From: Antedon mediterranea
Taxonomy: Eukaryota; Echinodermata; Crinoidea; Comatulida; Antedonidae
DNA: 64,000 bases
NCBI RefSeq assembly: GCF_964355755.1
Contig: NC_092678.1
Coordinates: 4,250,922 to 4,314,921 of the forward strand
Reading direction: 5' to 3'
Part shown: positions 1 through 64,000 of the stretch, one piece after another
Layout of the letters: each line of letters starts with the position of its first letter
How positions within the stretch are numbered: the stretch's first letter is position 1
Program-made: the position numbers and the translations under genes
The notes under the pieces: generated by a model
What the model was told of the DNA's origin: nothing
Seen by the model: the letters and a program-made list of their open reading frames with translations, nothing else
The model's database searches: none

Positions 1-68
1 TTGTTATTTATTTATGAATTGGAATGATAATTTCGTGGTTAGGTTCCTGTTTTGAATATTAATAGTGT

Positions 69-3000
69 TTACTGACTAGACATCTTTCCTATTCTAACAC
101 ACAGTTTCCTTGCATCTAACGCCGACATACCAAGTTCCTTTAACATTTGTTCATCCAGTGCCAGTAACAGAGGCCCGTCGATGTTCTCAAGTCTGAAACT
201 AGTTGCGTGTTTTTCTAACTTGATTTCTTTTAAGAATTTTTCCACTCCTGCTACTGTGTAAGTCTGTAGTTGATCCGCACACACCTTCATGCCTGGAGTC
301 ATACCAGCGGCAGGACTGTTGTAAATATTCTGTGGCATCCCTGAAGGTGGTACTGGCAGAGGTCGATCTTCCGATATCGTATCGTAAATGTCTTCGTCTT
401 TGTTCAGTAATGAGTCGATTTCTTGTTGAAGTGAATAAATATGGTGAACATGTTCCTCATTTTTACTTTTTGCTTCCTGCAATAAAGTGTTTTAGTTAAT
501 ATTGAATGAAAGGTATTTTGAAGATTTATATCATTGTTATCTCGAAAAGAGGCCTATTTCGTCCTAGAAAAAAACTTCTTTTTACGGTATGAATTTTACT
601 TACACGCAATTCTTTCTTTAAACCTGTTTCTTGTTTTCGAAAAGCTTCAATCATCTAAAAGAGAAAGCATAGAAAGTTTGCATTATTTTATGATGCTAAA
701 TTTTACGCGTTTAAAGGAAGATCGATCATTGGAAATATTGCTTTTGCATATTTGAAAATAAAAAATAAAAGTTTAGACCTACTTGTAACTGCGAATCAAG
801 CGTACGTTTTAGCTCTTGCATCTTTTTCGTCTGACTATTTGTAATGTCATCAATTTCCTCGTAACACCTAGAAAACACAACTGTATTCATTAAATGATTG
901 AACCAGTGAGGAAAAACTGTTGATTGCTTATTGACAAAGTGACGTATGCATGCGATATGGAAATTTTTCGAACCACTACCCCGCTCTTATACCATCCGGA
1001 ACACGAGCGGTATATCATGTCAGCGACAATAAACAAACTCGCGTATTCTGACAGCAACTCTAAAAATCTACTGCGAAAGCTATCACGAATACACAAACTT
1101 GTAATATTAGGGAGCTTTAGATGTGTCGCGACGACCGACGAGCAAATCTAGGCCAATCGATGTGCCGTCGGTCGTCGCCTGGACCTATAAACCATCAAAC
1201 ATGTGTCGCGGTGAGAAGCGAGGATACACGTCCAACTATTCCCGCATGCACAATGAACTAACATGACGTAGTCAAAGGCTTCATAATATATAGAAATACT
1301 AAATATTAACTACTTACTCTAAATCATCTTCATCATCAGAAGGCGCGGTAAGTTTACTTTTATTAGTGTCTATTGGTTGTTCATAATCTAGTTCAACCGA
1401 TTGTTGTGGTGGGGGCGATGTCGGCGATTTTGCTGTCTTCAGCATCTTCGGTGATTGTGGAAGTTTGATCCCCATCATTTTACTTTTAATAATTGAAGTA
1501 TAACCCTTCTTGGGTGCTGAAGAGAACGACGGTTTATTTTCAAGTTTTGGTGGTGTCGTCACTTTTTGGTTTGGTTTAGGGGGTCGTGCAGGAGGCATAA
1601 TAGGTACATCTAGACGCTTTGGTACTTCTGGTGTAGATGTTTTGACAGTTTCGTAAAGATTTTTCCACATGTCAACTTCATTTTTTAAGTCTACAATTTG
1701 CCTTTTTATGTCCATTTCGTTCACTTTAGCCGCCTCTTGTACACACTCCTTCCCTATGAATAAAATTGAAAAATATTAAATTACAGTTACCATCTATCGA
1801 AGTGTAACAACTGAAATACGCATTACGTGATCAACAATTACGTATAATACAGTTAATTGTCCCTTAATGCAGTTGACTGTAAATGCAGTTAACTGAAAGA
1901 TAAATGTGAGAGGCAAACTTCTCATAAACAGAAGTGAGCAAACACAAGATTGGCTAAAGTTGTATGCCTCATAATGCTATTTGTAATATTTTAGTTAGAC
2001 AAAACTCAACTTAAAACTCAAATCATTTTCTTGCAAATTAAGATTGGCATATATAATATTCTAACCTTCGAAAGAGCTCAGCCAGGGCTGTAGTATTTCT
2101 TGGGCTGGTTGTGGAAACTGTCGAAATTGAGGTTGTAACGTAGATCGGCCGATTATATCTATGTGCCAAGTCGGATTGACGAGAGCGTACATAGGTGGTA
2201 GTGACTTCGCAACATGTCGAAAATTTCCTGTTGCTAACGTCATTTTAATTGGAATCTTCGAAGGGATTCCGAACACTTCTGGTTTTCCAGGTATTGTCAT
2301 GATCACGTGGTACTCCTTTTCGACACCCAGAAGTTTAATGATCTTCTCTGCTTTAATGTTTGGTCGGGTTGGATCGCTGCTTGGTATTCGAACTCTCTGA
2401 AAACACAAACAATGTTAATGCAATATTTGGGGTTGATAGAATAGGTGAAAATGACAGGACGTTCTGCGGAAAAGATATAAAATATGTAGGTCTACTCACC
2501 TGAGGGAAGTCATTTTGAATTATTTCCGTCATCGGGTGCAAATTTGCACTTAACTTTGTTGTGAAGTGCGCTGTCGTCATGCCTTGGTGTAAGTTTAAAT
2601 TATAGCCTTGTTGATTTTTTCCATAGACACACTGCAAACAAACAATAATAGAAATTTCACTGACGAATCAATTATTCGGCAATCAATGGAGACTACATCT
2701 CTGGAGCTGAAGAACATGGAACATCTGCCAAATAAGTTCACTGACATCATAGAATATATTTTTCTTTTTGTTTCTCAAGGAAATCTTGGTTTCTATATCC
2801 CACTTGACCAGAATATTGAGGGGATGACAATGAGTAATTTGTAACCATTATCGAATTATTTACATCTCATCTTAACTATAATATAAACTATAATATAAAC
2901 CGGAATACAAATGTGTATAATCAACGCTCAACAAGACTCTGCAAGCCTAGCTCCCTTCCTGAATAAGGGGTATCACCGGAATAGCAGCGTCTCATAGGAA

Positions 3001-5060
3001 GGGTATACTGCAATATCGTCTTTTATCTTACCATTCGTCCTCTGTGACGTTTTTCCTCTGGTGCGACGTCAACTCGATACAGCTCTAGTAAATCTTCATC
3101 GTCCACGCATTCTGTAGGATCAGCTGAGTAATAGTTTTCAATAACACGCACCATCGGCGGTAAAATGTTGGCCTTCAAAAGCGCTTCAACTCCTATGTAA
3201 AGGCGATCATCAACTCTTTCATCTATGAAGAAAACAAAGACAAATTTAACGCCGATATTTCTACAAAGCATGACAGTGTTGTTTCTTTAATATCTATGAA
3301 CTAGAGACCCAATAAAAAATATGCCTATTTAAATTATTGTAGTAATTGCAAGGAAGGAAGGAAGTAATAATTATTAGTCCACGAAGGAAGATAATATATT
3401 TAAGTAGGCCTATATGGAATCTATAAATTGCTTCACTTAATAAAAATTCTAGATTTTCAATGAGCACTTAGTAGGCCTACTCAGTTTTCTTAAACGACTT
3501 CACTTTAATTCCTGGTGTATCCTAAAAGCCAATTTTTACGGGTACATCTTATAGATGTTATTACGGCAATTCGACCTAAAAGAATACTTATATATCATTT
3601 AATGTTTTCATCATTGGAATCTTGCTCAATAAGTATTCACATTTAAATTAAATATTTGCTTGACGTTTGAAACCTGTTGATCGATAACATGAACTTTGTA
3701 TGCCTACAGAACAACGACGTGAAAAGTGTGTGTTGTGTTGGTACTAAAGTTTTGTTGTTTTTGGCAGAAGCAACCGTTTTAGGAAATTTAGCATTCATAA
3801 CATGAATTGATCCATCACGCTTTTTGTGTTCTTCTTTTATTTCATATCCAGGTAAATTCAATACCCCTTTACGTACAAATTCAATGGGACACTGTTTTAT
3901 TGTCACGGTTGAACTATTTGTAAAAATATTACACCATAGCAAAATATACGGTGATGCCACAAACATGATCGGGAACCCGGATATACTCTAAAATTTTAAT
4001 ATTTAAGAACAACATCGGATCCATCTTTAACGTTTAATTTGAAATTTAGGCGGATGTAAAAACCAATTGAGCTGACGTGGAATCACGTACTTCCACTTTC
4101 ATGAAAAATATTAATGGGCCCGGTTAACATATGTCAACAATGGCGGCAAAGGTGTGTGTAACTAACGTAAAATTGGCTCTCTTAAACATTACGATCCTCC
4201 ATTCAAAATGTTGAGACATATTCACACACCAAAGAAACATTAGTATTACTACTTATACATTAAGTAACAACTACAGTACTACATCTTATCACAGTTCATG
4301 TTGTCATCCATAAAATAATAGCTAATACACCCCTAATACACGATTAAATACTAAACAAAAAATAGTTTCAATGCAAGACATATACTGTAATTTCAGGCAA
4401 TTACGTAATGTGATCACAGCATATTGAAAAATAACGTTTGCCAATAATAAAGCCTAATACTGGTTCAATCAACCAAGAACCAAAAATAAAATTTGTAGCT
4501 AAAGTAGTAAATGTTTATTTAATAATTCCAGTACACACGTCCTGCAATAATGTTCACCCCTACTAAATCTACCACACCCTACTAAATCTACCACATCCCT
4601 ACTAAATATACCACACCCGTTATTTCATATATGCCTACAACACATATACTAAATATATATACAACATACCTATTGTCAACCGTTCGTAAACTTGTTCGGA
4701 TTGTATTGGTAGATATAAATCCCGTCCATCTTTGTCCACTGCGTGAACCACTTCTCTTTCTACTATCATATGGAGCATTAAAATCTGACCAGCTTTAAAA
4801 CCAACTACGTTACCATCGACTTCGAATTCCTCGGTAACCTGTACAAGTTGTGGAAGCAGTTTGCTACAGACAATCTCCTCCAAATTCGTAGGATTTTGAG
4901 CGATCTCATCTTCATCGAATTTCAATTTTACAGGCCTTGCTTTTTCAAACTTTGAGAATAACGATGGGTCCGGGGGATCGCCTTTTTTGGCGGGTTTTGC
5001 AACCCTGTCGACTCTCGGTGGCATACGAGGCATGTCTTCTATAGGGTATGATCTGTGCAT
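69..5060 (-). CDS. CABIT + SAM domain adaptor, GAREM-like (7 exons)
   Basis: Coding exons in transcription order: 5060-4670, 3222-3032, 2631-2500, 2396-2066, 1753-1318, 867-783, 476-69. All have GT-AG borders and matching phases, and sum to 1974 nt (657 aa plus stop). Residues ~45-330 read as a CABIT-type all-beta module (pattern C-x4-LP near residue 85, then LHMIVEREVVHAVDKDGRDL). Residues ~349-520 are proline/serine/lysine rich with an SH3-ligand-like PPARPPKP near 402-409. Tyrosine motifs YDTI and YNSP follow, and residues ~594-655 form a SAM domain. N-terminal CABIT plus C-terminal SAM is the architecture of GAREM1/2, Grb2-binding adaptors of EGF receptor-MAPK signalling; THEMIS has CABIT but no SAM. 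The ATG at 5060 was chosen because the upstream in-frame codon at 5081 is GTG. An extra 5' exon cannot be excluded. The exon chain is well supported; the family name is moderately certain. Confidence 0.72.
868..1317. repeat. Intron 5 of the GAREM-like gene with a 13 bp hairpin
   Basis: This intron carries a perfect inverted repeat, GCGACGACCGACG at 1128-1140 and CGTCGGTCGTCGC at 1166-1178, separated by 25 bases. Its CG-rich composition contrasts with the AT-rich surroundings and suggests a small inserted element, but outer borders could not be fixed. Confidence 0.45.
3223..4669. other. Intron 1 of the GAREM-like gene with a coding-like patch
   Basis: The intron is AT-rich. On the minus strand at 3643-3966 there is an open stretch whose middle (motifs CPIEFVRKG and LNLPGYEIKEE) looks protein-like. 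No splice pair would join it in phase to the flanking exons. Just upstream of it, around 4138-4148, is CAATGGCGGCA, a YY1-like or start-codon-like context on the plus strand. Three short ACTAAATCTACCACA-type repeats lie at 4560-4615. Confidence 0.35.
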
Positions 5061-7031
5061 GATTTGTTCCCAGTACAACACTCTACTTGAACTTCAGACT
5101 AAAAAAATAATCACAAGAACTTCCTTGTCTACTATTACATTTTATGTGCGCGTCAAGGTCCGTTGGTTAACACCAGTAGCATGTTCATTGTATTTATAAA
5201 GTGCACTTGAAGTAGTAAAAACCCAAGTTTCGTTTTGTAAATGACGTAAACAATTAGATACGAGGAACGAGTATCGACATTTCAAATTGTAATTGTATCA
5301 TCTATCCGAAATGTATTATTTTTAACAAACATACACATAGAAACATAGACAAACCGTTTGTCTGTGGTTTTGATCAGCAAATCAGATCCTTCGAATTGGA
5401 AATTACGTCACTCGGGTTATCTGTCGTATCGATCGCGCCATGTCGTAATAACCTTAAATATCAGAACATTAAGTGGGTGGATATTTTGAAAATATTGGAA
5501 TGGGAGTCAGTGGCGCAACGCCACTGGCTTAGGAACCCAAGCGGCCCTCCAACGCTGGAGGCCTTGAATGTTTTGAGCTTTTTTTCCGACATATTTTTTC
5601 CTCTGGACGCTGCTCAGGGGCTCTCATAAGATACGGTGCCCCTGGAGTTACCCAATGAGCGCTCATAGCCGTTAGTCTACTGATGGGAAAGAGAATATGT
5701 GGATGCCGTGTGTAACATGTGGTCAGTTACACCAGCGATATGCCATTTGTACGGGCGGCCGGTTTGAATGTTCATTCATCTCCCATCATCATAAATCCTT
5801 GTCATTAATGCAATATACTAATATATTCATGTATTAAAAAGTTTAATAGGCAACAACTTCCAGTAAGTATATATTATATAATATATATTTATTTATTACT
5901 ACCGTCTTACTTTAAAAGTGATAAATAATTAATATATAGTTTGTCATTGTTTCAGAACTATGTTCTAAATGAATGGAGATAAAATTAAACCAAACCTGCT
6001 CAAGTTCAAATGATATGTTAATAACCAATCCATAGTAAGGAGTGAGATTCTCACAGATTTGTTTTATTATTAAAACATTACAAAAACACTAATTTTTTGG
6101 GGAAAACATCATTTTAATGATTGTATTTTCAATGTTTTTATTTCAGTGTATCAAAAAAAGTAGACAGAATCATCAATCCACAGCAGAAAAAAATTGTTAT
6201 CTCCAGAGAAAATTCTGTTGCATACAGTTCAATTTAAAAAAATCAACAGTATAGAGGGCAGTGTTAAAATAATGTACTTATGGAATAGAGTATCCTTAAT
6301 AAACACTGCATCTCTGTACATCATGGATTCAACATTTTTCAAACCAAATTCTAAAAGCTAAATATAATCATGCTAAAAATATCTGAAAACTATTTGCTGT
6401 TATATTGTTTTTTTAATTAAAACCTAAACATAGCGGTGAGAAGATGAAGAGAGATGTGAAAACAGTAAGTGTGGTAGTATACACTGAATGACACAAAGTA
6501 TAGGAACAAACAATTGCACATTATAAAGTATGTTTTCCACAGATGCTTATGCATGGCGTCAGCAAACTTTCCTCTTTACGACACTCTACACGACTATTTT
6601 TATTTTATTTATTTAGGCAAATTGCCAAGGATAACCATAAGAGAATTCATTCACTATCCTTCTTAAAGGTGGCAATCCGTTCACGAGACAAACATATACA
6701 CACGATGCTCTACATTAACAAAGTCTTATTACAAGTCTTTGGGAGTGGAGTTGTAAATTGTCATTAGAAAAAAATCCTGACATATGACAGGACTTGAACC
6801 CAGGACCCTTGGATTGGCAGCCAAGCATCGTATCCACCAGGCCACAACTCCACTCCGCCACTATGCAACTTTTGAGTCATTCTGCACATGCAGTCGAGTC
6901 GAGTGTCGCTAATAAAATCAAAATAGACTACATTCAGCTACATTTGTTTTCGTAACAACATACCTATCTCGGTGCACTGATATGACATGCATAGGCTCAA
7001 GGAAAAGTGGAAAACATACGTTACTGTTACT
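5061..7031. repeat. Intergenic region between the GAREM-like gene and IFRD
   Basis: No coding exon is recognised. The left part should hold the promoter and 5' UTR of the minus-strand GAREM-like gene. At 5508-5526 is a hairpin of CAGTGGCG and CGCCACTG with a 3-base loop, inside a relatively GC-rich block (about 5490-5790) that looks like an inserted element of unknown class. A SINE occupies about 6597-6856. The rest should include the IFRD 3' UTR near 7031. Confidence 0.5.
6597..6856 (-). mobile_element. tRNA-derived SINE, copy 1
   Basis: Read on the minus strand, the element starts with a tRNA-like head. It has a box A-like TGGCCTGGTGG (6834-6844) and a box B-like GGTTCAAGTCC (6790-6800), the internal RNA polymerase III promoter arrangement. 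An unrelated body and an AT-rich tail near 6600 follow. The same head and body recur at about 37728-37948, which shows a dispersed family rather than a tRNA gene. The head lacks a convincing full cloverleaf. Confidence 0.8.
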
Positions 7032-10000
7032 TTAATAAATCGCGACTCGTTTGTCACGTTGTTTACTTCGAACCTTTGTCCGTGCTTTGAAAGCAGCTGC
7101 ATTATATTTCGTCTGAAAGTACAAAATGTTTCAACTTTATTTTCGCAGCTCTAAATTTTTGCAATTTGAAAAACATAGATATTAGATAATATTAAAAAAT
7201 TATGAAAAATACAATGAAAAGATGTAACGTTTTGTTATTAAGTGAAGTTGTGGTTGAGTTAATGAAAAATTATTTATGAAAAAAGTGCATTGAGTTGAGA
7301 ATAGAAACTCTAAAAAAATAAAATTCTACATACCCTTTCAAATTTGCTGCCTCTATTTGAATGAGCCACCAGGACAACTGGGGCACCAAGATCAAATATT
7401 TCACGTAGTAACTCGTTCTCTCGTAGGTGTGTGTTGATACCGGAAGATAATGCCTCACGAAAAACTCCATACTGACGTCTCCGCGACCAGCTGTCAATTT
7501 CGATGAATTCTGTGCCAAACTTTATCTGTTCAAAAGGTGCTTCATATTCCTGGATAAATAAAACATTTGAAAAAAATGTTAGAAAAACTTTTTCGACGGT
7601 AACAATTTTATGTATTTATTTTTTGTCATAATCATATCCATCTCATCTTAAAGTATGTATATGTATTAATTAACACATAGAAAAATAGTGGCCAAAATAG
7701 TTATTTCTAGTCAACTAGTCATAGCTGTTCAAAGTATGATTATCACGAACAACAACAAAGGGAATAACTTTAAGAAACATCCAATCTTTTGGAGTACTGG
7801 AGAGTGACATAGATAGTGATTGCACTGTTAATCTTTAGGGCACTCCATCCACACATGTTTGTATAATGTACGTGTACTCGCGGAAATTGTATAAAATAAT
7901 ATTATTACCTCTATTGTTCTGATGATATCTCTAAAACTGGATCTCTGTGTTCTTCTGTCTTTCTTTGCTCTGTATTTGTTGCTATCGGTGGCTAGTTCTT
8001 TTAACATACCTAAAAGGTCTTCTAAATTCTCACCAACAAATTCCTGAAAAAAAAATATAAAATTGGTACAGTTGCTATTTTTACTATAATATCATGTATC
8101 TGTCGATATTTGGCGTATCAGTACTAATTTATCTTCATTCAATTCCATCCATTTGAGTACACTGTGTGGCGTCAGCAGGATCTATTGAAATAAATCATCA
8201 TTTACACCAGACTTAATTTTAATTTCAAAACCGGAAATGTAAGAGTTTAGAATAGGGGGTAAAGAGGAAGAAAGAAATGAACTGGGAAATTACCTCATCA
8301 TTTTCTCGTTGTAGTTCGTAAAATAGAGCGATAGCTTCACCAGCTACTATTCTTAAATTTACATCTTCAATTTGCAGTAACTCAGGAAGTCTATCAAAAT
8401 GTCTGAAAAACAAATTTAATCATAACCATTATCTAGAAAGTAGAAAACTAGTAATAATGAACTAATGCTCTAGGCCCAAAAATACTCTAGAGCTAAAATA
8501 ACCTAAACATATACTCTATAAAGCTTTCCGAGAATTCTTGTGTTTTGAAAAATATTTGTGGAATGAACTTTAAAACGCATTCTGAAACTATTTATGAGTG
8601 ACCATAAGAATTTAATAATGAAACTCACGTGTATGTGATGCGTTCTATGTAAATTTGAGGTGCAATGGTTAATAGCAATGTCCATGCAGACAATGCAGCA
8701 CAATGTAATGAATGGATACCAGGACTATGCAACGGAACCGAACCATCACCCTTGAGGAAGGAAGCGCTGAACACCTGTGTCAGATTATCCATGATCTCAA
8801 TAACAACCTACAATGTAGAAAACAAATAGTGAATGGTTTTCAGATTAGACATACAGATGTTGGAAACTTATTTTTTAAAGCGGCACAGTATTACACCGGT
8901 GTTGAAAGAGCTTCACTGGCTGCCAGTGTGTAAGAGAATAACGTTTAAAATCTCGCTGATCACTTACAAAGCGTTACATGGGCTTGCCCCTGATTATATT
9001 CGCGAGCTCATTTCTGAATACATCCCGTCACGCTCTTTAAGGTCTGGTGATCAATTTCTTCTAACATTACCAAAATCATCCACTGCTTATGGTAGAAGGT
9101 CTTTTGCAGCAATAGCACCTTCATTATGGAACAAACTTCCACTCTTTGTGAGACTTGCTCCTTCAGTCAGTATTTTGAAATCACGACTGAAAGCCCATCT
9201 GTTCTCATCCGGTATTAATTAAATTATTCATTCATTCATTTATTCCTTCCCCGAAACCTTGACTCAGAAATACCGTGATGGTGTCCGGCGGGGGATAGTT
9301 TTACCTTAGTTAAGCTTTGTTACATTTTTTTTTTCACATTATTGATTGTCTCCATCCCCGAAACCTCGACTAAGAAATACCGGAATGGTGTCCGGCGGGG
9401 GATAGTTTATTACCATTAGTTAAGGTCCTATGTAAAGCACCTAGAGGGGTCAGTGATCCATTGGCGCTATATAAATATAAATTATTATTATTATTATTTT
9501 TTAAATCAAAGATCAAGAATGAATAGTTGGATTACCTGCATATCACCAGCAGCTATAAACGCACATAGTCCCAGAGTGGTGGCACACTACAAGAACAAAA
9601 TTGGGAAAATTATGCCAAATTTACTAATCAAAACTAAAGTAGAACACTTCTTATGGGACTATTCAGGGGACATCCATGGCAACTTTCATTACCGAAAAAA
9701 ATATTTTCTTTATAAATTAAAAATGGTAACGCCAAAAGGGTGCGAGTTCAATTGGGTAAACATTCACAAGACAGACTTGTTGAACAGAAAAGTAAGTGTG
9801 CATCAGTACTAATTTATCTTCATTCAATTCCATCCATTTGAGTACACTGTGTGGCGTCAGCAGGATCTATTGAAATAAATCATCATTTACACAAACAATT
9901 TCATATTGCAAACATTTTTTAATCGCAAAATAAATATTAATTGAAAACTTACAGCAGCACGCGCCTTTGGTGAAGCATTGTTATCGGCAAGAGTGGTTTG

Positions 10001-13000
10001 CAACAGCGTCCTCAACTTGTTAAACAGTTCTTCGCATTCAAGACCACCGCCAAGACTCAGGAAAACAAGGCCTGCAACATTTGCTGCAAGTGCCTGTTCA
10101 TCACCTTTACCTTTAAAATAAGAAAAACAAATTTGAATACAGTAGTACTATGCTTTGTATATGAGCATGACAATTTAGATATACAGTAGAACTAGTATGA
10201 AAACAACTTTTATTTTTGGCTTGCAAGATGGTCTTGTGGTGTAAACTACACCTTTCAGGAAAACCAGGCTTGCAACCTGCAACTGCCTGTTCATCACCTT
10301 TACCTTTAAATAGTAAAAGAAAATTTAAATACAGTAGTACTATGCTTTGAATGTGACAATTTAGATATATGACTATGAAAACAATTTTTATTATTAGATT
10401 GCAAGATGGTCTTTTGGTGTAAAATACAGCTTTTCTTGTTTTTTTATTGAGGTATTGTCAAAAATTAAAGCAAACTAGTATTGCTTATTTGTCTGGATTA
10501 GGTCCGAAGGAAACACTACAGGCAATTTGTTTGGGTCATATCCTGTATAACAACAATAGTAAGTTATGAAAATACTATTGTCTATCAATTCTGTACACAA
10601 TAGTAGACTTAGGTATAAAATCCTCAACCAACCTCCCACTACTTGTTTTCATGCCCCTAGTTGACATTACACTTCTAGATTGATACACGCTGAGATTGCT
10701 ACACATTGAGATTGTTATGTGTTTAAATTTAAAAGAATCCATGTTGCAATGTGTCTATGTTGCTACGCTCCTAGGTTGCTACACTTTACAATCATCACTC
10801 CTCTACATTTCTAGGTTGCTATGCTTTTAGATTGCTACACTTTTTAAGTTGCTACATTTCTAGGTTGCCACACTTCTGGATCGCTTCACTTTTAGATTGC
10901 TACGCTTCTAGATTGCTATGCTTTTAAACTACGCTTTTAAGTTGCTACGCTTCTAGATTGCTACACTTGCGGATTGCTTTACTTCCAGATTGCTACAATT
11001 TTAAGTTGCTAAACTTATAGATTGCTACATTTTAAAGTTGATACACTCTTAGTTTGCTACGCTTTTAAGTTACTACGCTTCTAGATTGCTACGCTTATAA
11101 ATTTCTACATTTGTAGATTGCTATACTTTTAGATTGCTACACCTTTAAGTTGCTACATTTTTAGGTTGCAACATTGCTCTGCTTCTAGATTACTACACTT
11201 TCATATTGCTACGCTTCTAGGTTGCTACATTTTAAATTGCTACGCTTCTAGATTGCTACACTTTTATAGTCTTGGTTGCTACGCTACGATTGTATTGGTC
11301 TAATAGTAATTATACAGGGATGCCTTATAATAGATGCCAACAATTTAAGCTTACCTTTTTTAATGCACCTCTCTGCGCAATCCAAGATGGTAACCTTCCT
11401 GCCGTCTACAAAGTCTTGCAGGTACTTCTTGCAAAGAGCAGCCTGAACAGCAGCTAAACACTTCTGCCTTCCTTGTGCACTGAATATCACAAATAATGTA
11501 AATAATTATAAATCCTATAATGTTTGCATGTATGATATTACATCAGTGTGTACAAATAGCCCAATGGTATAAGGTTTTTTGAAGAGTAAACTTCAAACAA
11601 GATCTGTACTATTTTTAGACTAATAATGCTTCTTGTTAGTACCTCTTTTGTGTAGTACCATCAATAGCGTCTTTCAACTTGTCTTCAAAATCTTCATTGG
11701 CAATCGATTCATCAATGCCGTCGTTAGCAGCAAGGAGGGCACCGTCATCAACGATGCTTCCTGGATCCGATATATGACTACTTGTGACACTCCCTGAGTC
11801 ATTGTCTGCCTCTTCTTCATTCATCTCATTCGCTCCACGACTTGCTCCTACAAAATAAAAACATAGCCATCGTAACATGCATAAATAACATGATATTTTT
11901 ATCGAATGGTGCATGTTATATAAAGAAATGCTTGTTTTTTTTTGCCTCAACATTAGATCAAATAAATATTGATTGTGGTTCAATCTTTTTAAAAACAATA
12001 TTAAAGGTGTATCAGTACTAGATTATCTTCATTCAATTCCATCCTTTTGAGTACACTGTGTGGCGTCAGCAGGATCTATTGAAAAAAATCATCATTTACA
12101 CCATACTATTATATTCATAATCATTTCATTTCTTTATTCGACAACAAGCGGTCCAGGGGTTGCGACAGCAACAGAGCGCCATAACACATTTGTGTCCGCA
12201 ACCCCTGTAACATACAACTTAATACAAGTTAAAAATGAATATAAAATATACAGAATATATAAAAAATTTAATTAATTTGTATTACTGTGTTACACAATTT
12301 AAAATACACCTATACAATTAAAATAAATTTAGCGTTTATCAAGCAGATATTTAACAGCAGTATTGAATTGAATTTTTACATTTCAGTACAGTAGCAGCAT
12401 TCAACTTGACGCAATAGCATGCAAGTATGTGAGTCGCATTATGTTGCTAATGTAAAGTCTAAGAACCCGAGTTAGTGTTACTGTACAGCAATTTATATAG
12501 GAATGTGTAGATGAACTTTATTTAACCTACACAAATATGGCTATCTATCCTATCTATCAATCTATCTATCTCTGAAACATAATTATGTTTACATTGTCTA
12601 TAAAGTTAATAGTTAACTATTTATATGATAAAAAATATACATGTGCATTTAATGGGGCCCCATATAATGTGCTTCAAATTGATAATGAAAACTGGGAGAA
12701 TTGATAATCTTCAATTGGATGAAAAAGAAAACAAGTTTTTTAGTGAATTGAAATGTAGTATATTAATAAAATAATTTTATGAATATGAATAAAAAATGAT
12801 TGAATTCATTAATACTTTGCAGAACTATGTAATTTGTTACAGTTTTTAATATGGTATACCATCCAAAATATTGAGCAATCAATAAAGCTAACAGATTACA
12901 GACATATTTCTCAACCATATGGAATTGTTGACTGTACATCACAAGTAATGGCCTTATGCATCTCAATCATTGGAAATAGTATTAAACAAATTAACGTTGA

Positions 13001-13973
13001 TACTGTTTACTTAGGTGAAATTTAGTTTCCATTATATAATTATTACGCCATATGTTCACAATATGAATGTGTCCGTAATTGGTTTGTTTAAACTATTTAT
13101 AATTGCACCTCTATTATACAAAAATTCACATCAAATAATAATAATACTAAGTATTAGTTCAGGCTAGTGAGTATTTGCTTCCATGTCTTGTCTTAAAAAT
13201 TTGACTTAAATGTGTTGACTGACTAGGACAGGGCATTCCAATTCATTCATTCAATTCACATTTATTTACTCATCGTTTATAAATATAATTTTATAATATA
13301 AATGATGGCAAGGACCCTGCATAGAGAAGTTTACAATTCTATTTTCGCAGGACCCTTTTAAATAAAAAACATAAAACAATAAACACAACATAATAAATAT
13401 AAAATAAAAAAACATTATAAAAATTTATCATTGAGAAATTTCTCTATGAATATAAAATAATTTAAAAAGATGTGTTCATTTTTAAAACCATTATACCAGT
13501 CTAGTAGGCCTACTACTTTAGGCAAAAAGTCTAGGACTAACTTACTTTACTATGGAGTATGGCCTACGCCATCCCGCCTGCCTGCATACCTTTAGGCACT
13601 GCTCGCGCCTGGTCTACTACTAGTACTAGCCTGCCCTGGCTAGGCCTAGCCTAGCCCGATCATTTAAAAATCATATTAATATTATTCTAAATAAAAATAT
13701 TAAACGTAAACTCGTCTAGCCTAGGCTCTAGTGTATGTAGGGCATAACTGTTAGCAACTATAATCTTGTTATCGATTAATTCATTAAACAAAAAACACAA
13801 CACATTAAATAAACATATGGTACTGTAAAGTGAAATGGAATTCATTTTATACAACGTGCTCGCCCGCCAAAATCCTCTCATCCCCGCGACATTGAATCAT
13901 CGTCATGCCTTTTTTGGAAGGTCATGGATGGTGCTAACTTACCTTTCTTTTTATTCCTCTTGTTTCGCGGCAT
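7032..13973 (-). CDS. IFRD1: Interferon-related developmental regulator (IFRD) family protein (9 exons)
   Basis: Coding exons: 13973-13943, 11847-11643, 11479-11355, 10110-9953, 8807-8629, 8402-8294, 8043-7909, 7549-7334, 7112-7032. The sum is 1239 nt (412 aa), with every junction GT-AG and in phase. The N-terminus MPRNKRNKKKG matches the basic IFRD start. It is followed by an acidic/serine region, then the armadillo-like IFRD domain with the signature ATDSNKYRAKKDRR. The C-terminus YNAAAFKARTKVRSKQRDKR is the conserved IFRD C-terminal box. IFRD1/2 (Tis7/SKMc15) are co-regulators linked to histone deacetylase complexes and differentiation. Vertebrate proteins are ~440-450 aa, so length fits. 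A single invertebrate gene may be ancestral to IFRD1 and IFRD2; the symbol denotes the family. Introns contain a LINE fragment, three copies of a ~93 bp repeat and a minisatellite. Confidence 0.95.
8115..8207 (+). repeat. 93 bp dispersed repeat, copy A
   Basis: A block beginning near GTATCAGTACTAATTTATC and ending near ATCATCATTTACACC, nearly identical to blocks at 9801-9893 and 12009-12103. All copies share the central TTGAGTACACTGTGTGGCGT. The three copies sit in different introns of the IFRD gene and in the same orientation. No coding potential or clear terminal inverted repeat was seen; probably a small non-autonomous element. Confidence 0.8.
8876..9499 (+). mobile_element. 5'-truncated non-LTR retrotransposon (CR1/L2/jockey-type) 3' end
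   Basis: Plus-strand open sequence ending at 9222 encodes the C-terminal part of a LINE ORF2 reverse transcriptase: ITPVLKELHWLPV, then YKALHGLAPDYI and LWNKLPLFVR, the usual order downstream of the RT domain in CR1/L2-like elements. The 3' UTR holds two copies of a ~65 bp unit (about 9247-9313 and 9355-9424) sharing GGTGTCCGGCGGGGGATAG. The element ends in GGCGCTATATAAATATAAA followed by (ATT)n, a tail typical of such LINEs. It is truncated at its 5' side and inserted in an IFRD intron (between 8807 and 9953), in antisense to the gene. Confidence 0.88.
9801..9893 (+). repeat. 93 bp dispersed repeat, copy B
   Basis: Second copy of the repeat at 8115-8207, starting at CATCAGTACTAATTTATC. It lies between the LINE fragment and IFRD exon 4. 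Nearly identical sequence implies recent spread or local copying. Confidence 0.8.
10258..10440 (-). pseudogene. Duplicated fragment of IFRD exon 4 and its intron
   Basis: This stretch repeats about 10070-10250, the 5' half of IFRD exon 4 plus its upstream acceptor and intron. Shared landmarks in order are CTGTTCATCACCTTTACC, ACAGTAGTACTATGCTTTG and TGCAAGATGGTCTT. The copy keeps the acceptor and the codons for GKGDEQA, but then diverges (a deletion near 10272-10285) and has no matching donor. It is therefore best read as a dead partial exon made by tandem duplication within intron 3. Confidence 0.8.
10680..11285. repeat. Degenerate ~16 bp minisatellite
   Basis: Tandem degenerate units of the form ATTGCTACGCTTCTAG, with variants AAGTTGCTACATTTCT and AGGTTGCTACACTTTT, fill roughly 600 bp of IFRD intron 3. 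Unit length drifts between about 15 and 18 bases. There are no long ORFs and no terminal repeats, so it is a diverged minisatellite rather than a mobile element. Confidence 0.85.
12009..12103 (+). repeat. 93 bp dispersed repeat, copy C
   Basis: Third copy of the repeat also at 8115 and 9801, here starting at GTATCAGTACTAGATTATC in IFRD intron 1. A few substitutions (ATCCTTTTGAG in place of ATCCATTTGAG) separate it from the others. Confidence 0.78.
12126..12210. repeat. Hairpin-forming short repeat
   Basis: Inverted repeat AGGGGTTGCG (12155-12164) and CGCAACCCCT (12197-12206) with a 32-base loop, in an AT-rich IFRD intron. Likely part of a small palindromic element; its borders are uncertain. 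Confidence 0.45.
12541..12572. repeat. (TATC)n microsatellite
   Basis: Short imperfect tract of CTAT/ATCT tetranucleotides in IFRD intron 1. Confidence 0.7.
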
Positions 13974-14247
13974 TTTTCTTTCTCCTTCTCAGTAGAATAA
14001 ATTAAATAATCTATTATCAAGACGTTGGTATACTTTCCAGACTACGAATAAATTTACCCCAAAAATATTTACGTAAAATAAGCGGTCGTATAGATCTGTA
14101 AACTCGTTCAGTCATTTTCCCATGAATTGACTTACCCTGATAACAGAATGAAGACTAATAACCTTTGACCTCTTTACACAATAATACTAACACGTAATGC
14201 ATTGTGGGTACGTTAGAACGGAGTTTATGGTGGGATAAACTAAGGAA

Positions 14248-14334
14248 TGACGTCACATTTCTTCCTCCACATGGCGTTACATATTGTGACGCAATCTTAT
14301 ACTTTAGGAAGTTACGTAATATATTGGCGGGAAA
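14248..14334. promoter_or_regulatory. Putative IFRD promoter: CRE and E2F-like sites
   Basis: Upstream of the IFRD start codon (13973) is a perfect CRE palindrome TGACGTCA at 14248-14255 and an E2F-type TTGGCGGGAAA at 14324-14334. A second perfect TGACGTCA lies at 14590-14597, and a 7/8 match is at 14547-14554. The cluster within 630 bp suggests CREB/ATF input. No TSS is known, so this is inferred from motif identity and position. Confidence 0.45.
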
Positions 14335-16497
14335 GAAGACAAACACCTACTGCAAATTATGGCATTGAGAGTTTGGAACTGGACCACAAAGAAAAGTTAT
14401 AAAACCCTTTTTTCTTGTGAAGAATTGACAATTCTATGCAAAATAATAAATTGTGTGTATATCAACTGGAATTTATCACATCTTTGGGCCTAATGATAGT
14501 GAAATCTGCAAAATAGGCCTAACCTACTATACCCTGTGTTTTAGAAAGACGTCACAACTTCAACCTCCTCTCGGTAAATTCAATAACTATGACGTCACTA
14601 CACGCATTTAATCGATGGGACATATGGGGACATTGAAAAAAAAAAAAACAAAGAAACTTTTGTAGAAAGTGATAAGTAATTTATTTCCAAGAACGAATTG
14701 GAAAGAATACAAGTACACAATGAAACAAAAATGTGATGATAACTGCTTTTCAATAAGAAATAAAAAAACAACACAATTTGAGTTTAAATAAAAAGAAAGC
14801 AAAACTAAAAACATTCAAATGGACAAATTTGATCACTAAAACTCTTTGTACCTTATTTAGATAATTATAAGGTTCTTTCACACACACTGTTATAAACCAA
14901 AATGTAAGATGGCCTTAGTGTGAACAGGACTTAAGCATTCACCTCTTCCATGTCAACAAGCACAAACATGTTCACAATACATATGTTAATAAAATAGGTT
15001 TCGGCAGTTGATTAACTTATGCAAAATACAAATTCATTACCCAATGATTATCTTCCTGTATTTAAAAAAATTTAAACTAAGGAAAGACAAAATATTTTTT
15101 TTTAAATAGTAAATAAATGTATTGAAAGTTTGTTTTTGTTGTGATAAATGAAGTTAATTGAACTATAAATACATATGAACCGATGCCAAACTACTGACTT
15201 GAAAGAATTCATTTTATTTAAAACCACTTTGCATCAAATGAAAATTTAATTTCTTGGCTGACATTCTTAAATTAAACTTTGTTTCATAAATTATTTTATC
15301 TTACTTTTCAAATTGTTAAAATTAAAAGATTTTGAATCTCATGTTGGTCTTACTGTTTAAATCTTCTTTTCCACTACAGAAATATTAATATTTTGGCCAA
15401 AAGCACCTTAACAATAAAGAATACTATTACATACAATATGTACAACAAAACATATACACTGTACAAATTTAAAGCCTCATACGCCGGGCGCCAATTGTTT
15501 CTATATCGTGCTAACTCCATAATAAGGAATAAATGAAAAACGGTCAGTAAGAAATTCAAAATGTTCAGTAATGCTTGACCCTTGACCCTGCAATAAAAGA
15601 CTTTACTTGTAATCGACCGTGACAACTTCAGGAAGTCAACATTTACAATTATGCATTCATTTTTAACTTTAACATAATTTCAGGAGTCTATTATTGTGAC
15701 ACTTGACTAGAGATGAATTACAATCCCTCGTTTCTGTATACTGGGTCTATAACTGAGAATTTGAACAAGTAAAGTTTACGAAACATATTTGGTCACACTT
15801 TTCTTTTTTTTTTTCAATGAAAAATTACCCGTAAGAAATGAAACTAAGAAAATTAATACAATTTATAGAAACTGAGTTGTTCTAAATGATTGTCTTTAGA
15901 ATCACCATTCATGATATTAATAATGATGAATACATGTTTACTTATTAATATTCATAATCACATTAGCATAAACATGAATAACAGTTACAGTTTGATTGGT
16001 TATAAAACACCACAAGCTCATGAATTATTCATGTTAAAATTAGCATTGCAACACATCACTGTAACAGATCATAAGAAATATGTTAATAACATGATTATGA
16101 AATATTCATAATAGTTCATTGAATATTCATGATTAACTATGAATATTAATTACTAGCATAATCAGATCATGTGACCAACATGCACAGGCAGACACCTTGG
16201 CTAATGTGTGCAGTGTGTCCAAATACACATACAGTTCAAATGCATGGACTTGCAGACAACACTGCCAAAAAACATTGCCCTTCTGATCACATGGCTCAAA
16301 TACTTTGACCTTTAGACCACATAGCTGTCCAGTTTGGTGTTGCCTTTTGTGACAGTCTCAAGGCATTTTGTTAGACACATGTCTACAAGAAATTCTTCAA
16401 TTACATTTTTGTCAATGACAAATGCATTGTCTAGATGTTGTTCAGTTTTGTAGATGTGTCTCGGGATACGACAACACAACAAGTGCGCATAATTTCT
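14335..16497. other. Region between IFRD and the NET1-like stop codon; NET1-like 3' UTR
   Basis: No coding exon is seen. The right part should be the 3' UTR of the minus-strand NET1-like gene (stop at 16498). A minus-strand AATAAA at 14685-14680 is one possible polyadenylation signal. At 15900-16160 an AT-rich stretch carries several ATGAATATTCAT-like palindromes and CATGAATA motifs. Confidence 0.4.
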
Positions 16498-19400
16498 TCA
16501 AACAATACTTTGCATTGTCATGTCTGTTGTGTTTCCATTCTCCATTGAATTGATTGCACTTCTTAGTTGTAGTAACCATTGTTTTTTATCGTGTTCATCG
16601 TTTGCTTGCAGCGAACAAGATTGTCCTCCTCCGTTACCATTCAAGGTGTGTACACGTAATGTATGTTTATCTGTTAAAGAAAACAAATTTAAATAATTTA
16701 CTGAAATAAATTCAAATTTAGTCGTTTTAAATTGTTTAATAAGAAAAATAAAATCAAATGTCAACATTCTGTCAAAACCTGACATGCCAGTATTTAGTGT
16801 TTGTCGCCCTCTAATTACAAAAAATGTACATTACTGCACTGCCTATTACTGCTTGCATAAAGTTAGCAACACAACGAGACTTAGTTTTTGTATTAAGATA
16901 CTTTAATTTGCATATTTTGTTTCATGCCACGAAAGCATCATATGTTTGTAAATACAATGCAAATTAGCTTACATGTTTGATTATTAGTAAACGCTCCTCG
17001 GAATGACCCACTTGACTTGACAGTTCCATCTGACAGATCCTCTACGTCAAGTTGATCAACTGGAATTGGTTGACGATGTACTTGATAGACTTTGTTACCA
17101 TTACGCGTCACCATCCGCGTCATCACTAAGATTTCTTCAAACAGGAATACATGCAATTTCTGAAATTTAATTTGAATAAATTAAAGTTGGTTGGTGCAGC
17201 TGGTAGAGTGCCGATCTCTTTGCCATAAGGCTGGAAGGTCGAATCTTGGTTTATGTCATTGGGCATGACACATTATGTGCATGTGGTTTAAACACTAACC
17301 AGTGTACTAATGTACAATACAGACTAATAAATAAATTAATTTAATAATTTATAATATGACTGCGTGATAGGCGATGACCTAAATAAGGCAAGGCATTAAC
17401 TGACTTTGTCTGAATCACAGCATTACTTGTATGTATCACCAATTGGGAGAATTTAAATACACAAACAATTTTTTTCTGAAGACATAGAACTAAGATAGAA
17501 ATGAACTTACCATTCCCTTGTTATTCTTTAGTAGACCACCACAGAGAAGTACTTTTTGTTCATTTATTAATGGATGTCTTTGTTTGTCTTCTAAGTATTC
17601 GAATGAATTTATGTAATGAAGACACTTTGTTTCACCAGTCCTCCTGTCAACAACTTTTATCATATTTTCTGCAACTTTTATCTAAAAATAAAAACAATTA
17701 TATTTATTACAAATTGTTTGTTTTTTTATGTCAGAAAATATCTAAAATTATTTTACCAACGTACAGGAAAAAATAAATCAATTCGATTAATCTTATTATT
17801 TGTTTATTACAATAAAAACAAAACCACAATTAGTTAATTGTGGGCGTTTAATAGCCACTGTTATTCAAACTAACAAACAAATAAACACACATATTTTCCT
17901 GTTGACATATTCCATTAAAAATATTAATCTAATATTTTACAAAATTCTCAGAATGAAGGACACAAAATAACCCAACAGATAAAATCGTACAAAGAAGGGA
18001 CGAGACATTTAATAGTGCGATTATTAGTCTGGTTATCAACTGACGGTTTCCTGTTGAGACAGTTGGGTTTATTTATTATTGGCTGGGTTTTCACAATTTA
18101 TTGACCTCTGACTGATAGACAGATGATGTTAGTATCTTTTATTTAGCAATCAATTAAACTCAATTAGTTAATTACATATCAAGGATTGGCAATTTATCTC
18201 AAATTTACCATTATATTAATCTATCATCCATCTACAATATAATAAAGATTTTTTTTATATATATTGTATTCGTAAGAGAGGTCTACTTCAAATATTCAAA
18301 CGGTTTCCCTCGAAAATACTAATTTTATCACCAAATAGAATAAAAAATATTCTAAACAATGTAAAAACAAAGGGTAAAAAGATAGTACATAGATAGACCA
18401 GACTAAATATACTAATTAAAATGACACCATAATTAGATTTGATGACCTTAAAGTTTTTAATAGAACATGTGTTTAAGGAGTAGTATCACCTCCATGGTAG
18501 TATTCATTTATAAGATCTCACTTATTTCAAGACAATACTGAAGTTATGTGGCCTTGAATGGAGACTTATGGGTGTGCTGCTTACATGATGTTACTTAAAA
18601 TACAGGTATGTTAATGAAAATGTATATCTTTGGATGGTTACTGGTAATAGTGTGGTTAATGGACAGCTGATAAAGACAGCAAGGTTGTCTGGTGGGCTGC
18701 TGCATTCAGGCCTATTAAATGTATTGCTATAGGAAGTCATTTGATGTAGATAACCATAACATATAAACATGATTTAATGAAGCAGAATTCTTATCAGATG
18801 TCAGGGATCCATCAATTTCATCATGTGATACACTTAATATGAAGTACGGAATTCTTTTTTGGGAATCTTTTGTCTCCATTATCAATTTTTAACAAATAAA
18901 TGAATTAAAATGTTAGGTAGATGGTTGAAACTTAATAAATGTTATAAATATACTTACTGCTTCAACTAACGACTGTCTATCTTCATGGTCTCCAGGCGTC
19001 AGCATCAAGATGTTTTTTAACAGAAGAGGGTATTTTACAAGCCGACTCCTCGGAACGTCTAGGAAGTTCCACAGATCAAGTTTACGACTAAAAGGCGATT
19101 CTCGACATCTTTGCAGAAAATCGTTGACTTGTTTTGTTTGCTTTTTCTCGTCTAGAAGCGTCTTGGCTGCAAGTTGGTTGGAACAATACGTAATGTATGT
19201 ATCTAAAACAGTAGGCAGCTATTGAAGAAAATAAAAAATAATAGTTAAAATATTATATAACAGGAATATTGTATTCTTCTTACTTCTGGTGCGCATAAAA
19301 ACAAAAGGTATGTTGTATCATTCCAATGTGCTTATACCAGACATTAAGGTCAGAGGTTAAGTATAATAAAATATAAATAAACCAAGGAGTACTTCCTTTT

Positions 19401-22400
19401 ACCACACTATGGGGTAAGTTGTTTATCCAATGTAGTGACGTAAATTCAATGTTTACCACATAACTGGTCCTTTTTTTTTTTAATTTAAAGCAAACTTTTT
19501 GATTAAAAAATATTTAAATTATTTTAAAAAAACAGAATTCATTTCATCGCATTTCCATATGACCAGGGATGACACTTATAATTTTTTATTTATGCAAATT
19601 TTTAATGATTAAATTGAAAGACTATACATACCCATTCCAAGAAAATCTTCCCTATAACATCTGTAGTCCCGTCTTGATTTCTCTGTAGTCTTAATTTGTC
19701 AATTAATTCTGAAAAACATACATATATGTGCATATTGAGATAATGTCATTATTTTCAACATTCGTCACAACAGGATCAATGCCCGTAAAGGCAAAACGGG
19801 TGGCTGAGGTGTGGCGTATCCCAATTTCCCATCGATAATTAAATTGTTTTGAACATGTAAGTAAAGAGAAAATTAGTTTTACCCTAAGGAGTGCATAGCA
19901 GGCAAAATTAGGGTTAAATCGTGCAAAGTTACACCCATTTCAATAACATGTATGCCATGTCAGCCTGATTAACTATAACAAAGCATAAAAGAGAAAATTA
20001 GTTTCACCCCCAAGGAGCGGGAAATTGAGGGCTAAGTCATGTAAAATACACTCTTTGCAAATAACACGTGTGAGTAGGCATGTCTTTGCTTAATCAAGCT
20101 TTAAAATTATGCACAGTTTATGACTGAGCTCATGCATAATTCATATAAAGTATGAATAATTCATTAATTCTAATTCATTGGAATAAAATTTAATAGTGGT
20201 TTGATATCTTAGACTCATGTTTCGCAGTTCTTGATTGAAACTCAACACAGACCCTAGGAGGTCGGCAAAGACCCTAGGAGGTCGACTCCTTGTAAAACCA
20301 GTCAACTATCGAAAAACAATTAAAAGTTGCTACAACATAGTTGTAATCTGTTCTGTTTTGTTCAATATAAATATTTTTTCTCAAATTTAAATCATAGGAC
20401 TTTTCAGCGACTGCAACCGATGTTTGTACTTTTTTGCAGCGTTAACAAAATTATAGTTGTTTTGTTAAAAAGCAGCGAGTTCTATCACAAGTAAAAATAT
20501 TTTGCTGATTTTTTTTTTGTTTCTATAAACTTTCCTTCCAGACAAAACTTAATTAACTTTGAATTGTAATAAATAAGTTATCTGGAGGAAGCAATAGTAG
20601 AGACTTAATTAATTTAATTAAGTCAACGAGTTAGTTTCACTTTTGGCCGCACATGCTAAGTTTACCTAATACACCATTCCTGCAACGATATCGTATTTTG
20701 TCATCTCTGAGACCAAATTTGTTTTAAAAGGATTTAACAATTTTATAAACAATTTGAATTTTCTGTTTTATAGTAATTACAGTATTATCAAAGATTGGTT
20801 GATTTCAATCTATTACATTTTTTTTGCTTTAAAATCCTGTTATTAAAACAGCTAAAATGAAACTTCAGAATAAAGAAATTGTTTCAATTTTAAGAATATT
20901 AAAGCAATTAGTATGACTTAGATGGCATCTTGATAGATTACTTTAGTCACAAGTGTGAATCAACTTATCAATGTTGTAATTCCTTCAAAACATCTTTCTT
21001 TAACAGCAGACAGTTAAACAAGAAAACAGAACGCGATTAAATTTATGGCATTTTGCCAGTATGTATTTACGCTTTTTTCAGTTTCTTATTCAAAATTCTA
21101 CGATAACAATTCATGCAGAATGTCACTTACCTTCATGCAATGGGGTCAATGTTTCTAACGTGCCGAATATCGTGTTAAGTTCTTGTTCATTTAACATCTG
21201 TAATGATCGCATTGAATCGCGATAAGTTTTCATGATTAGTTTTAAATCATCTGTCATGTCCTGTTCTCCTTGTAATAGTTCAAATATTGCCTATTAGCAA
21301 AAAAAATAATCAATGTTTATTTAAGAAAATTAATGCCGTCTTACAAAGAATCTATCGTTTAACCGTTTACAAGAAACGCATTTCAATATTACCAAGAAAG
21401 ACTTATTATCTGTAATAGAGAAGAATTGTATAAACAAAACAGTACATAAAACCCGGAGTACGTCAGAGTTGCAGGCATCAGTAGTTGCCTTTATCTGCAC
21501 AACAATGATATTATAACTATTGTATTATTCAATTCAAATTTCTGGAAATGCCAGCATGGACAAACACATAAGCCAAACACTCTGGTCTGGATACCAGATG
21601 ATAAAAGGTTGTGTGCGGCCAGCAGTTGGTGGAGACAAATTGGTGTAGAAAAATTAAAATTGGGTGTCGACAAATTAACTATGACCCAGGCAAGTTTGAG
21701 AAGGTCATTGGCCAGTTATAACAGCTGATATTGTTTACTGTTAGGTCATTTTTAGTAATTTAATTTAAATTTTAGGCCAATATTGGCAATTAAATCTCAA
21801 AATCAGGTAATTTATAGTTGTTTAACCTACAACTAGATCATGGCTTTAACATTTAACTTAATTGGTCTTCCTGTGTATTAACATTAACAATATTATGTAA
21901 TGAATGTATTTGGTTGGCACACAATCCTTGAGCAGTATTTTCTTTTGCACAAGGGTAACACTAGGTAGTCCAGTACTAGGTCTAGATTGTCTCGCCTAAG
22001 CACCTGTTAGCAAGTCACACACCCAGACTACTACAGACACCAGTAGCCATATTAATGAGACTAGCCTTAGTAAATTAATTAATAAGGTTAAATGTTATAA
22101 TTTCTATCAAATTGTATATATATTCACAGGCTATGGAAGTCTTCATTTATAACATTACTTGGTTGACTTATCTACGTACAATCTTAACCTTTGTGTTTAG
22201 CCATAGAGATATTATAATATCTTTATGGTTTTAGCACACTCTATAAATTCACCAACTACATATTCATTCAATCTTTTACTTTGGAATCTGTGGTCCATAG
22301 AAAGTAAAATTACATTTAAACTAATTAAAAATAAACAAGGCTGTACTAATTACTACTATATACAGCTTCTTTTTTTATGAACATTTTTATATTAATTACT

Positions 22401-25400
22401 TGCACTGGTGAAGGGCTAGTGTTGCCTGAAAGCTCTGCTAACTTTTCTGGCCGTTTTTATTTAGCTTGCGCTTTTTTTTTTGTATCTCCATTGAGATCCA
22501 GCCACTTATTTTTTCAGTAATTTGGATTTATATTAATTAAAACAAAACCAATTTCAACAAAAATGTATTATTGCAACCACTCACCTCTTGTCGTTTGATT
22601 TGTCTCTTTGTCATTACTTCATTAATATTTCCTTGTACTGTCTCCGACCATAATCTGCTATCCCTCCTTTTTGTAGGTGTTGCCTGCGGCTTGCTGTATG
22701 GTTTTATTGTCACACTTGGTGATGGTGTGGTGTTTCGGAAACTCATCGACCTCTGTAGAAGCAATTTAGAAATTTGAAGCACATGAAAATTCTCTCGTAA
22801 TTCCACAATGGCAGGCTTTTTCACTTTACTATTATTGTTAGAAATGTTACTCGTATTGGCCATATTTTCTGAGCTGGCAGACTCGTAATAATCTCTGCAG
22901 GGCATGACTTTTGTTCGTACACATAGAGCTAACCAGCTTAGCTCCTGCCTAGCAGACTGCTTATTTGTCAATGATTACATTGGTTCATTGTTCACTGGTT
23001 AAGTGATGCAATTCAACTACAGCCGACCAATCAGAGACAGTCAGTAGGAAATATGACCTTTTCATAGAAGGACAAAGCTAATTCAGGTTTTAATAGTATT
23101 ATAGTACACTGCATGAGTAGAATACTTTATTATACTACAGCCCACCACCTATAGAAATGCAACAAAATATTTCTGTTCATATTTTTTTTCTCCCATGGGA
23201 AATATGTAAACAACGTCAGAAAGCAATTTAGGCGTAGTCACTAAATTTGTTTGTCCATAAACTTTTTGATTACTGATCATCAAATTTGTTTTCTATCTCA
23301 GCAACTAATATTTAATAATCAATTTATTATTTTTATTATGTTTTTCAAATCTACAGTAAATAATAATATACCAGAATTTTATATACTGTACCAACAATAA
23401 CATTCTTGCAAGTTTGAAATTTCTTTGATAAAAAAAGTTATACAATTTACAAATGTAAATGTTTTCAATAAAAATGTTTTAATCTGAGATGAATAATAAA
23501 AATGTGTACATATGTATAACATCAAATATATATATATCAAATTTAATGTTACTGTATATGTATTAATTCCAAGATAATAAAATCAGTAATTAAATTTAAC
23601 CAATCAAATTTCATTTTTATCATGTTGGTTAAATGACAATAAATACTAATGTATCATACATAAATAATTGATTTTAAAGTGATAAAGCTTTGATCCTAAA
23701 ATCGGCAATATGAAGACATATAACACAGCTTGAAATTACCCATCTAATAGCCATCTTGCTATGATACCTGATAAAAATAACTATCAGGTCAAGATCAGTA
23801 TTCATATCTAGTCTATACAACTAAGAACTTTGTTCCAATACTAAGAAATTGGCAGGTATAGCAATCTATTAGAGGAACAACACTGTCTTAATAGGAAGAT
23901 GCTGCTGGGAAGAAACACACAACATAATGGTTGTAGGTCATCATGGCTATTTAAAATTAAAAATGATTAAAAGTATAAATAATGAGTCTATATTATATAA
24001 ATATCTCCTTAAACATGCAAAAATAAATCATGTTGCTATTTAAAATTATTAAAGTATAAATAATAATGAAACTATATTATAATATTAAGATGAAAATCTT
24101 GTGATTATTTAAATTTGTTATTGTCTTCTTGAACTTTTGGAAACATTAACAAAAGTTTAGGTAAACATTTTAGTCTTAAAAATATGTATTTTCTTACTCT
24201 ATCTTTGCTATTTATACACTTTCGACACTATACAGTAGTAGGTTTAAAAAAAAAATAATCATGGTGTTCAATGGTAAATGAATTTGGGACCCTTCGGACC
24301 TCAAGAAAAGTCTGGCTTTGGAGAGTTTCCGGTTTTCAGAGAGTTCAGTATAAGTTGACTAGTTGTTTTGTCATAGTCTTAAGTTGCTTAATATACATAT
24401 TTTTGTATTAAATATTATTTTCTTTCTTATATTACTCTACTCAATCTTCATTATTTCCTTTACATGCTGAATCAATTTAAGTATCATCATATAATCTAAA
24501 TGAACTTTCATTTCAGCGAATATTAACTATAATGTAGGATGCTGATAGGTTGTACTGTAGATACGCACGTTGGTGTGAGGTTTCTCAGCCAATAACACGA
24601 TCAGCACTTGGGATTAGCAGGCTGCCTAACTAACGCAAACAACACATTGCAATTTAAAGAAAGGTTTCAGAATTTTGAAAAGTGTTAACTTGCCTACCTT
24701 ATTATACACCATCAATTATATCATCAAGCTACGATCAAGAGATATGGAATGACTTTCCTAACAATATGAAAACTATCAAACAATGGAATAAATTTTTCTT
24801 TGCAATGATATAAAGAGACAATGATTCATGCACATGGCCAATCAGACAACAATTTTACACATGGATGGAAATTTAAAATAAAATATTCTCATGTATATTT
24901 AACTTGTGGAGTGATGAGACTTAAATAAGTAATCTTTACATTCTTAGATGCCTTTTAAGATTACTTTTATTAAGTACTCTTTTGACACATCTTGATGCTT
25001 CACAACCACAGAGCAATGGCTTACAATTGTTTAGACAGAGTTCAATAGTAGGTAGGAGGTACGTAAAGGAAAGCAGCCAAAATATAGTGCATACTATTGC
25101 ACACCGTGTGACTCACAATCGTTCAATCAAATGACAGAAATTTTAGAGGTTTTATATAATTTCATCTATTTGTTTGTATGAAACAGATCTAATATTGTTA
25201 AATTATGCTTTAGTTGGAAAGGCAAACATGTTTTTTTGTAAACCAACTTCATATTCTTTTTAAAATGTTTGATCTACCTCTTTCAATGATGAATTTACTT
25301 GTGTTTTCAACCTTCTTTATACCATTTCTGTGACTTTTTTAGAATTATTCAAAAGCCTTCCACAAATAAAATTTAATATGCAGCAACCTTCCTCAGTAGC

Positions 25401-28400
25401 ATATTTAATTAACATTGAAAATTTCAATATTGTTTAATATCTTAAATCTTCTGTCATGGTATAAGAATAGATGAGTTTGGATCTGTCAAGACAAATTTAA
25501 ACTTAATCATTTTCATTCATTCAGTCAAGTTAAATAAGGCAGCCTTGCTGTTGTCGGTACACCAGTGAGATCAACTCAGCTTTATAGTTTTCCAATTTTT
25601 TTAGATGTTGGTAAGCTTCTGTAAATTTATTATCGATAAGGGAATTGAGGAAGAAATTTTATAGTTACACATTTCAATTGGTTCACTTACGAGCAATGAA
25701 GTGTACTCAAATTAACTATCGTACGATTGTAAAATAATAAGATGTTTTCTTAATATAATTATAACGATAATCAGTGGCGTCATTTAAAGGATTAAAGTTG
25801 TCATTTTAGGAAAACGGAAATACTATAACAATTTTGAAAATTATTTTTTAAATTGTTTTGTTTGACGTATACATATTGACAATATATTGATTTAAATATC
25901 AATGGAAAAGACACAAACATTCTAGGTAATTTGAATATATTTTTCAGCCTGCATAATTAGAATATATTTGCTATGAATAGACATACTATGTATAAATATA
26001 GATGTTAAAACTATATATAGAATATTGTGGTAGCTGGGATACCTAATACTAAATACACTGAAGTGAAAGTTCTTGACTATGACATGTATAGGTCTGTGAC
26101 CTTATAGCGTGACAGGAGGTTGTTTTGGGTTTGAAATGAGATGCAACAACATAACAAAGACGGTTCTCTATCACGTTCTATTTGCACAAACTCTGAATTC
26201 TAATTTTTAAAGAAAAGACCTTAAAATATACTGGATTACCATCAGAATTATGTGTTTTATCTCATGAATAGCATTAATTGCTAGGATGACAATTAAAAAA
26301 TGTTTTCTAAACTCTTGTCTGGGAGCTAATGAGACATTTGTAGTGGTAATTTATACTAAAGCCAGGCCTAGGACATGAACTTAGGATTTAATAATTGATA
26401 AAACAAACATGATTATAGTTCCACTACAGGTAGAACCCTATTATTTGGCTATAGGAAAAAAAAGTGCTCGGCATTACGCAGCAAAAATGTCATCAGTCGA
26501 AACAAACGCCGAGAAACTCATTAACTTCTATCTTCCTGTTCGGTTTGTCCCATTGAAGTAGGACCCACTGAATATTTTAATAGCATAGGATGTGTTAACG
26601 CCGTTTACAGGTTGCGTGTATGCGGTCAACACTCAATGTCCTTGGAACAAATTTGCCCTCCCCAACGTCGTTCACAGTCAAATATTTCAATGTACTCATA
26701 TGAACAGCAAGTTCAACACTTGTCTAAAACACATGGATCCAATTATTATCAAAGGAACTGCTTTCCTTAGAATTGTTTGGCTTACTTAACTTATCCTAAG
26801 GTTTGTCCTGTTGTGGTATAAAACAACAACGTTTACATCATCAATTACCTTAAAATTAATTTCTATAATTTTGTTTTGATATTTCCATATAATGATGATG
26901 TGTTGGAAATGAACACAGCATTTTTCAACAAGTCCTACACATTTATTTTTGGAATTATTAGAAAGCCAAAAAGGTACAAAATAAAGATTTCAACAAAACC
27001 TCATGAAATTAAGTACAGTACATTGAAAAACAAAAAATAAATTATGGTTTTGGCAAGAGTAACTACTGTTTGAGAATAGGAAATAGAACTAAAAACAAAA
27101 ATAATTAACACTCCTGTTATTACTGTATGCATTATAAATTATTATTATATAAAGTAGGCCTAATTCTAAATTAATTTATAAACTTGTAAAACCATGGACA
27201 TAATAAATAATATGTTGGTATTATATATACAGGTATTACCATCGTCAAAATTGGTTCAAGACAATTAACAATCGAAGTCAACTGGAGAGCAACAAACTGT
27301 GGAAAACTTATATTAAAATAAACAAAACACAAAGGATTATAAATTGCTTACTACCAACAATGCTAATATTTATAAATTGCCAAATGAAGAAGAAAAAGAA
27401 TAAAGAAAGCAGAATTGAAACTATGGGTGACTCATCTAGTCATACAGTATAGAAAACACCTGTACAGATTTTATATTACAGAGAACAATTCTTAGTCAAT
27501 TGCACCCTACTTGTTTCAGAACGCACGCTGTTATCGCTTGTTGACATAATGACCGAACTGAATAAGAAGTTGACAGATTAAAGGAGCTATTGCTTGGAAT
27601 TGCATAAAGTAAAAAAGGCAGTGAAATGAAGTGTGATATCAATGCTACTGAAATAAACGGAACGAAACAAAGAGGTGACCGAGAACGGAAGGGTCAAGAC
27701 GAGGTGCGTGTATAGATGAACAGGTCAAGATATGACATCAGGATGGTTGTAGTAGAATCTAGCACTCTTGACCATGTACTATTTGGTATTGAACAGCTTC
27801 CAATGTTTCTTTATGAATGTAATATTTTTATTTTGGTATTAAGTGGTCCACACGCCTTGGCTAACAATATAGGGCAAGGTAATTCTTAAATGACCCAAAG
27901 TTAAAATAAAAATAATATGTGATCCATGTGAACATATCTTAAAATATTAATCATTAGTAACTAAAACCCAAAAAGCAGTTATCCTTAATAGTTCTGAATG
28001 AAATATAAAAAATTCATCTGCTATCAACACAAGAATTGAAATACTAAATACCTCGCATTAAATTTAAAAGTTGAACTTATATAACATTAGATTTTAAGCT
28101 TAAGATTTCTTTATTTAAAATTTATAATGTTTATTTGATAAAGAAAAATTACTTTTGGAAAGTCAATCGGTTAATAGTCTTCTACAATGATTTTGATTTT
28201 TTTTAAACTGATGAAACTGTTCGGTTGGTTTCATGTCAAGTTGCCTTAAGCTACAAATGACAAATACACAGCTTGACAGCAAATGAAGTACTGTACTTGA
28301 TAAATAAGCATACTATTCATTTTTTGTAAGTAAAGATCATTTATTTCTCCATGTAAAGATGAAACAAGTCATGTTTGCTGTATCATATTATGAAAGGATT

Positions 28401-31400
28401 TTTCAGTTTTGCAGCAGTTTTGCTACGCCATTCCTGTCTTCCTATGTTTTAAAGATTGGATCTACTTTATTGAATGGAGTCACACCTTCTAATTTTCCGG
28501 CACACCTACAGTACCAGTTCAAGACCATCCCCAACCTTTCCCCACCTCACCCCCTCCCCCCCCCCCCACTCAACCACGGATTGAGTCACTCACCTTATCA
28601 ATATCATGTCTCCCACCCCGACTGAGCATTAGAAATTAGCCAAAAGAATGATTAAATCTTACCTGTAGCGCATGGCCAACTTTCTTCACAGAAGATACTG
28701 GGGATAAGAGGCTAACTAGTGATGTTCCTTTCACTAATGACCGCGCACGTCGAGTACCAGATTCCTGTAAAGTATAAATAAATTACTTATTAAAATACCT
28801 GCATTAAGCATTATTATAAACATTAAGATCATAAATATATCATATATCATTATTAAATACATAATAAAGCTATGCCTTCATTTAAAATACTGTCAATAAA
28901 TCATGTTTCTCAGAACTAACATAATTTAAATATTCCCAACAGCATGTGAAACTGAAAGAATCAACCTGGACAGATGAAACAAATATGAAAGATCAAATTG
29001 GCTAATTATACAATGTTGGTGTGTGTGTGTGTGTCTGTTGATCTATATGTGTTTGTGTATTTATATGTTTACATTTATTTATATAAGTATATAATCTTCT
29101 TACATGGCTTCCCAACATACAAGTTTCAATTGGATTTTTTTTTTTTCCAATTGATCGATACTTTCTTGGGTTTTTTTGCCTCTTTCATTTTGTATATATA
29201 ACTGAATCATCTTTTTATACATTATGATTTACTGTATTATATCTCTAAAAAAAAAAATATTTTTTTATAAAATATCAGAAATTATAATGTTTTTTACTCA
29301 AATATGAATGAAAGAAATAAATGTTTATTTGAATTGAATTGAATTACAAATTCCTAAGCATCACCCTTTAGGTGGTGATCATAAATACATTTACGTCCTT
29401 ACAACAAGGATACAATATCTGATGGTATGAATACAAATATTTCTTAGTACTTTATGAGGATAAAAGATTAGAAAGGCATTCACAGTGAGGAGTTTTCAAA
29501 TTTAAACTTTAAATATTGAACTTTTATTCTTCGACAATATACTTTATTTATGATTGATTTATATGATTTTACAAAGTTAATTCTATAAAGAAATTCTAAG
29601 TTGTTAAAACCAATTTCAGGTAAATGGCTTGAGACCATATTCCTAATAAGTTCATTAAATATTCTATATAACCAAAAAATAGGATAAATTTATTTGACAC
29701 AGTAGCAAACATGTTTTTGTATTGTGTAATAATTTGCAGTTTCTACAGGGTATTTCCCCAATATAATAATCTCAAAATTCCACGAATAGTCCCACTATAT
29801 ATCTATAGTAGCTGTAGCTTTGAGGAACTGGACCAGGTAATAATCTAGTAACTGGAATTTGAAGAATGTGTTGGCAAGGACCAATTTTATAATTATGTAT
29901 AAATAACCACAATTTACATGGGCATAAATAAACAAAAAATATTCTGTTTACCCCATAGCATACCATACATTTAAAACGCGGTTTTAAGGCCTACTTTTAA
30001 GATTCAGATATCAGGATCTTTCATAACATTTAAGTGTAAACGAGACAATAAGTGCTTTGTTCTCGCTAACGTCATTTGATCTTTTGTGATGTCATTAGAA
30101 GTTTTTTATTTAAATAATTCAAGATATATATACAAGATTGGATAATGGTTTGTAGGCACTTACGAACCTGTTAACAAAAAACCCACTCAATCCAAACAAA
30201 TATCATTATGAACAAAGTTACATTTCCCACACCACCTAAAATTTAAAAAATCTTTAGACAATTCTTTTTAAACCACACGAATTGTTTTGACCAAACTGTA
30301 TACTGGAGCTAGAAATTGCTAAGAGATTATTGTACAGAACCCTGTATATAAATGCCTAGATAGTAAACTACTGTAGAAAGTTCATTCATGTCCAGTGACT
30401 GAGAGTATATAGCACCAGTTTTACTGGTTGGATAAGTTCCGAATGTAAGGCTTACTTTGTATTCAGTCTATGATCAACAACCTAACTTTCTTTGTGTCTT
30501 GGTGGGTTAATGAAAAATTACATAATAATAACAGTTATTATTCTTCTTTGAAAGTAAACATTTCGTCAGTTAGTATGTCAATTTGAGGTCACACGGAACA
30601 GCGAGGTACTTCAATGACAGCTTAATAATCCAAACTTCCTGTACGCATTATGAATTAAGTTCTCAGAAAACTTTCCACAATGCACGACATCAGAACCTCT
30701 AATTGTTTTGTGGTGTCTGCCGTACCTGGGTCTCTGACCTCTAATTAACGTTTAACTTCGAAAAAGTGTTTAAATGTAAACTAATGTAGTTTTATCTAAC
30801 TTTTATTGCCAAAATTAAGATTACAAAGCAAACATTAGCAATAGGACATTAGATAGAGAACATAGATTGTCCTAAAGCCATTACAAATACAAACATTAGG
30901 TTGAAGATGCCGACAGGTTGTCGGCGCAACGTCATTAAAAGTGTTTTAAAGTATGTTATTTTGGTAATAAACTAAAAGACAAAATTCAATACCTGATAGA
31001 TGGGATGACCCCATTTACAAAGAAATCTAGAAACTTGCGATACCACATCTTAATTTTCTTTTCAAACCAAGTCAAAGTTTAAAAAAAATCATAAACTGGT
31101 GGTGTGGACACACTCTTAATTTTTATGTTGATACTTCTACTACTGTTTTGTGTGTTCGTCATTTAGTTTATTGGTTTTTATTTATGATGTCCCGAATTTA
31201 TCCTTGCTTCACTGCGTAAGCAGGCGTTATATCATGGACACTTTCACACAGATCAGGCTTACGACTGTGACGGTAATATTACCGCAATTTTACTAGGTCC
31301 AGAGGCGATCTAACGGAAGCCGACATTAAGGGGTTTTTACCCTTTCACACATAAGCCGGCGTTCGCGAATTACCACAATATTACAGTCTTTCAGCTCTGT

Positions 31401-34400
31401 GTGAAAGGGGCTCTTGAGACAAATTAAAAAATAACAAAAGCACAAACAATAAAAGAAATGCAAAGAATAATTCTACAAAATATAAAAAATTTACACACAT
31501 TTCTCAAACAAACCACCAATGGTACTCATAAAATAATAAGTGTTTATTAATATTAAGGTGTCGGACATCTACATACTGTATTTTTATTAATGTAATATGT
31601 CATACTGTAGTCAAATCAACAATGTTAAAATACACAAACATGTCAAAACAAACTACCTACCTGTACATGTCATGTAAAATTCATTTTTATTGCAGTAAAT
31701 ACAGAATTCTTAGTTAGTAAATTTTGAAGGTTTGAAAATGCCAAAACAAGGTGGTCTTCTTATGTAATTGAAAAGTGAAAATTATATAAAAATGAAATTA
31801 GCACTGATTAATAAAACTGAAGTTCTTCCTATCTGTCGGTTTATAATGAATTGGATTTTAAAAGGTCAATGAAAACAACATTTTATCTTGACATTCTAAA
31901 TGACATAATACAACATATAAAATACTATCTGTATAATGCATTGCAATTAATCATCATGACACTAAATGAAATGTCATACCTTGTTCATTCAATATGATAC
32001 AACAAACATCTTTTATGGGTTATTTTTCACCTAACAAATGTTATAAATGTCACAGGTTACTTGTGTCAGCCAAACCATATTCTTATTTTATATATTTTGT
32101 AAATAAAATTGAGAATTCTTGAAAATGGTTTCATGATGGTTCCGAAACTTCGATCTTTTTGTCATTAAATTTAATTTTAAAGTTATATAGTAAACAACTC
32201 TTAGCAAGAAAAATTTGTTTTTATTATAATGTTTATTAATACATACTTTTCAACATCACATAAAATAATTTATCCATTTTATGATAGGTTAGACTAATTA
32301 CCAATACAGTACAATGCTTGGAATGTAGTATCCTTTTTGTTATCAAAAGTAAATTCCTAAGTATGGAATTTTAAAACACCAAACTTGGAAGGTCATTTAA
32401 TATAAATATTAGAAGTTAAATTCCAAGGGCAGATGATATTGCAGGCTGCTTACAAAGCTATTGTACTTTGTGATTTACCTGACAGGATTAGTACAGTAAT
32501 GTACACTGTCAATCATAACCCTTGGTGGTATTGGAGATGGAATGAGAGGGGGGTTATTTTGAGAGGGCATTGAGCCTTTTGAATGAAACTACACAAAATG
32601 ATATGGGTAGGGAACATGATATGAATCCAAGGTCAGGAATCAGTTAATGAGAAAGGTATTCAAATGTAGGCTTTGAACTTGATAATGTTGAAGATGGTTG
32701 TCTTGATAACCTTGGATGTGCATACCTGACTGGAGGGCAATGCCTCCCAAAGTGTGCGACAAATTTTACACATCAGATAGTGCTTCAAGGGTGTCTCCAT
32801 TAATGGCCAGCGTGACATATATCTTAAATTAATAGGTTTGCTTTAGCATGCTTTAGCATATTGACACCAATACCAATTAGTTCTTTATATAATGATCAAT
32901 TGATTATACAGACTACAGGAATTTTAATGAGTTTTAGAATGGAATACTATTCTTGATAAACTCAGTCAATCTCTTCCAAGAACCGATAATACAGCAAGCA
33001 TGTAAAACATACTTAAGCAAAACGTGACGAGATGTCCTGTACGTGCGATATGCATTAACATTTTTTACGCTTTCATATTGACCTTGAACATTGCGCATGT
33101 CGAACCCAATGATAGTGCATCAGTTAGGATCAAAGTTTGTATAAATGTTTTTCAAGTTAAGTTAACTTAACTATAGTGTAAATATATTTGCTTTATGAAT
33201 CATTGTTCAGTAAACAATTTGATTTTTATTGTGTGTATAGTAGCATAGTGTCTCCTGGTAATAAACAAAATTTGTCAATGAATAAGGTGTATAATTAGCT
33301 CTAAACTTATTACTTCATTTTGGCGCCACAAAATCAACAGACATTTAGAAAAAAAGCCTTGGCCTCCAGGTGTGATGGACTCTTTTGTTTTCCTTTTGCA
33401 ACAAAAAACTCACCTAGTCCCACAACAAAGGTTTTACCTCGGCCAGCAGAATAAGTTACGTTGATAGCAGGTTTTTAATGTAATAATTATGGGCTCTATT
33501 TAGCCTGCAGATTAAAAATTAGGAAGTTCTTAATCAGGCTGAAAAAGACCAACAAAGTGATTGTTAGCAATGTATACAACCAAAGTGTTGATTTGTTATT
33601 GAGTTGTGGAGGTTAACGCCACAAGGAATGACTCTGTTTCTTTGTTAAAACGTAGTAAAAGTAATTATTTTTGACTTTTATACAACTTCTTTGAAGTTAA
33701 ATGAATTGGAAAACGAATAAATAAATGATTATTTTAAAGCAAAACTATTACTCCTTTTGATGTGACTCACTATAGGTGTTTACCATTATTGACTACAAAG
33801 GCTCTGTGACTTTCATAGAAGAAATTACTTTTCTCAATGTTTCAAATAAAAAAAGGTTTTAGAATATAATTCATTCAGAAATGGAAACAAATGGTATTTT
33901 AATGCTAGTGATAAAAAGATACAGTATTTTCCACAAAAAAAGAAACAAGTTAAATCCTTTACCTATCCACCAAGTTCATTAGAAATGCCAATGATCTTTA
34001 GTAAAAAGAAATTTGTGGAAGCCAGTGAAAAGAAATTTTTTGTTCAAGCAAGCACAAACATTTGTCAAAATACAAAGTGCTAAGTTAAAACGAAAATGAT
34101 TGCTAAACAATACAAATATAGTACCAGCAAAATTATTGATGCATGGAAAACAATATTTCAAAGGAAAGGTTTAATAATCATAGGGATATTCAGAACAGAA
34201 TCTTGTTATCCACTTAATGTCAATGATCTTGAATGAAAAGAAATTCATGGAAGCAAGCAAGTATAAAACACCGCATTTGACACAATACAAACACGTTTAA
34301 TATTTTAAGTGACAACTTAATACGAAAATTATGAGCTTCCATTTAAAAGGATGACAATATTATTACAGGTGGTGGAAAAACAATTATTGATGCATAAAAA

Positions 34401-37400
34401 ATCATTTATATGAGAATTGATTGTTATAATAATAAAAGTGGTTTATTGATGATAGCGGAACAGTCTGATGTAAAGATATAGAGTTCTATTTTCTGGCTTT
34501 ATTTCTAAAAAACAACACAGTTCTTGGAAAGAAATAATGTAATTTGAAGATGAGTTACTAAATAACCTCAAACAAAATATAATAATACAAAGAAGAGTGT
34601 ATTCCATGAAAGCTGTTTCTAAAAGAAATAGCAACTGGAGTAACAACCTGAATGGTGCACTTTAATTAGACCGAGATCTGGATAAGAATATAGGATATAC
34701 AGGTACTAGCGTGAACATGCCAGGTCTAAAGCCTTCTCACTGGCCCCGTTTCTGCTGCCAAAAATATACCGTATATATACGGTATATTTTATATACGGTA
34801 TATTTTTTGGCAGCAGAAATGGGTCTCATAAAAAATATACTGTATATATTTGCGGTATATATACTGCATAAATATCCCCATCGTTTGTGGATATTATACG
34901 GTATATTCCAAAATATACCGTATATTTCGTTCCCCGTTTCTGCTGCACTCAAAATATACCGTAAATGTGACCCGACTCATGACACGAGGTCAAAAACTAA
35001 CAGAGCGCGACGCGTTTGTTTTGGTTTTTCTGCTGCATTGAAAGTTGAAACACACGTGTAAAAGCAAGCAACAGATCAAAATGTCACTGTGGACCGAACA
35101 AATCACTATTTTTGCAATTCAATTGTGGGGGAAGCTAAGGTTGGGGGGAGACTGCATGGCAACAGAAGAGATACCGAGATTTTAATTACAATAAATCGAA
35201 TGTTCTTACACGACAACAACGTGATGTAAAATCATGGTAAAATACTGTATGGAAATGGAAATTAAAACGGCAATATAGGATAATATAGCATAATATAAAC
35301 TCAATTTGAATAACAGAGTTTATTTATAGTGACATTTCTAGATTGTGCTTGTATGTGCGGTGTAAATTCGTTGCCACTTCTGCTCATTAGATTTAAAATA
35401 GAAAGCAATGCTACGACGTTTTGAGAAACCATCATTGTTTTGATTTTGTCATGTAACCTCACTACACGAGACTCTAGGTCAATCCATACTTCCGTCTCAC
35501 GAAATGCATTTTGGGTAATGAAAGCCAACTTTTTTACAACCCACCCACGAAGTATGTGCAGCGGAAACGGTGCACGAATTTCATATACGGTATATATACG
35601 GTATATTTATACGGTATATTTATACGGTATATTTTGGGTTGGCAGCAGAAACGGGCCCACTGTTGGACTAACAGTTAATCCAAGGTTTGCATTTGGATCA
35701 GACATTGCACATGTGCATGATAAAGGTATTGGTACACTATTTAAAAAGAGTATGGGATTGTCTCTTGGTGTGCTGATCATGGCCCTGTACTTGGCTCTCT
35801 GGGAGAACTGTCTTGTACTGAAGACCAGTATCAAAAAGCAATACATTTTTAAAAGTTAACTAAGAATATTCTGAAGAATCTCTTCCTGACATTTTTTTCC
35901 ATGAATTCCACACCTGTATTATTCTTTCCATCTTATAAAAGGGCTAAAACTTTCCCATCGAATTGTAGAGATTTGCTATAATTGCCCCAGGTGAACCAAC
36001 ATGATATGGACGATGTATAAACTTAGTGCACCGGGCAAGATGGCCGTGCCCTACGGCAAATGTAAATTATACTAAGCATGAGACTTTGGTTCTACACCGA
36101 CTTAGCTTTCACAGACTCTTTGCCACCAACATGGTGGTGGGCATGTGTGTGAACATTACAATCTAGTCAGGCATAAAAGTTAGTTTGTGTACTCTGGACC
36201 AACAATAAAACAAAGATGGAGATGTCAATGATGACCTCTATTTCAATAATTGACCCATTAAATTATTCTCCTTGATTCTCAAAATCAGTTTATAACAAGT
36301 AAAAACTTTTTGCCGCTAATATTTTTCAAAAATTTGAAGACTAAAAAGAATGTACGTTGGCATTTCATTTGAGGGAATACCTAAAACAGGACACTCAAAA
36401 TAGAAAGTGAAATATAGTCTTCAGCTGGATTTCCATGTACGTAAGAAAGCGTTAAGAACCTGATAACATCTACGATTGACTAGCGAAGAAGCACATGACT
36501 ACACCGGGTGACAAGCCAACGTCACTGAACACATCTTGTGTTCGTCTGATTAGCATAAAGCGTGGCGAAAGAAGCAAAATCCTGCGATATAAGACTTAGT
36601 ATCACCAAGTTTGGATGTTCAATTGCTAATTGAATTTGTTATAGTTATGAAATTGTGCAATCTGCTGAGTTTCAAGAATTATTAATAAATTATTAACTTA
36701 TGTTATATAATTTACTGTCATTAGCTTTTTCCATAGAATAGAATACTCTACCTTTGTTGCCTACTTGACCTGTATTTTCTTTTGTTCCCTTTTTTCTTTT
36801 TCTATCCTTTCTTCTATCTAGTTTTGCCCTACTTTGACGTAATTTTACTCTCTACAACAATTATAAAAAATAATAATTCTAGGACAGAACTAAAACTAAC
36901 AAGCTTCAATATTTATCAACTTCATGTACAGTATTGCTATATAAATTTATTACCACTAATAAGTAATAAATACAAAAACATTTTTAAAGACAATTTTCAT
37001 CTTTTTTAAACAATATTTAAAATCCATCAATTTAAACAGAAAAACCAGTGTCTGGTATTTTTCACTAGGCTTTTTTCATACCTTTTGTGCATGTAATATT
37101 TCCAGTGTATAAGACCCATAAGCATTAGACAAGCGTGCAGCAAAATCTTGTAGCATGGCAAAAGGGTTACTAAACGACACCTTCTTAAGACATACTCCAT
37201 CTTCTTCAAGAATTACATCCGTGCTCAGTGACATCGCGAACATATTATTATTGTTCTCTTCCACCATTTTGTATTCCATATCTATACAACACTATCATCA
37301 AAATGAACAAGGCTGCATTTCAAACCATTTTACTTGTGGTTAATTAGGCCCTACAGGTGCAATTCTACACCCTACAGTATTGTCATTAAAAAAACAAGAG

Positions 37401-40400
37401 AACAAGGTCATAGACCTTGGTAAGCCACAAAATAGTTGCAACCAATCACAAGTCTACATAGTTTGGAATATACCATTGATAACATGGGGAATAAACTTAA
37501 CTTTCCAGCATTAAAAGAATACAAATTTCGACATTAAAATATGTAAATTTCACTTTTTGGATTATAAATTCAAGTGTCAGGTGAATCGTTACCAACAGTA
37601 CATCAACTAGGAATTGAATATATTTATCGCTGTAAATATCAACAAAAAAAACTAAGTAATTTTTATTTTCGTTGAATGATTGTTTGGGCAGATATTGCTT
37701 ACTAATTTAAAAAAAAATTTTTTTTTTACCATATTTATTGAGGGTGATCCATCCAGCAATTGCTGATCATTAGGGACCCTCAGAGGTTCACAAGACAAAC
37801 ATATACACAAGATGCTGTACATAAACAAAGTCTTATTACAAGTCTTTGGGAGTGGAGTTGTAATTTTGTCCTGACATGGACGGGACTTGAACCCAGGACC
37901 CTTGGAGTGGTAGCCAAGCATCATAACCACCAAGCCACAACTCCACTCTATTCATTTCATTTCTCTTTATCTTGGGATTCATATCCATAGATAAAAAACA
38001 GTTCATAACAAAAATCTTTAAAACTAATCCAATAGGTGATAACAAACAAACTGTATACAGTACCGCATGCCTGCTGTAGTGTAGGCCTATGTATAGTATT
38101 TTTTATATAAGTTTAATAAATTTCAAAGCTCTCTCCATTTATACAGAAGCTTCAATTCACAAGAAAATTGTTGTTTACAGAATGCAACAATCAAACAAAA
38201 TACTTAAAACATAACAAACACGACAACAGTCTAAAATATACACAATGTATACATGTGTGGGCATACTGTACAGCATTAAACTAGCTTATAAGAGTTTAAT
38301 CAATAAGACGACATAAACAGAGTTGTAATTACGCATCATTTGTTTCTAATAAAGTCTGTAACATATAAAATGTCAAAGGACAATTGTTTAATATTAGAGT
38401 TCCATTAAATCTTGTAATTTTCAAGGAATCATAAATATCCAATTACTGTACATCACCACTTTTTCATAAACCACATCTATATTTTGCTGCTATATTTAGT
38501 AACTAAATTATTGAAAAATTACTAATGGATCTTAAAAAGACTTTGAAATTAAGTTATTTACTCCAAAGAAATCATTTTTTTCTTTTTTAACTGAATGTTT
38601 TGATCCAAATAATTGTAAATATTACTTTAAAATAGCAAAATAAAAATCTGCAAATAGTATAAAATCCACCTCCTCCTATCATGATTAAAGGTTTAATTGA
38701 AATTTGTAGTCCTTTTTTTTTTATTTCATCCCCACTCAACAGTCAGAAATAAACAATAAAATAATACAGTATGATTATGATAATTGATATACCATATAAT
38801 ATGTAAAAAAAATAAAATTTGACAATACAAAATAGTCTGTCATCCTACAGTAAATATTCAAGATATTTAACAACGAAACAAAGACAAAGAATTACAAAAC
38901 AAATATCAATAGAAGTACCATTCAATCAGTGTAATCTTTGAATGAAAGTATGTTTAAAACTTTGTAACAAACACTTTTTAATAGGACAGGAAATATGTAA
39001 TTAACAAATTAAAGGATTTTAGTAAAGTTTTGTCATTTTCACCAGAATTGGATCATGGGGGATATTTTAAGTATCTAAAAATTAAGCAAAAGGTTTTAAA
39101 AATTGAAATATATGCAATTAACAAACTAAAAGATTTTAGTAAAGTTTAAAGTCATGTTTACCAGAAATGGATTATGAGGAATAAATTTAATCTAAAAATT
39201 AATGAAAAAAAAGTTTCAAAAAAAATACAGTATCTGCTATTTCCAGACACTGAATGAAATGAATACAAACTTTGGTTCTACAAAACTCTAGATTTTCTTA
39301 CCACACAGTTTATTTGATGTAGAAATTAACATGACAAGTGTGCCCCACCCTAACCTACAAAATTACTCTAATTCGATAAGAATCACAGAATGTCAGTGCT
39401 CTTGTAAATAGTTTAACTAGTGGGTTAAATCTAATTAGACGTCTGGTGGATGGAAATGTGTAGCACAGATGCACAAAGACATCTAATGAGATAATTAATG
39501 TAAATTTACAAAAGGTAATTACATACAATAACTAACTGGCAACTCCCATTGCATCAGCAAAAAAAACATGATATCAATTTATTGTCTGTAAAAGCATTCC
39601 TTGATAATAATAGGGAGGCCTTTGATTTGCAACGACCGACGACTTTTAGGAACATGTTGTGGGCAATATTTCTCAGTATATTCTTACGACCTCACGACAC
39701 ATCAAAGTGTACAATAGGTCCCAAATCACAAACCTCCCACTATTACTACTAAATATAACATTTCTCCATTCATAACTTATTAAAACAATAATCATATTGC
39801 AAAAATGTATAAATAGATTTTTAATTTACATACGTGGCATATATCCTTGTTTGGCCGACTGGATATGTTATATAACTCAACCTCTTTCCTCCCTTCAACA
39901 TAATCTCCCTCTTCAACCTCTTATCCCTCCTCTATGCACAGACCCCAGCAGGTGGATATGTGACTTTGAATACATAAGGGAATAGCATTATTAAGTTTCT
40001 GCAAAAACTGTATACAGATAACCTGTAGACACTATTGCATACAACACATGTTAAAACTGTATGGCATACTAATTAAATTATAGCTGTAGAAATCTCACAT
40101 TTAAACACTTTACAAGCCGATATTATACAATACTAAAGTTTAAAATCCATTAAAATCATGGTACAGTATTAATAATAATAAATTCTAGTATGACGTTGAA
40201 AATATTTTGCAGAGCACTTTTGTGCGTTATCAAGATGGTTTAGTGTGGGTGGAATTGAATAAGAAGCAAAGCGAAAAGAAGATATACTGGGTAACCCTCC
40301 ATAGTGACAAAATGTATCCCCTTTGACATTACAAAGACATCTTCCCAATAGCGTTTCCATTTTTGTAAAGATCATAATCACAAAAATAGCCATGGCAAGG

Positions 40401-43400
40401 TAGTAGTAGAAATAAATGAGCTAGGATGACATTCAGTACTTGCAAGATAATGTGTGGGTGTACTCATTTCTTTCACATTTGATTTACCTTGCATCTATAA
40501 ATAAATGTTGTTTTGAACACTATCTCTTCCTGTATAAGACTATAAGGGTGGGTGAATCTTTCAAGCATGCTGATGACATTTTATGTTTTTGTAAAAATGT
40601 CTTTTTAAAAAATGTTTTAATATGAAAAAACTTTGTCTTGATGCACAAAAGGTGCTTGTTGTACAGCGGTAACAAAGTTTTCATTTCATCTGGTCTATGT
40701 TTCAAGCTTCCCCAGATAAGGCCCAGCCACAATGGCTTCCCCTCCCAAATTTCAAAAGATAGGACATCAGCCTAAGTTCAACACTGGATCTGCCAGTTTA
40801 GTAGGTACTCTAGTTTTTAGGATACACCTATACAGTAGAAGTATTCCTAAATTACACTTGTGGCCCATCCTACTAGTTGGCACACATCTTTACCTTTATT
40901 CCAAAACCACAAAAACAAAAAAGAAAGAAAAAGAAATCTTCCAAATTTTTAAACCAGTACAGTTAGTTTAAAAATGTCCGTTATTTAAATAAAGTTTGAC
41001 CTGAACCTGACTCCAAATATAAGCAACTTCATCTTCATGTCGCAAACATAACCCATTATCTTATTAACACTTTGTACCTGGTGAAAGCTAATCAAGTTTC
41101 CTGTATTATACCATCAGAGCAACCAGACACGTCCTACAATAATTAAACACTATTCACTTATTAGAGGACAACAACATTTTTCAGACATTAAACGGCCCTG
41201 CCCATTTTTAATTAATTTAGTTTGATAGATCTGCTATCAAATTTGGTATACGGTAATAATAACCAACGATTTCGAAGAGAATAATGTAATTCTTGTAAAA
41301 TTAATTTTATAATTTGAAGCTTTTATAATAGTTGTCGGTATATGTACTTTAGAAACATTATTTTTAAATGAATAGATATTAGGAAATAGATTTAACCATA
41401 AACATCACAATCAACACACTGTTTGAGTCTAGACACTCACTCCATGTAATTTAACAGAGTACAGGAAAGGTTTACTTATTGTAAAATTCAAATACAGTTC
41501 TGTTTACTTTAAATCTATTCTCACTAGTTTTTTAGGAATGTCTTTTTAGGACAGTCTAGACCAGGAAAAAGACAGGGTAACCCTTGCTTGCCAGATATGT
41601 CTAGCATCAGGAAGACACAGGAAGTGCATGGTATTTTATACACTGTCTAGACGACACTTGCTGAAAACTAATGGTACCCATAGTAAACTATGGAATATAA
41701 TTATTTATAATGTAGTATATTTAATAACTTCAAAACACTTATTAATTAATGGGAATTCAATGTGATTGGAATTTAATGATGTTAAATCAAATCTACGGAA
41801 ATAAATAATAATGTTGAATTGAATTAAAAATCACCAAGTCATTTAGTTTCAAGCATTAGTCGATCAGTAGAGAACTAAGTAATTTTAATTAGAAAAAAAC
41901 ATTGTCCCAAAAGTGGTTTTCCAAGAGGATTATTTTTACTCTAAGAAGAGGAGATCATTTGATTCTGTGTGGTGATACAAAATCAACAGGTGAATGAAAG
42001 GGAAAACATGTGACTTAAAACAAACATCATATATCCTGTTTTTACAAGTTATCTTGCGTCTAAGCATCAATATGATTAGGAAGAAGAGGCAAGAGGTCTG
42101 TTTGCTGGGGATGGGTGTGACAAGGAAGGAAACAAAAGTCAGCCGGTACACACGTGCCCTCTTGAAATTACCCCTAAGGATTTATTTCTAATTCAACAAA
42201 TTATCTATCATTCCATCCTTTTAACAAACAGATTTGTTAGCCATTAAAAAAATCTACTACACAATTGGTGGTGATGTTCGTTGGATTTAACGTAAAGCAG
42301 AAAGGGAAGTAGAGTTCTTAAATTTATCAGCGACTTTATCGTGTAGCAGTAACAGAAATCAAATTGTCACTGTTCGTGATATGAATTGACAGAAAACTTT
42401 CAACAGCTGTGGTAATTTGAATGCTATGGGGTTATTACTCCTATACTCTGCAACACACGGGAAAGAAGTAGGGGTCTGACTTCACATCAAAGGGGTTATT
42501 GCTCTCTGACAGGGGGAATCAGGGGTCTAAATTCACACCAATGGGGTCAATGCTTTTAAGTTATAAGACACATAGTTCAAATTCTCATCATGGTGATGTT
42601 CTAATAAGAAGAAGTGAAATCAATCCTTATCTCTTCTAAAGTTGGCATGAACAAAATGACAAATGTTAATAAAGTGGACTTATTCCATAACCTGGAGACA
42701 GGTGTGCAACCATCTTTAACATTGATATAAGGATGGGTTATCTACCCTATACTGTGTTACAGATGATGGTATAGACCGATGGACAATAGATGAGCTGGAG
42801 AGGTGTGCGGTAACCTAAATTTCTTATACGACATCAAAACATTATTTCAAGGTCTTTCAACTAAATTTTCAAAACTCACCCTAAACTTGTCAATACTCAC
42901 CCAAAACTTTTCGAAACTCACTCTAAATTTCAGAATTTACCTAAAAATTTGGGAACTCAACCTAAACTTTACAAAACTCACTCTAAACTTGTTGGAAATC
43001 ACCTTAAACTTTTCGGAATTCACCCTAAACTTTTCAAGACTCACCCTAAACTTTTTGGAACTCAACCTTAACTTTTCGGAACTTTCAATCCTTAAAGAGA
43101 TTTAAAATTCCTAATCCAACATGGAATTGATCCAATTAGTACGGGAATCTTGAGTAACTTAAAAGCCTCAAGGGAAGCTCATCTTACAATAGCATTAAAT
43201 TTTCATTTTATTTGAAAGGAAATGACTCTCCTTAGATATGATATGAAACATTACATCACGGACAAAGCAGGAAACTAGTGTGCTGGGGGTAACAACTGTA
43301 TTATGTCTGCTTGCCATTTGATGTACTGTACAAATGGAATCATATTAAAATAGTAAGCGAAAAAGGAGAAAAACAATAATAAAAATGTCTACTTTTCGAG

Positions 43401-46400
43401 GTATATCTCACTCTTCGAGGAGAAAGGCTATTGTCGGTTTATCCAGGTAAGCTAGGCACGAAATAGACTATACATATTTAGGCAGTCTTCTCAAAGCATT
43501 TTATAAATTGTGATATACACTAGGAAAATTATATAAATGTATCTACTGTATGTTTCTAGAAATGATGTTTTAATATACAAGAAAGCCTAGCCTAAGTCTC
43601 TTGTTTCTGGATGTACTGCTGCAATGCCATTAGTGAACTCTCTGAAAACAAACATCATTAAGGTCCTGAATGCTAATGATACAAGATATTTTAGGACAGC
43701 CTAAAGATATCAGACTGTCGTAGTAGTATCTAGCATATGCTGCGTTGATTTGTCTCCAGCAGTTCTACTACTTTAAAGTTGGTGATTCAATTAATTTATC
43801 GTAATTTTGTATGGATAAGTGAAATTTACATTAATATGTTTATTTCGACAAAAACTTGACCCCTTAAATGTGGAGAGAAATAAAATAATTTGTTTACATC
43901 CATGTGCACAAAGAACTTGTAACTTGTGTTCTAGGGACAGGATATTTCAAACTTGTTTGTGCAGGGGCACATGACATGCAAACAGGGTCACTTCCCCCAT
44001 CTGTTATAAGCAAATATATGTAATCTTACAATAACCAGATTTGCATACGTTAGAGTCCAGGTACTCTCTGACAAAAACATGTAAATTGTAGTAGTAGTGA
44101 AATTGTTCAGTAAAATTAACATAATTAATTTTTTAAGATAATATAAATAAATAAATTGCCAGTATTTGACTTAGTATAATTAGGCCTAGTATAATCTTAC
44201 TGTATGGTTGAGTATAAGCCCACCCCTAATTTAGGCTAAATTTAGACACACGACTTTGGTAAATCAATTGTTAAAGTAATCCATGTATAATAATCTCATC
44301 TCTCATCATAATTTCAGCCAAATTCCGTACCTAGGTATACCAGTACTATATACTACTACATTAGGTCATGATTAAGCAAAATAACAAATACATTAATTAT
44401 AAAATATTATACATTTGTTTTTTAACTACAGTACCTCGATACCACCCACATGCAAGACTGTTTGATGTGGTTAAATCTACCACATCTAAACTTCTAACCT
44501 ATAGTTAGTAGTACAGTAGTAAGTCTATACTCTTACTTACACACCAACTACATGTGCTGTCCAGAACATAATAACAATAAACTAAACATGGTTTTGTGGT
44601 GGTAATCACCTAAGCATTTTGTGCACGTAATTCATTGATGGTGAACTTTATTCAGCCATTTATTTAATTAAAATGAATTTAAAATCAGTTATGAACTAAA
44701 TACTACTCATTAGAGACTTACATGAAGTCTTAGACCCCATTTACACTTACGATTTAGGCGGCCCTGGGTCGGCCCTGGGTCGGCAATTGATAAGTGTAAA
44801 TACTCCAAAAAGTTAGGCCGGCCCTGGGCCGGACGCAGATCTGGGCCACCTCTCCAGGTAGGTTCAGGAGCGGCTTTTACGTTTGGGCCGGCTTACGCAG
44901 TGAACCGTGAACAACGTTTGACCTTTTTATGAGGTTGTTGTTATGACGATCCGACATTCTCAGTACATATATCTTCCTCCTTTTCGAGCGACAATTTGTT
45001 TTCTTCATTATATAGTTAAATTTATTTTCAGACATCTTCTTTCAATAAAGTATTCCTCCGCTTGTTTCGCATATACATAAAATATAGCCATACTATATAT
45101 AAAACAGTGGGGTTCATTTTGTTTTTAATGGGACAAAAAACAACAATACAGTATAAATATAAAACGGTCGGTTCGCGCGGAGAGAGTTGAATTGATGATC
45201 GAGAGAGAAAAAATGTAAACAAACTGTACTTCGTATCCCAGCATGTAATGGTACTTCCGATAAAATTATTTACGACCAGTATTCTGCGTCGCTAGTGTAA
45301 ACGCTCTGGGGCCGGCCTAAAAGGTAAATATTTGCAACCGGCCCAGGACCGGCCCTGGACCCAAACGTAAGTGTAAATGGGGTCTTACTCTTTGGTAGTG
45401 TACTCATTTCATTCCCCTCTCAATCAAATAGAAAAACTCAAAAGTTTAAATACACAGGGGTGCACATCAAACAAGCTGGTGTTGGCACCAAAGTGTGTGC
45501 GAACCTCATAATAATTTTGCTTCAAGGCAATGTCAAAGAGAAGATAGAATATTCATCCTTTCGAACTTGACCTTAGTGAAGGGGTCAGACTCACAAAGTT
45601 TGGGTGTCAGGGTTGAGGAGATAAAAATAAATATTCTTTTACTTTCTTTGTAGATTTAATTGATACCAATAAGCTTAATATTAACAAATACCTAATGAAA
45701 AAATCAACCTCTCTGTTTATTTATTTTATTTATTCTTTCTTTAGACTGGATTGCATTTTCAGTAAGGTAGTCTAGTACTGCTTTTTAAAATGGTCCCGTT
45801 TACAAGGTTTAAAAGTAAAGAAAAGTTATAACATCTAATACAGAAAAAAAAAAGCATACATAATTTTGAAAGATATACAGAACAATTAAAAACAAAAAGA
45901 CATACATACAAAGTAAAATTAAAATTGGTTGTCTCACTACAAAGTCTGTTATGTTTTTGGCAAAGGCTATAAATAATATTCTATAAATCCTATTTATATT
46001 TCTAGCAGCTAAAGGTATTTAGATAAACCCTAATCGATTTGGCACCCACTTTAAGTAACTAAGTAAGCAAATAAAGATTGGCAATGAACATGAAAAATGT
46101 GCACAATAACAATAATTGAGACCTAGTTTAAAATAAAATGAGCTTATTTATGGACAAAGGTTAAAAGAAATGTGTTGAAATTTAACTAATTACAAAAAAT
46201 TGTTTATTATAGTCGTCAGCCTAATTTTAAAGAAAGGTCTTCAACCCAAATGATGAAAAGATAAGAGAATATCTGCAAATTGACGTAAATAGTATAAGCT
46301 TTGAGGAACAGTTGCTGAAGTGTATAACCTTTCTGGTTGGCAAGTACAAAACAGGTTAACTCGGGATGGTAACAAAGGCATCCCCAGGGTAGGATTGAAC

Positions 46401-49400
46401 TTGTTAAAGGGGATCAGTGATATTAGATATTATAATGACTGGTGTTTACATCTGGGGTTTTCAGATTAATCTACCTATTAAAGTTGACTCTCTTGGGAAC
46501 AGCTGTCTCAATTTCCTTTGATAACAGTACAAATTTAAAGTAAATACCAATAAACAGCCAGTATTTTCCCTTGTTTTCCCCAGTTTTAGATAAAATTCTG
46601 ACGTACTTTATGAAGTGAACTTTTGCATGCAAAAAATAATTATGATTTAAACTATGATTTAAAGTTAACAAACTTTAAATGACTTTTATGCATGGGTTGA
46701 CTTCCAATTTTGGACATTTTACAGCTTAAGCTCTGTTTACACTATCAAACAAGTTTGACAAAAATGTGTTGATGTGCCCAAATATGGTAGTGATATGACC
46801 AAATATGGTAGTGATATGACATTGACATCATTATATCTATATATGGGCACATCAAATGTTTTTGTCACATAAAGGTACAATACATGCATACAGGAAGGGG
46901 TTTCAAACATCTACTGTAGCCTCATTTCTAAGACTACAAAAATAAACACTACAAAAATAAAAACAGCAAAAGAAAAATAAATTGACAAAAATGTAATAAT
47001 AATTGTGACATGATAGCCTTAATGCTTTTAACTGGAACATCATGCTATTTTTTTGGAAACAGAAGCGTTTTCTTTGCAGCATTGCACAATTTCAGTTTTT
47101 AGTATGGAAATAAATTAGGTAAAACCCAAATGAGCATTGAAAATCACCCCACAGCATGCCTGGTATTTATTTAATACAGCAAAGTATGTTTCAACAGTTT
47201 ATCCAATAATTTATCAATTTTAAACAAGCTAACTTAAAATTTATAATGTTATTTTATGATATGTATAATGAAGTAAAACAGTAAACGGTTCCCGAGAGAT
47301 AGAAGGTATTGTGGCAGCTGTAGAAATAGTTATTTTTTGCATAACATTGTTGTTGTTTTAATCTAATTCACCGGAGGTATTTAACATAGCAAACATAGAA
47401 ATTTATATGCTTCATCGCATAAAATTTGTGAAATTAGGACGCATAATATAAATCAAAGTCCTTGCACAAGTAGTAGAATTATTACATAGGGAAATGGTGT
47501 TAAATCAATTATATTTAATAATGTTTATGGGTTTACAAGGGAGGTTAGGACTGTCAAAATGAAGGTTGAGGTATGTGTACATCCTAAAAACAGGGTACAA
47601 TGTACAAAGGACTACATTTAAAAAAATTATAGTGGGGTGTTTTACTTGCTTTTGTACACCCATCAATCAATCAAGAATTTATTTACAGTATAAGTTATAA
47701 TAAAGAGTTCATTGTCAAAAAAGCACAGGTTTAAGAGCAGCAAGGCGATTATTATTAATAGATACTATTATTAATAGATACTTTTTCTACGTAACGATAG
47801 ATAACAAGTACAAGATGGTAAAAGCCAACAAACCAAAAAAAGGAAAAGGGGAAAAGTCAGCTAATCATCTACATCATTAAGCAACTGTATTTTCTTTATT
47901 AATTAACCAACAATGTACCATCTGAAGAATGAAGCAATGATGGTAGTAAAGGCTTGTTTAAAGATCCATGCAAGATACTGCTTTGTTGTACTAGTAATTA
48001 ACTTGAACCTGGTCTGATTTGTTACAAACTGCACAACTTCAACTGCAGTAGTACAGTACTTTGGAAAACAATCTTTTATTAGTACCTGGATGAATGGGAA
48101 GCAATACATACAATAAACTCATCACAGCATGGGGTCTAAAACTTCATAAATCATCAACTGACAGCCTAGAACATTGACTTCATCTTCAACAAAAAGATGT
48201 AAGTCTTTAGCTTCAATGGGTTCAGAATGTGCTTGAAAAATAGATCACTTAAAAAACATGGTTCTTCAAATAAAGTACAGTAGGCAAAAAAGAAATGACA
48301 GTTGACTCTGATGAAAATACATTGTGATCTGATAATACAAATCTTAACATTCTTTATTTACTAATATTGACCAGTTTATGCTACCAAATATCTCAAATCT
48401 ATTTTGAAAAAAAACTAAAACAATATTTTGTTTCATATTCAAAACAAAATTCAAGATAGGAATAGAAGCTGAGCCTATAAATGTTTTTACAGAAGCAGGT
48501 AAATATGTCAACAGAGTGGTTGAACATTCTACTTTCCATGAAGTTACTGTACCTGCATGTATAACACAAACATTGCACCTGGATTCTGAGAATATATAAT
48601 ATCAATAATTTGTAGAATGCAACATTTGAGTGTTTCTGTGCGTCATAGAAACTACGGAAAAGTTATATTTATGAAGTAGTTACTTCAATTCTGTCAGAGT
48701 TGACGATCCTTATGTACAAGTTAATCATATTTCACTATGAATGACAGTTTACAAACTAACAGTACTTGACAACAAGTAGGACGCTTGCTGATAGGTTTAA
48801 ATTGCTTTCCATGTTTCTAGAATAAACACGTTGGAATAAGGGTATGTTTAGATCCATGGAGTTATGCTTTCGTATCGCAAGCAAGGTTGTAATATAAATT
48901 AAAGCCGTAAACAAGTATGGAATATTGTACTATACCTATACTTTTGCAAAGAAATAAAATCAGTCTTAATTAGGAGAAAAAATTGCCTAAAAATACCCTT
49001 ATACAGACCCCTGTCTCTATACCAGTGTGGTATCTTCCGAACAGCAACGTTACAGTATATCTTGTTAAACCGATATCTGCACTAGGATTGATACTGTTTT
49101 AATCTCTGACTTTAGATTTGTTGCTGATTATTCAAACAGCATCAATTGTCAAATTAATACACTACTTATCTAAGACTTCATAGGGGACTTCCCTTACGAA
49201 GCTCAGTACAATGAAAATAAACATGTGTCTGGCATTTTCAAATGAATTGTCATATGACAATTTTGCTTATGTTTGAATGAAACTAGTTGCATTTTGCAGC
49301 AATTCTTTTTTCATATTGTTGAAACAGATTTTACAAGAACTGATGTCAATATTCTAACCAATTGAAAGTGAACATTAATAATCGAAAAGATGAATCCTAA

Positions 49401-52400
49401 GCCAATCAAAAAGTTCCATATGGAACAAATATTTAAAAAGTTTAAACAGGAAACAAAAATTAATGTTAATTTCACGATCATTGACCAACTTAACCATACT
49501 GCTGTGGAAAATATCAAAAGATGATTTTTCACATTGAAAAGTGATTTCCTGCAAATTAATGCTGCTCATCACTTGTCCAGTTGATTTTAGAAAACTTCAT
49601 TTTATTTAAAATGTTATTGGGGGTGGCTATGAAAAAAAACAATTAAATGTCAACAGCTGTTTCCAAATTTGTGGACAATAAATTTATTTATTGACTTGAC
49701 ACCAACAGGCTATCAAAATTGACCATAACTGTAATATTAAATATGTCCCGCAGATATTTTTGACATGCTTAAAGTTCCTTACATAGAGGGCACTGTTGAT
49801 ATAGGCCTATTAAAGTGTAAACAAAATGTAAGATTGATTGTTTTGATTCAAAGATTAGGACATAATGGGTTCAATCAAAGCCTTCTAATAACTACAAATA
49901 TTTGTACAAAACATACAACTTGTATTAATGTGTCATTATGACAATTTTATTAATTGATGTTTAAAGATGACTACATCCTTAAAATAAATGATGTATCAAA
50001 CTTCATTTTATAAATGACCAACGCATGTTTTAAATAAACATACAAAAAGTGGTTAATAATCTTACTCATGCACCAAAAATGTCAAAATCATCCATAAAAA
50101 AAGACATTTGGTAACTATCCATAGGAGGATACAGTCCATGATGTTGGCATAAACATGTTTCATGGTGCCTTCTTTGCAGGGTTCCAAATATTTGAAGAAT
50201 GTGACAATGAGGATTTTACAACCATTATAACTTATAAGGAACAAAACACATGACCTTCTATAAATGAAATTATCACACTATAAATCTATGTCTACACTAT
50301 CACAGCTAGTTCAACAAAAAAATGTTTGATGTGCCCAAATATGGTAGTGATATGCCCAAATATGGTAGTGATATGCCCAAATATGGTAGTGATGTGCCCA
50401 AATATGGTAGTGATATGCCCAAATATGGTAGTGATATCATATGACATCATCATGTTCACATACAGTTTGATAGTGTAAACAGAGTTAAGGAAATATGAAA
50501 TTGGTTGGAGTGGCATGAGAAACTCAATCCACAGATAAACAGGGGCACTTTTTTTATAACATTTTAAGTTCAACAAACAAGTTACTTTGACCTTGAAAAG
50601 AAAACCAGTGAACACATTCAACATCATGCTCTACTTTTTTTAACGAAAATAACATTTACTACACTCATGTGTTTTTGTAAAATTTTGACCTTTTCTAAAT
50701 CTTCAAAACACACTTAAATTTGCATTTTAAACTCACTATATTACATTAAGTATTCTGAAAAAACATGTCACAAGATAAAAACAAAATCACAAATCTATGA
50801 CAAGCTAATTTTCAGCATTTCTGAATAAAAATTTCCAAGTGGGCGTTAACATGTTTATTATTAAACTACACTAAGTTCATAGAAGATGGTGTTCACTTAT
50901 CTATGGAAATCTAGCAATCAATTAATTGAAGATAACTCATTACTACTACTTGAAGTAAATGTCAAGAAAACAAATTCATCAAAACAACTTGTTTTGCTAC
51001 TTAGCAAAATGCATACAAAATATAAGGTAGGTATTTTTCCATGGGAGGAGGAGGGGTGTTGAATGGAGGAGGAGGGGTGTTGAATGGAGGAGGAGGGGTG
51101 TTGAATGGATGAGGAGGGGTGTTGAATGGATGAGGAGGGGTGTTGAATGGATGAGGAGGGGTGTTGAATGGAGGAGGAGGGGTGTTGAATGGAGGAGGAG
51201 GGGTGTTGAATGGAGGAGGAGGGGTGTTGAATGGAGGAGGAGGGGTGTTGAATGGAGGAGGAGGGGTGTTGAATGGATGAGGAGGGGTGTTGAATGGATG
51301 AGGAGGGGTGTTGAATGGAGGAGGAGGGGTGTTGAATGGAGGAGGAGGGGTGTTGAATGGAGGAGGAGGGGTGTTGAATGGAGGAGGAGGGGAGTTGAAT
51401 GGAGGAGGAGGGGAGTTGAATGGAGGAGGAGGGGAGTTGAATGGAGGAGGAGGGGTGTTGAATGGAGGAGGAGGGGTGTTGAATGGAGGAGGAGGGGTGT
51501 TGAATGGAGGAGGAGGGGTGTTGAATGGATGAGGAGGGGTGTTGAATGGATGAGGAGGGGTGTTGAATGGAGGAGGAGGGGTGTTGAATGGAGGAGGAGG
51601 GGTGTTGAATGGAGGAGGAGGGGTGTTGAATGGAGGAGGAGGGGTGTTGAATGGAGGAGGGGTGTTGAATGGATGAGGAAGGGTGTTGAATGGATGAGGA
51701 AGGGTGTTGAATGGAGGAGGAGGGGAGTTGAATGGAGGAGGAGGGGTGTTGAATGGAGGAGGAGGGGTGTTGAATGGATGAGGAGGGGTGTTGAATGGAG
51801 GAGGAGGGGTGTTGAATGGATGAGGAGGGGTGTTGAATGGAGGAGGAGGGGTGTTGAATGGAGGAGGAGGGGTGTTGAATGGAGGAGGAGGGGTGTTGAA
51901 GGGAGGAGAAGGGGTGTTGAATGGAGGAGGAGGGGTGTTGAATGGAGGAGGAGGGGTGTTGAATGGATGAGGAGGGGTGTTGAATGGAGGAGGAGGGGAG
52001 TTGGATGAAGGTGAGGAAGTTGGATGAAGGAGTGGGATTCAAGGAAGGAGAGGGAGTTGGATGAAGGAGGGAGAGTTGGATGAAGGAGATGGGATTCAAG
52101 GAAGGAGAGGTAGTTGGATGAAGGAGAGAGGATTCAAGGAAGAAGAGGGAGTTGGATGAAGGATGGAGAGTTGGATGAAGGAGATGGGATTCAAGGAAGG
52201 AGAGGTAGTTGGATGAAGGGGATAGGATTCAAGGAAGGGGGGAGTTGGATGAAGGAGAGGTAGTTGGATGAAGGAGATGGGATTCAAGTAGGAAAGGTTG
52301 TTGGATGAAGGAGGAGAGATTCAAAGAATGAGAGAAAGTTGGATGAAGATGGGATTCAAAGAAGGAGAGGAAGTTGAATGAAGGACATGGGATTCAATGA

Positions 52401-54982
52401 AGGAGAGGTAGTTGGATGAAGGAGATTGGATTCAAGGAAGGAGAATGAAGGAGAGAGGATTCAAGGAAGAAGAGGGAGTTGGATGAAGGATGGAGAGTTG
52501 GATGAAGGAGATGGGATTCAAGGAAGGAGAGGTAGTTGGATGAAGGGGATGGGATTCAAGGAAGGGGGGGGGGAGTTGGATGAAGGAGAGGTAGTTGGAT
52601 GAAGGAGATGGGATTCAAGTAGGAGAGGTTGTTGGATGAAGGAGATGAGATTCAAAGAATGAGAGAAAGTTGGATGAAGATGGGATTCAAAGAAGGAGAG
52701 GAAGTTGAATGAAGGACATGGGATTCAATGAAGGAGAGGTAGTTGGATGAAGGAGATTGGATTCAAGGAAGGAGAATGAAGGAGATGGGATTCAATGAAG
52801 GAGAGGTAGTTGGATGAAGGAGATGGGATTCAAGATAGGAGAGGAAGTTGGATGAAGGAGTGGGATTCAAGGAAGGAGAGGGAGTTGGATAAAGGAGATT
52901 TAATTTTTAATTCAATTTTTGTATATATAAAATGTAAACTCTGAAATGAAAAATGATTGACTTACTTTCATGTTGAGACTGCAAATACTTATGTTATCGC
53001 CATCCTCGTTCCGCTTCCAACGACTTTTTGAAGGCTGAAACATAAATACAGATTTAGAGATGGTTACGGAATGCGCCAAATTTCTTTATCATGCATTTCA
53101 TTCTCTGCTACATTATATATACATCCATTTTTATCTTGTTATATAATATTTATTTGTTTAGTAAAATATGTGTGTATGTAAAAAGCCATATGAAGGATAA
53201 CATGAATGTTAATATCATTAAACGGTTCAATCATTTAACCTTTCATTACTGTACACAATGATCTAGAGTTCAAATGTGCACTTAATCATTTGACATTGCA
53301 CATAACAGTAAAGGTTTAAAGATTTGAAAAATGATATAAATGATATTAAAATGATATAATTAAATACTAAAATAAATAAAATAATAAATTGGGCATTACA
53401 AGGGTAATTCATCGCTCTCATACAAGAATAAGTATATTATTTTAGGTATAGTGACATTAAATAAGGCCAAGTACTGTAAAATTAGTTTCCTCATTCATCA
53501 AATTTTAGAGCCGCATGAACACTTTAATAAATAAATAATGTGAATGGCTGTACACATTTTCAATTGCGTATGCCCATATTTATCTTACTAATAGCCAAAT
53601 TGACTTGGCCTAATGTGACTATAGTTACTTACCTTTATGTTAAGACTACAAACACTAATATTATCATCATCACGATTACTTCTTTTTCTGGAAAATGACT
53701 ATAAAATAAATAAACTTTGTAAACTAATTAAAGAAAACAAATGATATTTGATCTAATAAAGAGAAAAAAATTACTAATAATTGTATACTAATACAGTACT
53801 AGTAAAATTAGGAACCAAGTTTGCTTTGAAATATTTTCTCAAAATTTTCTAAAAGTACATACCCCATATCGGAAGAAGCTACTTCCCTCTTCTTGTTTGG
53901 CTTTCTTCTGCAAAGAAAATACACATTTCTAAATAACAAATACAAAGTGGGGCACCACTAACTAAGGTTACATTTTCCGTGAAACGAACAATAGGTAATA
54001 TATGAGTCCTAATAGTGTAAGCCTTGTGATGTGCCCATATATGGACAGGATGATGTCATATTACTACCATATATGGAGATATCACTTCCACATTAGGGGA
54101 TATCGCTACCATATTAGGGGATATCAATACCATATATGGGTATGTTTGATAGTGTAGAAAGAGCTTAAAACTATAATATCTTTGTAAGACGGTTAAACTT
54201 GAATTGTTCATATCAAGTCCTGACCTGTTGGTTTGCTCCTGATGGACTATCACAGATATCAGGCTGATCTTCCCGTTTTCTTTTCCGATCCTAAGAAAAA
54301 GAAACAAACATTAAGTTCAATGAATAGGAAATCTAAACTTGTCAGATTTATTGTAACATTTAGTTAAGTAAAAATAAAGCAAAGCAAACTAAACAACTCA
54401 TAATCTGGTTGGAAAAAATTTGGGAATGTCCCACCCATTTCCGTCCATTCGACAAAATGATCTTACCCTCAAATCCATACTATGAACGCTGGGGCTGCGT
54501 TCTTTGAATGAATCTAGACTCTTTCTTTTCATCGCTGGTTTGGTTTTCTTTTCCACTGTGTTCTGAGTTTCTTGCTGTTTTTGAATGTCCTGTTGCCATT
54601 GGTAATGCTCTTCTCTTCGTTTCTTCATGTACTCAAGTCTATCCTTTCTGTTTTTTTCTTCCTTTGCTCTTTTCTTTTTCCGTGGCTGAAAATTAAGTTA
54701 AAAATATACTTAAAATTAGCACAATCTGGCAATAACACATGGTTTTCTTTCCAATTTTATTAAATAAGTTGATATATTTTTATCACTATTTTTGTCTCAC
54801 TTAAAAAGAATTAGTTCTTCTGATTCTACATTCCATTTTGTACTTACTGGTGGTATAGGACACACATCTTTCTCATTGTTGGTAACTGGTGAGCCATGTA
54901 GCGATGAATGAGAACCTCGGGAAGACATGGACCATAGAGAAGCTCGCGACGATGAAGGTTTCAGTGATGTCCGTTTTGACAT
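16498..54982 (-). CDS. NET1: NET1/ARHGEF3-type Rho guanine-nucleotide exchange factor (long isoform)
   Basis: Exons: 54982-54848, 54685-54467, 54290-54225, 53907-53863, 53698-53633 and/or 53034-52966, 28764-28663, 22752-22585, 21290-21131, 19708-19632, 19218-18958, 17681-17511, 17159-16973, 16670-16498. With both tandem exons the length is 632 aa; every phase matches. An in-frame stop precedes the ATG. The N-terminus has basic NLS-like clusters (PRKKKRAKEEK, DRKRKRE, SRKRSNR). Then come the family motifs TKRRDSRLWSET and IKRQEAIFELLQGEQD, and a DH domain (~287-465) with FLQRCRESPFSRKLDLWNF and RSRLVKYPLLLK. The PH domain (~490-620) has RQPIPVDQLDVEDL, GSFRGAF and SLQANDEHDKKQW. This is unmistakably NET1/ARHGEF3 (XPLN), a GEF for RhoA/RhoB; nuclear localisation via the N-terminus is known for NET1. 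It ends in QSIV, a class I PDZ-ligand pattern like vertebrate NET1 ETLV. The 24 kb intron 28765-52965 dominates the locus. Confidence 0.95.
17186..17335 (+). mobile_element. tRNA-derived SINE of a second family
   Basis: A tRNA-like head runs from GTTGGTGCAGCTGGTAGAG (box A-like) to GGTCGAATC (17236-17244, box B-like), followed by an unrelated body. Its sequence differs from the SINEs at 6.6 and 37.8 kb. It lies in a NET1-like intron in antisense orientation. Only one copy is seen in the window, so a decayed tRNA pseudogene is the alternative. Confidence 0.6.
19862..20105. repeat. Diverged tandem duplication (~122 bp)
   Basis: Two adjacent blocks share AGAGAAAATTAGTTT followed by ACCC, AAGGAG, then TAA(A/G)TC(A/G)TG and TGCAAA in the same order. 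Intronic, non-coding. Confidence 0.5.
22398..22532 (+). repeat. Dispersed repeat with hammerhead-like core, copy 1
   Basis: Shared with 58791-58962. Common blocks are AAGGGCTAGTGTTGCC, AGCTCTGCTAACTTTTCTGG, GTATCTCCATTGAGATCCAG and a terminal TTTTTCAGTAATTTG. The first part has the layout CTGRTGA, a GGGC/GCC(C/T) stem, GAAA and then GC-TCT-GC-TA, which resembles the hammerhead ribozyme core found in Penelope-like elements and retrozymes. In this copy the GAAA is intact, but the CTGATGA position reads CTGGTGA. Confidence 0.6.
22585..22905 (-). CDS. NET1: Candidate alternative first exon of the NET1-like gene (short isoform)
   Basis: The coding frame of the exon at 22752-22585 continues upstream, without a stop, through its own splice acceptor to an ATG at 22905. 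This adds 51 residues that begin MPCRDYYESASSENMANTSN. Joined to the downstream exons it would give a ~449 aa protein with intact DH and PH domains but without the basic N-terminus. CCAAT (near 23019) and ATTGG motifs lie just upstream. Vertebrate NET1 and ARHGEF3 also use alternative first exons. That this stretch is translated is inferred; an intron retained by chance is the alternative. Confidence 0.45.
22906..28662. other. NET1-like intron, AT-rich, no recognised genes
   Basis: Apart from the putative short-isoform promoter at its left end, the stretch is AT-rich with small local duplications (for example 23940-24070, sharing CTATTTAAAATTA and AGTATAAATAAT). A run of 14 C residues or so lies near 28555-28568, beside a C-rich ORF that has no family features. 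I see no exon in phase with the flanking ones. Confidence 0.5.
28765..34742. other. Left part of the 24 kb NET1-like intron
   Basis: AT-rich non-coding sequence. A (GT)n microsatellite sits at 29019-29036 and a MITE-like inverted repeat at about 31230-31413. No open frame in it resembles a known protein. Confidence 0.5.
31230..31413. mobile_element. MITE with CTTTCACACAGA termini
   Basis: The left end has CTTTCACACAGA and the right end TCTGTGTGAAAG in inverted orientation. Imperfect complementarity extends inward (ACTGTGACGGTAATATT against AATATTACAGT). An internal CCCTTTCACACA at 31339-31350 is a third related copy. CG-rich content contrasts with the flanks. No target duplication could be fixed. 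Confidence 0.65.
34743..35657. mobile_element. 915 bp inverted-repeat DNA element flanked by CACTG
   Basis: Left terminus GCCCCGTTTCTGCTGCC and right terminus GGCAGCAGAAACGGGCC form a 16/17 inverted repeat. They are immediately flanked by the 5 bp direct repeat CACTG (34738-34742 and 35658-35662), a target site duplication. Just inside both ends are runs of TATACCGTATATA palindromes. Internal partial copies of the terminus (near 34809, 34932 and 35026) suggest nested or rearranged insertion. No transposase is encoded, so it is non-autonomous. The 5 bp duplication does not by itself fix the superfamily. Confidence 0.85.
37082..37279 (-). CDS. NET1: Candidate alternative first exon of the NET1-like gene (middle isoform)
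   Basis: A 66-codon open frame starts at ATG 37279, with an in-frame TAG 12-15 bases upstream. It ends at CAAAAG followed by GTATGA, a usable donor in phase 0. The next exon (28764-28663) begins in phase 0 with GAA, so the product would read LEILHAQK then ESGTRRARSL and be about 498 aa. Residues are well mixed and protein-like (VILEEDGVCLKKVSFSNPF). Vertebrate NET1A and ARHGEF3 isoforms also splice a private first exon to the exon homologous to 28764-28663. No promoter motif was recognised. Confidence 0.55.
37728..37948 (-). mobile_element. tRNA-derived SINE, copy 2
   Basis: Minus-strand head with box A-like TGGCTTGGTGG (37928-37938) and box B-like GGTTCAAGTCC (37883-37893). The body shares AAGTCTTTGGGAGTGGAGTT (plus strand) with the copy at 6.6-6.9 kb. 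AT-rich tail at the left. Confidence 0.82.
42850..43090. repeat. ~21 bp minisatellite
   Basis: Tandem degenerate units of the form ACTCACCCTAAACTTTTCGG. Because 21 is a multiple of 3, an open frame with an LTLNFSEF-like heptad persists on the plus strand, but it has no gene context. Confidence 0.85.
44733..45384. mobile_element. 652 bp Harbinger-like MITE with TTA target duplication
   Basis: The terminal inverted repeats GACCCCATTTACACTTACG (left) and CGTAAGTGTAAATGGGGTC (right) are perfect over 19 bases and are flanked on both sides by TTA (44730-44732 and 45385-45387). A 3 bp TWA duplication is characteristic of PIF/Harbinger transposons. Subterminal GC-rich motifs (CGGCCCTGGG and relatives) are repeated in opposite orientation near both ends. 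No transposase frame is present. Confidence 0.88.
46731..46875. mobile_element. CArG-bearing MITE, copy 1 (right end truncated)
   Basis: Left end AAGCTCTGTTTACACTATCA, then two copies of CCAAATATGGTAGTGATATG and a closing ATATATGGGCACATCAAA. The right terminal repeat is missing. Related to the copies at 50285, 53995 and 61965. Confidence 0.7.
50285..50487. mobile_element. CArG-bearing MITE, copy 2, with expanded 21 bp array
   Basis: Imperfect terminal repeats (TATGTCTACACTATCACA left; TTTGATAGTGTAAACAGAG right) enclose five tandem 21 bp units, each with CCAAATATGG (first at 50335-50344). CCAAATATGG fits the SRF-binding CArG consensus CC(A/T)6GG. Non-coding, in the NET1-like intron. Confidence 0.78.
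51044..52003. repeat. G-rich 21 bp minisatellite (about 45 units)
   Basis: Nearly perfect tandem units GGAGGAGGAGGGGTGTTGAAT, with variants GGATGAGGAGGGG and GGGAGTTG. One unit near 51650 is 18 bp, a loss of one GGA triplet. Because the period is 21, long frames are open on both strands (SSSIQHP heptads on minus, RRRGVEW heptads on plus). They have no start, splice or family evidence and are treated as artefacts. Each unit has several GG/GGGG runs, so adjacent units could form G-quadruplexes on the plus strand. Lies in the NET1-like intron just downstream of the tandem exons. Confidence 0.95.
52004..52905. repeat. Higher-order purine-rich repeat array
   Basis: Degenerate purine-rich units built from GTTGGATGAAGGAGATGGGA and TTCAAGGAAGGAGAGG. 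A larger block of roughly 325 bp is duplicated (about 52127-52440 against 52451-52770, sharing GATTCAAGGAAGAAGAGG and GAAGGATGGAGAGTTGGATG). This array is contiguous with the 21 bp minisatellite and probably related to it by divergence. Confidence 0.88.
52966..53034 (-). CDS. NET1: NET1-like exon 5b (tandem paralogous exon)
   Basis: A 69 nt phase 0-0 exon encoding SRWKRNEDGDNISICSLNMK after PSK. It is paralogous to the exon at 53633-53698 (SRKRSNRDDDNISVCSLNIK). Both align to the vertebrate NET1 segment that precedes the EPSNKR-type exon. See the finding on alternative use. Confidence 0.88.
53633..53698 (-). CDS. NET1: NET1-like exon 5a (tandem paralogous exon)
   Basis: A 66 nt phase 0-0 exon encoding SFSRKRSNRDDDNISVCSLN then IK, with donor AAG-GTAAGT and acceptor TTTTATAG. 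It shares the D/N-rich NIS-x-CSLN core with exon 5b, ~600 bp downstream in transcription. It is more basic at its start (RKR) than 5b and may differ in nuclear targeting. Confidence 0.88.
53995..54171. mobile_element. CArG-bearing MITE, copy 3
   Basis: GATGTGCCCATATATGG at the left and TTTGATAGTGTAGAAAGAGCTT at the right. Internal CCATATATGG occurs near 54005, 54068 and 54130. Inserted in the intron between the NET1-like exons at 54225 and 53907. Confidence 0.7.
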
Positions 54983-55340
54983 TGGTGCAATGTTTTCTCT
55001 TTAAGCGTTTCCCTAACAATCAGGAAAAATTATATGAAGTATTAAAATCTAAATATTTTTCTACCAACTATTACCATAACTGACTTTAAATTCTATTTAG
55101 CCTTAAAATACCGATCTTCAGATAAGGAACACAATGGAGAGGTTATAGCACATCACAATCACATAACAATTTCTTTTGTTGTTTGTGAATGTTGATGATA
55201 TTATTTCCTGTTTCACCGTCTTTCTTTTTACTAGATATAAGTACCATACTTTATTAATATGCCTGGAGGTATTACATAAAACGTTCAATTCTTAAATAAA
55301 TTTTCTAATTGTTACCCTGGGATATTATTCGTTGATTGTT

Positions 55341-56215
55341 TTTTAGGGTGGGTTACTATTAGAAGGGGGTTACTAATAGAAAGGGGTTACTAATAGAAAG
55401 GGGTTACTATTAGAGTAGTCACGTGGGTTATTTGAGCCTATTACTAATCTTAAATTAGGTACCTTAAAATATTAACCCACTCCTAACTTTTCCGGTTAGC
55501 AACTCAAAAATGATAAAACGGTACCGTACGATCGAATAAACAAAAATTTGTTTGAACTCGAACTTTATTTATAAACTCATAAAGACTCAATCCTCTCCTA
55601 CTCCTGAGATCAACATGCATCTCCTTATTTTCAAAATATGGCTGTCATAAACGACCAGTCATAAACTTCCACAGATTTAAATGTTTTTAGTTGAGCTTTA
55701 TATTATCATAATGTCATTTTGTCAATAGTTTTTGTGACTCTAATAGTAACCCCCCATGGGTTACTATTAGAGTAGTGGGTTATTATTATAGATTGTCTTA
55801 TAAGGTTGGTTACTAATTAGAAGGGGGGTTAATATTAGAGTAGTGGGTTATTATCATAGATTGACTTATGAGGTGGGTTAAAATTAGAGTGTGGGTTACT
55901 ATTAGAGTGTGGGTTATTATCATAGATTGACTTATAAGGTGGGTTACTAATTAAAGGGGGGTTACTATTAGAGTGTGGGTTATTATCATAGATTGACTTA
56001 TAAGGTGGGTTACTATTAGAGTATGGGTTACTATTAGAGTATGGGTTACTATTAGAGTGTGAGTTATTATCATAGATTGACTTATAAAGGTGGGTTACAA
56101 TTAGAGTGTGGGTTACAATTAGAGTATGGGTTACTATTAGAGTGTGGGTTATTATCATAGATTGACTTATAAGGTGGGTTACTATTAGAGTGGGGGTTAC
56201 TATTATTAGAAGATT
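55341..56215. repeat. Tandem array of GGGTTACTATTAGAGTG units
   Basis: Dense repeats of GGGTTACTATTAGAGTGTG alternating with GGGTTATTATCATAGATTGA and CTTATAAGGTG form a composite period of roughly 47 bp. Short GGGTTACTAATAGAAAG copies occur at 55343-55410, and the main array runs 55743-56215. A minus-strand frame through it encodes only low-complexity N/S/P repeats. Confidence 0.85.
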
Positions 56216-57354
56216 TACGGTATTATTCGTCTGTATAATATCAGTATAAATTGGATTAGCCACAGTAAACCTAGAATAGGCCAATTCTAATCGCATTCTT
56301 TCAAAAGAAATAACAATAATTAAGGTAAATTACTTGATTTAGAGCCTAGGGCCACCTTTTATTTTATGGTTTGGTCAACTGTACTAATAGCACGATCAAC
56401 CAAGCATGTAATCATTATTTTGTAAAATTAACTAATGTTAAAGGTTTTTAATTATCAGTACAATCGGACATCCACCAAGTTTAAGATGACAGACAACTGA
56501 ATAAAAGCTGCTCGGTAGAAAACATTAGGCTTTAGGCTCTACCAGTATCGATGAATGTTTGACTGTTCAACTAAAATAATAATAAATATTTTAGTTAGGC
56601 CTGCCACCTAGCTAGGCTAGGCCTAGCCTAGAAATATTTTTACATTTTTGGCATTTTAATTAATTAACACTGAATGGCAATACGTGGTCAGGAAATACCA
56701 CAAAAAGCCTGGTCCTTGCAACATATGATTGTTATCAATATTATCATGTACTAAAACTAAGTCTAGGCCTAGACTTTAGGCCTAGCTAGGCTAGTAGAGT
56801 GAGCCGCAGGGGAGCAGGGCAACATTTTGTCATCATCATCACAGGCTACAGCAGAGCCAGAACAGAGAGATTGAGAGGTGAGAGGCGCGCCGGTGAGATG
56901 ATGTTGTCTTTATCACTGCATTATAATACAATTATAATAGGTTGAACAGATAACATTACATAATAATAAGTCAATTATATATAATAAATTAAATATTAAT
57001 TACCAAAATAGTGTTTTTCACGTATTTTTCTTACTCAGTTTAAGCCAAGGCTGCGAAAAATGCTTCCGCAAAATCAATCAAATGGTGTTCTCCATTTTAT
57101 CCAATCAAAATTCGTCAAAATTTTATGAAACGTCATCGCTGCCTTTTGTTAATTTGTATAAGTAGATATCAATTATGTGTAAATGTTTTAAAAGTCATAA
57201 CAATTCCAAAATGATGCCCCTTCCTTTCCTATCAATCCTATTTTTTGTTCGAATTATCAACAATTTTACAGTAAAATAAATAGAATCCTAACCATTTGAT
57301 CAAAAGCATTATGTCGGCAGCGGCGTGTACTACTCCCATCAATTGTTGAACTAC

Positions 57355-57366
57355 TGCGCAAGCGCA
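57355..57366. promoter_or_regulatory. NRF-1-like palindrome in the MDM1 promoter
   Basis: TGCGCAAGCGCA fits the NRF-1 consensus YGCGCANGCGCR and lies about 105 bp upstream of the MDM1 start codon, a common distance for NRF-1 in TATA-less promoters. Regulation is inferred from the motif only. Confidence 0.5.
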
Positions 57367-57469
57367 TTGTGAAGGACGCCAATTTAAATATGGATGGTCG
57401 TTTTATTTATTTGTTTACGTTTTAAGTGTTTTTAAAGGTTACTTGCTACTTTTATAACAATAACATAAA

Positions 57470-60400
57470 ATGCCTGCAATAAATGTAAGTTCTTAATGGA
57501 TTTTTGATTTTTAAACCAGTATATAATTAAATAAAGCTAAACATTTTTTCTAATTTATTCTGACAAAAATGCTAGGCTAGGCCGGCTAATAACGGCTTGC
57601 ATTGTTTGTGACTCTCTGTGGCGGAGCGGCAGCGGTTAGGTATTGTGTGGTAGGTAAAAGATAGGCCTAGCTAACTTTTATAGCCTAATGTTGTTCAAAA
57701 ACTTTTTATACATGTATAAATTGTTATTTTTACCTTTTAAACCTTATTTTAGCCACATTCAGAATACAAGAAAAAGTTTCGTTGGCATGATTCTTTTAAA
57801 TCTGCATCGTTTACGCCAACAAAACAGCAATCTGCAGAAACTGCAGGCTTGTCATCTTTTGATTTTGGTAAATATAACTTAAATATTCACACTGCACTTA
57901 TTAAGTGTATTATTAATAATATAGGCTAGTAAAGCCACATACTAAATATTAGTATTACTAGCCTATTATATATGTTATGCGCGATTTGAACGATTTGCGC
58001 AATTTAAAATTGCGCAAAAAAATCCTTGCGCAATTTGAAATTGCGCAAAGAATTCTTGCGCAATTTAAAATTGCGCAAGGATTTTTTTGCGCAATTTCAA
58101 ATTGCGCAATCAACTTGCGCAATTTCAAATTGCGCAAGAAAATCTTTGCGCAATTTTAAATTGCGCTGCACAATTTGTAAATTGCGCAAGATAGTTCTTG
58201 CGCAATATGACACCTTTGCGCAATTTGAAAACGAACTGTAAATTTTCCCATACATGGCTAGGCCTAGGCAGAGGAGTTTAAAATTTAGTATTTTATTATA
58301 TAAATAAGACCATTTCAATGAAGATAATGTTTAATACTCACTTTTTAAGTTTTTAATATTAGTTTAATAAGCTAGGCCATGTAACCTAGTCAGTATCAGT
58401 AGTCCAGACCCTAGCTAGGCTAGAGTAGTATAGCCGACCGCCCGCGCCGCGCCCGCCTGGTGGAACACCACCGCTTCGTTTTCCTTCGTCGGTTCTTCGA
58501 CGGTATGCTAACTTATAACAATATTTGCACTACTAAAATAAGGAAATGCGATATTTATCTTTAATTTTGAATCATTCTTAGAAATTACTATATAAATATG
58601 GGTGTGCATGATTTCACAATCTGTCGAAAAACCTTGCGCAATTTGCAGATTACTTGCGCAATTTAATACGTTGTTTGCGCAATTTGAAACACATGTTTCA
58701 ATTCAAATTGCGCAAGGATTTTTTTTGCGCAATTTCAAATTGCGCAAATCGTTCAAATCGCGCATAACATATATATAAAGTACAGTAAAGGCCTTGCACT
58801 GATGAAGGGCTAGTGTTGCCCGATAGCTCTGCTAACTTTTCTGGCTGTTTTACTTCTCGTTTTGATTTAGCTTTTCGCTTTTATTTTGTATCTCCATTGA
58901 GATCCAGCCACTGATACCCACAGCATTGTCAGTTTTTCAGTAATTTGCCTTTGGATTTATAAAGTAAAGGCCATGTATTGTACGGTAGTAAAGTTGTAAA
59001 CCAAATTTAATGGCTCACATTTGTATTTCCAATGCAAATAGGAAATTAATCACCAGATTACCTGAAAGATCATCAAGCTTCAAAATTAATCAAATAGGAA
59101 TTATAATACAGTAATGTATCTCTTTAATTATTTTTTCAGCCAAAACATTTGCAAAAGTACGGGAACCAGCTCTCCAACATAAGAAGCGGCCGAACTTTGA
59201 AACAACGTATAGCACTCGGATCCTTCCAGAACCGCTGGTAGGACATGAAAATGACGACCTGCAGCCTTCGCCATTGAAGTCAGCATTACGACATCCCCCT
59301 AAGGCAGCCCCTACTAGGCCTAGGAATGATTCTAATTTCAATAATAATTCAAAAACGAGGTTTGTTTGATAACTTTTACCCACTGTCCAAAAAAATTGGT
59401 TGGTAAATTTATAGTGCTTAATATTGTTTTGTTTTTTTAATTTCTTTATTAATTTAGTACTTTATCATATAATTTTAGGGTAATTTACAGCAAGAAAGAC
59501 AAGGAAAATGATCTTGCAAGTAATACACAAAACTTAGTGATGGACAAGAAAAATGAGGACAAGCAAGGAACCAGGAATGAAAAAGAAAAGAACGAGGTTA
59601 GACTCATGCTCTGACAAGTTTGATAGCAAGCTCATGCAATGCAAAACCAAATGTGTAACTGTAAATTGTCAATAATAGGAAACTCAAATACATTAACTCT
59701 CCTAAAGCGTACAACCCAAATTATGAATAGAATTTGGGTATTTAATAATGTTAAATTCCGAGCTGACTTTACTACTGACTGTAGGTGCACTCTTCTGGGT
59801 GGTTTCCTCTTCTAAAGTTTCTATCTGGAGTTTTAGGGTAGTATTCAATTCATCTAATAGTAATAATGTGTTATAATAATTTACATAAACTTCAGGTGAA
59901 CAGAGCTATGCAATTCCAGGCTGGAATAAGAGCACCACAATCAGGAGGTCCCAAATACAACACAGAGTATCAGCGACAGTTTGCTTGGAAAAAACCAATA
60001 GTTAAACAATCACCATTAATTGCTGCTGAACAAGTAAGGGTTTTTTATTGTCTTTATTGTAGTCAACTTTTTACTTGAACCAGTTAAGCACGGTTTACCA
60101 ACAAACCAACCTGAGCAAACTAGTGATAACAATAACTCAGTCACTTCCAGAATTCTTAAACTTTTCCTAAACTTTTCAGATGGTTTATAGTTCAAATACC
60201 AACATATCCCCATATGTTCCTGACAAAATTCAAAGAAGCAGTGAATACCAAAACCAATTTCAACCCTGGAAGATACAGGGTCCCAAAAATGAAAGAGATA
60301 AACTGAAGAAAATTGCAGAACGGGAAATCAAGGCAAAGTACAAAATTAGAAATAAGGTTTGTACTCTATAACATATATTCAAGTTGTTAAGTACTTTGAT

Positions 60401-63077
60401 ACTAATACTAAAGATACCTTGGGATCTTTATATGTATTTGATGTTTTTTTAAATATCTCTTAGAAAAAGAAGAAACGTTTATCTCCAGAGAAAATGACAG
60501 CAGCTGGTGTGCCATCAACTATTGTTCATGAAGATCCAGGTCTATTGAAAAGGATACAGAATCCACAAGCACCGTTCTTTCCACACGCTAGTCTTAAGTA
60601 AGTTCTATCATATAAATTTGTCTTAAGTAATTTCTACCATAACTTACACATATTAAAGATCATTCTTAAACCACTTGACAGGCAGTGTACAACCATCATA
60701 GAATGGTTTAACCAAAACCAATGAGAGAAACTGGTAATGACAGAAGATTCACTCTTTATGCTTCTATTTTGGTCTTGTTACTTAGAAAATGGAAATCAGA
60801 ATACAACTCTAACTTTAAGTCTCCAGCCAAATTCAAGTACAGTCATGGTGCCTGGAAAGGTGCGGATCCCCCTCACATCCAACCAAGAGACGATAGTTCT
60901 TACAGAGGTCAAATAAATGATAAAGGAGATAATATTCAGACATCAAATAATCAAACTTGTCCAAACTGGTTTAAGGAGGTTTGTCTAGTTATGTATTTGG
61001 TTCTTTTCTTCAAATTTCTTTTATGTATTGATAGCAGGCAATAGTTTTGAAAGAATAGAAATTAAAAGGCAAACACCAAACAAGCAAAATGGAAGAAAAA
61101 ACCTGTATATAAATGTTGTTTTCCATTGTTTTATTATATTGTATAGGTAGCAGAGTTAAGAGAACGTGCAAAACAGTACAAAAAACGTGCTAGAGGAACG
61201 CATTTCTCGCGAGAACATCTGGCGCAGTTATTGGCAGAACAAGCTAAATTATGGGATCAACCAGCAGACAATGGAGATGATACCACCAACAAAAATGACA
61301 AGGACCAGAATATGTATGTACAGTGGGAATTGATAAATTTTAAATAATTATATACACTTTTTCTGTAGTGTAAGTTAGATGAGACATCTCCGCTTCAACT
61401 TTTCTTGTTTGAAATTTAGAATATTTTTATGATTTAGGGTTCCAGCAGGCAAAGCAAGCAACCAAGATGATCTAACGCCACATGTTGAAACCAGTGAAGA
61501 TGATACAGAGAAACCAACAAGAAGGAAGCTAGCCTGGGGCAGGAAGAATAATCAAAATGATAACAACAATGATAATGCTTCAAGGTATGGTTAATGAATT
61601 GCTACAGCTAGAGTTCTATTTTATATCTCCAATTTAAAGCACGAGAAATTATAAAATAGTTTATCCATCCTGTAATTGGTGAGTTACTCGCTGTTGGATG
61701 CGTATGGAATAAAAAAAATACTATTCTTCTTTAGTATTGGTAGCATCCCAACGCCTCCAGACCAGAGAGATTCAGTTTCATCCAGTAGCAACTTAGAAAT
61801 CACTGATGAGAATGGAAGAGTGCCTACACCAGAGCTGCCAGATAAAGGAATCAAACGAAGACACCACTTTGATAGAACCACGCCATATACAGGTACAGTA
61901 GGAGTATAGAAATAATGTCATTTCTAAAGCATTATCAAACTTTGTGTGACAACAAAATGTGATGTGCCCATATATCGATATGATGATGTCATATCACTAA
62001 CTATATTTAATCATATCACTACCATATTTGGGCACATTATACTTTTTTTTTAAACTAGTTTGATAGTGTAGACAGAGCTTGAAAACATTGGTAAAATATT
62101 GACAGCTTGAGTAATATTTACATTTAGTAATGTAGATAGTCTAAAGTTTTGAGAATAATGTTGAAGTTTTTAACGATATCATTTTGTTATTTTCTTTATA
62201 GGTGGTGCTTTATTAACATCACCACAACCATCAAGAATTGCAGTTGTTTCGTCGCCAGTTCCAAAAGACCCACTAGCTGAACCAATCTACAGACCTGGTA
62301 ATCGTGAATATGCCGTTGACAAGTCTCCACCTCGGTACAAAGGAGGTACTGTGATAGTTTAATTTTGGCATAAAGTTGGCCCTGCTTCCCTCAAAGAAGA
62401 ACATAAGTGTATAGAGCTTGAAAAAATCTTATTAGTTTTTTATAATTTTTATTTACAGGACGTATAAAACCAGGTATTACATATAAAAAGGATCAAGGCA
62501 GTAGTGATGAATGCAACAACGATGATGACGATGTCACACCGGTAAAAGCGACTTCACGCCCATCAAAAGCGACAGAGGTAAGTCAATTGATAAAGTTGTA
62601 CCAAAAACTGTTGCATCATGATGTATTACTTGCACACTATCTCAATATTGGAGACCTTGGGAGACTTTCTGGTTTCAGACTTTCTGTTTTTAGGAGAATC
62701 AACAGTACGTTTTGTCTATTGTATTTACTTGTTTTGTTTTAATTTTCAAGCCTCTTGCAGCATCGCCGACAGCAGGGGTAAGATCTAGAGACCCAGACCC
62801 GTTGAACGATGATTTGTCCGAACATTCATTCAACAGACATTCCAATAACTACTTCCAAACAAGTCCTGGTGTGAAGTACCTCCCAGGTACAGGTTCACCA
62901 CCAAGAACGTGGGCAGCTCCACGTCAACAAGCAATACACAGGGAACAAACTAGGCCTAGTGGAGGTAACAAACACATTGGATATAGTACTAGTCTATCTT
63001 TAGGAGAAGGGTTGGTGAATCCACCAGTCAGGAGTTCTTCTCATGGCAACTTGTTTACAAGCAGATTGTCTGAATAG
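57470..63077 (+). CDS. MDM1: MDM1 microtubule/centriole-associated protein (14 exons)
   Basis: Exons: 57470-57484, 57753-57867, 59140-59359, 59479-59596, 59896-60033, 60180-60356, 60464-60597, 60786-60978, 61147-61313, 61438-61584, 61735-61892, 62202-62345, 62459-62577, 62751-63077. They sum to 2172 nt (723 aa); human MDM1 is of similar length. All junctions are GT-AG and in phase. Four SEY-type microtubule-binding repeats are visible: SEYKKKFRW (~8), NTEYQRQFAWKK (~178), SSEYQNQF (~222) and KSEYNSNF (~310). The helical segment VAELRERAKQYKKRARGTHF (~371-390) and the motifs RRKLAWGRK, GRVPTPELPD and GGALLTSP match MDM1 in order. MDM1 binds microtubules, localises to centrioles and limits centriole duplication; mouse mutants show retinal degeneration. 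The stop codon TAG at 63075 lies inside the first unit of a tandem array. Confidence 0.95.
57967..58778. mobile_element. Foldback element of TTGCGCAA palindromes
   Basis: The termini are inverted copies: TATATATGTTATGCGCGATT at the left and its complement ending AACATATATA at the right. Near-perfect pairing runs over about 70 bases, including GAACGATTTGCGCAATTT. Inside, the left arm (to ~58225) has about fourteen TTGCGCAA-type sites alternating as TTGCGCAATTT and AAATTGCGCAA; the right arm (from ~58630) has about six. The centre holds non-repeated DNA with a GC-rich patch near 58430-58480. It lies in MDM1 intron 2. No transposase. Confidence 0.85.
58791..58962 (+). repeat. Dispersed repeat with hammerhead-like core, copy 2
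   Basis: Same family as 22398-22532. Here CTGATGA is intact and stem II GGGC-loop-GCCC is perfect, but the GAAA position reads GATA. It begins a few bases right of the foldback element. Confidence 0.62.
61965..62082. mobile_element. CArG-bearing MITE, copy 4
   Basis: GATGTGCCCATATATCG at the left; CCATATTTGGGCACAT and TTTGATAGTGTAGACAGAGCTT at the right. It lies in the MDM1 intron between exons 61892 and 62202. Same family as the copies at 46.7, 50.3 and 54.0 kb. Confidence 0.7.
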
Positions 63078-63955
63078 CACCCCTAGACAACTTGTTTACA
63101 AGCAGAATGTCTGAATACCACCCCTAGACAACTTGTTTATAGGCAGAATGTCTGAATAGCACCCCTAGACAACTTGTTTACAAGTAGAATGTCTTAATAG
63201 CACCCCTAGACAACTTGTTTACAAGCAGAATGTCTGAATAGCACCCCTAGACAACTTGTTTACAAGCAGAATGTCTGAATACCACCCCTAGACAACTTGT
63301 TTATAAGCAGAATGTGTGAATAGCATCCCTAGACAACTTGTTTATAAGCAGAATGTCTGAATAGCACCCCTAGACAACTTGTTTACAAGCAGAATGTCTG
63401 AATAGCACCCCTAGACAACTTGTTTACAAGCAGAATGTCTGAATAGCACCCCTAGACAACTTGTTTATAGGCAGAATGTGTGAATAGCACCCCTAGATGA
63501 CTTGTTTATAAAGCAGAATATCTGAATAGCACCCCTAGACAACTTGTTTATAGGCAGAATGTCTGAATAGCATCCCTAGACAACTTGTTACAAGCAGAAT
63601 GTGTGAATACCACCCCTAGACAACTTGTTTACAAGCAGAATGTCTGAATAGCATCCCTAGACAACTTGTTTACAAGCAGAATGTCTGAATAGCACCCCTA
63701 GACAACTTGTTTATAGGCAGAATGTGTGAATAGCACCCCTAGATGACTTGTTTATAAAGCAGAATATCTGAATAGCACCCCTAGACAACTTGTTTATAGG
63801 CAGAATGTCTGAATAGCATCCCTAGACAACTTGTTACAAGCAGAATGTGTGAATACCACCCCTAGACAACTTGTTTACAAGCAGAATGTCTGAATAGCAT
63901 CCCTAGACAACTTGTTTACAAGCAGAATGTCTGAATAGCACCCCTAGATGACTTG
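63046..63955 (+). repeat. ~41 bp minisatellite spanning the MDM1 stop codon and 3' UTR
   Basis: About 22 units of roughly 41 bp with the core AACTTGTTTACAAGCAGAAT, then GTCTGAATAGCACCCCTAGAC. Variants include TTTATAGGC and a loss of one T near 63588. The first unit overlaps the last codons of MDM1 (NLFTSRLSE-stop), so every later unit carries a copy of the coding end and its TAG. A larger block of several units is itself duplicated (about 63430-63640 and 63680-63890). Confidence 0.93.
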
Positions 63956-64000
63956 TTTTGTCAGCATGTTCATGTCTGTGGGACTGCCCAGGTGTAGAGC

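Follow-up and report, generated by a model that had tools for sequence, protein, structure and literature searches.

An Ancient Tandem Duplication of a Short N-Terminal Exon in a NET1/ARHGEF3-Type RhoGEF Gene of Antedon mediterranea

Gene Organization

The window—that is, the whole 64,000-nucleotide stretch of Antedon mediterranea DNA analyzed here—contains on its minus strand a NET1-like gene of 14 exons and 13 introns, encoding an open 632-residue RhoGEF-PH protein with no internal stop codon. All 13 introns have GT-AG borders, and 11 are in phase 0, including the first eight, which precede E2, E3, E4, E5a, E5b, E6, E7, and E8. The coding part of E1 (54848–54982) probably begins with the ATG at 54982, with an in-frame TAA a few codons upstream and a possible exon start at 55012. 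It is followed by E2 (54467–54685; 219 nt, phase 0-0), the exon richest in basic clusters (KKKR, KRAK, KKRR, and KKTK); by E3 (54225–54290; 66 nt, phase 0-0; DRKRKREDQPDICDSPSGANQQ), containing a KRKR cluster; and by E4 (53863–53907; 45 nt, phase 0-0; KKAKQEEGSSFFRYG), with the donor gtatgt. Beyond E5a and E5b, described below, an intron of 24,201 nt precedes E6 (28663–28764; 102 nt, phase 0-0), the peptide of which begins ESGTRRARSLVKGTSLVSLLSPV. The pre-DH region starts in E7 (22585–22752), and the DH and PH domains are encoded by E8–E13 (16498–21290; namely 21290–21131, 19708–19632, 19218–18958, 17681–17511, 17159–16973, and 16670–16498), ending with a TGA stop codon at 16498. Upstream of E7, a 74-codon open frame extends to 22974, with CCAAT-like boxes nearby; an alternative promoter just upstream of this exon was considered but set aside, the codon-usage score of the open frame being negative (−5.8).

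Pfam searches detected a RhoGEF domain (7.5e-39) followed by SOS1_NGEF_PH (8.9e-14), i.e., DH and PH domains in that order, and the gene is a member of the NET1/ARHGEF3 RhoGEF family. Among PDB entries, the DH-PH part was slightly closer to ARHGEF3 (2z0q, 412.8 bits, spanning query residues 274–617) than to NET1 (4xh9, 396.4 bits; 3eo2, 240.9 bits), with intersectin next at 87.2 bits. A genome search found a single locus of the NET1/ARHGEF3 type. Elsewhere in the genome, a let-7 match exceeded the cut-off (62.7 bits, with 57 of 63,355 candidates scored), as would suit a bilaterian, and so did two innexin matches (34.1 and 31.2 bits). No mir-2 match appeared among the 60 of 131,623 candidates scored, and a connexin search, which raised no place anywhere, gave no match and carries no weight.

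The Tandem Exon Pair

E5a (53633–53698, minus strand; 66 nt, phase 0-0; SFSRKRSNRDDDNISVCSLNIK) is bordered by tag/TCA and AAG/gtaagt, and E5b (52966–53034, minus strand; 69 nt, phase 0-0; PSKSRWKRNEDGDNISICSLNMK) by cag/CCT and AAA/gtaagt. The preliminary description of this DNA had reported the two as adjacent phase 0-0 exons encoding homologous peptides, and their coordinates, lengths, splice sites, and phases were all confirmed, as were the phases of the flanking E4 and E6, so that any combination of E5a and E5b keeps the reading frame. Phase 0-0 is not peculiar to the pair, since the first eight introns of the gene are all in phase 0.

The two peptides gave a BLOSUM62 local score of 71, with none of 2,000 shuffles scoring as well (best, 47), and share 13 of 20 aligned residues and 35 of 60 nucleotides. 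Adjacent, significantly similar, and compatible in phase, E5a and E5b constitute a tandem exon duplication. At eight of the 13 identical residues the copies use different codons, and no dS value could be estimated, indicating that the duplication is old and that both copies are apparently constrained; dN was 0.31 across all 20 codons and 0.11 when restricted to the final 12. When the copies are divided into a conserved half, DxDNIS[VI]CSLN[IM]K (10/13 identical), and a basic half (3/7 identical)—a division defined after the alignment was seen—seven of the nine differences within the 13 codons of the conserved half fall at third positions (P 0.008), as do 14 of the 25 over the full 20 codons (P 0.016). 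The excess in the conserved half is expected if both copies have been kept as protein; as judged from the sequence, both look constrained at the protein level.

A scan covering the window on both strands scored the two copies at 110 and 102 and the next-best place at 29; when the minus strand was shuffled base by base 20 times, the highest score was 36. A genome search with the 45-residue E5a-plus-E5b pair returned two candidates, which are these exons themselves; no third copy was found in either the window scan, the 24-kb intron included, or the genome search. A human NET1 segment scored 55 against E5a (0/2,000 shuffles as good) and 42 against E5b (1/2,000). E3 was considered as a third copy and is not supported as one, with scores of 25 against E5a (60/2,000 shuffles as good) and 19 against E5b (473/2,000), among 28 exon pairs compared without multiple-test correction; its score of 28 against the human segment (28/2,000) reflects alignment of a short KRKR run. 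The motif pair matched no solved structure at E up to 10, and whole-protein scans confirmed 0 of 65 pattern matches in genome contigs and 0 of 18 in viral contigs. Overall, E5a and E5b are the products of an old event in which a single short exon, coding for part of the N-terminus of a NET1/ARHGEF3-type RhoA exchange factor, was duplicated in tandem.

Splice Sites and Coding Signal

Both donors are near consensus, matching at 9/9 positions for E5a and 8/9 for E5b, within a range of 6–9 over the 13 donors of the gene. The E5a acceptor looks weak: it has 11 pyrimidines in 19 positions, the lowest count (tied with E4 and E12), and its AG-free stretch of 14 nt is the shortest among the 13 acceptors. 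The E5b acceptor has 12/19 pyrimidines and an AG-free stretch of 47 nt. E5a would accordingly be the likelier copy to be skipped, if either ever is. Codon-usage scores, at −0.7 for E5a and a low 4.2 for E5b, count against regular use of both copies, though the coding exons E9 (−2.0) and E11 (−1.9) also fail this measure. That one copy is a non-functional relic, no longer spliced in, would be suggested only by the E5a acceptor and the slightly negative E5a score; with both copies open, both donors near consensus, and a third-position bias in the conserved half, such a relic is highly improbable.

Downstream of the E5b donor, at a distance of 66 nt, begins a minisatellite array of 1,856 bp (51044–52899), which on the transcript strand is 50% C, 30% T, and 1% G. 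One copy may be optional—E5a by virtue of its acceptor, or E5b beside the C/U-rich array—the protein then carrying one motif or two. Preservation of the frame in every combination, the weak-looking E5a acceptor, the position of the array, and the very long next intron favor such a regulated cassette, whereas the near-consensus donors of both exons count against it, as does the fact that a minisatellite within an intron may have no effect on splicing; we regard it as a tentative alternative, with the odds against it. It is a good deal more speculative, and quite unlikely, that the array sets E5b inclusion via pyrimidine- or poly(C)-binding proteins, such that its length would vary the dose of the doubled motif between individuals and hence NET1-type localization or activity.

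Mutually Exclusive Splicing

Neighboring homologous exons of the same phase and similar length are candidates for mutually exclusive splicing under the prediction rules given in PMC5740500, and E5a and E5b, differing by 3 nt, qualify. The preliminary description had proposed such use as one of two options, the other being additive splicing. Transcripts would then carry E5a or E5b but never both, altering the N-terminal behavior of the exchange factor, and the age and apparent constraint of the copies agree with this. Three routes to exclusion that are visible in sequence, none of them obligatory, were tallied among human exons of this type in the same study: steric crowding, U2/U12 incompatibility, and frame lock, the last in 377 of 629 clusters; a distant-branch-point layout is known from OGDH, according to PMC7969005. 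No frame lock exists here, 66 and 69 both being divisible by 3, nor does steric crowding, the intervening intron (53035–53632, minus strand) being 598 nt, far above the threshold of about 50 nt, and folding on its own no differently from shuffles. The AG-free zone before E5b is just 47 nt, placing its branch point probably near the acceptor rather than in a distant layout. By inspection against the U12 consensus, none of the donors of E4 (gtatgt), E5a, and E5b (both gtaagt) is of the U12 type, and all introns of the gene are GT-AG.

RNA pairing was compared with shuffles for five intron pairs, the intron following E5b being represented by its first 400 or 130 nt. Pairing of at least the observed strength arose in 90, 85, 29, 89, and 4 of 100 shuffles. 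The pairing that fewest shuffles equaled (4/100), between the E3–E4 and E5a–E5b introns, may speak for exclusion. Inverted-repeat pairs in 52900–54000 numbered 17, listed without a control. Against exclusion, E5a and E5b lie outside the Pfam domains; indirectly, and provided that this region is disordered, it also matters that residues in predicted disordered parts are reported in PMC9741552 to be poorly conserved between known exchangeable exons. On the figures of PMC5740500, however, none of the three routes is evident in at least 190 of the 629 clusters in human (subtracting 377, 57, and 5 from the total). Taken together, these results do not support mutual exclusion and lower its likelihood, and we consider it unlikely.

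Basic Clusters and Nuclear Localization

The N-terminus of NET1 contains multiple nuclear localization signals according to PMC2386254 and two according to PMC3044157. Under a strict K[KR]x[KR] test, the scope of which does not extend to looser or bipartite signals, E2 contains four matches, E3 one, and E4 one, with none in E1, E5a, E5b, E6, or E7; strong basic clusters therefore stay in the protein whichever copy is used. E5a does contain an RKR run, and the preliminary description had suggested that the difference in this cluster between the copies could tune nuclear sequestration. That idea is weakly supported, the strict motifs lying in E2–E4 rather than in the pair and the conserved half of the copies being acidic and hydrophobic, not basic. 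A class 2 leucine-rich export-like pattern occurs at residues 169 and 192, i.e., in both copies; since shuffles of the N-terminal 236 residues gave at least one match in 311 of 2,000 cases and at least two in 28, and since the copies are not independent, no export signal is claimed.

Joint Inclusion and Its Significance

On the best reading of the DNA, both copies are probably included additively, doubling a short motif. The default transcript would join E4-E5a-E5b-E6, and the protein would carry two [KR-rich]-acidic-IS[VI]CSLN[IM]K motifs within its basic N-terminal tail. The doubled element probably serves in binding or regulation, and the basic clusters of E2–E4 would be the main carriers of nuclear import. 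According to PMC9741552, exons are commonly duplicated in tandem but the resulting copies are not commonly spliced in a mutually exclusive way, and PMC5740500 states that many similar neighboring exons are not mutually exclusive. The E5a acceptor would fit partial skipping, against constant inclusion of both copies. Protein-mediated exclusion and intronic enhancers or silencers could also act without a visible trace in the sequence, which weighs against the additive reading.

If both copies are used together, this gene would join other examples in which duplicating an exon has multiplied a short motif in a protein tail. If splicing instead chose between them, a RhoA exchange factor would be under the control of a splice switch, a kind of switch not mentioned in excerpts from a small sample of the NET1 literature. 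The DNA suggests joint use of the copies rather than swapping, which makes the duplication neat but not especially unusual. A hint for NET1 biology lies in which part of the NET1-type segment is better conserved, namely the acidic/hydrophobic half and not the basic cluster.

Comparison With Known Systems

Like the mutually exclusive tandem exons of OGDH (4a/4b) and FYN, E5a and E5b are adjacent, homologous, similar in length and phase, old, and apparently constrained; they differ in lacking the visible exclusion mechanisms tested, RNA pairing apart, and would at most be candidates for such use. The long isoform of vertebrate NET1 (ARHGEF8) resembles the present gene product in combining RhoGEF and PH domains with an extended, basic N-terminal tail, but the segment found here in two tandem copies is known in human NET1 as a single copy. 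ARHGEF3 (XPLN) shares the DH-PH architecture and provides the best PDB match; it is not known to have the KRKR-type tail segment that is present in this gene. The one crinoid locus found would be consistent with a gene related to the ancestor that vertebrate NET1 and ARHGEF3 share.

The gene and its neighbors

A minus-strand gene model of 14 coding exons (E1 to E4, E5a, E5b, and E6 to E13), running from 54982 to 16498, has GT-AG boundaries at all 13 introns and an uninterrupted frame, ending in TGA, that encodes a 632-aa protein in which a RhoGEF domain (Pfam, 7.5e-39) precedes a PH domain. The closest solved structures are those of ARHGEF3 (2z0q, 412.8 bits) and NET1 (4xh9, 396.4 bits; 3eo2, 240.9 bits), with intersectin being the next family among the solved relatives (87.2 bits). 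When the genome (354 Mb, 18 contigs) was searched with this protein, 13 of the 19 places found lay inside the gene and the remaining six were weak (E ≥ 0.0125); thus, one NET1/ARHGEF3-type gene was found, which we infer to be a relative of both vertebrate genes.

An MDM1-family exon (59842-60078, plus strand; Pfam PF15501, 3.3e-13) lies upstream in divergent orientation, and IFRD-family exons (9887-10147 and 11284-11505, minus strand; PF05004) lie downstream. A SAM-domain exon of another gene occupies the window edge (69-491, minus strand; SAM_1, 6.4e-10), and an open frame at 8833-9222 (plus strand), which has no Pfam hit with E of 0.01 or less, looks like the final part of a reverse transcriptase protein from a retrotransposon. 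Within the gene, the E7 reading frame continues without a stop through the 74 codons that precede the E7 acceptor (22974-22753, minus strand), with in-frame ATGs and with CCAAT-like boxes just upstream. A short isoform lacking the basic tail could use this extension as its alternative first exon, a reading weakened by the extension's negative codon-usage score.

An old tandem exon duplication

The neighboring exons E5a (53698-53633, minus strand, 66 nt) and E5b (53034-52966, minus strand, 69 nt) are both phase 0-0, lie between phase 0-0 exons, and are homologous, as the preliminary description had stated. They align locally with a score of 71, the best of 2,000 shuffles reaching 47; 13 of 20 aligned residues are identical, eight of these being encoded by different codons. 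Nucleotide identity is 35/60 and Nei-Gojobori dN is 0.31, with dS not estimable (−1 returned), as expected if the comparison is old and saturated. Neither the window nor the genome yielded a third copy; E3, which starts DRKRKRE, is unsupported as one, its score being equalled by 60 of 2,000 shuffles with E5a and 473 of 2,000 with E5b.

Over all 20 aligned codons, third positions account for 14 of 25 differences (P 0.016). With the halves split after the alignment had been seen, a 13-codon half (DDDNISVCSLNIK in E5a, DGDNISICSLNMK in E5b) has 10 identical residues and third positions at 7 of 9 base differences (P 0.008), and the seven-codon basic half (SRKRSNR and SRWKRNE) has three identical residues and third positions at 7 of 16 (P 0.26). 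From this pattern, both exons look to have been retained as protein, with the basic half not the main reason. Overall, the pair is a real, old, and apparently constrained tandem duplication.

Nuclear localization

A human NET1 segment aligns to both E5a and E5b, and it probably holds the second human nuclear localization signal. The NET1 N-terminus is described as carrying multiple such signals (PMC2386254), or two (PMC3044157), and their deletion as shifting NET1 to the cytoplasm (PMC3044755). The differing RKR clusters had led to the proposal that the choice of copy tunes nuclear sequestration. E5a does contain an RKR run. E2 holds four matches to the strict K[KR]x[KR] motif, E3 and E4 hold one each, and E1, E5a, E5b, E6, and E7 hold none. 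Judged by this motif, the main basic clusters would stay in place whichever copy is chosen, making the proposed mechanism unlikely.

Splicing of E5a and E5b

Each of the eight introns before E2, E3, E4, E5a, E5b, E6, E7, and E8 is in phase 0, as are 11 of the gene's 13; therefore, any exon inside the N-terminal tail could be skipped in frame, and the matching phase of E5a and E5b is no clue to special splicing. On the nine-position scale of matches to MAG|GTRAGT, the E5a donor scores 9 and the E5b donor 8 (gene range, 6 to 9). The E5a acceptor appears weak. Among the 13 acceptors, it shares with those of E4 and E12 the lowest pyrimidine count (11 of 19), and its AG-free stretch, ended by an AG 14 nt upstream, is shorter than any other. 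This argues against plain constitutive inclusion, and E5a would be the likelier of the two to be optional, should either be. Inclusion of both copies in the same transcript is inferred to be the most likely reading, with a regulated cassette possible but less likely.

A 1,856-bp minisatellite (51044-52899) starts 66 nt past the E5b donor, in the downstream intron. It is built of 21-nt units over 51044-52011 and then of composite repeats of greater length, a 331-nt unit among them. Its transcript strand is 50% C, 30% T, and 1% G, and the array could be a binding site for splicing factors that recognize pyrimidines or poly(C).

Comparison with known exon pairs

Mutual exclusion, raised in the preliminary description beside additive use, is not indicated and seems quite improbable. 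In a human survey of 629 mutually exclusive clusters (PMC5740500), exon lengths were not divisible by three in 377 (60%), steric crowding (<50 bp) was possible in 57 (9%), and U2/U12 incompatibility was found in five (0.79%); its authors note that many similar neighbors are spliced without mutual exclusion. E5a and E5b each have a length that is a multiple of three, a 598-nt intron separates the exons, and both donors are gtaagt. These features point against exclusion but are not decisive, because at least 190 of the 629 clusters, from the same counts, show none of the three mechanisms.

Among five intron-intron pairings, 90, 85, 29, 89, and 4 of 100 shuffles were as strong, the last being the pairing between the E3-E4 and E5a-E5b introns. 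By itself, the E5a-E5b intron folded no differently from shuffles. A search for inverted repeats near the exons, run with no control, gave 17 pairs. In OGDH, exclusion is described as enforced via branch points near the upstream donor (PMC7969005), whereas the 47-nt AG-free zone before E5b suggests a branch point near its acceptor. A paper on human events (PMC9741552) describes exons as commonly duplicated in tandem, and their copies as not commonly spliced in a mutually exclusive manner.
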